From contig NZ_PKEK01000067.1 of the NCBI RefSeq assembly GCF_002863225.1, forward strand, positions 1-64,000: 64,000 bases of DNA, in the 5' to 3' direction. This DNA is from Mycobacterium sp. (GTDB lineage: Bacteria; Actinomycetota; Actinomycetes; Mycobacteriales; Mycobacteriaceae). Positions 1 through 64,000 of this stretch are shown here, one piece after another (position 1 is the first letter of the stretch; every line of letters starts with the position of its first letter). The position numbers and the translations under genes were made by a program. The notes beneath the pieces were generated by a model. It was not told where the DNA came from. It did no database searches and saw only the letters and a list, made by a program, of their open reading frames with translations.

Positions 1-267
1 GATACGGTCAGTGGCAGATACTCGAACAGGCACGGGCGTAACTCCTTCTTCGCAGACTTGCAGGTCGTGAAGCGGAACCTACGCCCGTGCTCCCTATTTA
101 CACCGGATTCCGGACACGACCGCGTTTTCGGCGCCACCATCCCGTACTTCTTGTGTCTGATCACGATCCGCGGCACCGATCTGTCTGGCAAGACCGTGAT
201 CGCGCCCTGGTTCAGGTCTGATGCGCAGCGGTGCGAGGAACCGGAACCGGAACCGGAAGGCCACTGA
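1..267 (+). CDS. MceB family protein, C-terminal end (5' truncated by window)
   Basis: Frame 1 is open from the first base to a TGA at 265-267, giving the last 88 residues of a protein whose start lies outside the window. It immediately precedes, and overlaps by one base, a clear mceC, so by the fixed mceA-F gene order it should be the B subunit of a cell-envelope lipid importer. The tail contains a hydrophobic stretch (FGATIPYFLCLITI) like the end of MceB proteins and then a Pro/Glu repeat (EPEPEPE). The assignment depends mainly on operon position; the MCE domain itself is not visible. Confidence 0.6.
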   Translation, partial: DTVSGRYSNRHGRNSFFADLQVVKRNLRPCSLFTPDSGHDRVFGATIPYFLCLITIRGTDLSGKTVIAPWFRSDAQRCEEPEPEPEGH

Positions 268-1385
268 TGCTGAAATATCGCGGGACACGCTTGGTCAGAG
301 CCGGATTCATCGGCGTTGTCCTGATTTCGATGCTCATCCTGGTCGGTCTCTCGCCCGACCGGATTGTCTCGTTGGCGACCAATGTTCGGTACCAGGCACT
401 GTTCTCCGAAGCGGGCGGCCTGGCCAATGGCAACGCGGTAACGGTGTCGGGAATCAAAGTCGGCACGGTCTCGGATGTGGCACTACACAACGGCGATGCT
501 CTGGTCACGTTCACGATGAAGGGCAACGTCGCGCTCGGCAATGACACCAGCGCCCACATTCGCACCGGCACTCTGCTGGGTGAGCGGGTACTGACCCTGG
601 AGTCGTCAGGGGGCGGGACCATGCATCCGCTGGACATCATCCCGATCTCGCGCACCTCCTCGCCGTATTCGTTGACGCAAGCCGTCAGTGACTTCACCGC
701 CTACGCCGACCAGACGAACACCGCCAACCTGAACCAGTCACTCGACACGTTGTCGGCGACGCTCAACCAGATCGCCCCACAATTGGGGCCCACTTTCGAT
801 GCGGTCAGCCGGTTTTCGCAGAGCCTCAACAACCGCAACACAAGCCTGGCCGACCTGTTCAAAAGCGCCAGCGCTGTCACCGGGATCCTGTCCGAACGCA
901 GCCAGCAGGTGAACAAGCTCATTCTGAACTCCGACGATCTGCTGCAGGTCCTCGCGGCGCGCCGGCAGGAGATCGTTCAACTGCTGGCAGCGACCTCGCA
1001 GGTCTCCAAGCAGCTGACCGGATTGGTGCACGACAACGAAAGCAAGCTGGCGCCGGCGCTGCACAAGATCAATTCGGTGACTTCGGTGCTGGAGAAGAAC
1101 CGCGACAACCTCGAAAAATCCTTACCCGGCCTGGCGAAATTCCAGATCACGGTGGGCGAGGCCATCTCCAGCATGTACGCCTACTCGGCGTTCGTCCCGA
1201 ACTTCCTTATCCCGCAACTCTTCCAGCCCTTCCTGGACTACCTGTGGGGATTCCGCACCTTCGACACCACCAAGGGCCCGGGCTTCCCGTCACCGACACC
1301 GCGGGCGTTGCTGCAGTTCCCGTTCAACGGCGCTCCGCCGTGCCCCGGCTGCACGCTGGGTGGACGGATCGGGGGATCGCAATGA
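267..1385 (+). CDS. mceC: MceC family protein, Mce lipid importer subunit
   Basis: A 372-residue MCE-family protein. The N terminus has one membrane segment (about residues 10-28, GFIGVVLISMLILVGL) followed by the MCE/MlaD domain with the hallmark VSGIKVGTVSDV near residue 60. A helical, Gln/Leu-rich middle and a short Pro/Gly-rich end (PFNGAPPCPGC) follow, as in short MceC proteins. I chose the ATG at 267 rather than the upstream ATG at 231 because it overlaps the upstream TGA and places the membrane segment at the expected distance from the start. It probably forms part of the periplasm-spanning hexamer feeding lipids to a YrbE/MceG transporter. The substrate cannot be read from the sequence. 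Confidence 0.88.
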   Translation: MLKYRGTRLVRAGFIGVVLISMLILVGLSPDRIVSLATNVRYQALFSEAGGLANGNAVTVSGIKVGTVSDVALHNGDALVTFTMKGNVALGNDTSAHIRTGTLLGERVLTLESSGGGTMHPLDIIPISRTSSPYSLTQAVSDFTAYADQTNTANLNQSLDTLSATLNQIAPQLGPTFDAVSRFSQSLNNRNTSLADLFKSASAVTGILSERSQQVNKLILNSDDLLQVLAARRQEIVQLLAATSQVSKQLTGLVHDNESKLAPALHKINSVTSVLEKNRDNLEKSLPGLAKFQITVGEAISSMYAYSAFVPNFLIPQLFQPFLDYLWGFRTFDTTKGPGFPSPTPRALLQFPFNGAPPCPGCTLGGRIGGSQ

Positions 1386-2821
1386 CCTCTCTGGTTCGTC
1401 GTATCCCACGAAACAGGCTCACGAAAATAGCCGCAATCGTGCTGGTGGGGCTTGTCGTTGCCGGCGCTGCCTTCGTGGTCCGGCAGATCTTTTTCGGGCC
1501 GAGGACCATTTCCGCCTACTTCACCTCGGCCACCGCGATCTATCCCGGCGACGAGGTTCGGGTCTCGGGTGTCAAAGTCGGCACCATCAAATCCATTGAG
1601 CCGCAAGGCACAAAGGCCAAGATGACCTTGCACGTCGATCACGACGTGCCCATTCCGGCGGACGCAAAAGCCGTCATCGTCACCCAGAACCTGGTGGCTG
1701 CCCGGTACGTCGAGCTCACTCCCTCCTATCGGACCAGCGGTCCGGTGATGGCTGACGGCGCGGTGATACCGGTCGAGCGCACCGCCGTTCCGGTGGAGTG
1801 GGACGAGGTCAAGACCCAATTAATGCGGTTGGCAACAGATTTGGGCCCGAACGCCAAAGTGTCGACACCGTCGATATCGCGGTTCATCGACAGCGCCGCC
1901 AACGCGCTTCACGATGGAAACGGCGAGAAGTTGCGCCAGACGCTGACTCAACTGTCCGGGGTGGCGCGGACCATCGCCAATGGCAGCGGCAACATCGTCG
2001 ACATCATCGAGAACCTGCAGACTTTCGTCAGCGCGTTGCGCGACAGCAACGTCCAGATGGTGCAGTTCAACAATCGGTTGGCCACGCTCACCAGCGTGGT
2101 CAACGACAGCAAATCCGATCTGGATGCGGCGGTGACGGACCTGTCGAGCGCAGTGGGCGAGGTGCAGCGTTTCATCGCCGGGACCCGCGACGAGACGAGT
2201 GAACAGATCGACCGATTGGGGAAAGCGATTCAGCCTCTTGTCGATCAGCACATGGCTTTGGAAAACATTCTGCACGGCGCGCCGACCGCGCTGAGTAACT
2301 TCTTCAACGACTACAACGCCGATACCGGAACCATCGTCGGCGGGTTCGGAATCATGGACTTCGCCAACCCCACCCAGTCCGGTTTGCTTCTGCCGCTACC
2401 GATTCCGGGGTGTGCACAGGTCCAATCGGTCGAGAACGTCACGGCAACCGAATCGGGCAAGCTGTGCTCGCTGTTCCTGGGTCCGGGTCTGCGGGTGCTG
2501 AACTTCAACAGCCTGCCGATCCCCATCGATCCGTTCATTCAGAAGTCAGTCGATCCGGCCAACGTCGAATACAGCGAAGCGCGCCTGGCACCCGGTGGCG
2601 CCGGGCCGAAGCCCGGGCCGCCGGAGACGCCGCCGGCAATTTCGGCCTACACCGGTCTGAACGGGGACTCGATCGTGCCCGGGCCGACGCCGTCGGTGCC
2701 GCTGCAGCGGATACCGGGCGCGGCGATGCCGCTGCCGCCACCGCCGTCGCGACCGGAGGCTCCGCCACCGGCACCGAGCCTGCCAGGCATGCTGCTCCCA
2801 GCCGAAGGTCCGCAACCGTGA
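1382..2821 (+). CDS. mceD: MceD family protein, Mce lipid importer subunit
   Basis: A 479-residue MCE protein whose ATG overlaps the mceC stop by four bases (ATGA), indicating translational coupling. A basic N terminus precedes a membrane helix (about 15-35), then the MCE domain with VSGVKVGTIKSIEPQG near 60-75 and a long coiled-coil-like region. The end is strongly Pro-rich (PPPPSRPEAPPPAP), a normal MceD feature. It sits fourth in the operon and is expected to be envelope anchored. Substrate specificity is unknown. Confidence 0.88.
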   Translation: MTSLVRRIPRNRLTKIAAIVLVGLVVAGAAFVVRQIFFGPRTISAYFTSATAIYPGDEVRVSGVKVGTIKSIEPQGTKAKMTLHVDHDVPIPADAKAVIVTQNLVAARYVELTPSYRTSGPVMADGAVIPVERTAVPVEWDEVKTQLMRLATDLGPNAKVSTPSISRFIDSAANALHDGNGEKLRQTLTQLSGVARTIANGSGNIVDIIENLQTFVSALRDSNVQMVQFNNRLATLTSVVNDSKSDLDAAVTDLSSAVGEVQRFIAGTRDETSEQIDRLGKAIQPLVDQHMALENILHGAPTALSNFFNDYNADTGTIVGGFGIMDFANPTQSGLLLPLPIPGCAQVQSVENVTATESGKLCSLFLGPGLRVLNFNSLPIPIDPFIQKSVDPANVEYSEARLAPGGAGPKPGPPETPPAISAYTGLNGDSIVPGPTPSVPLQRIPGAAMPLPPPPSRPEAPPPAPSLPGMLLPAEGPQP

Positions 2822-4137
2822 CCGCCCGGACGGCCCTGTGGAGGCTGCTCGCCATCGGATGTTGCGTGATGCTGACCGGCACCGGTTGCGCCTTCCGCGG
2901 TCTCAACTCGCTGCCGCTGCCCGGCGCGGTGGGCCGCGGGCCGGACGCGAACGTCTATCACGTCGAAATGGCGAATGTCATTACGATGGAGTCGAATTCG
3001 CCGGTGATGATCGACGACGTCGTAGTCGGCAGCGTGGGGCCGATGACGGTCAAAGACTGGCATGCGAACGTGCAGATCTCGGTCAAGCCCGATGTTGTCA
3101 TACCCGCCAACGCAGAAGCCAGCATCGGTCAGACCAGCCTGCTGGGATCCATGCACCTGGAACTCAACCCACCCCTTGGACAGCCCGGTGTGGGCCGGCT
3201 GCGGCCGGGCGCCACCATTCCGCTGAATCGATCGTCGACCTATCCGTCGACCGAGCAGACCCTGTCGTCGCTGGCGTTGGTCGTCAACGGCGGAGGACTC
3301 GGTCAGATCGGCGAGATCATCCACAACTTCAGCGCTGCGCTTGCCGGACGCGGGGGCGCCGTTCGCGATTTGATCAATCGTTTCGACACTTTCGTGGGGA
3401 CGCTCGACGAACAACGTGACGAAATCGTGGCGACGATCCAGGCGCTGGACCAGCTCGGTGGCAGCTTCGCCGCGCAGCACGAAGTCATCACCCAGGCGCT
3501 GAACAAGGTACCGCCCGCACTCGATGTGCTGATCAAGGAGCGGCCACGCCTGACCGAAGCCCTGGACGGCCTGCGGAAGTTCAGTAACACCGCCACCGGG
3601 CTGATCAACGACACCCAGGCCGATTTGGTCAGGAATCTGAAGAATCTGGAGCCGACGGTGAAGGGGCTGGCCGACGTCGGACCGGACCTGGACACGGCAC
3701 TCGCGGCGTTCACGGTGTTCCCCTTCACCCAGAACTTCGTCGACCGCGCCGTCCGGGGTGACTACTTCAACCTGCATGTCCAACTGGATCTTTCGATCCC
3801 GCGGCTCAAGCGGGGCCTGTTCCTCGGAACCCATTTCGGACAGCTCGGGGAACAACAGATACCTGGGCCCGGGGATCCGCCCTATTTGCAATACACGCGG
3901 GATCCGTTCCACGCCGGCTTCGGACCACCGCCCGGTGCGCCGCCGCTGCCAGGACCACCAGCTGCGCCGGGGCCTGGTCAGCCGAACCTCCAGTTCAGCG
4001 CTCCGCTGCCGGGACCGGCCGCCACTCCGCCAGGTTTCGGACCGGCACCCGGGCCCGCGGCTGGACCGCCCCCGGGGCCGGGCGCGCCGAATGCTGCAGT
4101 GCCACCAGGGCTTCCGGCGACCGAGGGGAGCAGGTAG
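2818..4137 (+). CDS. mceE: MceE family lipoprotein, Mce lipid importer subunit
   Basis: A 439-residue protein starting at a GTG that overlaps the mceD stop (GTGA). The first 24 residues form a lipoprotein-type signal ending in LTGTGC, with Cys24 as the likely lipidated residue. The -3 position is Gly rather than Leu, so the lipobox is imperfect. The MCE domain (about 50-130) reads MIDDVVVGSVGPM in place of the usual VSGVKVG motif, which is normal for MceE. A helical region and an exceptionally Pro/Gly/Ala-rich C terminus of about 90 residues follow. MceE is the lipoprotein subunit in Mce systems. Confidence 0.87.
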   Translation: MTARTALWRLLAIGCCVMLTGTGCAFRGLNSLPLPGAVGRGPDANVYHVEMANVITMESNSPVMIDDVVVGSVGPMTVKDWHANVQISVKPDVVIPANAEASIGQTSLLGSMHLELNPPLGQPGVGRLRPGATIPLNRSSTYPSTEQTLSSLALVVNGGGLGQIGEIIHNFSAALAGRGGAVRDLINRFDTFVGTLDEQRDEIVATIQALDQLGGSFAAQHEVITQALNKVPPALDVLIKERPRLTEALDGLRKFSNTATGLINDTQADLVRNLKNLEPTVKGLADVGPDLDTALAAFTVFPFTQNFVDRAVRGDYFNLHVQLDLSIPRLKRGLFLGTHFGQLGEQQIPGPGDPPYLQYTRDPFHAGFGPPPGAPPLPGPPAAPGPGQPNLQFSAPLPGPAATPPGFGPAPGPAAGPPPGPGAPNAAVPPGLPATEGSR

Positions 4138-5847
4138 ATGCTGACACGCTTCGTCCGGCTTCAGCTGCTGATCTTCTCGATCGTCGGAATGATCGGCGTG
4201 ATCGCGATGGTCCTCTTCTACATCCAGGCGCCGACGTTGCTCGGAATCGGTCGGATTACAGTCAGCCTCGAGCTGCCGGCGACTGGCGGCCTGTACCGGT
4301 TCTCCAACGTGACCTACCGCGGGGTGCAGGTCGGCAAGGTCACTTCGGTGTCGTTGACGGCGCACGGCGCCAAAGCGACACTGTCGCTTGGCACTTCGCC
4401 CAAGATTCCGGCGAACCTGCAGGCCGAGGTACTGAGCGTCTCGGCGGTGGGTGAGCAGTATGTGGACCTGCGGCCACGTACCGATTCGGGGCCGTACCTT
4501 CGTGACGGGTCAGTTATCGCCATGCGCGACACCACGATTCCGCAGGCAGTCGGACCGATGCTCGACCAGGTGAGCTCGCTGGTCAAGAGCCTGCCCAAGA
4601 ACAAGATCGGCCAACTGCTCGACGAGTCGTTCCAGGCCTTCAACGGGGCCGGCTACGATCTGGGTTCGCTCAGCGATTCGGCGTCGCGAATCTCGGCTGA
4701 CTCCAACAGAATTGTGGAGCGCACGCGTGCACTCACCAACGACGCGCAGCCGCTGCTGAACTCGCAGGCGCAGACGACCGACTCGATCCGCAAGTGGGCG
4801 CGCAGCCTTGCCGGGATTTCGGATGTGTTGGCCAACGACGATTCTCAGTTTCGCACTGTGTTGCAGCAAGGTCCCGGAGCGCTCGACGAGGCTTCCGGGC
4901 TCTTCCAGCAGATCAAGCCGACATTGCCGCTGCTGCTGGCCAACCTGACCACGATCGGGCAGATCGGCATCACGTACCACCCGTCGATCGAGCAGTTGCT
5001 GGTGCTGTTGCCGGCGGCGGTTGCCTACGAGCAAACGGCGGGCAGCACGAACTGGCCCGACGGTCAGTCCAGGGGCGACTTCGCGCTCACGGTCGACGAC
5101 CCGCCGATCTGCACGGTCGGCTTCTTGCCGCCCAGCCAGTGGCGATCCCCGGCTGACACGAGCGACATCGACACCCCGGATGGGTTGTACTGCAAACTGC
5201 CGCAGGATTCGCCGCTCGCCGTTCGCGGCGCACGCAACTACCCGTGCATGGGACATCCCGGGAAGCGCGCCCCCACCGTCGAAATCTGCAACAGCGACAA
5301 GCCTTTCATGCCATTGGCGATGCGACAGCATGTGCTCGGCCCGTCCCCGCTGGATCCCAACCTGCTTGCCCAGGGCATCCCGCCCGACGACAGGGTCACC
5401 GCCGACAAGAGAATCTTCGGCCCGATCGAGGGAACACCGTTGCCGCTGGGAGCGGTCCCGCGCGGAACACCTCCGGGACCGCGGGGGGCGCCGCCGCCGC
5501 CGGGCACGTTGGGCGCGGCAGCACCGCCGGCGCCCTCGGCGGCCAACATGTCGACTCAGGCCTCGGAATTCCCCGCGATTGCTCCACTCGATGTGCCGGC
5601 ATCGCCACCCGCCATGCGGCGACCGGCCGCGCCTCCGAGGCCACCGGCCGTGATCGACGGCGGCCGGCCGCAAGTTGCGCCGAGTTCATTCGGCGGCAAC
5701 GCGTCTGAGCACGAGCCCCGGGTCGCGGTCGCGACATACGATCCGCGCAACGGTCGCTATCTCACCGCGGATGGGAAGTTTCTTGAGCAGTCAGACCTGG
5801 CGACCAAGGCAACGCCGAAGACATGGAGAGACATGCTCCCGACCTGA
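4138..5847 (+). CDS. mceF: MceF family protein, Mce lipid importer subunit
   Basis: A 569-residue final MCE subunit. Its ATG follows the mceE stop with no gap. The N-terminal helix (LLIFSIVGMIGVIAMVLFY) leads to the MCE domain with VTYRGVQVGKVTSV near residue 60. It continues with a long helical region, a Cys-containing globular stretch (about 320-390) and a Pro/Ala-rich tail of about 150 residues that ends in a conserved-looking GRYLTADGKF segment. It is the last gene of the + strand operon. Only 24 bases separate it from the convergent gene downstream. Confidence 0.88.
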   Translation: MLTRFVRLQLLIFSIVGMIGVIAMVLFYIQAPTLLGIGRITVSLELPATGGLYRFSNVTYRGVQVGKVTSVSLTAHGAKATLSLGTSPKIPANLQAEVLSVSAVGEQYVDLRPRTDSGPYLRDGSVIAMRDTTIPQAVGPMLDQVSSLVKSLPKNKIGQLLDESFQAFNGAGYDLGSLSDSASRISADSNRIVERTRALTNDAQPLLNSQAQTTDSIRKWARSLAGISDVLANDDSQFRTVLQQGPGALDEASGLFQQIKPTLPLLLANLTTIGQIGITYHPSIEQLLVLLPAAVAYEQTAGSTNWPDGQSRGDFALTVDDPPICTVGFLPPSQWRSPADTSDIDTPDGLYCKLPQDSPLAVRGARNYPCMGHPGKRAPTVEICNSDKPFMPLAMRQHVLGPSPLDPNLLAQGIPPDDRVTADKRIFGPIEGTPLPLGAVPRGTPPGPRGAPPPPGTLGAAAPPAPSAANMSTQASEFPAIAPLDVPASPPAMRRPAAPPRPPAVIDGGRPQVAPSSFGGNASEHEPRVAVATYDPRNGRYLTADGKFLEQSDLATKATPKTWRDMLPT

Positions 5848-5871
5848 GCGAATGCTCGGCCGACTATCCGA

Positions 5872-6399
5872 TCAGCCGATCTTGTCCAGCCGCATGGGGA
5901 TGTCGATGGACAGCCACTGGTTCTGCCCGCAGGCGCCGCTGGGGCCTAGCGTCTTGTTGCGGCCGGCCATCACCGGCGATCCGAGTTTCAGGTAGCCGCT
6001 GCCGTCGGGATCTGCGGGGTAGAACGAGAAAGTCTGTTTTCCGGTGAATGCGGTGCCGTCTTCGCAGCGCTCCCAGTTCGGCACGTCGTGTCGGACGTAC
6101 CACGATGTCCCGTCGATCATGTATAGGCGGGCGCTCCAGCCCTCGTCACTTGTCGCCGTACCGTCGCATTTTATGAAGGTCGAGCACGTAGAGCTCAGCG
6201 TCCAGGTTTGAATGGTGGTGGGCTCGCCGTTGTACTGGTCGTTGATCTTGGCCCAGTTGCCGATGGACGTAACGCGGTACACCCCGTTGATCGCGACGTC
6301 TTCCTTCGTCGTGGCCCACGCCGTCGTCGCCGGACCTGAAAAGCCAACTGCGCTGGCAGCCAACAGCATTGCTGTGGTGAGTGTCCCAAGTGGTCGCAT
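5872..6399 (-). CDS. Conserved secreted protein downstream of mce operon
   Basis: A 175-residue protein with a typical Sec signal peptide: a basic start, a hydrophobic core, and a cleavage site probably after ATTAWA near residue 29. The mature part has several Cys residues (CSTFIKC, and single Cys near 120 and 160) that could form disulfides, and many Trp/Tyr residues, suggesting a small compact envelope domain. A GAGGAG ribosome site lies before the ATG. I do not recognise the family by name. It is on the opposite strand to the mce operon and in the same direction as the two Mam genes behind it, so it may belong to the same accessory set. Confidence 0.7.
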   Translation of the reverse strand: MRPLGTLTTAMLLAASAVGFSGPATTAWATTKEDVAINGVYRVTSIGNWAKINDQYNGEPTTIQTWTLSSTCSTFIKCDGTATSDEGWSARLYMIDGTSWYVRHDVPNWERCEDGTAFTGKQTFSFYPADPDGSGYLKLGSPVMAGRNKTLGPSGACGQNQWLSIDIPMRLDKIG

Positions 6400-6529
6400 C
6401 GTCTACTCCTCGACGCGCTCTATCCGATCAGGTCGGAGCGGTGACTGTACCGGTAGCGGCGTTCTCGCCAGCCGAGAATATCACCGGAATGTTCGCGCTG
6501 GTCCGGGTTCGAGCAAAAGGGTTCGGCGC

Positions 6530-7207
6530 TTATCCGACCGGATCCAATTTGGAGATCAGCCACGAGCCGTGGACCTTCGACAGCGTCACTCGCACGCTGC
6601 TCGGAGTTATCAGCGGTTGGGGCTTGTCTTTGCCGGTCGTGGTCTCGTTGAGAAAGACCAGCACCACGGCTGAGTTCGGTCCCAGTTCCGACACCGCCGC
6701 TCGGACCACCGAGGCGGTTTGCGCGAGGTGCTTCTGCTGCACCGTCGGAATGACGATTTCCTTGGTGAATTTGTCGTAGTAAGCGAGGAAGTCCCCGGTG
6801 AGATGCGATCTCGCCCTGGCGAAGTCACTGTCCATGCTCTCGCTCGAGTAGGACAGCGCCGCGACTGCGCCGTCCGAGGCGGCTTGGATCGCCCGCCGCG
6901 ACGCGGCGTCGTCGATCTGGCGATCTGGACGGTACTGCAGGACGAACAGGCACACCGCCAGGCTCACCGCGGCAATGACCGTCGCCGTCAACAGGATTGA
7001 GCCCCAGTGCGCGAGAAGACTGGAGGCGACCCGATCGACCGCAGTATGTTGTTCGACGCGTGGTTCGCGGGTGGTACGAGCCTTGGCGCTCTCGTCCGGT
7101 GACTCCGAATCGCCGACCGTGGTCGTCTCTGCATCGTCGAGCGATGCTTCCGGGTTCTCAGCCGCGCTCGCAGTCTCGTCGAGCGGTGACTCCGATTCGG
7201 AACTCAT
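6530..7207 (-). CDS. Mce-associated membrane protein (Mam type)
   Basis: A 225-residue protein with an acidic, Ser/Glu-rich cytoplasmic N terminus of about 65 residues. One membrane helix (ILLTATVIAAVSLAVCLFVL) and an extracytoplasmic domain follow, carrying the features of Mce-associated proteins: RSHLTGDFLAYYDKFTKEI and a C-terminal VTLSKVHGSWLISKLDPV. These fold like NTF2-type domains and are thought to stabilise Mce complexes. Its ATG overlaps the stop of the upstream gene by four bases (7204-7207), so the two are translated as a pair. It lies on the strand opposite to mceB-F. Confidence 0.8.
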   Translation of the reverse strand: MSSESESPLDETASAAENPEASLDDAETTTVGDSESPDESAKARTTREPRVEQHTAVDRVASSLLAHWGSILLTATVIAAVSLAVCLFVLQYRPDRQIDDAASRRAIQAASDGAVAALSYSSESMDSDFARARSHLTGDFLAYYDKFTKEIVIPTVQQKHLAQTASVVRAAVSELGPNSAVVLVFLNETTTGKDKPQPLITPSSVRVTLSKVHGSWLISKLDPVG

Positions 7208-7917
7208 TGGACGAATTCAAGTTTCGACAACTTGAGCCGATCGCCGTCCCGATCGACGTTGACGCTCAGGCGCCAAAAGACCGGTGGCCGCACCGACTTG
7301 TCGCGGTTGACGGTGTCGGACTTCGCCACCACCAGGAGAACAGCGGAATTGTCTGTCATCGACTCGACCGCGACATCCTGCACGGTGGCCTTCGTGGCAA
7401 CCTGCGCTTCCTGGGCGTTCTTGGCCATGTAGCCCGACGTCGCTTCCAGTTGGCTCTTGAGCGCTCCGGTCGAGTCGTCGATGGTGTGCTGGAGATTCTC
7501 CACCGCGTGTGCGGGGTCGATCGACATCAGCGCGGCAACCTGCTCCCGGGCCGTCGCAGCGAACTCCGCAGCCCGCTGCCGTTGCTGCACGAGTGTGCGG
7601 TGCTGCCACACGAAGTAACCACTCGCGGCCAACGAGGCGAAGATCAGCACGATTGCCGCGCCGATACCCACCGCTCTTCGACTGGGAGGATGCGGCCGAT
7701 GTGGCCGCCACGCTTTGAATCTCGAGACAACCGGCTTGTCATCGTCAGCGTCTTCGATCGGTGGTTCGCTGGAGTCGGCCTCGGCCTCCCGACGCAATTC
7801 GGCGGCGCGTGCCCGTGCGGCCTCGGCGCGCTTCTCGGCACGAATGAGCTCTTCTTCTGCTTCCGCGAGCGAGTCTGGAGCTTCGGAGGTCGTCGGATCG
7901 GAGTCGGAGTGCGTCAC
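7204..7917 (-). CDS. Mce-associated membrane protein (Mam type)
   Basis: A 237-residue protein with the same plan as its neighbour. A charged N terminus predicted to be coiled coil (EEELIRAEKRAEAARARAAE) is followed by a membrane helix near 83-103. The extracytoplasmic domain has LMSIDPAHAVENLQHTIDDS and ends in LKLSKLEFVQ. It is first of the two-gene mam unit and overlaps the second by ATGA. The pair is convergent with the mce operon, whereas mam genes usually follow mceF on the same strand. Confidence 0.8.
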   Translation of the reverse strand: MTHSDSDPTTSEAPDSLAEAEEELIRAEKRAEAARARAAELRREAEADSSEPPIEDADDDKPVVSRFKAWRPHRPHPPSRRAVGIGAAIVLIFASLAASGYFVWQHRTLVQQRQRAAEFAATAREQVAALMSIDPAHAVENLQHTIDDSTGALKSQLEATSGYMAKNAQEAQVATKATVQDVAVESMTDNSAVLLVVAKSDTVNRDKSVRPPVFWRLSVNVDRDGDRLKLSKLEFVQ

Positions 7918-8109
7918 TGGGCCAACACGATCGCGGGCGCACGCGCACCGCGACGTACGCTTCGTTCCGGGCTACCCACGGAGAATCACGTTATCACCTC
8001 AAAATCGCTGGCTGGATGGCGTAAGGAAGCGCGAGAACCGCCGCTGCCGCCTCATCGCGATCTTCTCCGAATAAGAGAATTTTCTTTCCGCCCATGCCAA
8101 ACTATTTTG

Positions 8110-8508
8110 GTGCGTTTCATCGTGGCGGTGGTGACGGCGCTGATCGGAGTCGGCGTGATGATGCCGCCGACGGCTGCCGCCGGGCCGACCGTCTGCGACT
8201 ACCCGGCGTGCACTCCGGGCATCGCTCCGAACATGGTGCTCGGTGCGCCATGTGACAACACGACCTACTACGCATTCGGAGTGTCCGGCGGCTATGTGCC
8301 TGCCACTCAGCCTGGACGGCTGATGTTCTGCGGCTCCCCGCGGCGGTATCAGCCACGGTGGTTCCGATCGCCGCCGATGGCCGGTATCAAAGAAGAGAAC
8401 GCCGACTGCCACCTTTTCAACAACTACGTCGCCCAGGCTCCCGACGGGCTGTTCCTGGTCTGCATTGCGCAACAAGGCAGATCCTTCTGGACCCGCGCAG
8501 ACACCTGA
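8110..8508 (+). CDS. Small exported protein, Cys-rich, unknown function
   Basis: A 132-residue product if translation starts at the GTG at 8110. The long upstream open frame in the track has no signal-like sequence and runs through the mam genes, so it is not used. The new start gives a clean signal peptide (VRFIVAVVTALIGVGVM) with probable cleavage near TAAAG. The mature part has about six Cys (CDYPAC, PCDNTTY, FCGSP, DCHLF, VCIAQ). I recognise it only as a mycobacterial exported-protein type with no assigned function. A TTG at 8107 is an alternative start. Confidence 0.62.
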   Translation: MRFIVAVVTALIGVGVMMPPTAAAGPTVCDYPACTPGIAPNMVLGAPCDNTTYYAFGVSGGYVPATQPGRLMFCGSPRRYQPRWFRSPPMAGIKEENADCHLFNNYVAQAPDGLFLVCIAQQGRSFWTRADT

Positions 8509-8536
8509 GTCACTGCGTGGCAACGGCTTTGCGCAG

Positions 8537-9202
8537 TCAGTCCTGGCGGTGCAGGAATCCGTGGAGTATCGCCTGAACCAGTTCGTCGACAATGGCTTGT
8601 CTCGGTGGGGGTTTGGTTCCGAAGTAGGTGGAACGCAATGCGGCCATGCCGGCGATCATGGCGACCGTCGAGTGGGCCGGTAGGTCGGGGTTGCTGGAGC
8701 GCAGGCCACGGATGCGCATGCCCTCCGCGCCGATCTGGCTCAGCACGTTGAGCGCTCGTCTGATGTCGGCGATGCCGGTCTCGGCGAGTTCGTCGTCGCT
8801 CAGCGTCTGGGCTGCCATCAGTGTCAACAGCAGACCCTGGTGTTCGACGAAGACGTCGTAGAGATGGCCGACGAAGCGATGAGTGAGTTCCTCCTCGTCG
8901 GCCTCTTCGTGCACGACCGAATTCCAGGTATTGCCGAAGTCGTCGACGAACTCGGTGAACGGCAGCACCAGGGCTTCGCGGAACAGTCCCGCTTTGGAGC
9001 CGAAATTGCGAAACAGCAGGTGCTCGGTAACGCCTGCGGCTTCGGCGATTTCACGTGTTGTGGTGCTCCGGTAGTCCTGGCGGGCGAACAGATCGCGGGC
9101 CGCGGCGAGCAGAAGTTTCCGCGGTGCACCGCGCGGCCGGCGTGACCCCGAGACCGGGGTCTCGGCCGCGGCCGGCAGTTTCGCAGAAGAGCGCTGGGGC
9201 AC
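8537..9202 (-). CDS. TetR family transcriptional regulator
   Basis: A 221-residue regulator. A Pro/Arg-rich leader of about 25 residues precedes the TetR helix-turn-helix (about 27-75: LLLAAARDLFARQDYRSTTTREIAEAAGVTEHLLFRNFGSK). The C-terminal ligand domain is helical and variable. It is transcribed away from the membrane-peptide/AveC-like/P450/reductase genes. A palindrome lies in the 96 bases between them (9248-9263), so it most likely represses that operon and possibly itself. The ligand is unknown; neighbouring P450 and reductase genes suggest a lipophilic one. Confidence 0.88.
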   Translation of the reverse strand: MPQRSSAKLPAAAETPVSGSRRPRGAPRKLLLAAARDLFARQDYRSTTTREIAEAAGVTEHLLFRNFGSKAGLFREALVLPFTEFVDDFGNTWNSVVHEEADEEELTHRFVGHLYDVFVEHQGLLLTLMAAQTLSDDELAETGIADIRRALNVLSQIGAEGMRIRGLRSSNPDLPAHSTVAMIAGMAALRSTYFGTKPPPRQAIVDELVQAILHGFLHRQD

Positions 9203-9247
9203 GGTTGCAGACTACTCAAACCGCCCCCGGTGGTTGACTCTTTATAG

Positions 9248-9263
9248 GATAGTCGCCACTATC
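9248..9263. promoter_or_regulatory. Candidate TetR operator (GATAGT-CGCC-ACTATC)
   Basis: A perfect 6-bp inverted repeat with a 4-bp spacer in the divergent gap between the TetR gene and the small-peptide/AveC-like operon. Its size and place fit a TetR dimer site. No second copy was noticed elsewhere in the window. Confidence 0.55.
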
Positions 9264-9298
9264 TAAAGGATCGTTTCCTTGAAGGAGAGGTTCTGGGC

Positions 9299-9415
9299 GT
9301 GGGTGCTGTCATCATGCTGGGCACGTTGTTCGGATTGATTGCTCTGGTATTCGGCTTGGTTCTCCGTTTCGATCCGGAAGCGCGGCGCACTCCGAGCGAG
9401 GGGGGCCGTCGATGA
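9299..9415 (+). CDS. Small single-pass membrane protein (38 aa), not in the ORF track
   Basis: An unlisted short ORF. A strong ribosome site (AAGGAGAGG, 9282-9290) stands eight bases before a GTG at 9299. An in-frame ATG at 9314 is an alternative start giving 33 residues. The peptide starts with a hydrophobic helix (MLGTLFGLIALVFGLVL) followed by a basic, soluble tail (RFDPEARRTPSEGGRR). Its TGA overlaps the ATG of the AveC-like gene (ATGA), the usual sign of coupled translation, which supports it being a real gene rather than a leader artefact. It may be a small subunit or assembly partner of the following membrane protein. Confidence 0.62.
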   Translation: MGAVIMLGTLFGLIALVFGLVLRFDPEARRTPSEGGRR

Positions 9416-10197
9416 CCCCGAAGATCACGCCGCTGCTGGCGGGACAGATGTACTTTGCCTACGCCTCGGGCATCGCGTTCATCGTCATCGGCATCTATCT
9501 GAGCTATCGCCGCCGTCGCCTGCATCCGCTGCTGCTGCTGAGCATTTCGGCGCTGTCGTTCTCCTGGATCGAATCGCCCTACGACTGGGCGATGTACGCG
9601 CAGTTCCCGCCCGGTCTGCCGCGAATGCCATCGTGGTGGCCGCTCAACGTCACGTGGGGCGGCTTGCCCTCGGCGGTACCCATCGGCTACGTCTCCTATT
9701 TCGTACTCCCCGCACTGATCGGTGCCGCCCTGGGTAGATGGCTCAGCGCAAAGTTCCACTGGCGCAGGCCAACTACCCTGCTGACGGTCGGCCTGGTGGT
9801 GGGCTTCTGTTGGGCTTTCGTGTTCAACGCCATCACCGGTGCTCATTTCGGCAACTTCTACTACGGCTACGTCATCCCCGGGCTGGCGATCTTCGAGGGA
9901 ACCAAACATCAGTACCCGCTGTATGACTCGCTGGCCATGGGCATCGAAATGATGGTGTTCACCTACCTGCTCGGCCGCACTGACGCGGAGGGTCGCAACG
10001 TCATCGAGATATGGGCCGACAGCAAGGCGAAAACCCGCGTGCAGTCGGCGGTCCTGTCGGTCGTCGCCGTCATCGTCCTCGGTCACCTGGTGTACGGCTC
10101 GGTGTTTGCGCCGCACCTCATTACGAAACAGGGTGGCTGGGTGACGGCGGGTCCCACCGAACAACTCTTCCCGGGAACACCCAATCAGCCCCGCTAG
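9412..10197 (+). CDS. AveC-like (spirocyclase AveC family) integral membrane protein
   Basis: A 261-residue polytopic membrane protein with about six or seven hydrophobic helices. Conserved-looking polar segments lie between them: FSWIESPYDWAMYAQFP, PLNVTWGGLPS, and NAITGAHFGNFYYGYVIPG. I recall this pattern from proteins annotated as spirocyclase AveC family, named after the Streptomyces avermectin enzyme; mycobacterial members have no established reaction. It is translationally coupled to the 38-aa membrane peptide upstream, and a P450 starts 16 bases downstream. A role in cyclising, binding or handling a lipophilic substrate of that P450 is inference. Confidence 0.68.
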   Translation: MTPKITPLLAGQMYFAYASGIAFIVIGIYLSYRRRRLHPLLLLSISALSFSWIESPYDWAMYAQFPPGLPRMPSWWPLNVTWGGLPSAVPIGYVSYFVLPALIGAALGRWLSAKFHWRRPTTLLTVGLVVGFCWAFVFNAITGAHFGNFYYGYVIPGLAIFEGTKHQYPLYDSLAMGIEMMVFTYLLGRTDAEGRNVIEIWADSKAKTRVQSAVLSVVAVIVLGHLVYGSVFAPHLITKQGGWVTAGPTEQLFPGTPNQPR

Positions 10198-10213
10198 CAG
10201 CAGAAGGCAGACC

Positions 10214-11407
10214 TTGAGCAATTCGACAACTGAGTTGTACTACGACCCGTTCGACCACGCCATCGACGACGATCCCTATCCGGTGTGGAAGCGGATGCGC
10301 GCCGAGGCCCCCCTGTACTACAACGCCAAGCACAACTTCTACGCGCTGAGTCGCTACGACGATGTCTCGCCGGCACTGCACGACTGGCAGACCTACCGTT
10401 CCGGGCACGGCACCACCGCAGATGTCTTGTTCAGTGGCATCGACATACCACCGGGCATTCTGCTCTGGGAAGACCCGCCGCTCCACGACTTGCACCGTCG
10501 GCTGTTGTCACGGGTCTTCACTCCCCGGCGCATGCTGGCGGTCGAAGGACTCGTGCGTGATTTGTGTTCGCGCGCACTGGATCCACTCCGTGACCTCGAC
10601 GGGTTCGACTTCGTCGACGACCTCGGTGCGATCATGCCCATGCGGACCATCGGCTACCTCCTCGGCATCCCCGAGGAAGGTCAACAGCAGATTCGTGAGC
10701 GCAACGACAAGAGCATCACCGTCGAATCCGGCGGCACACTGCTCACCGCGACGACCCTCGAGGAGTCGATCGCGCAGTTCGCCGACTACATCGAGTGGAG
10801 ATCGACACATCCGTCCGACGACCTGATGACGGAACTACTCAACGCGCAGGTCGAAGAACCCGACGGCACGATGCGGCCGCTGGACCGCGGTGAAGTGATC
10901 GCCTACACCGCGATGATCGCCGGCGCGGGGGGTGAGACCACCGCGCGGCTGATCGGTTTCATGGGTCAGCTACTCGGTGAAAACCCAGAGCAGAGAAGAG
11001 AACTCGCCGCAGACCCGTCCCTGATCCCGTCGGCGGTCGAGGAGACGTTGCGTTACGAACCGCCTTCACCGGTGCAGGGGCGGTACGTCGCGCGCGACAC
11101 CGAACTCTACGGGCAGACGGTGAGCGAAGGCTCCTACATGCTCTTGCTCAACGCCTCGGCCAATCGCGACGAGTCGCACTTCGTCGAGCCGGATCGCTAC
11201 GACATCCACCGTAAGGCAGGCCATTTGAGTTTCGGCCAGGGCTTGCACTTCTGTCTGGGCTCCTCGCTGGCACGGTTGGAAGCGCGGGTCGCGTTCGAGG
11301 AGGTGTTCAAGCGGTGGACCGACTGGGACGTCGACTACGCCAACGCCAGCAGGGCAAGAACGTCCAGTGTCCGGGGTTGGGCCCGGCTGCCGGTCAAAGT
11401 CGCGTGA
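10214..11407 (+). CDS. Cytochrome P450
   Basis: A 397-residue soluble P450 starting at a TTG with an AGAAGG site eight bases upstream. The I-helix motif AGAGGETT is near residue 235, the K-helix ExxR is in EETLRYEPP, and the heme loop FGQGLHFCLG has the Cys ligand at about residue 347. All key residues are present and the length is normal for an actinobacterial CYP. It sits between the AveC-like gene and a DapB-like oxidoreductase in one operon. No ferredoxin gene is adjacent, so electrons must come from elsewhere. The substrate is unknown. Confidence 0.93.
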   Translation: MSNSTTELYYDPFDHAIDDDPYPVWKRMRAEAPLYYNAKHNFYALSRYDDVSPALHDWQTYRSGHGTTADVLFSGIDIPPGILLWEDPPLHDLHRRLLSRVFTPRRMLAVEGLVRDLCSRALDPLRDLDGFDFVDDLGAIMPMRTIGYLLGIPEEGQQQIRERNDKSITVESGGTLLTATTLEESIAQFADYIEWRSTHPSDDLMTELLNAQVEEPDGTMRPLDRGEVIAYTAMIAGAGGETTARLIGFMGQLLGENPEQRRELAADPSLIPSAVEETLRYEPPSPVQGRYVARDTELYGQTVSEGSYMLLLNASANRDESHFVEPDRYDIHRKAGHLSFGQGLHFCLGSSLARLEARVAFEEVFKRWTDWDVDYANASRARTSSVRGWARLPVKVA

Positions 11408-11455
11408 TCGAAGATACTGCAAAACAACAGGTTTGACCTCAACGAGGAGGAAGCG

Positions 11456-12565
11456 ATGACCGCAGGCAAGTACCGCGTAGTGGTGTGGGCGACCGGGGGG
11501 ATCGGGTCGATCGCGATACGCACCATTACCAACCGCCCAGACCTGGAGCTGGTCGGGGTGTGGGTGCATTCCGACGACAAGGTGGGCAAGGACGCCGGCG
11601 AGCTCGCCAACGGCGACCCGATCGGCATCACGGCGACCAACGATGCCGATGCGCTGATCGCGTTGAAACCGGACTGCGTGGTCTATGCGGCCAGCGGCCC
11701 CGAACGTGACGCGCTGGCGATTCCCGACTATGTGAAACTGCTCGAAGCGGGCCTCAACGTGGTCACCACCAGCACCACCCGGCTGGTGAACCCGCACGCA
11801 TACGAGCCGGCCGAGTGGCGCGAACAGCTTGCAGCAGCGGCCAAACAGGGCCAGGCGTCGCTCTATGCCTCGGGCATCGAACCCGGTTTCGCGGCCGACT
11901 ACCTGCCGCTGGTGCTGTCCACGCAGTCGTCGTCGATCGAGAAGATCCACTCCTACGAAATCGGGCTGTACGACGACTACGGCGTTCCCGACATCATGAT
12001 CAACGGCCTGGGTTTCGGTCAGCCGCTGGACTACCAGCCCTGGATCTCCTATCCCGGTGCCATCGCCGGTGAGTGGGCCGGCCAACTCCGGTTGATCGGC
12101 GATGCTTTCGGTGTCGAGGTCGAAGAAGTACGCGAGGACTTCGACCGTGCGGTGACCAACGAAACCCTCGAGGTGGCAATGGGAACCGTCGAAGCGGGGA
12201 CCTGTGGCGCCATCCGTATGAAGGCCATCGGTGTCGTCGACGGTCGCGAAGCGATCATCGTCGAACACGTCACGCGACTGGCGCACAGCGTCGCTCCGGA
12301 GTGGCCGAGGGGAATCGGCGACTTGTCCTATCGCGTGGCGATCACCGGCGATCCCGACATCGACTGCACACTGGCGGCAACCCAGCGTGATCCCGGACGG
12401 GTCGGAATCGGTTCGATGACCTCGGGTGCCGGCGCGATGGTGGCCACCGCGATGCGGGTCGTCAACGCCGTCCCCTATGTCGTCAAGGCACCGCCCGGCT
12501 TGCTGAGCGCCGTCGACCTGCCGCTGACCATTCCCAAGAATGTCTTTGCCACCCAACAAGTGTGA
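11456..12565 (+). CDS. DapB-like (dihydrodipicolinate reductase N-domain) NAD(P)H oxidoreductase
   Basis: A 369-residue oxidoreductase with a Rossmann start (VVWATGGIGSIAIR) and then a DapB-like domain (ELVGVWVHSDDKVGKDAGEL). The C-terminal part, with DIMINGLGFGQPLDY and VVNAVPYVVKAPPGLLS, is typical of a mycobacterial family annotated as dihydrodipicolinate-reductase-like or amine-dehydrogenase-like. True DapB (about 245 aa) is shorter, so a lysine-pathway role is unlikely. An excellent ribosome site (GAGGAGGAAG) precedes the ATG. It is followed by a frameshifted paralogue, so the pair arose by tandem duplication. The reaction is not established. Confidence 0.8.
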   Translation: MTAGKYRVVVWATGGIGSIAIRTITNRPDLELVGVWVHSDDKVGKDAGELANGDPIGITATNDADALIALKPDCVVYAASGPERDALAIPDYVKLLEAGLNVVTTSTTRLVNPHAYEPAEWREQLAAAAKQGQASLYASGIEPGFAADYLPLVLSTQSSSIEKIHSYEIGLYDDYGVPDIMINGLGFGQPLDYQPWISYPGAIAGEWAGQLRLIGDAFGVEVEEVREDFDRAVTNETLEVAMGTVEAGTCGAIRMKAIGVVDGREAIIVEHVTRLAHSVAPEWPRGIGDLSYRVAITGDPDIDCTLAATQRDPGRVGIGSMTSGAGAMVATAMRVVNAVPYVVKAPPGLLSAVDLPLTIPKNVFATQQV

Positions 12566-12579
12566 AGAAGGAGAATGCG

Positions 12580-13645
12580 GTGGCGCGCATCGTGGTGTGG
12601 TCGACGGGTGGTGTCGGATCGGTCGCGATCGACGCCATCCGCCGTCGACCGGACCTGGAACTTGTTGGGGTGTGGGTTCATTCGTCCGAAAAGGTGGGCA
12701 AGGATGTCGGCGAACTCTCCGGTGGTGACCAGATGGGGTTGGCCGCTACCAACGACGCGGACGCGCTCATCGCTCTCCAGCCGGATTGCGTGGTGTACGC
12801 CGCCAGCGGCCCGCAACGTGACGCGGGCGCCGTCCCGGACTACCTGAGATTCCTCGCGGCGGGCATCAACGTCGTGTCGACGTCGACCACAAGCCTGATT
12901 TTATCCGCCGTCCTACTTCGCCACCGAGTGGCGTGATCAGCTCGCTGCCGCCGCGCACGCCGGTGGTGCGTCGTTCTATGCATCGGGCATTTTTCCCGGC
13001 TTCGCCTCTGATCAGCTCGCGCTGCTGATGAGCACTCAGTCCAAGACGATTCGCACGCTCACCGTCAGCGAAATCGCGCTCAACGACCACTATCCGGTGG
13101 CCGACATCATGATCAACGGCATGGGATTCGCCCGCCCACTGGACTTCGAGCCGATGTTGAAGACGCCGGGGTTCATCGAAATCGCTTGGAAGGCACCGAT
13201 TCATCTCATTGCCGACGGACTCGGCGTCGAGGTCGACGAGATCCGCGGGAGCTTGGACCGCGAGCTGACCGACCGGGACATCGACGTCGCGTTCGGCACG
13301 ATTCCGGCCGGAACGTGCGGCGCGGTGCGAACCAGGGCGGTTGGCGTGGTCGGCGGCCGCGAGGCGATCGTGGTGGAACACATCATCCGGATGGCGCGCG
13401 ACGTCGCCCCGAATTGGCCGACCTCCGAATCCGATGCCACCTACCGGATCGACATCGAGGGCGAACCAGACATCCACTGCGCGTTGACAATGGGCGCCAC
13501 CCGGGGCCACGGCGCCGGCCACGCCGCGATGGCATCCACCGCGATGCGGGTGGTCAACGCCGTCCCCTTCGTGGTGGATGCGCCACCCGGCCTACTCAGC
13601 TCGCTGGATATTCCGATGACGCTGCCACGCAACGTATTCGAGTAA
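12580..13645 (+). pseudogene. DapB-like oxidoreductase paralogue with a +1 frameshift
   Basis: The first frame (GTG at 12580, AAGAAGGAG seven bases upstream) gives VVWSTGGVGS to VSTSTTSLI, parallel to the upstream gene. It then falls out of frame at the T run 12899-12902 and stops at 12934-12936. Removing one T restores a continuous match (SLI then YPPSYFATEWRDQLAAAAHAG) that runs through FARPLDF and VVNAVPFVVDAPPGLLS to the stop at 13645. The repaired protein would be about 354 residues with no other defect. It is either a recent single-base inactivation or a homopolymer sequencing error. The ORF at 13028 in the track is only the downstream half. Confidence 0.85.
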
Positions 13646-13650
13646 GACCC

Positions 13651-14946
13651 CTACGACACCGTCGCCAGCGCGGGCCGCGGCGTGAACGTCAGGTGCAGGT
13701 CGCTGAGTCCGCGCAGGATGTAGGTCGGCTCGAAGGTGTAGCGCCGCTCGTCGACCGGTCCATGCTGGGTCTCGCTGATGGTGATGTCGGACATCCGGTC
13801 CAGGATGCGCTCGATCGAGACGCGTCCCTCGACGCGGGCCAGCGGTGCGCCCGGGCAGGAGTGCACGCCGCGGGCGAACGCCATGTGCTCGCGGACGTTC
13901 TTGCGATCGATCTGGAATTCGTGCGGGTTCTCGAAGCGCCGGGGGTCGCGGTTGGCGGCGCCGGGCAGGATCATCACGACGGTGCCGGCCGGGATGTCGA
14001 CCCCGGCGACGGTGGTCGAGCGGACCGCGAGCCGGGAGTCGCTCTTGACCGGGCTCTCCATCCGCAACGACTCTTCGATGAACCCGGGAATCAGGCTGCG
14101 GTCCTCGCGCAGCCGCTGCTGAACACCCGGCCGGTCGCCGAGAGCCTGCAGGGCCGCCGAGAGCAGCTTGGCGGTGGTCTCCTGTCCGGCGGCGAAAAGG
14201 AATGTCGCCGAACGGCTTACCTCGATCACCTCGGGCGTGGAGCCGTCGGGGTACTTCGCCGTCGCCAGCGACGTCAGTACGTCGTCGCGAGGGGAGCTGC
14301 GCCGGTCCTCGATGTAGGAGCAGAACTTGTCGTCGAGCCACTCCAACGGGTTGATACCGACCGACTCGTGATCCAGCGCACCGACCCGTGCCCCCGGGCG
14401 GTCGGCGCCCAGCACGTGGCGGAACTCCTTGTGATCCTCTTCCGGGACGCCGAGCAGGTCGGCAATCACCAGAGTGGCGAACGGCTTGGAGTACTCGCCG
14501 ATGAACTCGCATTCACCGTTGCCGAGAAACTCTTCGAGCTGGCGGTCGGCCAGCCGCCACATGAATTCCTCGTTCTCCTTCAACCGGCTCGGCGTCAGCA
14601 GCCGGCTCAGGATCGAGCGCGCCCGGGTGTGGTCGGGCGGGTCCATGGTGACCATGTGCTCGAACATCGGGAACTGGCTGCGGTGCGCGTCGATCAGCGG
14701 ACGCAGGTCGTCACCGGCGACCTCGAACGGCAACGGCGGAAACGGGCCACCGAGCGCGACGATGTTGGAGAACGTCTCCGGATCCTTGTAGACCGCGTTG
14801 GCTTCTTCCCAACCGGTCACCGCGACGACGTTGTAGTGCGGAAGTCGCAGCACTGGATTTTGACTACGCAGGTAATCGAAGTACGGGTGCGGATCGGGAA
14901 CCAGTGACTGGTCGGTGAAGAAGTCGATCGAGTCGAAGCTGCTCAT
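13651..14946 (-). CDS. Cytochrome P450
   Basis: A 431-residue P450 on the strand opposite to the preceding cluster. It has the I-helix LFAAGQETTAKLL, the ExxR in EESLRMESP and a heme loop FARGVHSCPG with Cys at about residue 364. The Arg where most CYPs have Gly is unusual, but the FxxGxHxCxG frame is kept. The stop lies six bases from the reductase paralogue's stop. It is divergent from a TetR gene 212 bases away, with a double palindrome between them, so it is probably controlled by that regulator. It is not closely similar to the other P450 in the window. Confidence 0.93.
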   Translation of the reverse strand: MSSFDSIDFFTDQSLVPDPHPYFDYLRSQNPVLRLPHYNVVAVTGWEEANAVYKDPETFSNIVALGGPFPPLPFEVAGDDLRPLIDAHRSQFPMFEHMVTMDPPDHTRARSILSRLLTPSRLKENEEFMWRLADRQLEEFLGNGECEFIGEYSKPFATLVIADLLGVPEEDHKEFRHVLGADRPGARVGALDHESVGINPLEWLDDKFCSYIEDRRSSPRDDVLTSLATAKYPDGSTPEVIEVSRSATFLFAAGQETTAKLLSAALQALGDRPGVQQRLREDRSLIPGFIEESLRMESPVKSDSRLAVRSTTVAGVDIPAGTVVMILPGAANRDPRRFENPHEFQIDRKNVREHMAFARGVHSCPGAPLARVEGRVSIERILDRMSDITISETQHGPVDERRYTFEPTYILRGLSDLHLTFTPRPALATVS

Positions 14947-15047
14947 GTACGCGGGCCTCCCGAGGCTGTTTTACCCGTGGTGTGTGGGGCGATTAGATGC
15001 TGCGACGATCTGCCGCCAGGAATTGACTTCGGCAAATGTGCGGAACT

Positions 15048-15067
15048 TGCTGAGCACCTGCTTAGCA
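15048..15067. promoter_or_regulatory. Twin palindromes TGCTgAGCA / TGCTtAGCA, candidate TetR operator
   Basis: Two 9-bp TGCTNAGCA palindromes separated by CC lie between the divergent P450 and TetR genes. Two identical half-operators in tandem suit cooperative binding of two TetR dimers. Assignment to the adjacent regulator is inference. Confidence 0.5.
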
Positions 15068-15158
15068 TGACGCTAATGTCGTGGTCAAGGCGAGCGCGCG
15101 GACCGCGACTACGATCGGCTTGTTCGGCAAATTTTCGGCGAGAGTGTGGAACCACGGC

Positions 15159-15749
15159 ATGACTTCGGCCCGCAGGATCGGGGCACCGGACGCGAAAAAT
15201 CGCACGGTGCTGCTCGACGCCGCCGAGCAGTTGATGCTCGAAGACGGATATGCGGCAGTCACCTCGCGCCGGATCGCGGAGCGCGCGGCGCTCAAGCCGC
15301 AGCTGGTGCACTACTACTTCCGCACCATGGACGATCTGTTCCTCGCGGCGTTTCGCCGCCGCGCCGAGGAGGGACTCGAAGTGCAGGCGTTGATGCTGCA
15401 GGCGCCGCAGCCGTTGTGGGCGCTGTGGCGGTTCAGCACTGACCCGGCGGCCACCGCCATCACGATGGAATTCATCGCGCTGGCCAACCACCGCAAAGCG
15501 CTGAAGGCGGAGATCGCCTACTACGCCGAGCGTTTTCGCGAGGAGCAGCGCAAAGCGCTCACGACGATTCTCGAGGGCTACGGGGTCGATCCGGCCAAAT
15601 TCCCGCCGCTGGTGTGGTCGGTGCTGATGACCAGCGTGTCCCGGGTCCTGGTCATCGAGCAGGCTCTCGACATGTCCGCCGGCCACCGGGAGACCGTCGA
15701 GATCGTCGAGGCCTATCTCCGCCATCTCGAGGGCGACCCTCAGATCTAG
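15159..15749 (+). CDS. TetR family transcriptional regulator
   Basis: A 196-residue regulator from the ATG at 15159. GTG 15144 and the track start 15081 would add residues that are not TetR-like. The helix-turn-helix covers about 16-62 (VLLDAAEQLMLEDGYAAVTSRRIAERAALKPQLVHYYFRTMDDL), with a helical ligand domain behind it. It is divergent from the P450 at 13651-14946. The double palindrome between them lies 92-111 bases upstream of this start, consistent with control of the P450 and autoregulation. The stop lies five bases from a convergent exported-protein gene. Confidence 0.85.
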   Translation: MTSARRIGAPDAKNRTVLLDAAEQLMLEDGYAAVTSRRIAERAALKPQLVHYYFRTMDDLFLAAFRRRAEEGLEVQALMLQAPQPLWALWRFSTDPAATAITMEFIALANHRKALKAEIAYYAERFREEQRKALTTILEGYGVDPAKFPPLVWSVLMTSVSRVLVIEQALDMSAGHRETVEIVEAYLRHLEGDPQI

Positions 15750-15754
15750 CCCGT

Positions 15755-16183
15755 TCACCAGCTACGGAGCGAGCAGAGCGTGCCTTTTGCCCCGTCGTTG
15801 GACTTGACGACTTTTCCGTCCACCACCAGCGCGCAGTGGAACATCGGCGTGCCCGGCTCCGTGCCGGTGCTGACGACGACCATCGCGTAGTTGTAAGGGT
15901 CGGAGAGCATCACCTGAGGCGAGGTCCACGGGTGTCCCGGTCCGATGTCGGCCTGGACGTTCGGCGTGTACTGGTACGGGTTGTGGCTGTAATCGGAGTA
16001 TTTGGGCGGTTGCTGGTCCAGGTAGTAGATGTCGGCCCAGATCGGGCTCGCCGCGGTGATGACATAGGTGACTTGGTGCGCCGGTGGCGGTGGTGGATCG
16101 TCGGCCGGCGACGGGGCTGCAGTCCCGACGGCTGCCACGGCCGCCAGGACCACGCCCAGCATGGCTTTACCGATGGTTGTCAT
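15755..16183 (-). CDS. Exported protein with MmpS-like C-terminal fold
   Basis: A 142-residue exported protein starting at the ATG at 16183; the longer track ORF upstream is not used because this start gives a clean signal peptide (MTTIGKAMLGVVLAAVAAVG). After a Pro-rich linker, the mature part reads HQVTYVITAASPIWADIYYLD and ends with FHCALVVDGKVVKSNDGAKGTLC. That Cys-VDG-Cys pattern and the VTYxVT start resemble the beta-sandwich of MmpS proteins. Unlike MmpS it has no partner MmpL here and appears fully secreted. Function unknown. Confidence 0.68.
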   Translation of the reverse strand: MTTIGKAMLGVVLAAVAAVGTAAPSPADDPPPPPAHQVTYVITAASPIWADIYYLDQQPPKYSDYSHNPYQYTPNVQADIGPGHPWTSPQVMLSDPYNYAMVVVSTGTEPGTPMFHCALVVDGKVVKSNDGAKGTLCSLRSW

Positions 16184-16338
16184 GCGCACCTCCGGCCGAC
16201 CGCTCCCAGCGGCGATATTGGCATTCTCCGGAAAGGAGAACAGCGTCACCGTTGCTCTTGTCATGACCCTAGCCGGTGCAGGTCGGGGGCTCGAGCCAAT
16301 TCGCCAAAAGCCCCCGGGCCGGTGTCTGCGGCCAGTCG

Positions 16339-16344
16339 TAACGT
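16339..16344 (+). promoter_or_regulatory. Leaderless-type -10 box TAACGT for the DinB gene
   Basis: A TANNNT hexamer ends seven bases before the ATG at 16352, with no ribosome site between. That spacing is the known signature of leaderless mycobacterial transcripts. Confidence 0.4.
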
Positions 16345-16351
16345 GGCCGCC

Positions 16352-16912
16352 ATGGATTGGACCACCGAACTGCTCGACCAGCTTCGCTTTCACTGGGACA
16401 CGGTGCTTCGGCCGAGGCTGGACGGGCTGACCGACGACGAATACCACTGGGAACCGGTCGCGGACTGCTGGGGTGTGCGTCCGCGGGGGCAACAGCGCAC
16501 CCCCCAGGCGGCCGGCGGCGGCGACACGGTGATCGACTTCGCGTTTCCTCAGCCCGAGCCCGCGCCGGTGACGACGATCGCCTGGCGGCTGGGCCACCTG
16601 ATCGTCGGGGTGTTCGGGATGCGCACCGCCTCGCACTTCGGCGGGCCGCCGATGGACTACGGGTCGTTCCCGGATGCCGCGACCGCCGCTGCGGCGTTGC
16701 AGCAACTCGACGACGGGTATGCGCGCTGGACGGCCGGGGTCGCCGCACTGGACGGTGCGGCGCTGGCGGCGCCCTGCGGGCCTGCCGAGGGGCCCTATGC
16801 GGACAAGCCGATGGCCACCTTGGTGCTGCACATTCACCGCGAGGTGATTCACCATGGCGCCGAGGTCGCACTGCTGCGTGACCTCTACGCCCGGCGCCAG
16901 GTCGGGGGGTGA
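16352..16912 (+). CDS. DinB superfamily protein
   Basis: A 186-residue protein of the DinB/YfiT four-helix metal-binding superfamily. It has the N-terminal MDWTTELLDQLRFHWDTVLRPRLDGLTDDEYHWEP, a central TIAWRLGHLIVG and the C-terminal HIHREVIHHGAEVALLRDLY, with His residues placed as the usual metal ligands. In actinobacteria such proteins may act as thiol (mycothiol) transferases or have unknown roles. No substrate can be read from the sequence. The start is set by an ATG following a leaderless-type -10 box. Confidence 0.82.
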   Translation: MDWTTELLDQLRFHWDTVLRPRLDGLTDDEYHWEPVADCWGVRPRGQQRTPQAAGGGDTVIDFAFPQPEPAPVTTIAWRLGHLIVGVFGMRTASHFGGPPMDYGSFPDAATAAAALQQLDDGYARWTAGVAALDGAALAAPCGPAEGPYADKPMATLVLHIHREVIHHGAEVALLRDLYARRQVGG

Positions 16913-16932
16913 GGGCATTGCGGTATCTGCGC

Positions 16933-16953
16933 TGTGAGAATATCATTCTCACA
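16933..16953. promoter_or_regulatory. Perfect 9-bp inverted repeat, operator of the amidohydrolase-FadD operon
   Basis: TGTGAGAAT, spacer ATC, then ATTCTCACA, ending eight bases before the AAGGAGG ribosome site of the amidohydrolase gene. Arms are perfect over nine bases. The position would block transcription or early elongation. It does not match either TetR palindrome in the window, so the regulator is probably encoded elsewhere. Confidence 0.6.
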
Positions 16954-16972
16954 AAATGTGAAGGAGGATTTC

Positions 16973-18163
16973 ATGGGGCAGCTGTCGCATCGTGAGGACG
17001 TCCCGTTTCCAATCTTTGACGCGGACAACCATCTCTACGAGCCGCCGGAGGCGCTGACCAAGTTCCTGCCCAAGGAGTACAAGGACTACGTCCAGTACCC
17101 GCAGATCAACGGGCGGACGAAGATCGCCATCCGCGGCCAGATCAGCAATTACATTCCCAACCCGACCTTCGAGGTCGTCGCCAAGCCGGGGGCGTGGGAG
17201 GAATATTTCAAGTACGGCAACCCGGACGGCAAGAGCAAGCGCGAACTGTTCGGTGAGCCGATGCGCGCGATCCCGGCTTTCTTCGAGCCCGGCCCACGCC
17301 TGGAGAAGATGGACGAGCTGGGCTTGGACCGCACCCTGATGTTCCCGACGCTGGCCAGCCTTCTCGAGGAGCGGCTGTCGGACGACCCGGTCGCCATCCA
17401 TGTGCTGGTTCACGCGCTGAACGAATGGCTCGACGACGTCTGGGGCTTCAACTACCAGAACCGCATCTTCACCACCCCGGTCATCACCCTGCCGATCGTG
17501 GAGAAGGCGATCGAGGAGTTGGAGTGGGCGGTCAAGCGTGGTGCCCGATGCGTCCTGATCCGCCCGGCGCCGGTTCCCGGCTTCCGTGGCCCGCGGTCGT
17601 TCGCGCTTCCCGAGTTCGATCCGTTCTGGGAGCGGGTCGTCGATCACGACGTGCTGGTCGGCATGCACTCCAGCGACAGTGGCTACTCGCGCTACACCTC
17701 GGAGTGGGATGGGGCCAGCGCAGAGATGCTGCCGTTCCAAACCAACGCGATGGGCATCCTCAACGAGTGGCGGCCGATCCAGGACTCGGTGGGCTCGTGG
17801 GTGATCCACGGCGCGCTCTACCGCCACCCGAAGCTGAAGGTCGCGATCGTCGAAGCCGGCTCGAAGTGGATGACCCCGCTTCTGGACGGTCTGGCGGAGG
17901 TGTTCCGCAAGGCCCCGGAGGCGTTCCCGAGTGATCCCGTCGAGATGGTCAAGAACCGGATCCACGTCAGCCCGTTCTTCGAGGACGGCATCGACGACCT
18001 GGTCAACCTCGTCGGGGTGGATCAGGTGCTCTACGGCTCGGACTGGCCGCATCCCGAAGGCCTGGCGGAGCCGACGTTCTACGTCAACGCGCTGTCGCAC
18101 CTGTCTGCCGACGACCAGGCGAAGATCATGGGCGGAAACCTGTCTCGTCTCGTCACGGTGTAG
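16973..18163 (+). CDS. Amidohydrolase family (amidohydrolase_2) protein
   Basis: A 396-residue TIM-barrel metal hydrolase. The ATG at 16973 with AAGGAGG at 16961-16967 is preferred over the upstream start in the palindrome. Motifs are FDADNHLYEPPE at the start, VGMHSSDSGYS in the middle and VLYGSDWPHPEGL near the end, the family's metal-ligand Asp region. Members hydrolyse or decarboxylate cyclic and aromatic substrates, often in sterol or aromatic degradation in actinobacteria. It heads an operon with an acyl-CoA ligase in the same reading frame right behind it, suggesting ring cleavage or hydrolysis followed by CoA activation. Confidence 0.85.
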   Translation: MGQLSHREDVPFPIFDADNHLYEPPEALTKFLPKEYKDYVQYPQINGRTKIAIRGQISNYIPNPTFEVVAKPGAWEEYFKYGNPDGKSKRELFGEPMRAIPAFFEPGPRLEKMDELGLDRTLMFPTLASLLEERLSDDPVAIHVLVHALNEWLDDVWGFNYQNRIFTTPVITLPIVEKAIEELEWAVKRGARCVLIRPAPVPGFRGPRSFALPEFDPFWERVVDHDVLVGMHSSDSGYSRYTSEWDGASAEMLPFQTNAMGILNEWRPIQDSVGSWVIHGALYRHPKLKVAIVEAGSKWMTPLLDGLAEVFRKAPEAFPSDPVEMVKNRIHVSPFFEDGIDDLVNLVGVDQVLYGSDWPHPEGLAEPTFYVNALSHLSADDQAKIMGGNLSRLVTV

Positions 18164-18202
18164 CAACCGCTGGACAATCTGACGTGGCAGACCATCCCCG
18201 AG

Positions 18203-19618
18203 ATGGTCGCCAGCGCGGCGGACCGCTTCGGCGACACCGAAGCTGTTGTCGACGGTCCGCTGCGCTTGACTTTCACTGAGCTCGTCGATCGAATTCGTTG
18301 CGCCGCAGGCGCTTTCGCCGAGCTCGGGATCGCCAAGGGCGATCGGGTCGCGGTCTGGGCCCCCAACTGCGCCGAATGGATCGTTGCCGCGTTCGGTGTG
18401 CTCACGGCCGGTGGCGTGCTGGTGCCGGTGAACACCCGGTTCAAGCCCGACGAGGCCGGTGACATCATCACCAGAAGCCGCGCCAAAGCCGTGCTGGTGC
18501 AACAGGGATTCCTCGGCCAGGACTTCACCGCCCCGGCGGGCATCCCGGTTATCGACCTGAAGTCCGAGTTCCTCTCCAGCGGCTCGCCGTTCGCGCGTTC
18601 GGTGGACGGCGCCGACGTCTCCGACATCATCTTCACCTCGGGAACCACCGGCCGTCCCAAGGGCGCGATGATGAACCACCGCCAGACGCTGCGGATGTAC
18701 GAGGAATGGGCGACGCTCGCCGACCTGCGCACGGGTGACCGGTATCTGATGATCAACCCGTACTTTCACACGTTCGGTCTGAAAGCGGGATTGGTCGCCT
18801 CATTCCTGCGCGGCGCGACGATGCTGCCGATGGCTGTGTTCGACGTCGACACCGTGGTAGATCTCATTGAACGTGAACGAATCTCGATGTTGCCAGGGCC
18901 GCCGACCCTGTATCACTCGCTGCTGACGGTCGCGGACAAAACCAAACTGTCGACGCTGCGGGCCGGTGTGACGGGTGCCGCCGACATCCCGGTCGAGTTG
19001 GTTCGCCGCATCCACGACGAACTGCCGTTCCAGACGTTGATGACCGGCTACGGGCTCACCGAAGCCGGCAACGTCACCTTGTCGCGACCCGGCGACTCCT
19101 TCGAGGACGTGGCCACCACCGCGGGTCTGCCCTGCGAGGACGTCGAAGTGCGCATCGCCGGGGACGGCGAAGTGCTGGTGCGCGGCTACGGCGTCATGCA
19201 GGGCTACCTCGACGATCCGGAGGCTACTGCCCTGGCCATCGACGGCGACGGGTGGCTGCACACCGGAGATCTGGGTAATTTCGACAAGTCCGGCCGGTTG
19301 AAGATCGACGGGCGTAAAAAGGACATGTTCATCGTCGGCGGGTTCAATGCGTACCCGGCTGAGATCGAGGGGTTCATGCTGGAGCACCCGGCCGTTGCCC
19401 AGGTCGCCGTGGTCGGTGTGCCCGACGAGCGGCTCGGCCAGGTGGGAAAGGCCTTTGTGGTGCCAGCGGGAAGTCCGAAAACTGCTGTTTCCGAACAGGA
19501 TCTGGTGGCGTGGTGTCGTGAGCGGATGGCCGGGTTCAAGGCGCCGCGATACATTCAGTTTCTCGACAGCCTGCCGCTGAACGCCACCGGAAAGGTGATG
19601 AAGGACCAGCTTCGGTGA
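18203..19618 (+). CDS. Acyl-CoA synthetase / AMP-dependent ligase (FadD type)
   Basis: A 471-residue ANL-family ligase from the ATG at 18203. The AMP-binding P-loop FTSGTTGRPKGAMM is near 147-160, the YGLTEAGN adenine motif is near 280, WLHTGDLG is near 350, and the catalytic Lys is in NATGKVMK at the end. Homologues usually begin with about ten more residues. The sequence upstream (DNLTWQTIPE) is in frame and ligase-like, but its only possible start is a CTG at 18173, so the true start may be non-canonical. It forms the CoA thioester of a carboxylic acid, probably the amidohydrolase product. Confidence 0.88.
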   Translation: MVASAADRFGDTEAVVDGPLRLTFTELVDRIRCAAGAFAELGIAKGDRVAVWAPNCAEWIVAAFGVLTAGGVLVPVNTRFKPDEAGDIITRSRAKAVLVQQGFLGQDFTAPAGIPVIDLKSEFLSSGSPFARSVDGADVSDIIFTSGTTGRPKGAMMNHRQTLRMYEEWATLADLRTGDRYLMINPYFHTFGLKAGLVASFLRGATMLPMAVFDVDTVVDLIERERISMLPGPPTLYHSLLTVADKTKLSTLRAGVTGAADIPVELVRRIHDELPFQTLMTGYGLTEAGNVTLSRPGDSFEDVATTAGLPCEDVEVRIAGDGEVLVRGYGVMQGYLDDPEATALAIDGDGWLHTGDLGNFDKSGRLKIDGRKKDMFIVGGFNAYPAEIEGFMLEHPAVAQVAVVGVPDERLGQVGKAFVVPAGSPKTAVSEQDLVAWCRERMAGFKAPRYIQFLDSLPLNATGKVMKDQLR

Positions 19619-20244
19619 GCGCACTCGACCCGCGTTCGCATTCGTTGGTGATCGCGTCCGACTATCGGGTGCCCGATCCGGAGCAGGTGTGGCCGCTGCT
19701 CACCCGAAGTCGGTCAGCCCTCGCCGACATCGGAGCGCACCATGTGCTGCTCTACACCTCGACACACGACCACGGCCGCGTACTGGTGACGATCGGCGTG
19801 CGCAGCCGGGAGCCGATCGTGGAGTTGCTGCGCTCACGCGTGTTCTTCGACTGGTTCGACGCGGTCGGCGTCGACGACATTCCGGCGGTCTTCGCCGGCG
19901 AAATCGTGGAACGGTTCGGGGCGGGGGCGCGTGCCGCTAATGCCGCGCCCGGCGTGGTGGTCGCCGCGATCTCATCGGTGGACAACGTGCCGGTCCTGAC
20001 TCACGAAATACGCGGTGCCTTACCGCGATTCGAGCAAGCCGGCATCCGGGAGACCCGGCTCTTCCAGGCCTTCGACGACAGTCATGAAGTGATGATCCTG
20101 CAGGAACTCGACGACGAGGACCGTGCCCGCGAATGGATCGCCCATCCCGATACCGCTGCCCCGTGGATCGACGGGGCCGGCGTCGGTGCGTATCCGCCGG
20201 TGTTCGTCGGCAAGTTCTCCGACATGATGCGGATCGACGAGTAG
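19615..20244 (+). CDS. Conserved hypothetical protein of the amidohydrolase-FadD operon
   Basis: A 209-residue protein beginning at a GTG that overlaps the ligase stop (GTGA). The sequence looks like two tandem alpha/beta ferredoxin-like halves: one around HHVLLYTSTHDHGRVLVTIGVRSREP, the other around ETRLFQAFDDSHEVMILQELDDEDRAREWI. This resembles dimeric alpha-beta barrel (ABM/EthD-like) proteins. I recall actinobacterial relatives carrying the uninformative label fatty-acid-CoA ligase, but no ligase motif is present. The coupling to FadD and the following [2Fe-2S] gene suggests a catabolic role. Confidence 0.68.
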   Translation: MSALDPRSHSLVIASDYRVPDPEQVWPLLTRSRSALADIGAHHVLLYTSTHDHGRVLVTIGVRSREPIVELLRSRVFFDWFDAVGVDDIPAVFAGEIVERFGAGARAANAAPGVVVAAISSVDNVPVLTHEIRGALPRFEQAGIRETRLFQAFDDSHEVMILQELDDEDRAREWIAHPDTAAPWIDGAGVGAYPPVFVGKFSDMMRIDE

Positions 20245-20255
20245 CAGGCCGCACG

Positions 20256-20432
20256 ATGTTCGTCTGTTTGTGTAACGGGATCACCAGCCAGGCGGTGGCC
20301 GACGCCATCGCCGGCGGCGCATCGACGACCAATCAAATTGCGGCGGCCTGCGGGGCGGGAGCCGAATGTGGCCGCTGCCGGCGAACCCTGCGGATGTTGC
20401 TCGGCGCCCCGAAGGACGTCCGCGGCAGCTGA
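20256..20432 (+). CDS. BFD-like (2Fe-2S)-binding protein
   Basis: A 58-residue protein matching the BFD (bacterioferritin-associated ferredoxin) domain. It has VCLCNGIT at the start, SQAVADAIAGGA, and CGAGAECGRCRRTL, which supply the four Cys (CxC and CxxC) of the [2Fe-2S] site. Free-standing BFD proteins usually release iron from bacterioferritin, but no bfr gene is near. It follows the operon's third gene by 11 bases, so it may instead serve electron transfer for that pathway. The start ATG at 20256 is set by the motif; the longer track ORF is spurious upstream. Confidence 0.82.
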   Translation: MFVCLCNGITSQAVADAIAGGASTTNQIAAACGAGAECGRCRRTLRMLLGAPKDVRGS

Positions 20433-20452
20433 GCCGTCGCCCCGGGCTGCCG

Positions 20453-22114
20453 TCAGCCGAGGTCGGCGGCCAGATCGGTCAACAGGTCGGGAACGTCGAG
20501 GCGCGGGACCACCGCTTCGATCAGCACCATCCGGTCTTGATGTTGCGCCGCCGCGACAAACGCATCGTCGAGTTCGCCGTAGGTCTGCGCCCGGAACGTC
20601 AGGTGGTTCGTCACGCCCAGGGCAGTGGGAATGTCAGCCCAGCTCCATCGCACAATGTCGTTGTAGGGCGCGGTCTTTCCGTGAATCATCCGTTCGATGG
20701 TGTAACCGTCGTTGTTCACCACCACCACGACCGGCGACAGGCCCTCGCGCGAAAAGTTGCCCAGCTCTTGCACTGTCAGCTGTGCGGCGCCGTCACCGAT
20801 CAGCAGCACCGGGCGCCGGTCGCGTTCCGCCAGGCCCGCGCCCAGGGTGGCGGGCAGGGTGTATCCAATGGAACCCCAGAGCGGTTGACCGATGAACGTG
20901 ACACCCTGCGGAAGCCGGTGGGTGGCCATCCCGTAGAACGACGTGCCCTGGTCTGCCAGGACGACATTGCCGGGGGTGAGCGCGTCACAGAACCTGTCCC
21001 ACAACGCTTTCTGGCTCAACGGCTGGTCACGGTCCGGCTTGTCCACCGGTTCGTGGTCAGACGTCGACACGATCGCGGGTGAGCGGACACCACGCTCGGT
21101 CAGGATCGCGGTCAGAGCGTCGAGTGCGGCACCCATCTCCAACGGGGCGAACACTTCGTTGCCGACCGTGCTCTGCTGCACGCCGACGTCGATGGTCGTG
21201 GCCGGATCGATGCGCTGGCTGAAGAATCCGCTCACCATGTCGGTGAACACCACGCCCGCGGTCACCAGCACCGGTGCCTCTTCGATCGCCCGGCGCACCG
21301 GGTCGGCGCTGGCGGCGCCGGCATAGATACCCAGGAAATCCGGTGCGCTCTCGTCGACCAGGCTCTTGCCCCACATCAACGTCGCGTGCGGCACCACGTC
21401 GGCGGCCAGCAGCGCCTCGAGCTTGTCGACCGCGTTCAACCGGTGGACCAGCAGATCGGCCAGCACGGTCAGTTGGTGATCACCGACGAGTGTGCTTGCG
21501 GCTTCGGTGAACAACGCCAGGGCCCGCGGGCTGGTGCCGCCGGTGAAGTGCGGCAGTGGCGCGTTCGGCGGCTCGGTTTCGAAGCGGGCGACGTCGGTGG
21601 ACAACAACAGATACCCGGGCCGGCGCTGTTCGCGAACCTCGCAGAGCACCCGGTCGATCTCCCGGGTCGCGGTGGCTGGCATGAGATTGGCTTGCGCACA
21701 GGTGATTTCCCGGCTGATCCGTAGGAAGTGCTCGAAGTCGCCGTCGCCCAGCGAGTGATGCAGTGCCCGGCGCGTGCCCTGGGCGTCCTTCGACGGGCCG
21801 CCCACGATGTGCACCACCGGCACGTGTTCGGCATAACTGCCGGCTATGGCGTTGGCAGCCGACAGCTCGCCGACGCCGAATGTGGTTACCACAGCTGCCA
21901 TTCCACGGAGCCGACCGTATCCGTCAGCCGCGTATCCGGCGTTGAGCTCGTTGGCGTTGCCGACCCAGCGCAGGCGTGGATGCGCGACGATGTGGTCGAG
22001 GAATTCCAGGTTGTAGTCCCCCGGGACGCCGAACACCTCGGTGACGCCGAGTTCTGCCAGCCGATCCACGAGGTAGTCGCCGACGGTGTAAGACGAATCA
22101 GCCAGATCACTCAC
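20453..22114 (-). CDS. kdc: Thiamine diphosphate-dependent alpha-keto acid decarboxylase (Kdc)
   Basis: A 553-residue ThDP enzyme, orthologous by sequence and position to M. tuberculosis Rv0853c. The N-terminal domain has [17 protein letters not shown] with the catalytic Glu region, and [16 protein letters not shown]. The C-terminal ThDP motif runs from [13 protein letters not shown] to [10 protein letters not shown]. It decarboxylates branched-chain and aromatic 2-keto acids to aldehydes. The track start at 22189 would overlap the next gene's start codon. The GTG at 22114 ([15 protein letters not shown]) gives the usual N-terminal length and is preferred. Confidence 0.92.
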
Positions 22115-22170
22115 GAGATCGACGGTACCGGTCTGCAGTCGAAAACGCCGTCGGCTCGGCGTCGTCTCGC

Positions 22171-22176
22171 TATCGT
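22171..22176 (+). promoter_or_regulatory. Leaderless-type -10 box TATCGT
   Basis: TANNNT hexamer ending six bases before the ATG at 22183, with no ribosome site. Confidence 0.42.
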
Positions 22177-22182
22177 CCGGGC

Positions 22183-22626
22183 ATGGCAATCAACGAAACC
22201 CGCGAAATCGTCATCGAGGCGAGCCCACAGGAGATCCTGGACGTCATCGGCGACATGGACTCCGTCACCAGCTGGTCGCCGCCGCATCAGGCAGCCGAGG
22301 TTCTCGAGAAGGACAAGAACGGCCGGCCGCTCAAAGTGAAGATGAAGGTGAAGGCCGCGGGTATCACCGACGAACAGGTGGTGGCTTACACCTGGACCAA
22401 GAACAAGGTCAGCTGGACGTTGATCAGTTCCGGACAGCAGCGCTCGCAGGACGCGTCGTACACGTTGACGCCCGACGGTGACAACACCAAAGTCGTCTTC
22501 GAGATCAGCGTCGATCCCGTCGTACCGCTGCCCGGGTTCGTCATCAAGCGGGCCATCAAAGGAACCGTCGACACCGGCACCAAAGGCCTGCGCGAACAGG
22601 TGCTGAAAGTGAAGAAGGGGAAGTAG
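22183..22626 (+). CDS. SRPBCC family protein (Rv0854-like)
   Basis: A 147-residue START/SRPBCC helix-grip protein. It opens with [27 protein letters not shown], the family's first strand and two short helices. Basic beta strands follow ([21 protein letters not shown]), then the long C-terminal helix ([18 protein letters not shown]). These proteins bind hydrophobic ligands in a cavity; no catalytic residue is evident. It is the first of three such genes within 4 kb and is followed five bases on by the acyl-CoA racemase gene, as in M. tuberculosis. Confidence 0.85.
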
Positions 22627-22631
22627 CGAAC

Positions 22632-23711
22632 TTGACCGACCGTGGACCGCTGGATGGCGTGCGGGTGATCGAGCTCGGCGGCATCGGTCCGGGCCCGCAC
22701 GCGGCGATGGTGCTCGCTGATCTGGGTGCCGACGTGGTGCGGGTCCGCCGCCCGGGCGGGCTGACCATGCCCGCCGAGAATCTCGACCTGCTGCACCGCG
22801 GCAAGCGGATCGTGGACCTCGACGTCAAAGCCGATCCGAAACAGCTGCTGGCTCTGGCAGCCAAGGCCGACGTGCTGCTGGACTGCTTTCGGCCCGGCAC
22901 CTGCGAGCGCCTCGGCATCGGCCCGGACGAGTGTGTGGCGGTCAACCCGCGACTGATCTTCGCGCGCATCACCGGCTGGGGGCAGCACGGGCCGCGGGCC
23001 AGCACGGCCGGACATGACATCAACTATCTTTCGCAAACCGGTGCGCTGTCGGCGCTGGGCTACCGGGACCGTCCGCCGATGCCGCCGCTGAACCTGGTCG
23101 CCGACTTCGGCGGCGGCTCGATGTTCGTCATCGTGGGTATCGTCACCGCCCTCTACGAGCGGGAGCGCTCGGGACGTGGTCAGGTGATCGATGCGGCGAT
23201 GGTCGACGGTGTCGGCGTGCTCGCGCAGATGATGTGGACGATGAAATCGACTGGTGCGCTGCGTGACGAGCGGGAATCTTTTCTGCTCGACGGGGGTGCG
23301 CCGTTTTACCGCTGCTATGAAACCGCCGACGGCAAGTACATGGCGGTGGGTGCCATCGAGCCGCAATTCTTCGCGGCGTTGCTGGCCGGGCTCGGGTTGT
23401 CGGCAGACGACGTGCCGAGCCAATTCGACATCGGTTCTTACCCAACGATGTTCGACGCATTCACCCGGCGCTTCGCCGACAAGACCCGCGACGAGTGGGC
23501 GAAGATCTTCGACGGCACCGACGCGTGCGTCACGCCGGTGTTGACATGGAGCGAGGCCGCGGCCGACCCGCACCTCACGGCCCGCGCGAGCGTGGTCAAC
23601 GCCGGCGGCGTCGACCAGGCCGCGCCGGCGCCCCGGTTCTCCCGTACGCCTCCGCCACCGGTCCGCCCGGTACCGCAGTCGACCGCGCCGCTCGACGAAA
23701 TCGGCTGGTAA
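22632..23711 (+). CDS. far: CoA-transferase family III / alpha-methylacyl-CoA racemase
   Basis: A 359-residue CaiB/BaiF protein starting at a TTG. The start VRVIELGGIGPGPHAAMVLADLGADVVRV is the family signature. GHDINYLSQTGALSALGY contains the catalytic-type His and NLVADFGGGSM the catalytic-type Asp, as in the alpha-methylacyl-CoA racemase MCR. It would interconvert 2R and 2S methyl-branched acyl-CoA, which beta-oxidation of sterol side chains and branched fatty acids requires. It is positionally equivalent to Rv0855 (far). The neighbouring fadA-fadB genes fit this pathway. Confidence 0.9.
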   Translation: MTDRGPLDGVRVIELGGIGPGPHAAMVLADLGADVVRVRRPGGLTMPAENLDLLHRGKRIVDLDVKADPKQLLALAAKADVLLDCFRPGTCERLGIGPDECVAVNPRLIFARITGWGQHGPRASTAGHDINYLSQTGALSALGYRDRPPMPPLNLVADFGGGSMFVIVGIVTALYERERSGRGQVIDAAMVDGVGVLAQMMWTMKSTGALRDERESFLLDGGAPFYRCYETADGKYMAVGAIEPQFFAALLAGLGLSADDVPSQFDIGSYPTMFDAFTRRFADKTRDEWAKIFDGTDACVTPVLTWSEAAADPHLTARASVVNAGGVDQAAPAPRFSRTPPPPVRPVPQSTAPLDEIGW

Positions 23712-23751
23712 TCACGGCCCTGATAACTGAACCCGCACGGTTCCGGCTTGC

Positions 23752-23757
23752 TAGCTT
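23752..23757 (+). promoter_or_regulatory. Leaderless-type -10 box TAGCTT
   Basis: TANNNT hexamer ending eight bases before the GTG at 23766; no ribosome site in between. Confidence 0.38.
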
Positions 23758-23765
23758 GGTGGTCA

Positions 23766-24221
23766 GTGGCCGTGCGTGCATCGCGAGAGATTGTCATCGA
23801 CGCGCCGCCGGGGGTGATCCTGGAGGCGTTGGCCGATGTCGGGTCGTTGTCTTCATGGTCACCGGTGCACAAACGGATTCAGGTGCTGGACTGGTACTCC
23901 GACGGCCGGCCGCATCATGTCAAGGCCACCATCAAGATCTTCGGGCTCGTCGACAACGAGATCCTGGAATACCACTGGGGTCCCAACTGGGTGGTGTGGG
24001 ATGCCAGCGACACGTTTCAGCAGCGCGGGCAGCACGTCGAGTACAACCTGCAGCCGGTGGGGGTCGATCGGACCCGGGTGCGTTTCGACATCACCGTCGA
24101 GCCGGCGGGGCCGGTGCCCGCGTTCGTGGTCCGGCGTGCCAGCGAAATCGTGCTCGACGCCGCCACCAAGGGACTCCGCGACCAGGTGATGGCCGCCGTC
24201 GAGTCGCAACGACTCCAATAG
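23766..24221 (+). CDS. SRPBCC family protein (Rv0856-like)
   Basis: A 151-residue helix-grip protein from the GTG at 23766 (VAVRASREIVIDAPPGVILEALADVGSLSSW). The track's TTG start adds six residues that have no counterpart in its paralogue at 25852. The two are close relatives, sharing EALADVGS, HKR, SDGRPHH/PDGRPHH, EYHWGP-WVVWDA and a matching C-terminal helix. In M. tuberculosis they lie side by side (Rv0856, Rv0857). Here a tRNA and a WS/DGAT gene separate them. Likely a hydrophobic ligand-binding protein; ligand unknown. Confidence 0.85.
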   Translation: MAVRASREIVIDAPPGVILEALADVGSLSSWSPVHKRIQVLDWYSDGRPHHVKATIKIFGLVDNEILEYHWGPNWVVWDASDTFQQRGQHVEYNLQPVGVDRTRVRFDITVEPAGPVPAFVVRRASEIVLDAATKGLRDQVMAAVESQRLQ

Positions 24222-24281
24222 CGATCGCGTAGAGCAAAACGGTGGCCCGCCGGCGGCCGATCCTGGATGGTGGTTCCTCGT

Positions 24282-24352
24282 GCGGGTGTGGCTGAGCGGC
24301 TAGGCAGCGGCCTGCAAAGCCGTATACACGGGTTCGAGTCCCGTCACTCGCT
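24282..24352 (+). tRNA. tRNA-Cys (anticodon GCA)
   Basis: A 71-base cloverleaf. The acceptor arms GCGGGTG and CACTCGC pair (one G-U), the D loop contains AGCGGCTAGG, and the anticodon loop is CTGCAAA with stem GCGGC/GCCGT. The T arm is ACGGG TTCGAGT CCCGT. CCA is not encoded. The 3' end abuts the stop codon of the convergent WS/DGAT gene. Confidence 0.93.
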
Positions 24353-25801
24353 CTACAGAGGTTCCGGGCAGCTGGCTATGGAGAGCAACTCCTTGAACGC
24401 CTGCTCCATGCAGTCGGCGTAGTTTCCCGGGTCGGGCAGCGCATCGCGATCCGCGGTGGCGCTGATCGACAACGTGCCGTTGTAGCTCGCGACGACATGG
24501 ATCAGGTTCATCCCGCCGATCAGCGGTCCCAGACCGGCGGCGCGCAGCAATTGGGCCCCGCGGAAATACAGCGGTACGGGTGGGCCGGGCACGTTGGTCA
24601 CTGTCGTGTTGGCGACGTTCGGTCCCGAGAACGGCAGCACGCTCGCGGCTTTGGCCGCCACTCCGAGCAGTGACGTCGGCACCGTGCCGATCAGTTCGAT
24701 CAGCTGGGTACGGGTTTCGTGATTCGATTCGTCCCGGCTGCCCGCGGTCGACTCGGCGATGGTGGCGAGCCGGACGAGCGGGTCGGTGATGTCGGTGCCC
24801 AGCGACTGCAGGCGGCCGAACAACGCGTTGCCCTGGGCGGTGGTGTCGTCGGCTTGGCGCAACGACATCGGGCAGGCCGCAACCAACGACTCGTCGGGAA
24901 GCTCGCCGTGGCCGGCCAGGTAGAAACGGAGGGCGCCGCCGACGTAGGCCAGTGCCACATCGTTGACCGTGGCGCCGGGAACGCGGGCCTTGATCCGCTT
25001 GAAATCGTCAAGGTCGTGGAACCGGGCCTCGAAAACCCGGTGCGGCGAGACGGTTTGGTTGAAGCGTGTCTTCGGTGGGAACGACGGCGTGCCGATTTCG
25101 GGAATTCGGGCGACGCTACTGATCAACTTGCCGGGCAGCCCGGCCAGTCCGCGGATCGCCTTGGGGGCGCTGGCCGCCAGGACAGCGCCGGCCCGCACGG
25201 GATACAACGCGCCCTTGATCGCGGTGCGCGACAACAAGTTTGCGGCCGAGGGCAGCGGGGCGGGACGCCACTCCGGGTCGGGAGCCGGGGGGCGTGGACT
25301 GTCGGGGGCCAGATCGTGCATGGCGGCGATCATCTGCACGCTCGCCATGCCGTCGACCGCGCAGTGATGCAACTTCAGGGCCATCGCGAACGAGCCCTTC
25401 GGCACCCCCGGAACGGCGTTGAGTCCCTCGATCACCGTGATCTCCCACGGCGGGCGCCGCAGATCGATCTGCCGTCCGTGCAACCGCGCAACCTGGATGC
25501 ACAGCTGGCGCCAGTCACCCGGCTGCGGCAAGCCGATGTGGCGAACGTGGTATTCCAGGTCGAAACTCGGATCGTCGACCCAGTAGGCGCGATCGAGACC
25601 GATGGGCGTCTCGGTCACGCGCCGGCGGAAGATCTCGGCGAGATGCAGGCGCGCGTCGAGCTCTTCCAGAATCCCCTTGAAGGTGACCTTTCCGCCGGGG
25701 GCGGTCGAGGGGTCGTAGATCAGCAACAGCTGGATTTGCTGTGGGGTTTCGGGCTTCTCCGCGCGAAGCAACATGTCGTCGGTCCAACTCAGTTGCTGCA
25801 T
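24353..25801 (-). CDS. Wax ester synthase/diacylglycerol acyltransferase (WS/DGAT, tgs family)
   Basis: A 482-residue bifunctional acyltransferase. The catalytic HHCAVDG (HHxxxDG) lies at about 145-151. Other family blocks are LSWTDDMLL at the start, DPSFDLEYHVRH and PPWEITVIEGL before it, and NVPGPPVPLYFRGA, GLGPLIGGMNLIHVVASYNG near the end. It esterifies acyl-CoA to diacylglycerol or alcohols to make storage lipid, at the inner membrane or lipid-body surface. It lies between two SRPBCC twins that are adjacent in M. tuberculosis, so gene and tRNA form a local insertion. Confidence 0.92.
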   Translation of the reverse strand: MQQLSWTDDMLLRAEKPETPQQIQLLLIYDPSTAPGGKVTFKGILEELDARLHLAEIFRRRVTETPIGLDRAYWVDDPSFDLEYHVRHIGLPQPGDWRQLCIQVARLHGRQIDLRRPPWEITVIEGLNAVPGVPKGSFAMALKLHHCAVDGMASVQMIAAMHDLAPDSPRPPAPDPEWRPAPLPSAANLLSRTAIKGALYPVRAGAVLAASAPKAIRGLAGLPGKLISSVARIPEIGTPSFPPKTRFNQTVSPHRVFEARFHDLDDFKRIKARVPGATVNDVALAYVGGALRFYLAGHGELPDESLVAACPMSLRQADDTTAQGNALFGRLQSLGTDITDPLVRLATIAESTAGSRDESNHETRTQLIELIGTVPTSLLGVAAKAASVLPFSGPNVANTTVTNVPGPPVPLYFRGAQLLRAAGLGPLIGGMNLIHVVASYNGTLSISATADRDALPDPGNYADCMEQAFKELLSIASCPEPL

Positions 25802-25838
25802 TTCCCAACACTAAGCTCCGGGAATGCCCCTGCGTTGC

Positions 25839-25844
25839 TACTTT
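25839..25844 (+). promoter_or_regulatory. Leaderless-type -10 box TACTTT
   Basis: TANNNT hexamer ending seven bases before the GTG at 25852, inside the 50-base divergent gap with the WS/DGAT gene. Confidence 0.4.
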
Positions 25845-25851
25845 GCTCGTA

Positions 25852-26307
25852 GTGGCCGTACAAGCTTCGCGTGAGGTTGTCATCGAGGCGCCGCCGGAGA
25901 CGATTCTGGAGGCGCTGGCCGACGTTGGCTCCGTACCGTCCTGGTCCGCGGTGCACAAGCGGGCCGAGGTGATCGATTGCTATCCCGACGGCCGTCCGCA
26001 CCATGCGAAGGTCACCATCCGGGTGTCCGGCATCGTCGACACCGAGGTGATCGAATACCACTGGGGGCCCGACTGGGTGGTGTGGGATGCGGGCAAGACG
26101 TTGCAGCAGCATGCGCAGCACGCCGAGTACACGATGTACCGCGAGACCGAAGAGCGGACGCGGGTGCGTTTTGAGATCACCCTCGAGCCGTCAGCTCCGA
26201 TCCCGGAGTTCCTGATCAATCGTGCTCGCCGCAAGATTCTCTACGCCGCGACCGAGGGATTGCGCCGCAAGGTGATGGCCCTGGTCAACGCCAACCAGTC
26301 GACCTAG
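25852..26307 (+). CDS. SRPBCC family protein (Rv0857-like)
   Basis: A 151-residue paralogue of the protein at 23766, with the same start (VAVQASREVVIEAPPETILEALADVGSVPSW) and the shared EYHWGPDWVVWDAG core. I chose the GTG that matches the paralogue; the longer track start has no similarity there. Its TAG lies in a CTAG shared with the stop of the convergent dapC gene. Like its twin it should bind a hydrophobic ligand; no enzymatic residue can be assigned. Confidence 0.85.
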   Translation: MAVQASREVVIEAPPETILEALADVGSVPSWSAVHKRAEVIDCYPDGRPHHAKVTIRVSGIVDTEVIEYHWGPDWVVWDAGKTLQQHAQHAEYTMYRETEERTRVRFEITLEPSAPIPEFLINRARRKILYAATEGLRRKVMALVNANQST

Positions 26308-27473
26308 TCGCGTAGTTGTGCGAGCCGGCGGATCGCCTCGTCGAGGGTGTCCTCGCGTTTGCAGAACGTGAAGCGCACCAAGTGGTTCCAGGCGGCCGAG
26401 TGGTCCGCGGCGGGATCGCAGAATGCCGACATCGGGATGGCGGCCACCCCGACCCGCTCGGGTAGCGCCGCGCAGAACGCGGTGCTGTCGTCGTGCCCCA
26501 GCGGTCGAGGGTCGGCACAGACGAAGTAGGTGCCGGCACTGTCGTGAACCGCGAAGCCGATCTCGGTCAGGCCGCGGATGAGACGGTCACGCCTGTCCTG
26601 CAACGAGTTTCGTAGTGCTTCCACCCAGGCGTCTGCAGTGTCGAGGGCATCGGCCACGGCCGGCTGAAACGGGGCACCCCCGACATAGCTCAGATACTGC
26701 TTGGCTGCCCGCACACCCTGGATGAGTCCAGCGGGGCCGCAGGCCCAACCGATCTTCCAGCCGGTGCAGTTGAACATCTTCGCCGCACTCGAGATCGTGA
26801 CCGTGCGCTCGGCCATGCCGTCGAAGCCGGCCAAGGGTAAATGCCGCCGATCGTCGAACACCAGGTGCTCGTAGACCTCGTCGGTGATGACCAGCAGGTC
26901 TGCGGCGACGGCGATCTCGGCGATCGCGGCCAACTCCGCGGCACTGAGCACCGTGCCGGTGGGGTTGTGCGGCGAGTTCACGATCAAAGCCCGGGTGCGC
27001 GGGGTCACCGCCCGCCGCAGCGCGTCGATGTCGAGGGCGAAGGCCTGCCCGTCGGGAACCAGCGGCACCACGACCCGCTGGGCGCCGGCCATCGCCACCA
27101 CCGGAGAGTAGGAGTCGTAGAACGGCTGGATCAGAATGACCTCGTCGCCCGGTTCGACCAGACCGAACACCGCTGCGGCGATGGCTTCGGTGGCTCCGAC
27201 CGTGACCAGCACGTCGGTCGCCGGGTCGTAGTCGACGCCGTATTTCCGCTTGCGCTGCGCGGCGACCGCTTCCCGGAGTGCGGGGATGCCGATGCCCGGT
27301 GGGTACTGGTTGACGCCGTCGGCGATGGCCGCCCGGGCCGCCTCGAGCATGGCCGGCGGCCCGTCCTCGTCCGGGAATCCCTGGCCGAGATTGACCGCGC
27401 CGATGCGTGCCGCCAGCGCGGACATCTCGGCGAACACCGTGGTTGCGTACGGCTGCAGTCGCTTGACCGTCAT
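26304..27473 (-). CDS. dapC: PLP aminotransferase, DapC-type (N-succinyl-diaminopimelate aminotransferase)
   Basis: A 389-residue class I/II aminotransferase in the position of M. tuberculosis Rv0858c (dapC). It has NLGQGFPDEDGP near the start, VNSPHNPTGTVLS around 167, ITDEVYEHLVF around 195, and the PLP Lys in SSAAKMFNCTGWKIGW near 230. In lysine/DAP biosynthesis DapC transfers the amino group to N-succinyl-2-amino-6-ketopimelate. The ATG at 27473 (MTVKRLQPYATTVF) is preferred; the 36 extra track residues are low-complexity and upstream. Aminotransferase specificity is inferred from synteny. Confidence 0.88.
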   Translation of the reverse strand: MTVKRLQPYATTVFAEMSALAARIGAVNLGQGFPDEDGPPAMLEAARAAIADGVNQYPPGIGIPALREAVAAQRKRKYGVDYDPATDVLVTVGATEAIAAAVFGLVEPGDEVILIQPFYDSYSPVVAMAGAQRVVVPLVPDGQAFALDIDALRRAVTPRTRALIVNSPHNPTGTVLSAAELAAIAEIAVAADLLVITDEVYEHLVFDDRRHLPLAGFDGMAERTVTISSAAKMFNCTGWKIGWACGPAGLIQGVRAAKQYLSYVGGAPFQPAVADALDTADAWVEALRNSLQDRRDRLIRGLTEIGFAVHDSAGTYFVCADPRPLGHDDSTAFCAALPERVGVAAIPMSAFCDPAADHSAAWNHLVRFTFCKREDTLDEAIRRLAQLRD

Positions 27474-27577
27474 GTCTTTCGAGCTTAGGGCGGTGACTTC
27501 GGCCGCGAGCGTGCGGCCAGCCTCACGCTGGGCGTCGAGTGCGCACCTAGCTTCACGTTCGGCGCCGGCCGGACCTC

Positions 27578-27593
27578 CCAACCAACAGGTTGG
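27578..27593. promoter_or_regulatory. Inverted repeat CCAACC-AACA-GGTTGG upstream of fadA
   Basis: A perfect 6-bp inverted repeat in the 217-base divergent gap between dapC and fadA, about 98 bases before the fadA start. It could be a repressor site for the beta-oxidation operon. No T tract follows, so it is not a terminator. Confidence 0.35.
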
Positions 27594-27690
27594 CCGGGTT
27601 CTTTGTTAGGCTGCCCGTTGGAGGACTAGCGTCGCCACCGGCGGGATCCGTCGCCGGATCTAAAAACCAAACGGTTAAGAGGAATCAGTC

Positions 27691-28902
<1,212 letters not shown>

Positions 28903-28906
28903 GACC

Positions 28907-31051
28907 ATGGCCGAGAACACTATTCAGTGGGACAAGGATGCCGACGGCATCGTCACGTTGACCCTCGATGACCCCACCGGGTCGGCCAACGTGATGAACG
29001 AGCACTACGCGGAGTCGATGCACAACGCGGTGACAAAGCTTGTCGCCGAGAAGGATTCGATCACCGGTGTGGTCATCACCAGCGCGAAGAAGACCTTCTT
29101 CGCCGGCGGTGACCTCAAGGGCATGATCAAGCTCGGCCCGGAAGACGCCGGCGAGGCGTTCGACACCGTCGAGCACGTCAAGCGTGACCTCCGTGCGCTG
29201 GAGACCCTGGGCAAGCCGGTCGTGGCCGCCATCAACGGCGCCGCGCTCGGCGGTGGTCTGGAGATCGCCCTGGCGTGTCACCACCGCATCGCCGCGGACG
29301 TCAAGGGCCTGGTTGTCGGCCTGCCCGAGGTGACGCTGGGCCTGCTGCCCGGCGGCGGCGGGGTGACCCGCACCGTGCGGATGTTCGGCATCCAGAACGC
29401 GTTCATGAACATCCTGTCGCAGGGCACCCGCTTCAAGGCCGACAAGGCCAAGGAGACCGGCCTGGTCGACGAGATCGTCGGCTCGGTAGACGAATTGGTG
29501 CCTGCCGCCAAGGCCTGGATCAAGGCCAACCCCGATTCGCACGAGCAGCCGTGGGACAAGAAGGGCTACAAGATGCCCGGCGGCACCCCGTCCAGCCCCG
29601 CGCTGGCCGGCATCCTGCCGTCGTTCCCGGCGCTGCTGAAGAAGCAGCTCAAGGGTGCGCCGATGCCGGCGCCGCGGGCCATCCTGGACGCGGCCGTCGA
29701 GGGCGCGCAGGTGGACTTCGACACCGCCAGCCGCATCGAGAGCCGCTACTTCACCCAGCTCGTCACGGGCCAGGTCGCCAAGAACATGATCCAGGCGTTC
29801 TTCCTCGACCTGCAGCACATCAACGGTGGTGGGTCGCGGCCCGACGGCATCGAGCCGGTCAAGATCCACAAGATCGGTGTGCTGGGCGCGGGCATGATGG
29901 GCGCCGGTATCGCCTACGTGTCGGCCAAGGCCGGTTACGAGGTCGTGCTCAAGGACGTCAGCATCGAGGCCGCCGAAAGGGGCAAGGGCTACGCGGAAAA
30001 GCTCGAGGCCAAAGCACTTCAGCGGGGCAAGACCACCGAGGAGAAGTCCAAGGAGTTGCTGGCCCGGATCACTCCGGCCGCCGACCCGGCCGACCTCAAG
30101 GGCGTGGACTTCGTGGTCGAGGCCGTCTTCGAGAACCAGGACCTCAAGCACAAGGTCTTCCAGGAGATCGAGGACATCGTCGAGCCCAACGCGCTGCTCG
30201 GGTCCAACACCTCGACGCTGCCGATCACTGGTCTGGCGACCGGGGTGAAGCGCCAGGAGGACTTCATCGGGATCCACTTCTTCTCACCGGTCGACAAGAT
30301 GCCGCTGGTCGAGATCATCAGGGGCGAGAAGACCTCTGACGAAGCGCTGGCCCGGGTGTTCGACTACACGCTGGCGATCGGCAAGACCCCGATCGTGGTC
30401 AACGACAGCCGTGGCTTCTTCACCAGCCGTGTCATCGGCACCTTCGTGAACGAGGCGCTGGCGATGCTGGGCGAGGGTGTCGAGCCGGCCAGCGTCGAGC
30501 ACGCCGGTTCGCAGGCCGGCTACCCGGCGCCGCCGCTGCAGCTGTCCGACGAGCTCAATCTCGAGCTGATGCACAAGATCGCGACCGCTTCGCGAAAAGG
30601 CATCGAAGATGCCGGTGGCACCTACGAGCCGCACCCCGCCGAGGCCGTCGTCGAGAAGATGATCGAGCTCGAGCGTCCGTCGCGGTTGAAGGGTGCCGGT
30701 TTCTACGAGTACGTCGACGGCAAGCGCACCCGGCTGTGGCCGGGCCTGCGCGAGACGTTCTCCTCCGGTTCGACCGAACTGCCGCTGCAGGACATGGTCG
30801 ACCGGATGCTGTTCGCCGAGGCGCTGGAAACCCAGAAGTGCTTGGACGAAGGCGTTCTGACGTCGACCGCCGACGCCAACATCGGCTCGATCATGGGCAT
30901 CGGCTTCCCGCCGTACACCGGCGGCTCGGCCCAGTTCATCGTCGGCTACGAGGGAGCGCACGGCATCGGCAAGGAAGCCTTCGTCGCGCGAGCTCGCGAG
31001 CTGGCTGAGCGCTACGGCGACCGCTTCCTGCCGCCGTCTTCGCTGACCTGA
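28907..31051 (+). CDS. fadB: Fatty acid oxidation multifunctional enzyme FadB (enoyl-CoA hydratase/3-hydroxyacyl-CoA dehydrogenase)
   Basis: A 714-residue alpha subunit, Rv0860 position. The N-terminal crotonase domain (1-190) has FAGGDLKGMIKLG and ALGGGLEIALACHHRIAAD with an oxyanion-hole pattern and ends with GLLPGGGGVTR. The dehydrogenase begins near residue 325 with GVLGAGMMGAGIAY, the NAD-binding fold, and has IGIHFFSPVDKMPLVEII. The two C-terminal HAD domains follow. The ATG at 28907 lies directly after the fadA stop; the track start inside fadA is rejected. It carries out two steps of beta-oxidation. A strong terminator follows. Confidence 0.95.
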   Translation: MAENTIQWDKDADGIVTLTLDDPTGSANVMNEHYAESMHNAVTKLVAEKDSITGVVITSAKKTFFAGGDLKGMIKLGPEDAGEAFDTVEHVKRDLRALETLGKPVVAAINGAALGGGLEIALACHHRIAADVKGLVVGLPEVTLGLLPGGGGVTRTVRMFGIQNAFMNILSQGTRFKADKAKETGLVDEIVGSVDELVPAAKAWIKANPDSHEQPWDKKGYKMPGGTPSSPALAGILPSFPALLKKQLKGAPMPAPRAILDAAVEGAQVDFDTASRIESRYFTQLVTGQVAKNMIQAFFLDLQHINGGGSRPDGIEPVKIHKIGVLGAGMMGAGIAYVSAKAGYEVVLKDVSIEAAERGKGYAEKLEAKALQRGKTTEEKSKELLARITPAADPADLKGVDFVVEAVFENQDLKHKVFQEIEDIVEPNALLGSNTSTLPITGLATGVKRQEDFIGIHFFSPVDKMPLVEIIRGEKTSDEALARVFDYTLAIGKTPIVVNDSRGFFTSRVIGTFVNEALAMLGEGVEPASVEHAGSQAGYPAPPLQLSDELNLELMHKIATASRKGIEDAGGTYEPHPAEAVVEKMIELERPSRLKGAGFYEYVDGKRTRLWPGLRETFSSGSTELPLQDMVDRMLFAEALETQKCLDEGVLTSTADANIGSIMGIGFPPYTGGSAQFIVGYEGAHGIGKEAFVARARELAERYGDRFLPPSSLT

Positions 31052-31060
31052 GATAGGACA

Positions 31061-31102
31061 CGCGAAAGCCCCTGGAACTCAACGGTTTCAGGGGCTTTTG
31101 CG
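31061..31102. terminator. Intrinsic terminator of fadA-fadB, probably bidirectional
   Basis: A 17-bp stem, CGCGAAAGCCCCTGGAA with TTTCAGGGGCTTTTGCG, closed by two G-U pairs and no other mismatch, with an 8-base loop. It sits ten bases after fadB and ten before the convergent methyltransferase stop. T or A runs on each strand let it end transcription both ways. Confidence 0.88.
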
Positions 31103-31111
31103 TCGGCCGGT

Positions 31112-31720
31112 TTACGCGCTGCGCTGGAAAAGGTAGTAGCGGCCCAGGTTCTTCTGCGCCCGGTCCAGCGCTCCCTCGTCGCCGGCGTCCAGCAAGGTCC
31201 AGCCGGTCGCGAACCTGCGCTCGATCTCGGCCTGGTCGACACCGCGGACGCCGCGTCGCACCCCAGGGGGAAGGGCGATGATCAGCAACCGTCCGTCAGG
31301 TGCCGCGACCGCGCTGACTTCGCGGACGTAGGCGTCGCGGTCGCTGTCGCTCATGGCGTGCAGACAGCCGTTGTCGGTGATCAACGCGAAATCGGAGCCC
31401 ACCCCCGACGAGCTCAGCCGGGTCACATCGGCCCACTCGAACCTCACGTCGACGTTCTGGGCTTGTGCCTTCGCGCGCGCCTGGTCCAGCGCCCGTGGGA
31501 CGAAATCGACCGCGGTGACGCGCCAGCCGTGACCGGCCAGGTAGATCGCGTTATCCCCAGTGCCGCAGCCGAGTTCGAGTACGGAGCCGGCGGGTAGTGC
31601 CGGCGCGCCGTTACCCTCGATGAGGTTGCGCAGACTGCCGGCCAGCGGATGACCGTCCCAGGGCGTGAAGCCCAGTCGATAAAACAGCCGAAACATCGTG
31701 TGCTTGGACGACATGTGCAT
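31112..31720 (-). CDS. Class I SAM-dependent methyltransferase
   Basis: A 202-residue methyltransferase. SAM motif I is VLELGCGTGDNAIYLAG (about 47-63), motif II VTAVDFVPRAL, and the motif IV region ITDNGCLHAM. The compact size and GVRRGVRGVDQAEIERRF segment resemble thiopurine/tellurite-type methyltransferases. The substrate is unknown. An ATG two codons in (31714) is an equally possible start. It begins the accessory stretch not found at this point in the H37Rv order. Confidence 0.85.
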   Translation of the reverse strand: MHMSSKHTMFRLFYRLGFTPWDGHPLAGSLRNLIEGNGAPALPAGSVLELGCGTGDNAIYLAGHGWRVTAVDFVPRALDQARAKAQAQNVDVRFEWADVTRLSSSGVGSDFALITDNGCLHAMSDSDRDAYVREVSAVAAPDGRLLIIALPPGVRRGVRGVDQAEIERRFATGWTLLDAGDEGALDRAQKNLGRYYLFQRSA

Positions 31721-31744
31721 ACGTTAGCCCGGCCGGGTCGGCAG

Positions 31745-32044
31745 TCAATGTGCCCACCTCTGAGCGACAACGGCGGATCGCAGTGCCAGCACGCGACTAT
31801 GGATCCGGTAGTCGGTCGAACGCGGTATGTAGCCCGGTCCGTAACGGCCGCGACCCAGTCGGTGCACGCGACCATGCTCGATCTCCCAGCGCAACGCGTC
31901 AGAGATCACTTTCGCGGGACGGCCTTGAACGTAAAAGCCATGGTGGCGAAGACCGTCGGTCAGTTCGGCCACTGTCGCCGGACCCTGGTTGGCCAGGTTG
32001 AAAGTGAGCACATATCGCAATTCGATACCGCGGAGGAGCTTCAT
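31745..32044 (-). CDS. Small winged-helix-like DNA-binding protein, conserved hypothetical
   Basis: A 99-residue basic protein. The first 75 residues (ELRYVLTFNLANQGPATVAELTDGLRHHGFYVQGRPAKVISDALRWEIEHGRVHRLGRGRYGPG) look like a winged helix: a helix, a turn with the helix pair VAELTDGL/AKVISDALRWE, and a basic beta wing. I recall similar orphan proteins in many mycobacteria, some with frequent paralogues. No regulatory target can be identified. Confidence 0.72.
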   Translation of the reverse strand: MKLLRGIELRYVLTFNLANQGPATVAELTDGLRHHGFYVQGRPAKVISDALRWEIEHGRVHRLGRGRYGPGYIPRSTDYRIHSRVLALRSAVVAQRWAH

Positions 32045-32141
32045 TGCCGCAATGTCGCACAGCAGTCCGACACAATCCCACTTGTCGCTGTGAGGTGGGC
32101 ACTTTGGGTGTCGCTTCCCCGGCGCGACGGGTGTGGGCTCG

Positions 32142-33002
32142 CTACGACAGCGCAGCGGCGATACGCCGCCACTGCTCGCGCGGGTATGCCGTGGGGTCGC
32201 TCAGCAGCACCTGAACGCAGACGTGGTTGGCGCCGGCCGAACGATGCTCGGACACCCTACGCAGGATGGCGTTCTCGTCGCCCCACGCGATGATCGCGTT
32301 GAACAACCAGTCGCTCACCTGGGTCACGTCGTCTTCGGTGAAGCCAGACCGCAGCAGGTTGTTGGCGTAGTTCGGCAGCGCCAGATATGAACGCAGCCAA
32401 TCGGTCCCGATGGTGCGTGCCTCGTCGGCGTTGTCGGTGAGGATCACCGTCTGCTCAGGCAACAGCAGCGGCCCGTCACCCAGCGTCGCGCGGGCTGACG
32501 CGGTGTGCTCCGGAGTGACCAGGTACGGGTGTGCGCCCGCCCCACGTTGGGCCGACAGCGTCAGCATCTTCGGCCCGAGCGCGGCCAGCACCCGACGCGA
32601 CACGGGCACGGGTTGCGGCGTCGCGTCCAATTCGTCGAGGAATGATGCCGTTGCCGCCAGCGGTTTGCGATACCGCCCGGGCGATCCGGCGTCGATCAGC
32701 GGCGCGTGGCTGACACCGATACCGAGCAGGAAGCGATCACCGTGGTCCCCGGTCAGCGTGGCGAAGTTGGCCGCGACGTCGCCCGGCGTGTGCATCCACA
32801 GGTTGAGGATCCCGGTGGCGATCGTGGTCTGTTTGGTCGCCGCCAGGAGATTGCCCACCGCATCGAAGACGTTGCCGCCGACGTCGGGTATCCACAACGC
32901 CCGGAAGCCCAATTCATCCAATTCCGCTGCCGCATCGGCAGATTCACTTGCGTTACCGTAGCGAAGCTGGCTGCTCCAGATCCCGATCCCGGTGAGGTCC
33001 AT
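32142..33002 (-). CDS. LLM class F420-dependent oxidoreductase
   Basis: A 286-residue luciferase-like (bacterial luciferase/F420) TIM-barrel protein. Features are IGIWSSQLRYG at strand 1, GFRALWIPDVGG, IATGILNLWMHTPGDVAANFATLTGDHGDRFLLGIGVSH, and AALGPKMLTLSAQRGAGAHPYLVTPEHT. Length and motifs fit the mycobacterial F420 family. It is divergent from another LLM gene with only 36 bases between starts, so both promoters must overlap. The substrate is unknown. Confidence 0.87.
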   Translation of the reverse strand: MDLTGIGIWSSQLRYGNASESADAAAELDELGFRALWIPDVGGNVFDAVGNLLAATKQTTIATGILNLWMHTPGDVAANFATLTGDHGDRFLLGIGVSHAPLIDAGSPGRYRKPLAATASFLDELDATPQPVPVSRRVLAALGPKMLTLSAQRGAGAHPYLVTPEHTASARATLGDGPLLLPEQTVILTDNADEARTIGTDWLRSYLALPNYANNLLRSGFTEDDVTQVSDWLFNAIIAWGDENAILRRVSEHRSAGANHVCVQVLLSDPTAYPREQWRRIAAALS

Positions 33003-33024
33003 CCGGCCAGCTTACGGCCCACGC

Positions 33025-33030
33025 TAGAGT
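33025..33030 (+). promoter_or_regulatory. Leaderless-type -10 box TAGAGT
   Basis: TANNNT hexamer ending eight bases before the ATG at 33039, within a 36-base divergent gap. Confidence 0.42.
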
Positions 33031-33038
33031 CGTGAGTT

Positions 33039-34028
33039 ATGCGCTTCGGATTCTTCATCCCGCAGGGTTGGCGGCTCGATCTGGTCGGAATCGACACCGC
33101 GTCGCATTGGGCGGTGATGCGTGATCTGGCCGCCTACGCCGACGGCAGCGCCTGGGATTCGGTGTGGGTCTACGACCACTTCCACACCGTGCCGGTGCCC
33201 ACCGGCGAAGCCACCCACGAGGCGTGGTCGCTGATGTCGGCCTACGCGGCGACCACGTCGCGAGTCAAGCTCGGTCAGATGTGCACCGCGATGAGTTACC
33301 GAAATCCCGCCTATCTCGCCAAAGTCGCTGCGACGGCGGACATCATCTCCGGTGGCCGCGTCCAGATGGGCATCGGTGGCGGCTGGTACGAGCACGAGTG
33401 GCGGGCCTACGGCTACGGCTTTCCGTCGGCGGGCGTGCGACTGGGCCGCCTCGACGAAGGTGTGCAGATCATGCGCGATGCCTGGCGGGACGGCAAAGTC
33501 AGTTTCGAGGGCAAGCACTACCAGGTCGATGGCGCAATCGTCGAACCCAAACCGCTGCAGGACAACGGAATTCCACTGTGGATCGCCGGCGGCGGCGAGC
33601 AGAAGACGCTGCGCATCGCTGCCAAGTACGCGCAATACACCAACTTCACCGGCGAGCCGGACGGCTTCAAGCACAAGTCTGAGGTGCTGGCCGGCCACTG
33701 CCGTGACGTGGGCACCGACTACGACGCGATTGTCCGGTCGGTCAACGTCAACGCGGTCGTCGACGCAGACCAGCACGGCGTCGAAGACCGCCTGCGGCGC
33801 ATCCGCGACCGTCTGGTCGGCCCAGTGTCCGAGTCCGCTGCCGATGCGATGATCGGTGGAACCAGCGGACCCGATTCGGCCACCGGCACGCCCGAGCAGG
33901 TCATCGAGCGTCTGCAGAAGCTCCGCGACCTCGGGTGCGAATACGTGATCTGCTACTTCCCCGAGGCCGCCTACGACCGTTCCGGCATCGAACTCTTTGA
34001 GCGCCAGGTTATTCCGGCGCTGAGCTAG
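33039..34028 (+). CDS. LLM class F420-dependent oxidoreductase
   Basis: A 329-residue luciferase-like oxidoreductase. It starts FGFFIPQGWRLDLVGID and contains WVYDHFHTVPVP, GQMCTAMSYRNPAYLAKVAATADIISGGRVQMGIGGGWYEHE, and PLWIAGGGEQKTLRIAAKYA. The pattern is that of F420-binding monooxygenase/reductases. Its stop shares a CTAG with the ABM gene's stop. The second LLM enzyme of a divergent pair; substrate unknown. Confidence 0.88.
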   Translation: MRFGFFIPQGWRLDLVGIDTASHWAVMRDLAAYADGSAWDSVWVYDHFHTVPVPTGEATHEAWSLMSAYAATTSRVKLGQMCTAMSYRNPAYLAKVAATADIISGGRVQMGIGGGWYEHEWRAYGYGFPSAGVRLGRLDEGVQIMRDAWRDGKVSFEGKHYQVDGAIVEPKPLQDNGIPLWIAGGGEQKTLRIAAKYAQYTNFTGEPDGFKHKSEVLAGHCRDVGTDYDAIVRSVNVNAVVDADQHGVEDRLRRIRDRLVGPVSESAADAMIGGTSGPDSATGTPEQVIERLQKLRDLGCEYVICYFPEAAYDRSGIELFERQVIPALS

Positions 34029-34324
34029 ATGTCGCTGGTGACGTATCGAATCTTGACCGCGGGTGCGGCCAGCAGGGGCGGCAGCTGGGTCACCTTGCCT
34101 TCGCCGGCGCGGAAGGCGCGGTAGGCGTCGTCGGCTTCGACGGACTCCCAGATTTCGTAGATCAGCCAATGCGCCTCGTCGTCGGCGTCGATGAGCGTCT
34201 CGGTTCGCACGTTGCCGTCGAAGCCTCGCGTCACCTGCAGCACGCGGCCCATCAGCTCGCGCCCCGCAGCGACCTCCTCGGGCTTGAACCGGAGTTCAAG
34301 TGTCACCGTGACCGTCATCGTCAT
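34025..34324 (-). CDS. Antibiotic biosynthesis monooxygenase (ABM) domain protein
   Basis: A 99-residue ferredoxin-like fold with VTLELRFKPEEVAAGRELMGRVLQVTRGFDGNVRTETLID and HWLIYEIWESVEADDAYRAF, typical of ABM-family small monooxygenases or quinone-binding proteins. It is the last gene of the ABC transporter operon, its ATG overlapping the substrate-binding-protein stop by four bases. That suggests it handles the imported compound. Confidence 0.83.
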   Translation of the reverse strand: MTMTVTVTLELRFKPEEVAAGRELMGRVLQVTRGFDGNVRTETLIDADDEAHWLIYEIWESVEADDAYRAFRAGEGKVTQLPPLLAAPAVKIRYVTSDI

Positions 34325-35355
34325 CTCCTCGTGGTCGGCTCTTCGTGCTGCTCGCTCGCGAGCACACCGTTGAACCTACGGTCGACCCATTTGCCGAAGT
34401 CGGGCGCCTCCGGGATTTGGTCCGCGGCGGCGAACAACTCGGCCAGGCGTTGTTCGGATGCCACCACCTTGTCGTCCAGCGGAACGGTCAGCCGCAGCAG
34501 ACGACTCTGGGCGAGTGCGGCGATCTTGAGGTTCAAACCGACTGCCGCCGAATACTTCTTGGCCCACTGATCGGGGTTGTCACGGGCCCACTGCGCCGCC
34601 TTCTGGTAGCGGACCAGCAGGTCGGACAAGGCGGTGTTGCGCTGCGGATCGGTCAGCGCCTTCACCGACGCGCTGCCGAACTGGTAACCGTTCTCGGCCG
34701 ACCCGATGCTGCGCACCTTCAGCGTCAAATTGGCTTGCGACGTATAGGGTTCCCAGATCGTCCAGGCGTCGCCCTGTCCGTTGGCGAACGCCGACAACGC
34801 ATCGGCGGGCTGCAGGAACACCAGGTTGACGTCCTTGGGTTTGATTCCGGCGTCGGCGAGGTGTTCGAGGATGTTGGCATGGGCCGCGCTGCCCTTGGCC
34901 ACCAGGATTGTCTTGCCGCGCAGGTCCTGAACGCCCGCGATAGCGGAGTTGGTCCGGACCAGAATCTGCTCACCCGTCTGCGCGCCGTCGTAGACCGAGA
35001 TGACGCGCGTCTTCGAGTTGGCCGCGGCGCCGAACACCGGAGGCGTGTTTCCGGTGACCGCGAAGTCGATCCGACCCGCGTTGAGTGCCTCGATCTGGGG
35101 TGGGCCGAAGGTGAATGTCGAAAACTCGATGCGATAGGGCAGACCTTCGAGGGCGTTGGCTGCCCGCAGCAGGGCTTGGGTCCCGCCCTTCTGGTCGCCG
35201 ACCCGCAACGTCAGCCCGGACAGCTCCGACGTAGGCACCGTCGGCGGCGCGGTGAGCGGTTTCGGTCCGGACTCGCGCGACACGCAACCCGTCAGGCCGC
35301 CGAGCAGGACTGCTGCGGTGAAGGCGTGAAAGGCCAACCGCCGCTTGGTGATCAA
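34321..35355 (-). CDS. ABC transporter substrate-binding lipoprotein (SsuA/TauA type)
   Basis: A 344-residue lipoprotein starting at a TTG that overlaps the upstream ATPase stop. A signal with lipobox LTGC (Cys about 24) precedes the aliphatic-sulfonate/nitrate-type periplasmic domain, with LTLRVGDQKGGTQALLRAANAL, TGNTPPVFGAAAN and GDAWTIWEPYTSQANL. It captures the ligand for the downstream importer. The family handles sulfonates, taurine, nitrate or thiamine precursors; the ABM partner favours an organosulfur or aromatic compound, which is inference. Confidence 0.88.
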   Translation of the reverse strand: MITKRRLAFHAFTAAVLLGGLTGCVSRESGPKPLTAPPTVPTSELSGLTLRVGDQKGGTQALLRAANALEGLPYRIEFSTFTFGPPQIEALNAGRIDFAVTGNTPPVFGAAANSKTRVISVYDGAQTGEQILVRTNSAIAGVQDLRGKTILVAKGSAAHANILEHLADAGIKPKDVNLVFLQPADALSAFANGQGDAWTIWEPYTSQANLTLKVRSIGSAENGYQFGSASVKALTDPQRNTALSDLLVRYQKAAQWARDNPDQWAKKYSAAVGLNLKIAALAQSRLLRLTVPLDDKVVASEQRLAELFAAADQIPEAPDFGKWVDRRFNGVLASEQHEEPTTRR

Positions 35356-36083
35356 TGCCGAACGCCGAGCTTGTCGAGCAGCTCGGAGCGGTAGTCGTCG
35401 TGCCGGGCGGTGCGCTCGGACGGACGTGGTGACTCGATGGTGAGGGAGTGGGCTACGCGACCCTGCTCGAGCACCAGCACCCGGTCGGCCAACTCGACCG
35501 CCTCGTCGACGTCATGGGTGACCAGTAGAACGCCGAACCCGTGAGTCCGCCAGAGGTCCAGCAGTAGCGCCCGCATGGACAGCCGGGTGAGCGCGTCCAA
35601 GGCGCCGAACGGCTCGTCGAGCAACAGCAGCTGCGGTTCGGCCACCAGTGCCCGGGCCAGCGAAACCCGTTGAGCCTGACCGCCAGACAGCGTCAACGGC
35701 CATGCCTCGGCATGCTCGCTGAGCCCGATCTCGGCCAGCGCCAGCTCACTGCGCGCCCGGGCGGCGTCGCGCGACAACGCGGTGCGGTTGAGCCCGTACT
35801 GCACGTTGGTCAGGACGTCGCGCCAGGGAAACAGTCGGGGCTCCTGAAAGGCGACCGCGGGTGCCCCGCTGACTTCGCGCTGGCCCGCGTGGTCGTCGGA
35901 AAGTCCTGCCAGAACCCGCAATACGGTCGACTTGCCACATCCGCTGCGCCCGACCAGCGCGACGATCTCCCCTGCCCGCACCTCCAGCGAGATGCCGTCG
36001 AGGATCCGCTTGCCACCGTAGAACTTGTTGACGTTGCTGAGTCGGCCTACGACGGTGGTCTGCCGTTCGGATGTCACGGTCAT
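35352..36083 (-). CDS. ABC transporter ATP-binding protein (SsuB/TauB type)
   Basis: A 243-residue ATPase. Walker A is GRSGCGKST (about 45-53), Q-loop AFQEPRLFPW, signature LSGGQAQRVSLARAL, Walker B LLLLDEPFGALD, and the H-loop LLVTHDVDEAVELADRV. The length is standard for the nitrate/sulfonate/taurine subclass. It lies between permease and binding protein with four-base overlaps on both sides, so the three are one translation unit. Confidence 0.93.
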   Translation of the reverse strand: MTVTSERQTTVVGRLSNVNKFYGGKRILDGISLEVRAGEIVALVGRSGCGKSTVLRVLAGLSDDHAGQREVSGAPAVAFQEPRLFPWRDVLTNVQYGLNRTALSRDAARARSELALAEIGLSEHAEAWPLTLSGGQAQRVSLARALVAEPQLLLLDEPFGALDALTRLSMRALLLDLWRTHGFGVLLVTHDVDEAVELADRVLVLEQGRVAHSLTIESPRPSERTARHDDYRSELLDKLGVRH

Positions 36084-36874
36084 GTGCGGTACCTCAAGGC
36101 TCGATGTTCCAGCGCCCTGACGATGGCGTCGGTGATGATGCCCAGCAGCGCGTAGACCGCGAGGCAGAAGATGATGATGTCGATGCGCAGGAAGTCACGC
36201 GCGTTGTTGATCAGGAAACCGATGCCCTTGTCGGCGTTGATCTGCTCGGCCACGATCAGCGTCAGCCATGCGATTGCCAACGACTGCCGAAGTCCGACCA
36301 GCACCTGTGGCGCAGCGCTGGGCAGCAGGATGATCCGCAGCCGTTGCCAGAGCGAAAAGCCAAGGATGTCAGCGGTTTCCAGCAGCTTCGGGTCGACCTG
36401 GCGAATCGCGGAGAAGGTGTTGAGGTAGAGCGGAAAAGCCACCCCGAGTGCGACCAGGTTCACTTTGGCCAGCTCGCCGATGCCGAACCACAGGATGAAC
36501 AACGGGATCAAACCCAGATGCGGCAGCGCTCGCAGCATCTGCAGCGGTGGATCGACAGTCGCCTCGATCCAGGGGGAGAGCCCGACCGCAATGCCCAGGG
36601 CGACCCCGGTGACCCCACCCAGGAGCAATCCCTCGATGACGCGGAGCCCGGACACCTCGAGCGCCTCGGTCAGTTTCCCGTTCTGGATCAGCTGCCAGCC
36701 GGCCTCGAAAATCAACTGCGGCGCGGGCAGCACATTGCCGGGGATCAGCCGGCTGGCGCTGAGTAGTTGCCACAGCACCAGCAGCGCGACCGGCGAGGAC
36801 CATCGCAGGATGTTCCATCGATGGGTGTCCCAGACCTGGGTGACTCTCGGTGCCGCCTCGTCGGTGACGGTCAT
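36080..36874 (-). CDS. ABC transporter permease (SsuC/TauC type)
   Basis: A 264-residue inner-membrane permease with six hydrophobic segments. The EAA loop is GFSLWQRLRIILLPSAAPQVLVGLRQSL. The ATG at 36874 (MTVTDEAAPRV) is chosen because the longer track start reads through the divergent gene's promoter. First gene of the ssuC-ssuB-ssuA-ABM operon. The start faces the DUF35 gene at 37053 about 180 bases away. Confidence 0.9.
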   Translation of the reverse strand: MTVTDEAAPRVTQVWDTHRWNILRWSSPVALLVLWQLLSASRLIPGNVLPAPQLIFEAGWQLIQNGKLTEALEVSGLRVIEGLLLGGVTGVALGIAVGLSPWIEATVDPPLQMLRALPHLGLIPLFILWFGIGELAKVNLVALGVAFPLYLNTFSAIRQVDPKLLETADILGFSLWQRLRIILLPSAAPQVLVGLRQSLAIAWLTLIVAEQINADKGIGFLINNARDFLRIDIIIFCLAVYALLGIITDAIVRALEHRALRYRT

Positions 36875-37052
36875 TGTGTCGACGCTGGCAGACACACCCG
36901 CGGGGCTGAAGAGTTTGACTCCCGGTGAAGGGAAAACGACGGTCGCCCGACATTCGCGAACAGAAATGAGAATGCGGTTTCCGATTTTGCGGAATGCTGT
37001 TGTACCGTTCTGTGAGCGCATTATCAGTTCGGCGGCTGATGGAGGATCTTCG

Positions 37053-37466
37053 ATGCAGAAGGCAATCGACCCCAGCATCTCTACCTGGCCCGATGACGAT
37101 CCTCAGCTGATCGGCAGTCGGTGCGGCGCCTGCGCCGCGACCACCTTCCCGGTGCAGGACCTGTGCCCGCGGTGCAGCGCCGCGGCGATGTCGGAGGTCA
37201 AGCTTCCGCGCACCGGGACCCTGATCGCGTGGACCACGCAGGGGTTCCCGCCCGGCGCCCCCTACGCCGGACCTACCGGTGACGACTTCGTGCCGTTCGG
37301 CGTCGGTCTCATCCAGCTGGACGACGTGATCCGGGTCGAAGGTCGGCTGACTGAAAACGACCCGGCCAAGCTCACCTTCGGCCAGGCGGTCGAGCTGACC
37401 ATGATTCCGTTCGCCACCGATGCGGACGGCAACGAGATCGTCACGTTCGCTTTCCAGCCGGTCTAA
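37053..37466 (+). CDS. DUF35 / OB-fold nucleic-acid-binding-like protein with zinc ribbon
   Basis: A 137-residue protein with an N-terminal rubredoxin-like zinc ribbon (CGACAATTFPVQDLCPRC) and a C-terminal OB fold with VPFGVGLIQLDDVIRVEGRLTE. Such proteins pair with thiolase-like partners, best known in ChsH2-Ltp2 retro-aldolase and other acyl-CoA-binding complexes. The partner thiolase starts 16 bases downstream. A GGAGG site 7 bases before the ATG fixes the start; the upstream open frame is not coding. Confidence 0.85.
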   Translation: MQKAIDPSISTWPDDDPQLIGSRCGACAATTFPVQDLCPRCSAAAMSEVKLPRTGTLIAWTTQGFPPGAPYAGPTGDDFVPFGVGLIQLDDVIRVEGRLTENDPAKLTFGQAVELTMIPFATDADGNEIVTFAFQPV

Positions 37467-37481
37467 AAGGAGAAGCCTGAG

Positions 37482-38627
37482 ATGACCAACGACGTCGCCA
37501 TCATCGGAGTGGGCCTGCACCCGTTCGGCCGCTTCGACAAGACCGCGATGCAGATGGGTGCCGAGGCCATCCAGTCCGCGTTGGCCGATGCCCGGGTGGA
37601 CTGGAAGGACATCCAGTTCGGCTTCGGCGGTAGCCACGAAGTGTCCAACCCGGACGCCGTCACCCGTCTGGTCGGGCTGACCGGCATCACGTTCACCAAC
37701 GTGTTCAACGCCTGTGCCACCGCGGCCAGCGCCATCCAGCAGACCGCCGACACCATTCGGCTGGGCAAGTACGACATCGGTATCGCGATCGGGCTCGACA
37801 AGCACCCGCGCGGCGCCTTCACCGACGACCCCGCGAAGTTGGCCCTGCCGCAGTGGTATGCCAACAACGGTCAGTTCGTCACCACGAAGTTCTTCGGCAT
37901 GAAGGCCAACAAGTACCTGCACGACCACAACATCTCGCAGGCCACCCTGGCCAAGGTGGCGGCGAAGAACTTCCGCAACGGCGCGATCAACCCGAATGCG
38001 TTTCGCCGCAAGCCGATGTCCGAGGAGCAGATCCTCAACTCGACCGTGCTGAACTACCCGTTGACGCAATACATGTTCTGCGCTCCCGACGAGGGCGCCG
38101 CCGCAGTGATCATGTGTCGCGCCGACATTGCGCACAAGTACACCGACAAGCCGGTCTACGTGCGCGCCAGCGAGATTCGCACCCGGACCTTCGGCGCCTA
38201 CGAGGTGCACGCCACGTTCGCCCCACTGGACGAGGATGTCTCGCCGACGGTTTACGCGGCCAAGGCCGCCTACGAGGCCGCGGGCATCGGACCCGAGGAC
38301 GTCGACGTCGCGCAACTGCAGGACACCGACGCCGGTGCCGAGGTGATCCACATGGCCGAGACGGGATTGTGCGCCGACGGAGAGCAGGAGAAGTTGCTCG
38401 CCGACGGGGCCACCGAGATCCACGGCTCCATTCCGGTCAACACGGACGGCGGGCTGATCGCCAACGGCGAGCCGATCGGCGCGTCAGGCCTGCGTCAGGT
38501 GCACGAGCTGGTCCGCCAGCTGCGCGGTGAAGCGGGCGAACGTCAGGTGCCCGGCAACCCGCGCGTCGGTCTGGCGCAGGTGTACGGCGCGCCCGGTACC
38601 GCGTCCGCGACCATCCTGTCGCTCTAG
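37482..38627 (+). CDS. Thiolase-family lipid-transfer-like protein (Ltp/SCP2-thiolase type)
   Basis: A 381-residue thiolase-fold protein. The N-terminal half has AIIGVGLHPFGRFD and FNACATAAS with a candidate nucleophile Cys at about 78. The second half has VAQLQDTDAGAEVIH and GLIANGEPIGASGLRQ. The usual GHP motif with the catalytic His reads GEP here, and the second Cys motif is absent, so classical thiolase chemistry is unlikely. With its DUF35 partner it resembles the Ltp2-ChsH2 side-chain aldolases of sterol catabolism. That parallel is inference from architecture. Confidence 0.83.
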   Translation: MTNDVAIIGVGLHPFGRFDKTAMQMGAEAIQSALADARVDWKDIQFGFGGSHEVSNPDAVTRLVGLTGITFTNVFNACATAASAIQQTADTIRLGKYDIGIAIGLDKHPRGAFTDDPAKLALPQWYANNGQFVTTKFFGMKANKYLHDHNISQATLAKVAAKNFRNGAINPNAFRRKPMSEEQILNSTVLNYPLTQYMFCAPDEGAAAVIMCRADIAHKYTDKPVYVRASEIRTRTFGAYEVHATFAPLDEDVSPTVYAAKAAYEAAGIGPEDVDVAQLQDTDAGAEVIHMAETGLCADGEQEKLLADGATEIHGSIPVNTDGGLIANGEPIGASGLRQVHELVRQLRGEAGERQVPGNPRVGLAQVYGAPGTASATILSL

Positions 38628-38638
38628 CCGGGCCAACC

Positions 38639-40288
38639 TCAGATAGCCGGCCCGAGCAGGTCGTCGGCGTCGCGGATCACGTAGCCGTAGCCCTGCTCGG
38701 CCAGAAAGCGCTGCCGGTGCGCGGCGTACTCCGCGTCCAGGCTGTCGCGGGCGACCACCGAGTAGAACACCGCGCCGCCACCGTCCGCCTTCGGGCGCAG
38801 CAGCCGGCCCAGCCGTTGCGCCTCCTCCTGCCGTGAGCCGAATGTGCCCGAAACCTGCACTGCGACTGAGGCTTCCGGTAAGTCGATGGAGAAGTTGGCC
38901 ACTTTGGACACCACGAGCGTGGTCACCTCACCGCGGCGGAAGGCGTCGAACAGCGCCTCGCGTTCGGCATTCTTCGTCGAGCCCTGGATCACCGGGGCGT
39001 CCAGCAAGGTTCCGAGCTCGTCGAGTTGATCGAGGTAGGCGCCGATCACCAGGGTCGGTTCCTTGGGGTGACGGTCCAGAATCGACCTGACCACGGCGAC
39101 CTTCGAATGTGCCGTCGAGCAGAGCTTGTAGCGTTCCTCGGGTTCGGCGGTGGCGTAGATCATCCGCTCGTTGTCGGTCATCGTGACCCGCACCTCGATG
39201 CACTCCGCCGGTGCGATCCAGCCCTGCGCCTCGATGTCCTTCCACGGCGCGTCGTAGCGCTTCGGCCCGATCAACGAGAACACGTCACCTTCGCGGCCGT
39301 CCTCGCGGATCAGCGTCGCGGTCAGCCCGAGCCGGCGCCGCGACTGCAGATCGGCGGTCATCCGGAACACCGGTGCGGGCAGCAGGTGCACCTCGTCGTA
39401 GACGATCAGCCCCCAGTCGCGGCTGTCGAACAACTCCAGGTGGCGGTACTCGCCCTTGGTACGGCGGGTGATCACCTGGTACGTCGCGATGGTGACCGGG
39501 CGAATCTCTTTGCGCTCGCCGGAATATTCGCCGATCTCTTCCTCGGTCAAGGATGTTCGCGCGATCAGCTCGCGCTTCCACTGCCGGCCCGCGACGGTGT
39601 TGGTGACCAGGATCAGCGTCGTCGCGCTGGCCTTGGCCATCGCTGCGGCCCCGACGAGCGTTTTGCCCGCCCCGCACGGCAGCACCACCACGCCCGAGCC
39701 GCCGGCCCAGAACGAGTCGGCTGCCATCTCCTGGTAGTCGCGCAGTTGCCAGCCGTCCTGCGACAGGCTGATCGGGTGTGCCTCGCCGTTGACGTAGCCG
39801 GCCAGATCCTCGGCGGGCCAGCCGATTTTGAGCAGCATCTGCTTGACCCGCCCACGTTCGCTGGGATGCACGACCACGGTGTCGTCATCAATGCGGGCGC
39901 CCAGCATCGGCGCGATCTTCTTGTGCCGCAGGACTTCTTCGAGTACTGCGCGGTCGAAGCTGACCAGCGTCAGGCCGTGTACCGGACTCTTCACCAGCTG
40001 CAGCCGGCCGTAGCGGGCCATCGTGTCGACGATGTCGACCAGCAGCGGCTGAGGTACCGCGTACCGGGAGAAGCTGACCAATGCGTCGACGACCTGCTCG
40101 GCGTCGTGGCCGGCGGCGCGGGCGTTCCACAGCGCCAGCGGGGTGATCCGGTAGGTGTGGACGTGTTCGGGTGCGCGCTCCAGTTCGGCGAACGGCGCGA
40201 TGGCCGCCCGCGCCGCGCCGGCGAGCTCGTGGTCGACTTCCAGCAGCACTGTCTTGTCGGACTGCACGATCAACGGTCCGTCAGTCAT
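38639..40288 (-). CDS. xpb: DNA repair helicase XPB (ERCC3-like)
   Basis: A 549-residue SF2 helicase in the Rv0861c position. The N-terminal damage-recognition-like domain precedes Walker A PCGAGKT near residue 210 and DEVH (VYDEVHLLPA) near 300. The helicase C domain has VIGAYLDQLDELGTLLDAPVIQGSTKNAER and motif VI QRLGRLLRPKADGG. XPB is a 3'-5' DNA helicase that in eukaryotes opens DNA in repair and transcription. Bacterial versions are found mainly in actinobacteria and a few other groups. The partner gene lies just upstream. Confidence 0.93.
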   Translation of the reverse strand: MTDGPLIVQSDKTVLLEVDHELAGAARAAIAPFAELERAPEHVHTYRITPLALWNARAAGHDAEQVVDALVSFSRYAVPQPLLVDIVDTMARYGRLQLVKSPVHGLTLVSFDRAVLEEVLRHKKIAPMLGARIDDDTVVVHPSERGRVKQMLLKIGWPAEDLAGYVNGEAHPISLSQDGWQLRDYQEMAADSFWAGGSGVVVLPCGAGKTLVGAAAMAKASATTLILVTNTVAGRQWKRELIARTSLTEEEIGEYSGERKEIRPVTIATYQVITRRTKGEYRHLELFDSRDWGLIVYDEVHLLPAPVFRMTADLQSRRRLGLTATLIREDGREGDVFSLIGPKRYDAPWKDIEAQGWIAPAECIEVRVTMTDNERMIYATAEPEERYKLCSTAHSKVAVVRSILDRHPKEPTLVIGAYLDQLDELGTLLDAPVIQGSTKNAEREALFDAFRRGEVTTLVVSKVANFSIDLPEASVAVQVSGTFGSRQEEAQRLGRLLRPKADGGGAVFYSVVARDSLDAEYAAHRQRFLAEQGYGYVIRDADDLLGPAI

Positions 40289-40329
40289 GAAACTCCATGC
40301 TCCCCATTATCCGGATCGCGCCGACAAGG

Positions 40330-42576
40330 TCATTGCTCATCGGCCGGCATCACCGACGTGATGCGGTGAATGGCGAAGTCACGGGCGCTGCTGGACGCCG
40401 AATCGAACGCGACGAGCTGCCCCCCTCGCACCGCGATCGGCGACACCACCCGCTGGGTGGCGACACCGGCGGCGTCGACGTACTTGATCAGCACGGTGTC
40501 CCGGTCTCGGGCCGCCCGCTGCAGTAGCGACATCGCCACCGCCGGATCGATACGCAGGCTGTCGAACGGCGCGGTGGTGACTTTCCGCAACACCGCGACC
40601 ACCGCGCTCAGCGTCTCGTTGCTGGGTTGGCCGCTGGAGCGCCGGGACCGATGGCGCTGGGGGGCGGGCACCCGTGCGCCGCGGGCCCTGATGTCGACGA
40701 TGGTGCCGGTGGAGTCCTCGGCGGCCGGGGCGAAGCCGGCGTCCTGCAGGGCCGCGAGCACTTCGCCGATCGGCGCCTGCGAGATCGCCACGGTCGGCGC
40801 CAGCACGCGCAGGCCGAGGTGCTCGGCACCGGCAGCGGCCTGGGCGAGCAGCGCAGGGTCTTCACATCGCACGAACGACGCGGCCATACCGAGTCGCAGC
40901 TGACCATGCCGGCGGGCCACATCGTCGATCAGGTAGGTCAAACCCTGCGGCACCGGTGTTTTGGAATGCTTGGTGAACAAGGTGTGCAATTCGTCGGCTG
41001 TTTTCCCGATGTCAAGGGCATGCCGGATGGACGGCTCGCTGACGCGGTACACCATTGCGGTGCCGGCCGATTCGACGGTGGCCACCTTCGCAAGCTCGTC
41101 GGCCAAGTCACGTTCCAGCGGCCCGGGCACCACGACGGTCAAGTCGGCCTGCACCAGGAAGTAGTCGATCGGGGTGGGCAGCGCGCGTGCCATCGCGGCG
41201 ATCGCGGCGTCGGCGGCGCCCTCGACGAACACTCGGCCGGGCGTGCTGATCGCGCCGCGACCCACCAAACCGAGTTTCTGTGCTTCATCCAGGAGGTCGG
41301 CGACCGGCGCCGGCTGCAACCGCCTGGCCCACCGCGGGCGTCGCCAGATCAGCGCCGCCGACGCGGTGTTCTTGTCGACGCCTGAACCTGGCGGCAGCCC
41401 GGTCAGCATCTCCAGCAGCAGACGGCGGTCCAATGGTGCAGCCGTCGAGTAGAGCGAATCGGAAAGCGCAGCATAGGGTTTGGCATCTGGTCCGCGACTC
41501 CCGATCAGCGCCGGCCGGGCCGCCAGATCGAGCCAGGTGGAGGCCAACAGATGCCAGCGCTCGGCGGTGGTGGCCTCGCTGAACCGATCGGCGGCCACCG
41601 TCGGGGCCCAGTAGGGCGGATCGCCGACGGCCGGTTGCGGATCCGGCAGTCCGCTGGCGATCAGTCCGGCGGCGGCGGCGAGTTCGAGGATCAGTCCCAG
41701 CCGACTCTCGTCGACCCCGGTGATCTTGGCCAGCCGTCGCACTTCCCGGACGCCGAGCCCGCCACTGCGTAGCTCGGAAATAGGTGTGGCGCTGAGGGTT
41801 TCGATCAGAACATCGACTTCGCGGAGCAAATCGATGATGGCACCGGCGGCCGCGGCGTCGGCGTCGGCCGGGGTGGTGGTGGTCACCACCGGATCGGGGG
41901 CCGCGAGGCGGGCCGGTCCGGCTTCCTCGCCGCGCATCACCTGTCCGACGTGCCGTGGCAGGATCACCGTGTCGGCATCGATGCGCCGCAGCAGACCTAT
42001 CGAAATCAACTGTGGCACAGGGCGATCGCCGGGAGCGCCGGGAGCCGCGTCGCGAGTGCGCCCCAGTGGGGAGCCTTCCAGCAGCCGGTCGAGCACCTCA
42101 CGCTGCGAATCGTCGAGGCCGTCGATCAGCTCGGCGATCCGCTCAGGACTCTGCGAGGCGTCCTCCAGCGTCACCTGCCCGACATACCAGGGCAGCCCGC
42201 CGCCCGCGTCGGACGCCACCCGGATCTCGTTGTCGCCCCAGGCGAGCGCGCGTTCCTTCAGGCCCTCGAGCGCGTCGAGAACCTCGGCCTCCGGGGCGCG
42301 GTCGCCGATGAGCGTCAGCAATTTGGCAACCGGCACCGGGGCGGTGTCCGCCTGGAGTACGAGCAGCGCATCGATGACGGCCAGACGCAGGAAGTCCAGC
42401 TCGTCGGTGGCGGCCTTGAGTGACTGGCGTGCCTGGGCGCGGGCCGCCAGCGCGGCGATGCTGCCGGGAGGTGGCTGGGCGAGGTCCGGCCGCAGCTCCA
42501 GCAGACGGATCAATCGCTCGTCGGGCAGCTCGGCCAGCCAAGACCCCAGCGGGATGCCCGAGGTGTGTTCGGTCAT
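40330..42576 (-). CDS. Helicase-associated protein, XPB/Ssl2-linked domain (Rv0862c-like)
   Basis: A 748-residue protein with no helicase motifs itself. It matches in position and character the large protein adjacent to XPB in mycobacteria, carrying a helicase C-terminal/XPB-associated domain. Sections such as LGSWLAELPDERLIRLLELRPDLAQPPPGSIAALAARA and a Ser/Arg-rich SRRSSGQPSN region near 650 precede a C-terminal WYL-like fold (DTVLIKYVDAAGVATQRVVSPIAVRGGQLVAF). It starts 42 bases before xpb on the same strand. The pairing suggests they act together on DNA; direct function is unproven. Confidence 0.8.
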   Translation of the reverse strand: MTEHTSGIPLGSWLAELPDERLIRLLELRPDLAQPPPGSIAALAARAQARQSLKAATDELDFLRLAVIDALLVLQADTAPVPVAKLLTLIGDRAPEAEVLDALEGLKERALAWGDNEIRVASDAGGGLPWYVGQVTLEDASQSPERIAELIDGLDDSQREVLDRLLEGSPLGRTRDAAPGAPGDRPVPQLISIGLLRRIDADTVILPRHVGQVMRGEEAGPARLAAPDPVVTTTTPADADAAAAGAIIDLLREVDVLIETLSATPISELRSGGLGVREVRRLAKITGVDESRLGLILELAAAAGLIASGLPDPQPAVGDPPYWAPTVAADRFSEATTAERWHLLASTWLDLAARPALIGSRGPDAKPYAALSDSLYSTAAPLDRRLLLEMLTGLPPGSGVDKNTASAALIWRRPRWARRLQPAPVADLLDEAQKLGLVGRGAISTPGRVFVEGAADAAIAAMARALPTPIDYFLVQADLTVVVPGPLERDLADELAKVATVESAGTAMVYRVSEPSIRHALDIGKTADELHTLFTKHSKTPVPQGLTYLIDDVARRHGQLRLGMAASFVRCEDPALLAQAAAGAEHLGLRVLAPTVAISQAPIGEVLAALQDAGFAPAAEDSTGTIVDIRARGARVPAPQRHRSRRSSGQPSNETLSAVVAVLRKVTTAPFDSLRIDPAVAMSLLQRAARDRDTVLIKYVDAAGVATQRVVSPIAVRGGQLVAFDSASSSARDFAIHRITSVMPADEQ

Positions 42577-42662
42577 TGCTGACCAGCGTAAAGCAGTCGC
42601 GCCGGTGGGCCTTCCCGGCCGACGGAGGGTAATGCGGGCACCGCCGCGCCCGACCTGTCAGA

Positions 42663-42863
42663 ATGGAGCACGTGGCTGAAAAGAAGGCGCAGAAGACTCG
42701 TTACGTAGACAACGGCTGGCCGACGACCAACCCGGAGGATCATGCCGTGAGTGAACTGGCGTCCGACCGGGTCGGAGCGCTGTCGCCGTTCGGCGACGTG
42801 GTCTTCCCGTTGCCCGCGGACGATCTGCCTTACGTCCATCCGGTCACCGACGTCAACCGTTAG
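42663..42863 (+). CDS. Conserved small mycobacterial protein (Rv0863-like)
   Basis: A 66-residue acidic/polar protein ([56 protein letters not shown]) with no membrane segment. The position between xpb's partner and rpfA matches Rv0863. An in-frame GTG at 42672 is an alternative start; no ribosome site marks either. No function known. Confidence 0.6.
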
Positions 42864-42892
42864 GCGGTTCGCCCGGCGGGACGACGTCGTGG

Positions 42893-43981
<1,089 letters not shown>

Positions 43982-44031
43982 TATAGGTGAGAAGGCCTAC
44001 CGCGCAGGGAAACTCGGTGGGCCCGCGCACG

Positions 44032-44060
44032 ACGCTAGCGGTTGTTAGCAGTGGAGTCAT
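44032..44060 (-). promoter_or_regulatory. Candidate rpfA promoter (ATGACT -17- TAGCGT)
   Basis: On the rpfA strand a TAGCGT (TANNNT) -10 and ATGACT -35 are separated by 17 bases, about 40 bases upstream of the riboswitch. The -35 is weak and other TSS positions are possible. The remaining 44061-44247 stretch holds only the CRP site. Confidence 0.3.
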
Positions 44061-44179
44061 TTTCTGGATGACGTCGCGTTTCGCGTGTCGCGAGCGCGGA
44101 AAACGCCAGGAACGTCAGCCGTTTGTGCAGGTTGAGAGCTTCGCAATCGGGCCGTTGCCGGGCTGTGACCAAACCGTTA

Positions 44180-44195
44180 TGTGACTCATTTCACA
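44180..44195. promoter_or_regulatory. CRP site TGTGA-CTCATT-TCACA upstream of rpfA
   Basis: An exact match to the TGTGA-N6-TCACA consensus of mycobacterial CRP (Rv3676), in the gap upstream of rpfA, whose promoter is a reported CRP target in M. tuberculosis. A second TGTGAC half at 44164 lies beside it. Confidence 0.75.
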
Positions 44196-44247
44196 GGCCG
44201 TTACTGGATTAATCCCAGGTCACGCGGTGGCGATTTCGCCGACAATT

Positions 44248-44661
44248 TCAGCCCCGCACGGTCGGGGAAGCGGCCCATTGCGCTGGATTGTGGACCGGCA
44301 CGATCTCTTTGCCCAGTGGAACCAGCGACACGGGGATCAATTTCAGGTTGGCCAGCGCCAGCGGGATGCCGACAATCGTCAGGGCCATCGCCACGGCGCT
44401 CATCAGGTGGCCGATCGCCAGCCAGATTCCACACACCAGAATCCAAATGACGTTGCCGACCACGGCGCCCGTCCGGATGCCGGACTTTTCGACGATCGTC
44501 CGCCCGAACGGCCACAGCGCGTAGGACGCGATCCGCAGCGAGGCGAAGCCGAACGGGATGGTCACGATCAGCGCGAAACAGATCAGCGCTGCGAGCAGAT
44601 ATCCAAGAGCCAGCCACAGGCCACCGAAAACCAGCCAGATGACGTTGAGAATCAGGCGCAT
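44248..44661 (-). CDS. YccF domain membrane protein (Rv0870c-like)
   Basis: A 137-residue inner-membrane protein with two YccF repeats: [36 protein letters not shown], then [35 protein letters not shown]. The repeated I/LW-x-GxW-A pattern and PFG/PLA turns define the domain. Located as Rv0870c, upstream of rpfA on the same strand and divergent from cspB. Function is unknown. Confidence 0.87.
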
Positions 44662-44815
44662 CGTCCCCTCCAGAGCTGACTCCAGAGTAGGCGAGAAACT
44701 CTGGTGCTCAGCCGACGGCGTTCCGAGTAGGATCGGTCGTCATCGCGTCCTGCGCAGGCGGGGCGCTTCGTTGTGTAGGCCTCGTGAGCGATTCGTTAGA
44801 CAGCAGGTGAGACCG

Positions 44816-45226
44816 GTGCCGACTGGCAAGGTGAAGTGGTACGACGCGGAGAAGGGATTCGGCTTCCTATCCCAAGAGGAAGGCGAGGACGTCTACGTCC
44901 GCTCCTCGGCGTTACCCGCGGGCGTGGAAGGGCTCAAGGCTGGGCAGAAGGTCGAGTTCGGCCTGGCGTCCGGACGCCGCGGTCCACAGGCGCTCAGCCT
45001 GAAACTGATCGACCCGCCGCCAACGCTCAGCAGCCGTCCCCGCCGGGAAAGCCCGGCCGAGCACAAGCACAGCCCCGACGAGTTACACGGCATGGTCGAG
45101 GACATGATCACGCTGCTGGAAGGCACTGTGCAGCCCGAACTGCGCAAGGGTCGCTACCCCGACCGCAAGATCGCGCGCAAGGTGTCCGAGGTAGTCAAGG
45201 CGGTTGCGCGCGAGCTGGACGCCTGA
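44816..45226 (+). CDS. cspB: Cold-shock-like protein CspB with C-terminal extension
   Basis: A 136-residue protein starting at a GTG ([33 protein letters not shown]). The CSD with RNP1-like KGFGFLSQ and RNP2-like DVYVR spans about 1-65. The basic tail and a helical end ([45 protein letters not shown]) are characteristic of mycobacterial CspB (Rv0871, 135 aa) and absent from the small cold-shock proteins. It should bind single-stranded RNA or DNA. Track ORF upstream of 44816 is not coding. Confidence 0.9.
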
Positions 45227-45310
45227 GCCTCGCGCGGTTATCGCGTGCGGTGGCGGGGAACACTACGGCCGACGCTCCGCATGGAGTCGTTGTTCCGGTA
45301 GCGACACCTG

Positions 45311-46330
45311 ATGGAGGTCGACATCGCTTCCTACCTCGCCGAGAACGGCGAATTCGCCCGTGACACCGAATACATCGACACCCGGATCACCGCTGACGGT
45401 CGCGACGGTTATCCCGTGGAACCGGGCCGCTATCGGCTGATCGTGGCGAGGGCTTGTCCGTGGGCCAACCGCGCAATCATCGTCCGGCGGCTGCTTGGCC
45501 TGGAAGATGTTCTCTCCATTGGGTTTTGCGGTCCGACGCATGATGAGCGCAGCTGGACGTTCGACCTCGACCCCGACGGCGTCGACCCGGTGCTGAAGAT
45601 CCCGCGCCTGCAGGACGCCTACTTTGCCCGCTTCCCGGACTACCCCAAGGGCATCACAGTGCCCGCGATCGTCGACGTTTCCAGCGGAGCGGTCGTCACC
45701 AACGACTTCCCGCAGATGACGCTGGACCTGTCGACCGAATGGGCCGCCCATCACCGCGACGGCGCCCCGCAGTTGTATCCCGAACCGCTGCGCGCCGAGA
45801 TCGACGAGGTGAGCAAGCGGATCTACACCGAGATCAACAACGGCGTCTACCGCTGCGGTTTCGCCGGCTCGCAGCAGGCTTACGAGGCCGCGTACGACCG
45901 GCTGTTCACCGCTGTCGACTGGGTGAGCGATCGGTTGGAGACGCAGCGGTACCTGGTCGGCGAGACGATCACCGAAGCCGACGTGCGGCTGTTCACGACG
46001 CTGGCCCGCTTCGACGCGGTCTACCACGGGCATTTCAAGTGCAACCGAAGCAAGCTCGCCGAGCTGCCCGTGTTGTGGGCGTACGCGCGAGACCTGTTCC
46101 AAACGCCGGGTTTTGGCGACACCACCGACTTCGTCCAGATCAAGCAGCACTATTACGTGGTGCACAAGGACATCAACCCGAGCGGGATTGTGCCGAAGGG
46201 TCCGGAGCTGGCCAACTGGCTGACGCCGCACGGCCGGGAGTCGTTGGGCGGCAAGCCTTTCGGTGACGGTACGCCGCCCGGTCCGACCCGTGACGGCGAG
46301 CAGGTGCCGGCCGGCCACGGCGCGGGCTGA
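45311..46330 (+). CDS. Glutathionyl-hydroquinone reductase-like (Ecm4/YqjG) GST family protein
   Basis: A 339-residue GST-fold protein. The nucleophile lies in ARACPWANR, Cys about 49, matching the CPWA motif. The substrate-binding parts include YPKGITVPAIVDVSSGAVVTNDF and the C-terminal helical domain with QRYLVGETITEADVRLFTTLARFDAVYHGHFKCN. Ecm4 enzymes reduce glutathionyl-hydroquinones. Mycobacteria make mycothiol rather than glutathione, so a mycothiol-linked reaction is more likely (inference). It is not at this place in M. tuberculosis, where PE_PGRS and fadE10 genes occur. Confidence 0.87.
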   Translation: MEVDIASYLAENGEFARDTEYIDTRITADGRDGYPVEPGRYRLIVARACPWANRAIIVRRLLGLEDVLSIGFCGPTHDERSWTFDLDPDGVDPVLKIPRLQDAYFARFPDYPKGITVPAIVDVSSGAVVTNDFPQMTLDLSTEWAAHHRDGAPQLYPEPLRAEIDEVSKRIYTEINNGVYRCGFAGSQQAYEAAYDRLFTAVDWVSDRLETQRYLVGETITEADVRLFTTLARFDAVYHGHFKCNRSKLAELPVLWAYARDLFQTPGFGDTTDFVQIKQHYYVVHKDINPSGIVPKGPELANWLTPHGRESLGGKPFGDGTPPGPTRDGEQVPAGHGAG

Positions 46331-46406
46331 CCTCGCCGGTTTCGAATGGTGCGATCCAGGACATCCTGCTCACACGCACGTGCCGCAGCCGACAGGAAGA
46401 TCCCGC

Positions 46407-46571
46407 GTGAACCAGCCCAGCAGCAATCCTGATCCCGAGCCCGAGGACGCCCGGGAGGTGACCGCGGAGCAACGCGACGTTCAAGACAAACTGGACCATC
46501 AAGGCGGTGACCCGGACGCGCCGGGTCAACAACAATCCCGGCACAACACCGCGGGCGAGAGCACCCGGTAA
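46407..46571 (+). CDS. Small acidic, disordered protein, hypothetical
   Basis: A 54-residue ORF from a GTG (VNQPSSNPDPEPEDAREVTAEQRDVQDKLDHQGGDPDAPGQQQ) with an AGGAAG site upstream. The composition is acidic, Gln/Pro-rich and without hydrophobic core, suggesting an intrinsically disordered peptide. It lies alone between the Ecm4-like gene and a convergent gene. Low complexity makes chance translation possible. Confidence 0.42.
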   Translation: MNQPSSNPDPEPEDAREVTAEQRDVQDKLDHQGGDPDAPGQQQSRHNTAGESTR

Positions 46572-46586
46572 GTCACCGCGCGCGCG

Positions 46587-47078
46587 TCAGCTCCACACCG
46601 TCCGGACCGACCATTCCGCGTGCGGCACGCCCTGGACCTCCCCGTTCGGGTCGACGTAGGCCGTCATCAACTGCACGGCAATACCGGTCAGCCGCCCGTT
46701 GTGGGAGTCGACGGTCGGGATGGTGACGGCTAATCGGCTGCCCGGCCGGTAGAACGTCGTCGCGGGAACTGCCGAGTCCTCATACACCGTCAGCAGCCAC
46801 CACGGCGCCTCGCCGATCGACTTTGGTACTGAAAGTTGCACGGGGGCACGTGAATTCACCTGGAGTTGGCCCTGCGTCCCAGGGTTCTGGCAGTCGGTGA
46901 GGTCGAGCACGTTGCAGTAGCGGTAGGGCCCGACCCGCGTCGAGTGTCCGCCTGAGTACGCGCTGATCTCGGGACGCACCGGCCCGCGGTGATACGCCAG
47001 CGTCCACGCGCCGACTCCGGCTGCGGTCGCCAAGATCGCCACGATCGCAAGCAGCGCATACTTTTTCGCTGATCTCAC
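46587..47078 (-). CDS. DUF2771 exported protein (Rv0875c-like)
   Basis: A 163-residue protein from the GTG at 47078, whose codon overlaps the stop of the MFS gene (GTGA); the longer track ORF starts within that gene and is rejected. A membrane/signal helix (LLAIVAILATAAGVGAWTLAYH) is followed by an extracytoplasmic domain with YCNVLDLTDCQ and VPKSIGEAPWWLLTVYE, the DUF2771 pattern. Matches Rv0875c (162 aa) in size and order. Translationally coupled to the upstream MFS transporter; role unknown. Confidence 0.83.
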   Translation of the reverse strand: MRSAKKYALLAIVAILATAAGVGAWTLAYHRGPVRPEISAYSGGHSTRVGPYRYCNVLDLTDCQNPGTQGQLQVNSRAPVQLSVPKSIGEAPWWLLTVYEDSAVPATTFYRPGSRLAVTIPTVDSHNGRLTGIAVQLMTAYVDPNGEVQGVPHAEWSVRTVWS

Positions 47079-48778
47079 GATCGCGGCACCGACGCGGCCT
47101 GACGCTCGCGATGGCCGCCCTCCTGCTCGACCATCACCGGGCGGTTGCCGCCCAGTCCGGGGATCAGCGAGTCGCCGTGGAAGCTGACTACCGTCTGCGC
47201 CAGGCTGAGAATCAACACCGACGTCACGACACTGAAGCCGACCCACAGGTCGGTGTAGAGCAGCACGCCCATCGCGCCGCCGAGCACCCAGGCGAGTTGC
47301 AGCGTGGACTCCGAGCGTCCGAACGCCGACGCTCGCGACTCCTCCGGCAGATCGTCCTGTAGCGACGCGTCGAGCGCAGCCTTCGCGATCGCGCTCGACC
47401 CCGACGTCACCAGCGTGGCTATCACGACCATCAGCTGCGTGCCGGCCACCGCCGCGGCCAGTGCGACAACCGTCACGGCCAGGGCGCAGCGCAGCACCAG
47501 CACCGCGGGCCGACCCAGTCGCAGCCGGGCACTGGCGAAGTTTCCGGCGAAGTTGCCGATGCCGGCGGCCGCGCCGATCATGCCGAGCATGGCCAGCTGC
47601 CGCCAGCCGTTGGCGTGGTGCGCCTTGGCGACGAATGCCGGATACAAGAACAGGAACCCGACCATCACCTTGATCGTGCAGTTACCCCACAGTGAGGTGA
47701 TGATGTTGCGGCCCAACGGTTGTCGAAGCGCTCCGCTGGCGCGGCGGACCTCATCGGGCCAGCTGCGGCTTGGCGTGTCCTGGCGGTAGCTCAAGGTTGC
47801 GGGCACCTCGCCGGCGGTGACTTCGACCCACCGCGGGATGCGCATCGACAGCGCGGCCCCGCTAACCGTCACCGCGATGACGACAAACAGCGCGCCCGGT
47901 AGCTGGAGCAGTCGGTCGCAGCCGTACTCGATGCCGCCGGCGATACCGCCGCCGACGATCGTGCCGCCGAGCAGGCCGAACATGGTCAACCGCGAATTCA
48001 CCCGGACCAGATCGATCGTGGGCGGCATCACCCGCGGCGTGACCGCGCTGCGCAGCACGCTGAACGACTTCGAGAAAACCATCATCATCAACGCGCAGGG
48101 ATACAGCACCCAGGATTTATAGCCGCCGGTGGCGGCGTCGTAGTTGGTGATCAGGACCACCGCCAACACCGTGCGAAGCGCGAACGACGCGGCGAGCGCG
48201 ACCCGGCGACCGTGCTGCAGCCGGTCCAGCGCCGGCCCGATCAGCGGGGCGATCACGGCAAACGGCGCGATGGTGATGAGCAGGTACAGCGCCACCCTGT
48301 CCTTGCTCTCGCCGGTGGCCGCGGCGAAGAACAACGTGTTGGCCAGCGCAACCGCCATCGCCGCGTCGGTGGCGAAGTTGGCCACCACCGGCCAGGTCAA
48401 CGCCGTCAGCCCGGATTTGTCGGCACCGTCGGCGGTGGCGGCCCGCTGCACCAGGTCATACATCCGCGATCCCATTTCGCGGCTGCGCTGGGCGGCGGCC
48501 CTGGTGACGGTGACCCGCTCACCGGACGAGCCGGCTCGCGGCGGCTCGGTGCGGCGTTGGGAATTGCTGTCGCGGTTCAGCGGCGGCAGATAGCGATTGG
48601 AGCTGGGCATCGGCGGCGACCGGTGGGCACGGCGCTGGTCCGGCTCCTCGGCCGGATAGTTGGCCATGCCGGGATGCTCGTCGGTCGGCCCGGTTCGACC
48701 ACGTCTGCCGGGTGCCGAGCTGCGGCCGGCATCCCGGTTGTCACCCCGCCGTCCAGCCATACCTCGATTCTCACCCAT
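47075..48778 (-). CDS. MFS-type transporter with long hydrophilic N terminus (Rv0876c-like)
   Basis: A 567-residue protein if started at ATG 48778, 561 if at ATG 48760; the track start 48973 would run over the divergent gene. About 100 polar N-terminal residues (DNRDAGRSS, ANYPAEEPDQRRAH) precede about 11-12 membrane helices. MFS-like loops include PLIGPALDRLQHGRR and DDLPEESRASAFGRSESTLQ. It is the counterpart of Rv0876c. The next gene starts inside its last codon, so MFS and DUF2771 form a unit. Substrate unknown. Confidence 0.8.
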   Translation of the reverse strand: MGENRGMAGRRGDNRDAGRSSAPGRRGRTGPTDEHPGMANYPAEEPDQRRAHRSPPMPSSNRYLPPLNRDSNSQRRTEPPRAGSSGERVTVTRAAAQRSREMGSRMYDLVQRAATADGADKSGLTALTWPVVANFATDAAMAVALANTLFFAAATGESKDRVALYLLITIAPFAVIAPLIGPALDRLQHGRRVALAASFALRTVLAVVLITNYDAATGGYKSWVLYPCALMMMVFSKSFSVLRSAVTPRVMPPTIDLVRVNSRLTMFGLLGGTIVGGGIAGGIEYGCDRLLQLPGALFVVIAVTVSGAALSMRIPRWVEVTAGEVPATLSYRQDTPSRSWPDEVRRASGALRQPLGRNIITSLWGNCTIKVMVGFLFLYPAFVAKAHHANGWRQLAMLGMIGAAAGIGNFAGNFASARLRLGRPAVLVLRCALAVTVVALAAAVAGTQLMVVIATLVTSGSSAIAKAALDASLQDDLPEESRASAFGRSESTLQLAWVLGGAMGVLLYTDLWVGFSVVTSVLILSLAQTVVSFHGDSLIPGLGGNRPVMVEQEGGHRERQAASVPRS

Positions 48779-48848
48779 CCCGGCTGCGCTGGTGTGCAGG
48801 CGACCGGTGTGGCCATACCTCGCATATGTGCGGCAGAATCGAAGGCCC

Positions 48849-49823
48849 ATGGAAACAACCGACGATGTGACCAGATCGAGCACGACGGAGTGGTCGCCTG
48901 AATTGGCGACCGTTCTGACCGGCGCGGCCGATCTGGCCCGCGCGGCCGTGGTCGAGAGCAGCGGTGTCGACACCGTGGGGGAGTACCTGGGCGTCGGCTA
49001 CGAGGACCCGACCAGCGCGACGCACCGTTTCCTGGCCCACCTTCCCGGTTACCAGGGTTGGCAGTGGGCGGTCGTGGTCGCCAGTTACCCGGGGGCCGAC
49101 CACGCGACCGTCAGCGAGGTGGTGCTGGTCCCCGGGCCGGAGTCACTGCTGGCGCCGGAGTGGCTGCCCTGGGATCAGCGTGTCCGGGCCGGCGACCTGA
49201 GTCCGGGCGATCTGCTTGCGCCGGCATTGGACGACCCACGACTGGTGCCCGGTTACCTGTCGTCCGGTGACCCGCAGGTCGACGAGACTGCGGCTGAGAT
49301 CGGGCTGGGGCGCCGTCAGGTGATGAGCGCCTGGGGGCGTGCTGAGGCCGCAGAACGGTGGCACGACGGCGATCACGGACCCCGCGCCCAAATGGCGCAG
49401 TCCACCAAGCGGGTCTGCCGCGACTGCGGGTTCTTCCTGCCGCTGGCGGGTTCACTCGGTGCGATGTTCGGAGTCTGCGGCAACGAACTGTCGGCCGACG
49501 GTCATGTGGTCGACTTCGAATACGGTTGCGGCGCGCATTCCGACACTCCCGCTCCGGCAGGCGGCGGCTCGCCGATGTACGACCCGTTCGACGACGGCGT
49601 GCTCGACGTCAGCGAAAAGCCGGCCGAGCCTCCCGCCGAGGAGACGGCGGAAGTTTCCGACGAGGCAGTGGAAGCGCCCGAGGCGGCTGTCGAACCACCA
49701 GCTGAGGTGCCGGCCACCGAGCCCGCTGAGACGATCGCTGAGCCGGCGGCGGCCACGCCTGTCGAGGAACCCGCCCAGGAATCGGCGCAGGAACCCGGCG
49801 ACGGATCGACGGAGCCCAGTTAG
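48849..49823 (+). CDS. DUF3027 protein with acidic C-terminal extension (Rv0877-like)
   Basis: A 324-residue protein. The DUF3027 core (about 1-220) contains TTVLTGAADLARAAVVE-like ATVLTGAADLARAAVVESSG, GYQGWQWAVVVASYPGADHATVSEVVLVPG, and a Cys cluster (VCRDCGFFLP, VCGNE, YGCGAHS) that may bind zinc. The last 100 residues are repetitive Pro/Glu/Ala. The tail is longer than I expect for Rv0877 (262 aa). The start ATG at 48849 is the first that keeps the domain intact. Function unknown. Confidence 0.83.
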   Translation: METTDDVTRSSTTEWSPELATVLTGAADLARAAVVESSGVDTVGEYLGVGYEDPTSATHRFLAHLPGYQGWQWAVVVASYPGADHATVSEVVLVPGPESLLAPEWLPWDQRVRAGDLSPGDLLAPALDDPRLVPGYLSSGDPQVDETAAEIGLGRRQVMSAWGRAEAAERWHDGDHGPRAQMAQSTKRVCRDCGFFLPLAGSLGAMFGVCGNELSADGHVVDFEYGCGAHSDTPAPAGGGSPMYDPFDDGVLDVSEKPAEPPAEETAEVSDEAVEAPEAAVEPPAEVPATEPAETIAEPAAATPVEEPAQESAQEPGDGSTEPS

Positions 49824-50275
49824 GCGTTCTCGGCAGCGGCCTTGATTCTGGCCAGCGAGACGTTCATTCCCTCGACGAGTTCGCGCTCGAAGCTGTCGGT
49901 TCCGCCCATCAACGCATTGACCGCCACGCTGGAGATCGGCTTGACGCCGTTCTCGGCGTGCCGGCTCTCGATCACCCGGGTGCCGTCCGCGAGCGGCTGC
50001 AGCTCGTAGCTCCAGATGGTGTTGTTCAAATTGACCCGGAATGCCAGCTTTTGCTCCGGGACCAACTCGACGATGGTGGAGGTGGTCGGCCAGACCAGCA
50101 GTTTGCGGCGGTTGAGGTTGAGGGTGCGGGTGCCGGGGCGGACCTGCCCCAACGGCCGCATCAAGCGGCACTGCGAACTCCACTGCGGCATCCGACGAAA
50201 GTCACTGATCAACGCCCACACGGTCGGCAGGGGTGCGTTGATGTCGATCTGGGCTTGCAGTAGCGGCGCCGCCAT
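49820..50275 (-). CDS. SRPBCC family protein (polyketide cyclase/dehydrase-like)
   Basis: A 151-residue helix-grip protein starting MAAPLLQAQIDINAPLPTVWALISDFRRMPQWSSQC, with a C-terminal long helix GTDSFERELVEGMNVSLARI. It is not one of the three close SRPBCC relatives earlier in the window. Its stop overlaps the DUF3027 stop in a TTAG. Occupies the place where H37Rv has PPE13. Ligand unknown. Confidence 0.83.
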   Translation of the reverse strand: MAAPLLQAQIDINAPLPTVWALISDFRRMPQWSSQCRLMRPLGQVRPGTRTLNLNRRKLLVWPTTSTIVELVPEQKLAFRVNLNNTIWSYELQPLADGTRVIESRHAENGVKPISSVAVNALMGGTDSFERELVEGMNVSLARIKAAAENA

Positions 50276-50286
50276 ATCCCGAACCC

Positions 50287-50559
50287 CTAACCCCTGGGCT
50301 CGGTGGTGAGCCCGGTCTGAGCGCCGCGCGCGCCCCGGCGGGCAGCCGCGCGCTGCCACAGGAAAATCGATGTGCCCAGGACGCCGACGACGAGTCCGGC
50401 CAGCGTCAGCGGTCGCCAAGCGGTCAGGGCGGGTACGACGAACGCCGCCACCGCTGCGACCAGCCACAGCAGGGCGCCGACCGCGATGACCGGCTGCGGA
50501 TCCAGCAACACAGCAGGTAGCGGTGGCGGCTCAACGATCTTGCCGGGCTCGTCGGACAT
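50287..50559 (-). CDS. DUF2530 small membrane protein (Rv0879c-like)
   Basis: A 90-residue protein with two membrane helices (VIAVGALLWLVAAVAAFVVPAL and LTLAGLVVGVLGTSIFLW) and a Pro-rich N terminus (EPPPLPAVLLDPQ), the DUF2530 pattern; Rv0879c has the same size. The ATG at 50559 excludes the tandem repeat lying upstream, which can be read in frame from ATG 50715 (MPLAAGIVVKL) as an alternative, longer start. Confidence 0.78.
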   Translation of the reverse strand: MSDEPGKIVEPPPLPAVLLDPQPVIAVGALLWLVAAVAAFVVPALTAWRPLTLAGLVVGVLGTSIFLWQRAAARRGARGAQTGLTTEPRG

Positions 50560-50571
50560 CGTGATCAAGAT

Positions 50572-50713
50572 AGCTTGACGACGATGCCGGCCGCGAGCGG
50601 CCGGAGGAGAAGTCGAGCCGTGGGGTGAGCTTGACGACGATGCCGGCCGCGAGCGGCCGGAGGAGAAGTCGAGCCGTGGGGTGAGCTTGACGACGATGCC
50701 GGCCGCGAGCGGC
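50572..50713. repeat. Tandem repeat, 56-bp unit, 2.5 copies, each with a perfect palindrome
   Basis: Units begin at 50572, 50628 and 50684; the first two are identical and the third stops after 30 bases. Each full unit contains CCGGCCGC-GA-GCGGCCGG, a perfect 8-bp hairpin (first at 50587-50604). It lies between the divergent DUF2530 and MarR genes. Unit starts with AGCTTGACGACGATG and ends with GTCGAGCCGTGGGGTG. Confidence 0.95.
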
Positions 50714-50764
50714 ATGTCTGTCCTCGTCTCGGTGATTCGATGTTGACGTTTCGGCGTTCTGTCG

Positions 50765-50770
50765 TAACCT
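50765..50770 (+). promoter_or_regulatory. Leaderless-type -10 box TAACCT of the MarR gene
   Basis: TANNNT hexamer ending seven bases before the GTG at 50778, with no ribosome site. Confidence 0.42.
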
Positions 50771-50777
50771 TCGCGCT

Positions 50778-51209
50778 GTGATCGATGGCGATAGCCGGTT
50801 GGCCAGCGACCTGTCGCTCGCGGTGATGCGGCTGTCTCGGCAGCTGCGGTTTCGCCGCCCGCAGTCCCCGGTGTCGCTGTCACAACTGTCCGCACTGGCG
50901 ACCTTGGCGAACTTCGGCCCGATGACGCCGGGAGCGCTGGCGATCAGGGAGCGGGTCCGCCCGCCGTCGATGACGCGAGTGATCGCTTCGCTGGCCGAAC
51001 TGGGCTTCGTCGACCGTGTCGCACACCCCGACGACGGCCGCCAGGTGCTGGTGTCGGTGTCCGAAGCCGGCGCTGATTTGATGGAGGCCGAGCGTCGGGC
51101 CAGTCAAGAATGGCTGACGCAGCGGCTGGAAACCCTCGGCGTTCCCGAACGTGACACGCTGCGGGTGGCGGCCGACCTGATGCTCGCTTTGGTCGACGAA
51201 AGCCCTTGA
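50778..51209 (+). CDS. MarR family transcriptional regulator (Rv0880-like)
   Basis: A 143-residue winged-helix regulator. The recognition region is [65 protein letters not shown] (about 34-100), with the wing at DDGRQ. It starts at a GTG and its stop overlaps the next start codon (TTGA), so it is cotranslated with an RNA methyltransferase. In M. tuberculosis Rv0880 has been linked to redox and lysosomotropic responses. The repeat upstream may hold its operator. Confidence 0.9.
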
Positions 51210-52030
51210 GCGCGAACGACAGTGTGATCGTCTGCGACATCGACGATCCCGACGATCCGCGGCTGGACAACTTCCGCGACCTGAACAGCATCGACCGGCG
51301 TCCGGATCTGCCCAGCGGCAAAGGCTTGGTGATCGCCGAGGGTGTGTTGGTCGTGCAGCGGATGCTGGCCTCGCCGTTCACCCCGCTGGCGTTACTCGGC
51401 ACCGACCGCAGACTGGCCGAACTGAGCGCCGATCTGGCCGGCAATTCCGCTCCCTACTACCGGGTTTCGGCCGAAGTGATGGCCGAGGCGGTCGGCTTTC
51501 ACCTGAACCGCGGCGTGCTCGCCGCCGCGCGTCGCGCACCCGACCGTTCCGTCGCCGAGGTGGTGGACGGCGCCAGGACTGTCGCGGTGCTCGAGGGAGT
51601 CAACGACCATGAAAACCTGGGCTCCATCTTCCGCAACGCGGCCGGGCTGAACGTCGACGCCGTGGTCTTCGGCAGCGGCTGCGCCGATCCGTTGTACCGG
51701 CGTGCGGTGCGGGTGTCGATGGGTCACGCTCTACTAGTGCCGTTCGCCCGGGCAGCAGACTGGCCGTCGGAGCTGAAGACGTTGCAGCAGAGAGGTTTTC
51801 GACTGCTGGCGATGACACCCGCTGCCGATTCCAAGGCGTTGCCGGAGGCGATGGCGGCGGTGCACGGCGAGCGGGTCGCGATCCTGGTCGGCGCCGAGGG
51901 TCCGGGGTTGAGCTACGCCGCCATGAAGGCCAGTGATCTGCGTGTCCGGATCCCGATGTCCCGCGGAACCGATTCGCTCAATGTCGCCACGGCCGCGGCG
52001 CTGGCGTTCTACGAGCGGGCTCGCGTGTGA
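51206..52030 (+). CDS. TrmH/SpoU family RNA 2'-O-methyltransferase (Rv0881-like)
   Basis: A 274-residue SPOUT methyltransferase starting at TTG. Motif 1 is [28 protein letters not shown], motif 2 [11 protein letters not shown] and motif 3 [26 protein letters not shown]; the Arg and Asn of the knot are present. The N-terminal substrate-binding domain spans about 1-110. It modifies ribose 2'-OH in rRNA or tRNA; the target is not shown by the sequence. In an operon with MarR. Confidence 0.9.
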
Positions 52031-52053
52031 TGTCCTGACTTTCCCGGTCGCGC

Positions 52054-52059
52054 TAGAGT
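52054..52059 (+). promoter_or_regulatory. Leaderless-type -10 box TAGAGT
   Basis: TANNNT hexamer ending six bases before the GTG at 52066; no ribosome site. Confidence 0.42.
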
Positions 52060-52065
52060 TCAAGC

Positions 52066-52335
52066 GTGACGACCCACGAATCCACGCCCTGGGCAATGGG
52101 TTTGACCGTCGCCGGATTCGTCGCCGCGGCCACCTCGGTCGCTGTCGTGGTGCTGAGCCTAGGCTTGATCCGGGTCCATCCGCTGCTGGCAGTCGGGCTG
52201 AATGTCGTTGCGGCCGGCGGCCTTGCGCCCACGCTGTGGGGCTGGCGGCGAACACCGGTGGTTCGCTGGCTGGTTCTCGGCGCTGGCGTCGGTGTGGCGA
52301 TCGCCTGGTTGGCCTTGGTCGCGATGGCCCTCTGA
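52066..52335 (+). CDS. DUF2537 small membrane protein (Rv0882-like)
   Basis: An 89-residue protein with three hydrophobic segments (MGLTVAGFVAAATSVAVVVLSLGL, LLAVGLNVVAAGGL, WLVLGAGVGVAIAWLALVAM), starting at a GTG. It matches the DUF2537 family at the Rv0882 position. The stop is nine bases from the convergent sepH stop. Function unknown. Confidence 0.78.
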   Translation: MTTHESTPWAMGLTVAGFVAAATSVAVVVLSLGLIRVHPLLAVGLNVVAAGGLAPTLWGWRRTPVVRWLVLGAGVGVAIAWLALVAMAL

Positions 52336-52343
52336 CGCAGCGG

Positions 52344-53138
52344 TCAGCGCTGGCCGCTGGAGCGAACCCCCAGCAGCACGTCTTCCCATGCCGGCACCGC
52401 CGGCTTGGCTTTGCCGCGGCGGGCGCGCGGCTGCTCGACCACCGGCTCGGGCTCGGGGGCTTCGGTGACCACCGGCGCGGGAGCCGGGGTCGGCTCGGCG
52501 TCGTCGAAGTCGAGCTGGGCCAGCGGAGCAACCGGACGCAGTATCGGACGGTCGAAGTTCGGGTCGATCAGCTCACTGGCGGCGTCGTCCACCGCGGTCA
52601 CGGTCCCGCCGTGCGCCCCCGGGCAGAACCGGAAATGGGCGAGGTTGTCCGAGCGGCCGGCCTTCCAGCCCAGCTGCACGGTCCAGCGACCGTCTTCGTT
52701 GCGCCACGCATCCCAGGAGGTGCTGTCGGGGTTCAGGCCGCGCGCGACCAGCGACGTGGTCACCGTCTCCAGCAGCGTGAGCACCGCGGGGCCGTCGGCG
52801 AGAACGGGGTGTGCGGCGGTTGCCAGCTCGGCGGCGCGGGCACGCTCCAACAGCACCGGGTGGGCGAACCGCTCGACCCGAGAGATCTCCACCCCGGCGG
52901 ACTCGGCGAGCTGCTCGACCGACGCACCCGCGCGGATGCGGGCCTGAATGTCCTTGGGACGCAACATGCTGCTCGTTTCGATCTCGATGTGGGTCTGATT
53001 CACCCGGGCTTCGTCGCCGCGGACCGCTGCACGCAATCGGTCGTCGACGCGGACCCTGAATTTGTCGGCGGGGTTGTCACCCTCGCAGATGAGGTGTTTG
53101 CCGTCGACGTCGAGTCCGACGATCTTGAGTTCCCGCAT
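52344..53138 (-). CDS. sepH: Septation protein SepH (DUF3071)
   Basis: A 264-residue cell-division protein in the Rv0883c place. The DUF3071 N-terminal domain (about 1-70: MRELKIVGLDVDGKHLICEGDNPADKFRVRVDDRL) leads to a helix-turn-helix-like RPKDIQARIRAGASVEQLAESAGVEISRVERFAHPVLLERARAAELA. The C-terminal part is Pro/Glu-rich and basic. SepH stimulates FtsZ assembly in Streptomyces and mycobacteria. The ATG at 53138 has a GAGGAG site; the track start adds 12 foreign residues. Confidence 0.9.
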   Translation of the reverse strand: MRELKIVGLDVDGKHLICEGDNPADKFRVRVDDRLRAAVRGDEARVNQTHIEIETSSMLRPKDIQARIRAGASVEQLAESAGVEISRVERFAHPVLLERARAAELATAAHPVLADGPAVLTLLETVTTSLVARGLNPDSTSWDAWRNEDGRWTVQLGWKAGRSDNLAHFRFCPGAHGGTVTAVDDAASELIDPNFDRPILRPVAPLAQLDFDDAEPTPAPAPVVTEAPEPEPVVEQPRARRGKAKPAVPAWEDVLLGVRSSGQR

Positions 53139-53261
53139 GGTGTCTCCTCGCAGGTTCCTCGCAGACCAACGCATGAGGTCCGCTCACGCGCACTGTAACT
53201 CAGCCGGCGATCCAAGCCCGGGTGGACACGCGGTGACACCTGGGCTTTTTCCATATGAACG

Positions 53262-54457
<1,196 letters not shown>

Positions 54458-54578
54458 GTACACAAATGTTCACGGCTGCAGCACAAAGGGCATTTCGGGT
54501 CTAGTAAGTTCCCGATACCTTGGGTACTGTGCTGGACATAGCACGTCCAAATGTAAACCTCATTGAGGAGGCCTCAGG

Positions 54579-55622
54579 ATGGCTCAGACAACAACGGCGC
54601 AGAAGCAGCCGCGGACCAAATTCATGCGACGCTGGCGTCGCAACATGGACGTCCAGGACGACATCAAGTACGTGGAGATGCTGAACATCCTGTCCGAGGG
54701 CTCGGTGCGGCGCAACTTCAACCCGTACACCGACATCGAATGGGATTCGCCGGAGTTCGCGGTCATCCCCGACGACCCGCGCTGGATTCTGCCCAAGACC
54801 GATCCGCTGGGTAAGCACTCCTGGTACCAGTCCCAGTCGCAGGACCGTCAAATCGCCATCGGCATGTGGCGCCAGGCCAACGTGGCCAAGGTCGGCCTGC
54901 ACTTCGAATCGATCCTGATCCGCGGCCTGATGGAGTACGCGTTCTGGGTGCCCAACGGCTCACCGGAATACCGGTACTGCCTGCACGAGGCGGTCGAAGA
55001 GTGCAACCACACCATGATGTTCCAGGAGATGGTGAACCACATCGGCGTCGACGTTCCCGGGATGCCGCGCCTGCTCAAGTGGATCCAGCCCGCGATCCCC
55101 CTGGTTGCCGGCCCGTTGCCGATCCCGTTCTGGTTCGGGATCCTCGCTGGCGAGGAACCGATCGACCACACCCAGAAGAACGTGCTGCGTGAGGGCAAGG
55201 AACTGCACCCGATCATGGAGCGGGTGATGGCGATCCACGTGGCCGAGGAGGCCCGCCACATCTCGTTCGCCCACGAGTACCTGCGCAAGCGGGTGCCGGA
55301 CTTGCCCCGTCGCAAGCGTTTCTGGCTCTCCTTGTTCGTGCCGCTGACCATGCGGATCCTGTGTTCGGCGATTGTGGTGCCGCCCAAGGCTTTCTGGCAG
55401 GAGTTCGACATCCCGCGCGAAGTCCGCAAAGAGGTGTTCTTCAACTCGCCGGAGTCGCGTCAGATGCTGCGCGACATGTTCGGTGACGTGCGGATGCTGT
55501 GCAAGGACACGGGCTTGATGAACCCGCTGTCCAAGCTGATCTGGCGGATCTGCAAGATCGACGGCAAGCCGTCGCGCTACCGCAGCGAGCCGCAGCGTCA
55601 GCACCTCACGGTCGCCGCCTAG
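54579..55622 (+). CDS. AurF-like diiron oxygenase (Rv0885-like)
   Basis: A 347-residue ferritin-like helical protein of the AurF (p-aminobenzoate N-oxygenase) class. Two ligand-type motifs are EAVEECNHTMMFQ (about 128-140) and HVAEEARHISFAHEYL (about 221-236); Glu and His residues would hold a diiron centre. It has a basic, possibly membrane-adjacent C terminus. It starts at an ATG after GAGGAGG. fprB, a ferredoxin reductase fused to ferredoxin, begins six bases downstream and could supply its electrons. The substrate in mycobacteria is unknown. Confidence 0.83.
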   Translation: MAQTTTAQKQPRTKFMRRWRRNMDVQDDIKYVEMLNILSEGSVRRNFNPYTDIEWDSPEFAVIPDDPRWILPKTDPLGKHSWYQSQSQDRQIAIGMWRQANVAKVGLHFESILIRGLMEYAFWVPNGSPEYRYCLHEAVEECNHTMMFQEMVNHIGVDVPGMPRLLKWIQPAIPLVAGPLPIPFWFGILAGEEPIDHTQKNVLREGKELHPIMERVMAIHVAEEARHISFAHEYLRKRVPDLPRRKRFWLSLFVPLTMRILCSAIVVPPKAFWQEFDIPREVRKEVFFNSPESRQMLRDMFGDVRMLCKDTGLMNPLSKLIWRICKIDGKPSRYRSEPQRQHLTVAA

Positions 55623-55628
55623 GAACTC

Positions 55629-57320
55629 ATGCCGCACGTAATCACCCAGTCGTGTTGCAGCGACGGGTCCTGTGTTTACGCCTGCCCGGTGAACTGTATC
55701 CACCCGTCGCCGGACGAACCGGAGTTCGCTTCCGCGGAGATGCTGTACATCGATCCCGTGGCGTGTGTCGACTGCGGCGCGTGTGTCAGTGCGTGCCCCG
55801 TGGGCGCCATCGCTCCCAACTCACGGCTGTCCACTGAGCAGTTGCCGTTCGTCGAACTCAACGCCAGTTTCTACGAGGAGTTCCACGCGTCGCGGCCTGC
55901 GGACCAGAAACTGCCGCCGACATCGAAACTGGCACCGGTAATTCCGGCGCCGGAGGTCCACGGGAAGCACAGTGGCCCGTTGACGGTGGCGATCGTGGGA
56001 TCGGGTCCGGCCGCGATGTATGCCGCCGACGAACTGCTCACCCAGCAGGGCGTACGGGTCAACGTGTTCGAAAAGCTGCCCACCCCTTACGGATTGGTGC
56101 GGGCCGGGGTAGCACCGGATCATCAGACCACCAAGCGGGTCACCCAGCTGTTCGACCGGATCGCCCGCCGCCGGGAATTCCGGTTCTTTCTCAATGTCGA
56201 GGTCGGCAACCAGCTGAGCCACGACGACGTGCTGGCCCATCATCACGCCGTCATCTACGCCGTCGGTGCGCCCAACGACCGCCGGCTGGACATCGAGGGG
56301 ATGGACCTGCCCGGCACCGGAACCGCGACCGAGTTCGTGGCCTGGATCAACGGGCACCCTGATTTCGTCGATCTGCCAGTCGATCTGAGCCACGAGCGGG
56401 TCATCGTCGTCGGCAACGGTAACGTCGCGCTCGACGTGGCCCGCGTGCTGACCGCCGACCCGGACGAGCTGGCCCACACCGACATCTCCGATCACGCACT
56501 GGCCGCCCTGCGCGAGTCGCGAGTGCGCGAGGTCGTGGTTGCCGCCCGCCGCGGACCCGAGCACTCGGCGTTCACCCTGCCGGAGCTGATCGGGCTGACC
56601 ACCACCGCGGAAGTCGTTGTGGCCGAAGGCGACCGCGATGCGGTGCTGCGCGACCTGGCCACCGTCACCGACACCGTGACCAAGCAGAAACTGAAAATCC
56701 TGAGCGGGCTCGAGTCGTCGTCGACACCGGCGACGCGGCCACGAATCCGGTTCGCCTACAACCTGACGCCGAAGCGGGTGATCCGCGACCAGCGCGCTGC
56801 CGGCCTGGAGTTCGGAGTCACCGGCACCGATGAATCGACCACCATCGACGCCGGGCTGGTGCTGACTTCGATCGGCTACCACGGCAAGGCGATCAAAGAT
56901 CTTCCGTTCGACGACGAGAAGGGCGTGGTGCCCAACGACGGTGGCCGCGTCACGCACGCCGACGGCGCCTATGTGGCGGGGTGGATCAAGCGTGGGCCGA
57001 CCGGCTTCATCGGAACCAACAAATCGTGTGCGGCGCAGACCGTGCAGCGACTGGTGGACGACTACAACGCCGGGCTGTTGCGCGACCCGATCGGCAAACC
57101 GGCCGCGCTGGACCGCCTGGTCCGCGAGCGCCAGCCCGATGTCGTCGACGCCAACGGCTGGCGGGCCATCGACGCCGCCGAGGTGGCACGGGGCGAACTC
57201 GCCGACCGGCCGCGCGCCAAGTTCACCGCGATCGCCGACATGCTCGACGTGGCGGCGGCCGCACCGGCGCCGTCGCTGCGGCACCGGGTGGCCGACCGGT
57301 TGCGCGAATTCGCCGGCTAG
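55629..57320 (+). CDS. fprB: Ferredoxin-ferredoxin/NADP reductase fusion FprB
   Basis: A 563-residue fusion, Rv0886 counterpart. The N-terminal ferredoxin (about 1-60) has CVYACPVNCIH and CVDCGACVSACPVGA, typical of a 7Fe ferredoxin. The reductase part starts near residue 110 with an FAD motif (VAIVGSGPAAMYAADELL), has KLPTPYGLVRAGVAPDH, an NADP motif VIVVGNGNVALDVARVL, and a C-terminal GWIKRGPTGFIGTNKSCA. It transfers electrons from NADPH. It follows the AurF-like gene closely and overlaps the convergent VOC gene at a CTAG. Confidence 0.93.
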   Translation: MPHVITQSCCSDGSCVYACPVNCIHPSPDEPEFASAEMLYIDPVACVDCGACVSACPVGAIAPNSRLSTEQLPFVELNASFYEEFHASRPADQKLPPTSKLAPVIPAPEVHGKHSGPLTVAIVGSGPAAMYAADELLTQQGVRVNVFEKLPTPYGLVRAGVAPDHQTTKRVTQLFDRIARRREFRFFLNVEVGNQLSHDDVLAHHHAVIYAVGAPNDRRLDIEGMDLPGTGTATEFVAWINGHPDFVDLPVDLSHERVIVVGNGNVALDVARVLTADPDELAHTDISDHALAALRESRVREVVVAARRGPEHSAFTLPELIGLTTTAEVVVAEGDRDAVLRDLATVTDTVTKQKLKILSGLESSSTPATRPRIRFAYNLTPKRVIRDQRAAGLEFGVTGTDESTTIDAGLVLTSIGYHGKAIKDLPFDDEKGVVPNDGGRVTHADGAYVAGWIKRGPTGFIGTNKSCAAQTVQRLVDDYNAGLLRDPIGKPAALDRLVRERQPDVVDANGWRAIDAAEVARGELADRPRAKFTAIADMLDVAAAAPAPSLRHRVADRLREFAG

Positions 57321-57763
57321 CCGTTCATCGCCGCGGCCAGCTCCTCATGGCTGACCTCTTTGACCGGCTGGCCGAGCGACCAGTGGTGACCGAACGGATC
57401 GGCGACCATGCCGTAGCGGTCACCCCAGAACTGCTCCTCCAATGGAACGAGCTCGGTGGCGCCGGCGTCCAGCGCCCGACGGAACCAGGCGTCGACGTCG
57501 GGCACAGTCAGGTGAATCGTCACCGGAGTGCCACCCAGCGACGGAGGGGTCATCGACTTGCCGCCGGACATCTCGGGGAAGTCGTCGTTGAGCATGACCA
57601 TGAAGCCGTTGATGCGGACTGAGGCGTGCACCAGCTTGCCGTCGGGTCGGGGCAGCCGCACGAGCTCGACCGCGTCGAAGGCTTTGACGTAGAAGTCGAT
57701 CGCCGCGGCGGCGTCGTCGACGGTCAGGTGTGGGGACAGAGCGGGTTGGACGGCGATCGCCAT
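57317..57763 (-). CDS. VOC superfamily protein (glyoxalase-like, Rv0887c type)
   Basis: A 148-residue VOC protein. Two beta-alpha-beta modules are visible: HLTVDDAAAAIDFYVKAFDAVELVRLPRPDGKLVHASVRINGFMVMLND, then VTIHLTVPDVDAWFRRALDAGATELVPLEEQFWGDRYGMVADPFGHHWSLGQP. Conserved metal or ligand sites are His12-type and Glu in EEQFWGDR. It looks like the PhnB/YaeR type. The ATG at 57763 has GAGGAGAAC just before it; the track start is longer. Confidence 0.87.
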   Translation of the reverse strand: MAIAVQPALSPHLTVDDAAAAIDFYVKAFDAVELVRLPRPDGKLVHASVRINGFMVMLNDDFPEMSGGKSMTPPSLGGTPVTIHLTVPDVDAWFRRALDAGATELVPLEEQFWGDRYGMVADPFGHHWSLGQPVKEVSHEELAAAMNG

Positions 57764-57860
57764 CGGGTTCTCCTCGGTGTCGGTGCGTGGCCCGGATGGG
57801 CCTACGGGTATGGACTCGGGCAACGAGTCGATCTCATCACCGGCCACCTACACCGCAGGG

Positions 57861-58991
57861 TCAGTCCGTGTGGACGCTGTCCCATCCCTCGACGGCCTCC
57901 GGGCTGCGCGGGCCCGGCCCGACGTAGATGGCGGCCGGGCGGACCAGCTTGCCGAGCCGCTTCTGCTCGAGGATGTGCGCGCACCAGCCGGCGGTCCGAC
58001 CGCAGGTGAACATGGCGGGCATCATCCGGGCCGGCACCTGGGCGAAGTCCAGGATCACCGCCGCCCAGAACTCCACGTTGGTCTCGATCGCCCGGTCCGG
58101 ACGCCGCTCCCGCAGTTCCGCGAGCGCGGCCTGCTCGACGGCGGCCGCCACCTCATAGCGCGGCGCGCCCAGCCGCTTGGCGGTGGCACGCAGCACGCGG
58201 GCCCGCGGGTCCTCGGCGCGATACACCCGGTGGCCGAAGCCCATCAGCTTTTCGCGGCGATCCAGGATTCCCTTGACCAGTCCACGGGCGTCACCGGTTC
58301 GCTCGACCTCTTCGAGCATCGGCAGCACACGCGCCGGCGCACCGCCGTGCAGCGGGCCGCTCATCGCGCCCACCGCCCCCGACAGCGACGCCGCGACGTC
58401 CGCCCCGGTCGACGCGATCACCCGCGCGGTGAAGGTCGACGCGTTCATGCCGTGCTCGGCGGCCGACACCCAGTAGGCGTCGACGGCTTCGATGTGTTTG
58501 GGGTCCGGCTCGCCCTGCCAACGTGTCATGAAACGTGCTGTGACCGTTGAGCATTCGTCGATGACGCGCTGCGGAACGGCGGGCTGGTAGATCCCTCGGG
58601 CCGACTGCGCGACGTAGGACAGCGCCATCACCGAGGCCCGGGCCAACTGGTCGCGGGCGGTGGCTTCGTCGATGTCGAGCAGCGGCTGGAAGCCCCAGAT
58701 CGGCGCCAGCATCGCCAGACCGGCCTGCACGTCGACGCGCACGTCGCCGCTGTGGATCGGCAGCGGGAACGGTTCGGCGGGCGGTAGCCCGTTGCCGAAT
58801 TTCGCGTCCACCAGCAAAGCCCACACGTCGCCGAATGTGACCCGCTGTTTGACCAGGTCTTCGATGTCGACACCGCGGTAGCGCAGGGCGCCGCCGTCCT
58901 TGTCAGGCTCGGCGATCTCGGTGGTGAATGCCACCACACCCTCGAGTCCGGCAACGAAATTCTCCGGGATCTTGTCCGAGATGACAGTCAT
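57861..58991 (-). CDS. citA: Citrate synthase (second, CitA type)
   Basis: A 376-residue citrate synthase at the Rv0889c position. His ligand and catalytic regions are SGAVGAMSGPLHGGAPARVL (about 204-223), GFGHRVYRAEDPRARVLR (about 252-269) and the C-terminal substrate-binding CGRTAGWCAHILEQK. It condenses acetyl-CoA with oxaloacetate. Short type, unlike the 430-aa gltA product later in the window. The predicted start is ATG 58991; no ribosome site is visible, so it may be leaderless. Confidence 0.92.
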   Translation of the reverse strand: MTVISDKIPENFVAGLEGVVAFTTEIAEPDKDGGALRYRGVDIEDLVKQRVTFGDVWALLVDAKFGNGLPPAEPFPLPIHSGDVRVDVQAGLAMLAPIWGFQPLLDIDEATARDQLARASVMALSYVAQSARGIYQPAVPQRVIDECSTVTARFMTRWQGEPDPKHIEAVDAYWVSAAEHGMNASTFTARVIASTGADVAASLSGAVGAMSGPLHGGAPARVLPMLEEVERTGDARGLVKGILDRREKLMGFGHRVYRAEDPRARVLRATAKRLGAPRYEVAAAVEQAALAELRERRPDRAIETNVEFWAAVILDFAQVPARMMPAMFTCGRTAGWCAHILEQKRLGKLVRPAAIYVGPGPRSPEAVEGWDSVHTD

Positions 58992-59027
58992 GGAAAAAAT
59001 TCTCGCACGGGTCCGGGTGTGACTTGC

Positions 59028-59039
59028 TACCGGTCGGTA
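59028..59039. promoter_or_regulatory. Palindrome TACCG-GT-CGGTA upstream of citA
   Basis: A 12-bp palindrome 37-48 bases upstream of the citA start, in the 72-base gap after the HNH gene. Similar ACCGGTCGGT sites are common for TetR-family repressors; the regulator is not known. Confidence 0.35.
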
Positions 59040-59063
59040 ACCAAGGCCGCCGGTGGCCCACTG

Positions 59064-60314
59064 TTAGTTGCGGGGCGGCGGTGGTTGCGGTTGGAAGGGC
59101 GTGTACCACCACCAGTCGGCGCGCTCGCCGGTCGGCCCCGGGCAGGGCGCAACGGCGGGCGGCGGTCGAGTTGGCGGGCGCGCCAGCGAACCGCGCGTCA
59201 ACGGTTGACCGGCGTCGTCGATGACCTGGGGTGCGTCCGCGGGCCCGGCGACTGTGATGACGCCGCGGTGATGCAACCGGTGATGGTACGGACAGAGCAG
59301 CACCAGGTTGGCCAACTCGGTCGAGCCGCCGTCTTCCCAATGCCGGATGTGATGAGCGTGCAGACCTCGGGTCGCGCCGCAGCCGGGAATCGCGCACATC
59401 CGGTCGCGATGCTCGAGTGCCCGGCGTAGTCGCCTGTTGATCAACCGGGTCGTCCGACCGGCGCCAATGACTTCGCCGTGCCGTTCGAACCAGATTTCGC
59501 ACGTCGCGTCACAGGTCAGATATCGACGTTCGGCATCGGTGAGCACCGGACCCAGATGCAGTGCCGCGGCACGCTGCTCGACATCGACATGCAGCACCAC
59601 GGTGGTGTGCTGCCCGTGCGGGCGGCGGGCGGTATCGCTGTCCCAGCCGGCCTCGATCAGGCGCATGAACGCGTCGGCGGTGTTAGGCAGCGGGGGTCGT
59701 TGATCCGGGTCGCCCGCACTGTCGCCGTGATCAAGCTTCCACTCGGCGATCATGGCATCGCGATGCGATGCCATGGCGGCGTCGAACTTCGCGGCGTCAT
59801 GATGAGCGAGCGTGATCCGGTAACAGCTGCCCTGCTCGTTCCGAGTCGCGGTGATCAAGCGCTCGGGTTCTTGGCGGGGCTCGGGCTCGGGTCGCGGCTC
59901 CAGCCTGACCGCGGTCCGCAGCTGATTGACCGTCGCGCAGCTCGCTAGCTGCGCATAGTGCTCATCGGATCCCTCGCCGGCCCGGGCCGCGATGACACCG
60001 ACCTGGTCCAGCGAGAGGCGGCCTTCCCGCATGCCTTCGGCGCAGCGCGGAAACTCCGTCAAACGGCTGGCGATCGTGCTGATCGTGTGGGCGTTCGCCG
60101 ACGAGCAGCCGGTCTTCCACGCCACCAACGCCGGCACTGAACGCGCGCCAGTGGCGCCCCACAGTTCATCGCGATCGATCTCGGCGACGATCTCGACGAC
60201 CCGCCCGTCGATCGCGTTGCGCTGACCGGTCAACTCCGCCAGCTCGTCGAACAGCACCTCAAGACGCTCCGCGGGACTGACCACCACTGCGGCGGCGGAT
60301 GCGATCGAGGACAT
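59064..60314 (-). CDS. HNH endonuclease, 13E12/DUF222 type
   Basis: A 416-residue protein from ATG 60314 ([28 protein letters not shown]); the longer track start runs into the neighbouring promoter. A DUF222 domain (about 15-290) precedes a complete HNH motif: [43 protein letters not shown]. The C terminus is Pro-rich. These 13E12-type genes are repeated in mycobacterial genomes and behave like mobile or degenerate endonuclease elements. Located between citA and pdxH, where H37Rv has other genes. Intact. Confidence 0.9.
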
Positions 60315-60379
60315 GACGCGATCCTTGCAGCCACCTCTGACAAGTCGAGCGGCCACGAATCTCCGCTGTTGCACGCGGG

Positions 60380-60385
60380 TAGCGT
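60380..60385 (+). promoter_or_regulatory. Leaderless-type -10 box TAGCGT of pdxH
   Basis: TANNNT hexamer ending seven bases before the ATG at 60393, in the 78-base divergent gap to the HNH gene. Confidence 0.42.
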
Positions 60386-60392
60386 GGGCGCG

Positions 60393-61052
60393 ATGGGGGG
60401 ACCCGACAACCAGCACCTGGCCGCAATGCGCAAGGAATACGGCTCCAAGGAGCGGGACGGCAGCCCGGACCTCGACGTCGACTGGCTCGCGGACGGCTGG
60501 CTTGCCTTGCTGCGCACCTGGATTGACGAGGCCGAGCGTGGTGGCGTGGCCGAACCCAACGCGATGGTGTTGGCCACCGTCGACGCGGGCCGACCGGTCA
60601 GCCGGTCGGTGCTGTGCAAAGGCGTCGACGAGGACGGCATCGTGTTCTTCTCCAACTACGACTCGGCCAAGGGCGACCAGCTGGCCGAGACGCCGTACGC
60701 CTCGGCGACCTTCCCGTGGTACCTGCTGAACAGGCAATTCCACATCCGCGGGCCGGTCACCAAGGTCGACCCGCAAGCCACCGCGAACTACTGGAACAAC
60801 CGCCCGCGCGGCTCGCAGCTCGGCGCGTGGGCGTCACAGCAGTCCAAGCCGATCACCTCACGCGCCGCGCTGGTCGAGCAGCTGGCCGAGGTGACGGATC
60901 GGTTTGCCGACCACGAGCAGGTTCCGGTGCCGCCGCATTGGGGCGGGTACCGCATCGCGCCGGCGGAGATCGAGTTCTGGCAAGGCCGAGAAGACCGTCT
61001 GCACAACCGAATCCGGGTCGTGGGTGGGCGTATCGAACGCCTGCAACCCTGA
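60393..61052 (+). CDS. pdxH: Pyridoxamine/pyridoxine 5'-phosphate oxidase PdxH
   Basis: A 219-residue FMN oxidase. FMN-binding [27 protein letters not shown] lies near 70-96, [13 protein letters not shown] near 140, and the family signature at the end is [14 protein letters not shown]. It makes pyridoxal phosphate, the cofactor of serC and dapC products found in this window. The ATG at 60393 is used; the track start adds eight residues upstream. The MFS transporter starts two bases after its stop. Confidence 0.93.
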
Positions 61053-61054
61053 GC

Positions 61055-62332
61055 ATGCCCAGGCTGGTCGCCGATACCGCGCCACTGCGCAACGCCGATT
61101 TCCGGCGGCTGTGGTCCTCGGGAATCGTCACCGTCATCGGCGGGAACCTGACGATCTTCGCCGTCCCGGTACAGATCTACGCGCTGACCCAGAGCTCCGG
61201 ATATGTCGGCCTGGCCGGGTTGTTCGCGCTGGTCCCGTTGGTCGTCTTCGGCCTGCTCGGTGGCGCCTGGGCCGACGCGATGGACCGCAGGGTGCTGCTG
61301 ATCATCGCCTCCTGCGGACTGGCGGTGGCGTCGGCGCTGCTGTGGCTGCAATCGGCGTTGGCGCTGAACAACGTCTGGTTGGTGCTGGTCCTGCTGGGGG
61401 TGCAGCAGATCTTTTTCGCGGTCAACGCGCCGGCGCGCTCAGCCGCCATCCCGCGGATGCTGCCAGGTGATCAATTGGCGGCCGCGAACTCACTGAACAT
61501 GACCGTGACGCAGTTCGGTGCGATCATCGGCCCGCTGCTCGCGGGGTTACTGCTCAATTGGGTCGACTTGTCGACGCTGTATCTGATCGACACCGTCACG
61601 ACCGTCGTGCCGATCTGGGCGACCGTCCGGTTGGCGCCGATGCCGGTGCTGGGGACGGGTGACGGCACGGGCCAGTGGGGTGTCGCCGCGGTGCTGGACG
61701 GGTTCCGCTACCTGGCCGGAAACACCGTCGTGCTGATGTCGTTCGTCGTCGACCTCATCGCGATGATCCTGGGCATGCCGCGTGCGTTGTTCCCGCAGAT
61801 GGCCCACCAGAGCTTCGGCGGGCCGGTCGCCGGCGGCACCACGATGGCGCTGCTGGCCGCGGCGATGTCGGCGGGTGCGGTCGCCGGCGGGGTGTTCTCC
61901 GGCTGGTTGCCGCGGGTGCGCAGGCAGGGGCTGGCGGTGGTGCTGGCAATCGTGGTGTGGGGATTGGCGATGGTCGGCTTCGGGGTGGCCGCCGGGGCGG
62001 CCCACGGCCGGGCCGGGCCGCTGCTCTGGGCGGCCCTGGGATTCCTCGCCCTCGGCGGTGCCGCTGACCTGGTGTCGGCCGCGTTCAGGTCGACGATGCT
62101 GCAGGAGGCGGCCTCCGATGACGTGCGGGGCCGATTGCAGGGTGTGTTCGTCGTGGTGGTCGGTGGTGGACCACGGTTGGCCGACACCGCCCACGGCGCC
62201 GCCGCCGCTGTGGTGGGCACCACTGCGGCCACCACCGGGGGAGGCGCGCTGGTCGTCGTCGGAGTGCTGTTGGCCGCGCTCGCCGCGCCGGCCTTCATCC
62301 GTTATCGCGCAACGCAATTGGAGAAGAGCTGA
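61055..62332 (+). CDS. MFS transporter (enterobactin exporter/macrolide-efflux-like)
   Basis: A 425-residue major facilitator protein with about 12 helices. LRNADFRRLWSSGIVTVIGGNLTIFAVPVQIY at the N terminus is typical of the EntS/MefA-like group, with the loop GGAWADAMDRRVLL and VNAPARSAAIPRMLPGDQLAAANSLN. It starts at ATG 61055, two bases after pdxH, so they form an operon. A role in drug or metabolite export is inferred from the family; no substrate can be named. Confidence 0.87.
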   Translation: MPRLVADTAPLRNADFRRLWSSGIVTVIGGNLTIFAVPVQIYALTQSSGYVGLAGLFALVPLVVFGLLGGAWADAMDRRVLLIIASCGLAVASALLWLQSALALNNVWLVLVLLGVQQIFFAVNAPARSAAIPRMLPGDQLAAANSLNMTVTQFGAIIGPLLAGLLLNWVDLSTLYLIDTVTTVVPIWATVRLAPMPVLGTGDGTGQWGVAAVLDGFRYLAGNTVVLMSFVVDLIAMILGMPRALFPQMAHQSFGGPVAGGTTMALLAAAMSAGAVAGGVFSGWLPRVRRQGLAVVLAIVVWGLAMVGFGVAAGAAHGRAGPLLWAALGFLALGGAADLVSAAFRSTMLQEAASDDVRGRLQGVFVVVVGGGPRLADTAHGAAAAVVGTTAATTGGGALVVVGVLLAALAAPAFIRYRATQLEKS

Positions 62333-62430
62333 GACTGTCGCTCGGCCGTCCGCGGCCGGAGGTGATCTCCGTCGCACCCGGACCTCACCCCCGCGCAGGC
62401 ACGCCATCGCAATAACGACTACCTTTGCGC

Positions 62431-62436
62431 TATAGG
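62431..62436 (+). promoter_or_regulatory. Candidate -10 box TATAGG of gltA
   Basis: A TATAGG hexamer 45 bases upstream of the gltA GTG, giving a leader of roughly 40 bases. No convincing -35 is seen. Confidence 0.28.
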
Positions 62437-62481
62437 CAACCAGCCGGGCCAGCATTCACACGCAAGCGCAAAGGGGTTCCC

Positions 62482-63766
<1,285 letters not shown>

Positions 63767-63774
<8 letters not shown>

Positions 63775-64000
63775 CCAGCACCGCCATCGCGGCGTTGTGG
63801 CCGCCGACACCGGAGACCGCACCACCTCGGCGCGCGGCCGAACCACAACGCAGTATCCGCTCGTGCTCGGTGGCCACCCCCCATCGCTGCGCCGGTGTGG
63901 CCAGCACAGCGTCGTTCTCTGCGAACGGCCATTCCAGTCCGCCGTGAAAGATGTTGCCACCGGTCATGTTCAGGCGCTGTTCCAGATCGAGGGTGGTCGT
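63767..64000 (-). CDS. FAD-dependent oxidoreductase (phytoene-desaturase-like), C-terminal end, cut by window
   Basis: The last 77 codons of a gene continuing past the window. The sequence ([62 protein letters not shown]) fits the C terminus of NAD(P)/FAD oxidoreductases of the Rv0897c type, with the [12 protein letters not shown] dinucleotide/FAD-binding end and GG motifs. It is in the expected place after gltA. Enzyme activity cannot be judged from the fragment. Confidence 0.75.

Follow-up and report, generated by a model that had tools for sequence, protein, structure and literature searches.

The stretch of mycobacterial DNA considered here raises the question of whether an AveC-like gene, a cytochrome P450 gene and two DapB-like reductase genes, which lie in one direction between two TetR genes, make up a single regulated pathway, and what chemistry such a pathway might perform. 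The window, that is, the whole stretch of 64,000 nucleotides that was analysed, belongs to a Mycobacterium sp. genome of 5.95 Mb in 113 contigs, and the closest relatives of its AveC-like protein (AveC1) occur in Mycobacterium sp. E1214 (86%), the M. colombiense group, M. bohemicum and further mycobacteria. AveC-like genes are common in mycobacteria, with the AveC1 orthologue present in 81 of 149 genomes, many of which have further paralogues. Full-text searches of the literature turned up no study of what mycobacterial AveC-like proteins do, in keeping with the original prediction, in which they were said to have no assigned reaction. The same prediction had named a TetR, an AveC-like protein, a P450, two DapB-like proteins, a second P450 and a second TetR in this region, each of which has been recovered there by profile matches (Table 1).

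Extent and conservation of the unit

From pep to Dap2 the genes are closely packed, the pep and AveC1 frames overlapping in an ATGA and the next gaps measuring 16, 48 and 14 bases. An identical order of TetR1 and pep-AveC-CYPa-Dap1 has been observed in M. bohemicum and strain E1214, with different genes beyond Dap1. A sigma-70 promoter scan of positions 9150-9330 returned zero sites.

Table 1. Features of the AveC1 locus and of the gene pair to its right, in window coordinates
Feature	Position	Strand	Description
TetR1	8537-9202	-	divergent local regulator; PF00440
probable TetR1 operator ATAGTCGCCACTAT	9249-9262	.	palindrome between TetR1 and pep
pep VGAVIMLGTLFGLIALVFGLVLRFDPEARRTPSEGGRR	9299-9415	+	38-aa single-helix membrane peptide; GTG start
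AveC1	9412-10197	+	AveC-like integral membrane protein; PF17198; six long helices predicted
CYPa	10214-11407	+	cytochrome P450; PF00067; TTG start
Dap1	11456-12565	+	DapB/DAP_DH_C-fold NAD(P) oxidoreductase; PF01113 + PF19328; P3 glutamate absent
Dap2	12580-13645	+	second DapB-fold oxidoreductase; frameshift at TTTT run 12899-12902
CYPb	13651-14946	-	CYP150-type P450; outside AveC unit
TetR2	15159-15749 (ATG start)	divergent from CYPb	outside AveC unit

Conservation was assessed on two scales: 80 loci with an AveC1 orthologue (the window and 79 others, mostly of 20 kb), analysed with a codon-usage gene caller and clustering, and 149 congeneric genomes, in which CYPa was counted at 62% or more. 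CYPa is present in 77 of the 81 genomes with AveC1 and in 5 of the 68 others (Fisher p 8e-31), and Dap in 59 of the 81 and again 5 of the 68 (p 4e-17), both p-values being too small because related genomes are not independent. The genes also tend to lie together, with CYPa at most 26 kb from AveC1 in 65 of the 77 genomes and Dap in 48 of the 59; in seven genomes where neither sits close to AveC1, about 3-4 kb separates the two. Dap is not an obligatory partner, since 22 of the 81 AveC1 genomes have no close Dap.

At the level of the 80 loci the immediate surroundings are variable. CYPa directly follows AveC1 in 27 and lies beyond TetR1 in 20; the locus stretch includes CYPa in 51 cases and Dap in 24, and eight loci consist of TetR1-pep-AveC alone, with CYPa and Dap elsewhere. 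On the AveC tree the local arrangement must have changed at least 14 times, which indicates that linkage has been maintained through rearrangement. Conservation of gene order around AveC-family genes had been proposed originally as a check on the cluster: the immediate order does vary, but across the 149 genomes the partners stay together.

The association also extends beyond the genus. Two Aldersonia genomes possess TetR1, the operator, pep, AveC and CYPa, and a genome from another family of the same order has pep-AveC-CYPa without TetR1 or the operator. Within the genus, an operon built around a 36%-identical AveC reads TetR, AveC, luciferase-like monooxygenase (LLM), Dap, Dap, binding protein and SDR, the last two being closest to the groups that accompany another AveC-like protein, AveC2. 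With partners matching in this way, the combination of AveC, an oxygenase and a Dap pair either predates the AveC1 clade or was assembled more than once. Taken together, the strong co-occurrence, a linkage that outlasted those 14 or more rearrangements and the recurrence in Aldersonia and the 36% clade make it extremely improbable that the locus is a chance assembly of unrelated genes, as the differing gene order around AveC1 from genome to genome and a truly unrelated neighbour in CYPb/TetR2 might suggest. For TetR1-pep-AveC-CYPa a chance origin is effectively refuted, a verdict that does not cover the Dap2 of this strain. Judged from sequence comparison, TetR1-pep-AveC-CYPa-Dap is a genuine conserved unit, locally regulated and beyond chance.

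The right-hand genes have a different history. CYPb has its best match in CYP150A6 of M. marinum (6dcd; E 2.9e-237), and its nearest orthologues (81-86%) were located in about 40 of the 149 genomes, at listed positions far from AveC1. In all 29 loci inspected elsewhere TetR2 stands divergently beside CYPb. The two were accordingly rejected as members of the AveC unit, to which they show no linkage in other genomes, and the idea of a cluster with a TetR at each end gives way to two units joined side by side. As CYPb and TetR2 form an independent pair elsewhere, the AveC unit ends at 13645; it is wider in the genus and shorter on the right than was first assumed. Literature searches on CYP150 function yielded nothing useful. 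A different CYP150-like P450, about 60% identical, belongs to the neighbourhood of one group of AveC1 loci (type III).

Other neighbours have been recorded as well. A frequent setting (type II loci) places the unit among genes for a rhodanese, a 19-kDa-type lipoprotein, PatB, DUF2652 and a haloalkane dehalogenase, which we take to be the Rv2290-Rv2296 region of M. tuberculosis. AveC2 falls within the AveC1 stretch at 28 of the 80 loci, and in the window genome it is on a separate contig. No AveC relatives were found on plasmids. A nearby mce operon was considered as part of the system and set aside: mce genes lie near AveC in loci L064, L102, L106 and L178, a proximity that a rough estimate puts at about chance level because each genome has several mce operons.

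TetR1 and its probable operator

TetR1 is adjacent to and divergent from AveC1 at 66 of the 80 loci. The palindrome ATAGT-N4-ACTAT occurs exactly in 55 of the 80 AveC1 promoters, most commonly as ATAGTGTSCACTAT, and in a core form in 4 more, while at the remaining 7 TetR1-bearing loci it departs from the pattern at one or two positions; neither the exact nor the core palindrome was found at the 14 loci without TetR1. A TetR_N domain and a palindrome in the divergent promoter are therefore conserved jointly, as expected of a local TetR repressor.

The site is also highly specific. Across 1.55 Mb of locus sequence AveC promoters account for 55 of the 56 palindromes, and ATAGTN4ACTAT has a single match in the entire window genome, at 9249-9262. 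Among 29 other genomes, most of those in which TetR1 adjoins AveC have the palindrome at the AveC promoter, and the three that have no palindrome at all are those without an adjacent TetR1. The few extra sites in these 29 genomes are near the background given by the reversed pattern, one of them adjoining the Dap genes of genome G146. A wider operator regulon was rejected on these counts, the window genome having one site. Where CYPa-Dap has split off, the exact operator is absent beside it in most genomes. The comparative evidence strongly suggests that TetR1 is a one-site regulator, which would provide a handle for switching the operon on. The original view of AveC, P450 and DapB as one TetR-controlled unit can thus be retained, given the co-occurrence in 149 genomes and the sole genomic palindrome at the TetR1/pep promoter, without the second P450 and its TetR.

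The membrane protein and its probable small partner

A membrane peptide had been noted ahead of AveC, and the comparison bears this out: an open reading frame for pep, 38 residues long in the window and 31-45 across the loci, precedes AveC1 in all 80. Its consensus is (M/V)GxxIMLGTLFGLIxLIFGLVxxFDPEAR. Over 25 core codons, pairwise differences at codon positions 1, 2 and 3 are 0.197, 0.084 and 0.381, a coding-type pattern characteristic of translated sequence. An additional hydrophobic segment lies ahead of the AveC domain in AveC2 and in almost all the other AveC-like subfamilies that were read; in the two members of the 34-36% clade it follows the domain, and AveC1 has it in neither place. 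For this reason pep is probably the detached helix of AveC1, fused in other AveC-like proteins, a reading drawn from sequence and models. For a single membrane helix such as pep, any likeness to the fused ones would say little.

AveC1 itself matches the AveC_like profile PF17198 with 266.7 bits (cut-off 26.6) over positions 2-234 of 234. Its AlphaFold2 model consists of six long helices (pLDDT 89.6, pTM 0.86), and that of AveC2 (pLDDT 76 overall) has a comparable set preceded by a helix at 21-40. A Foldseek search of the PDB with both models gave no solved fold at E <= 0.001, and a sequence search of the PDB was likewise without a match. The invariant polar residues of AveC1 include E54, D58, R33, H38, D172 and D191. 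An acidic residue followed four residues later by D/N, corresponding to E54/D58, recurs in the AveC-like subfamilies inspected, which points to E54/D58 as a candidate active site.

These residues bear on whether the membrane protein is an enzyme at all. It might instead be a membrane scaffold or lipophile carrier in which pep and AveC1 present the substrate to CYPa, leaving all the chemistry to the P450 and the Dap proteins. CYPa is the tightest partner of AveC1 (77 of 81), the AveC1 model is a helical membrane protein matching no solved enzyme fold, and an extra single-helix subunit would fit a membrane assembly; the invariant polar residues speak against a purely structural role, as does the characterised relative, AveC, reported as a bifunctional spiroketal cyclase/dehydratase of avermectin biosynthesis for which there is no solved structure (PMC13303154). 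On balance a carrier role is considered unlikely, and a catalytic pep-AveC1 is preferred.

Proposed oxidative chemistry and known systems

The P450 motifs sought in CYPa (heme-ligand FxxGxxxCxG, ExxR and I-helix AGxxT) are intact, as FGQGLHFCLG at 340, ETLR at 277 and AGGETT at 238. It has no close solved relative, the best E being about 1e-58.

Of the two DapB-like reductases originally described, both are present, but the second is frameshifted in this strain. Several relatives have open Dap2-type genes, with the motif STSSTS, so that in this strain Dap2 has either become a pseudogene recently or been misassembled. Dap1 is homologous over its whole length, through DapB_N and DAP_DH_C, to solved native amine dehydrogenases. 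At the catalytic site it reads TSTTRL where 6g1h, 7xdu and 6iaq have EEM, TT standing in for EE, and the P3 glutamate is replaced (by TT, or by ST in Dap2 relatives) in every Dap1 or Dap2 relative with a readable site. This glutamate has been named as the catalytic residue, and the enzymes of group G5 that have no Glu were reported to be inactive on the substrates tested (PMC11164908). With the residue missing and such enzymes inactive, amination by Dap1 and Dap2 is unlikely, and the role of amine dehydrogenase was set aside. That the pair nonetheless forms an amine from a P450-derived ketone, as the homology to 6g1h, 6iaq and NF040740 might imply, is very improbable, the NF040740 score of 132.7 also being far under the NCBIfam cut-off of 400. 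Both names, 'dihydrodipicolinate reductase' and 'amine dehydrogenase', are misleading for Dap1 and Dap2. A paralogue of Dap1 in the window genome (48%) is fused in one open frame to an AMP-binding, acyl-CoA ligase-type enzyme, which hints that the Dap clade may act on activated acids.

Judged from the enzymes, the oxidation of a lipophilic substrate suggested by the original prediction is reasonable; the cyclisation suggested with it would be an analogy whose one basis is the AveC family name. Enzymes recurring near AveC-like genes comprise mycofactocin-type SDRs, ALDH, CoA-transferases, acyl-CoA dehydrogenases and P450s, and because these are of catabolic type, catabolism is favoured. Production of a cyclic natural product or lipid of spiroketal type, in the way that AveC contributes to avermectin, is improbable for this unit: membership of the AveC family and a set of oxidising and reducing enzymes of tailoring type would suit it, while the recurring partners identified include neither a polyketide synthase nor any other enzyme that builds a scaffold, the neighbours are of catabolic type, and small modules that scatter and re-form are atypical of a biosynthetic cluster.

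An inducible oxidative module acting on a lipophilic compound, in catabolism more probably than in biosynthesis, with pep and AveC1 as a membrane enzyme, has in our judgement about an even chance of being correct. In such a module TetR1, bound at the palindrome that separates its gene from pep, a site marked out by its conservation, would block transcription until freed by a ligand, for which the substrate or an early product is the probable candidate. The transcript would encode pep and AveC1 as two parts of one integral membrane protein, with pep contributing the additional helix, an architecture proposed from comparison and prediction. CYPa would hydroxylate the substrate, and Dap1/Dap2 would convert a carbonyl or thioester intermediate in an NAD(P)H-linked reaction other than ammonia-dependent amination. 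By analogy with the action of AveC upon a dihydroxy-ketone, pep-AveC1 might catalyse, at the membrane, a dehydration by acid/base chemistry or the closing or opening of a ring. A broader proposal is put forward tentatively and falls somewhat short of probable: that pep and AveC1 are the two subunits of a membrane enzyme whose fold has no solved relatives, the overlooked pep being obligatory, and that, with a P450 and a Glu-less DapB-fold reductase pair, this enzyme forms an undescribed mycobacterial oxidative pathway under its own single-site repressor.

The novel features are a small membrane peptide that accompanies AveC1 at every locus, an operator with a single site, a lasting association of AveC with P450 and Dap, and the absence of the Glu. 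The analysis yields a bounded operon with steady partner enzymes and an easily missed probable small subunit, and brings the function of the operon within reach of direct tests in a non-pathogenic species.

Several known systems resemble parts of the unit. With the native amine dehydrogenases and 2,4-diaminopentanoate dehydrogenase (PF19328; 6g1h, 6g1m, 7xdu, 6iaq) the Dap proteins share domain order and whole-length homology, but they have no catalytic Glu, like most of group G5 (PMC11164908). CYPb, the neighbour of the AveC unit, has a divergent TetR, and CYP150A6 of M. marinum also comes with a TetR. AveC of the avermectin pathway belongs to the same Pfam family as AveC1 over almost the full domain, a profile-based likeness, and AveC1 is likewise a membrane protein set among a P450 and redox enzymes; it is nonetheless a distant relative, with no adjoining polyketide synthase and with a separate peptide in place of a fused additional helix. 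Closer to hand are the AveC2-type clusters of mycobacteria (SDR, VWA, MoxR/CbbQ, binding protein, AveC2, SDR and P450), where AveC2 is about 22-26% identical to AveC1, has its own N-terminal helix and keeps different partners, while an AveC-like protein, a P450 and dehydrogenases are common to both.

The P450/TetR2 pair and the promoters

The CYP150-type P450 (CYPb) and its divergent regulator TetR2 constitute a regulated P450 unit of their own, independent of the neighbouring AveC unit. A palindrome, TTAGC-N5-GCTAA, lies between the two genes and recurs in two relatives only. In one TetR1/AveC promoter of another genome (G110), two copies of the operator are present, 23 bases apart.

Coordinates of the features (plain numbers, window; L numbers, compared loci; G000, genome of the window)
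Feature	Position	Remarks
mce-operon end-like genes	231-5847	left of TetR1; basis: sequence and mce-like matches elsewhere
mce-operon-end-like genes and two Mce-associated-like genes	231-7917	left of TetR1; the two Mce-associated-like genes on the opposite strand
Dap2 frameshift	12899-12902	at TTTT run
CYP150-type P450 and divergent TetR2	13651-15749	pair retained in 29/29 loci
Amidohydrolase-2 protein, then FadD3-family acyl-CoA ligase	16934-19618	
AveC2 cluster	L123:3335-14651 (G000 contig C4)	also in L068, L105
Dap1 paralogue-ligase fusion	L127:13121-16387 (G000 contig C39)	single frame, about 1089 aa
Doubled operator	G110 contig C1, 2173112-2173148 (L316)	one TetR1/AveC promoter

Dap reductases and flanking genes

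The frameshift in Dap2 is either a true mutation or an assembly error. Elsewhere in the same genome, a Dap1 paralogue (48%) is joined to an AMP-binding acyl-CoA ligase-type enzyme, with a CoA-transferase and P450s adjoining, and this fusion is a possible clue to the type of substrate used by the Dap enzymes. Judging from their sequence and from mce-like matches elsewhere, the leftmost genes of the window resemble the terminal part of an mce operon. Amidohydrolases other than the amidohydrolase-2 protein also occur near AveC-like genes, in L121 and L050.

A cluster around AveC2

The AveC-like paralogue AveC2 is found among genes for a mycofactocin-type SDR, a VWA protein, a MoxR/CbbQ ATPase, a binding protein with no evident signal peptide, an SDR and a P450, together with DHDPS-like and CoA-transferase genes. 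Conservation is strong, reaching 93-95% for the binding protein and 88% for the P450, and the cluster looks like a second system, undescribed so far.
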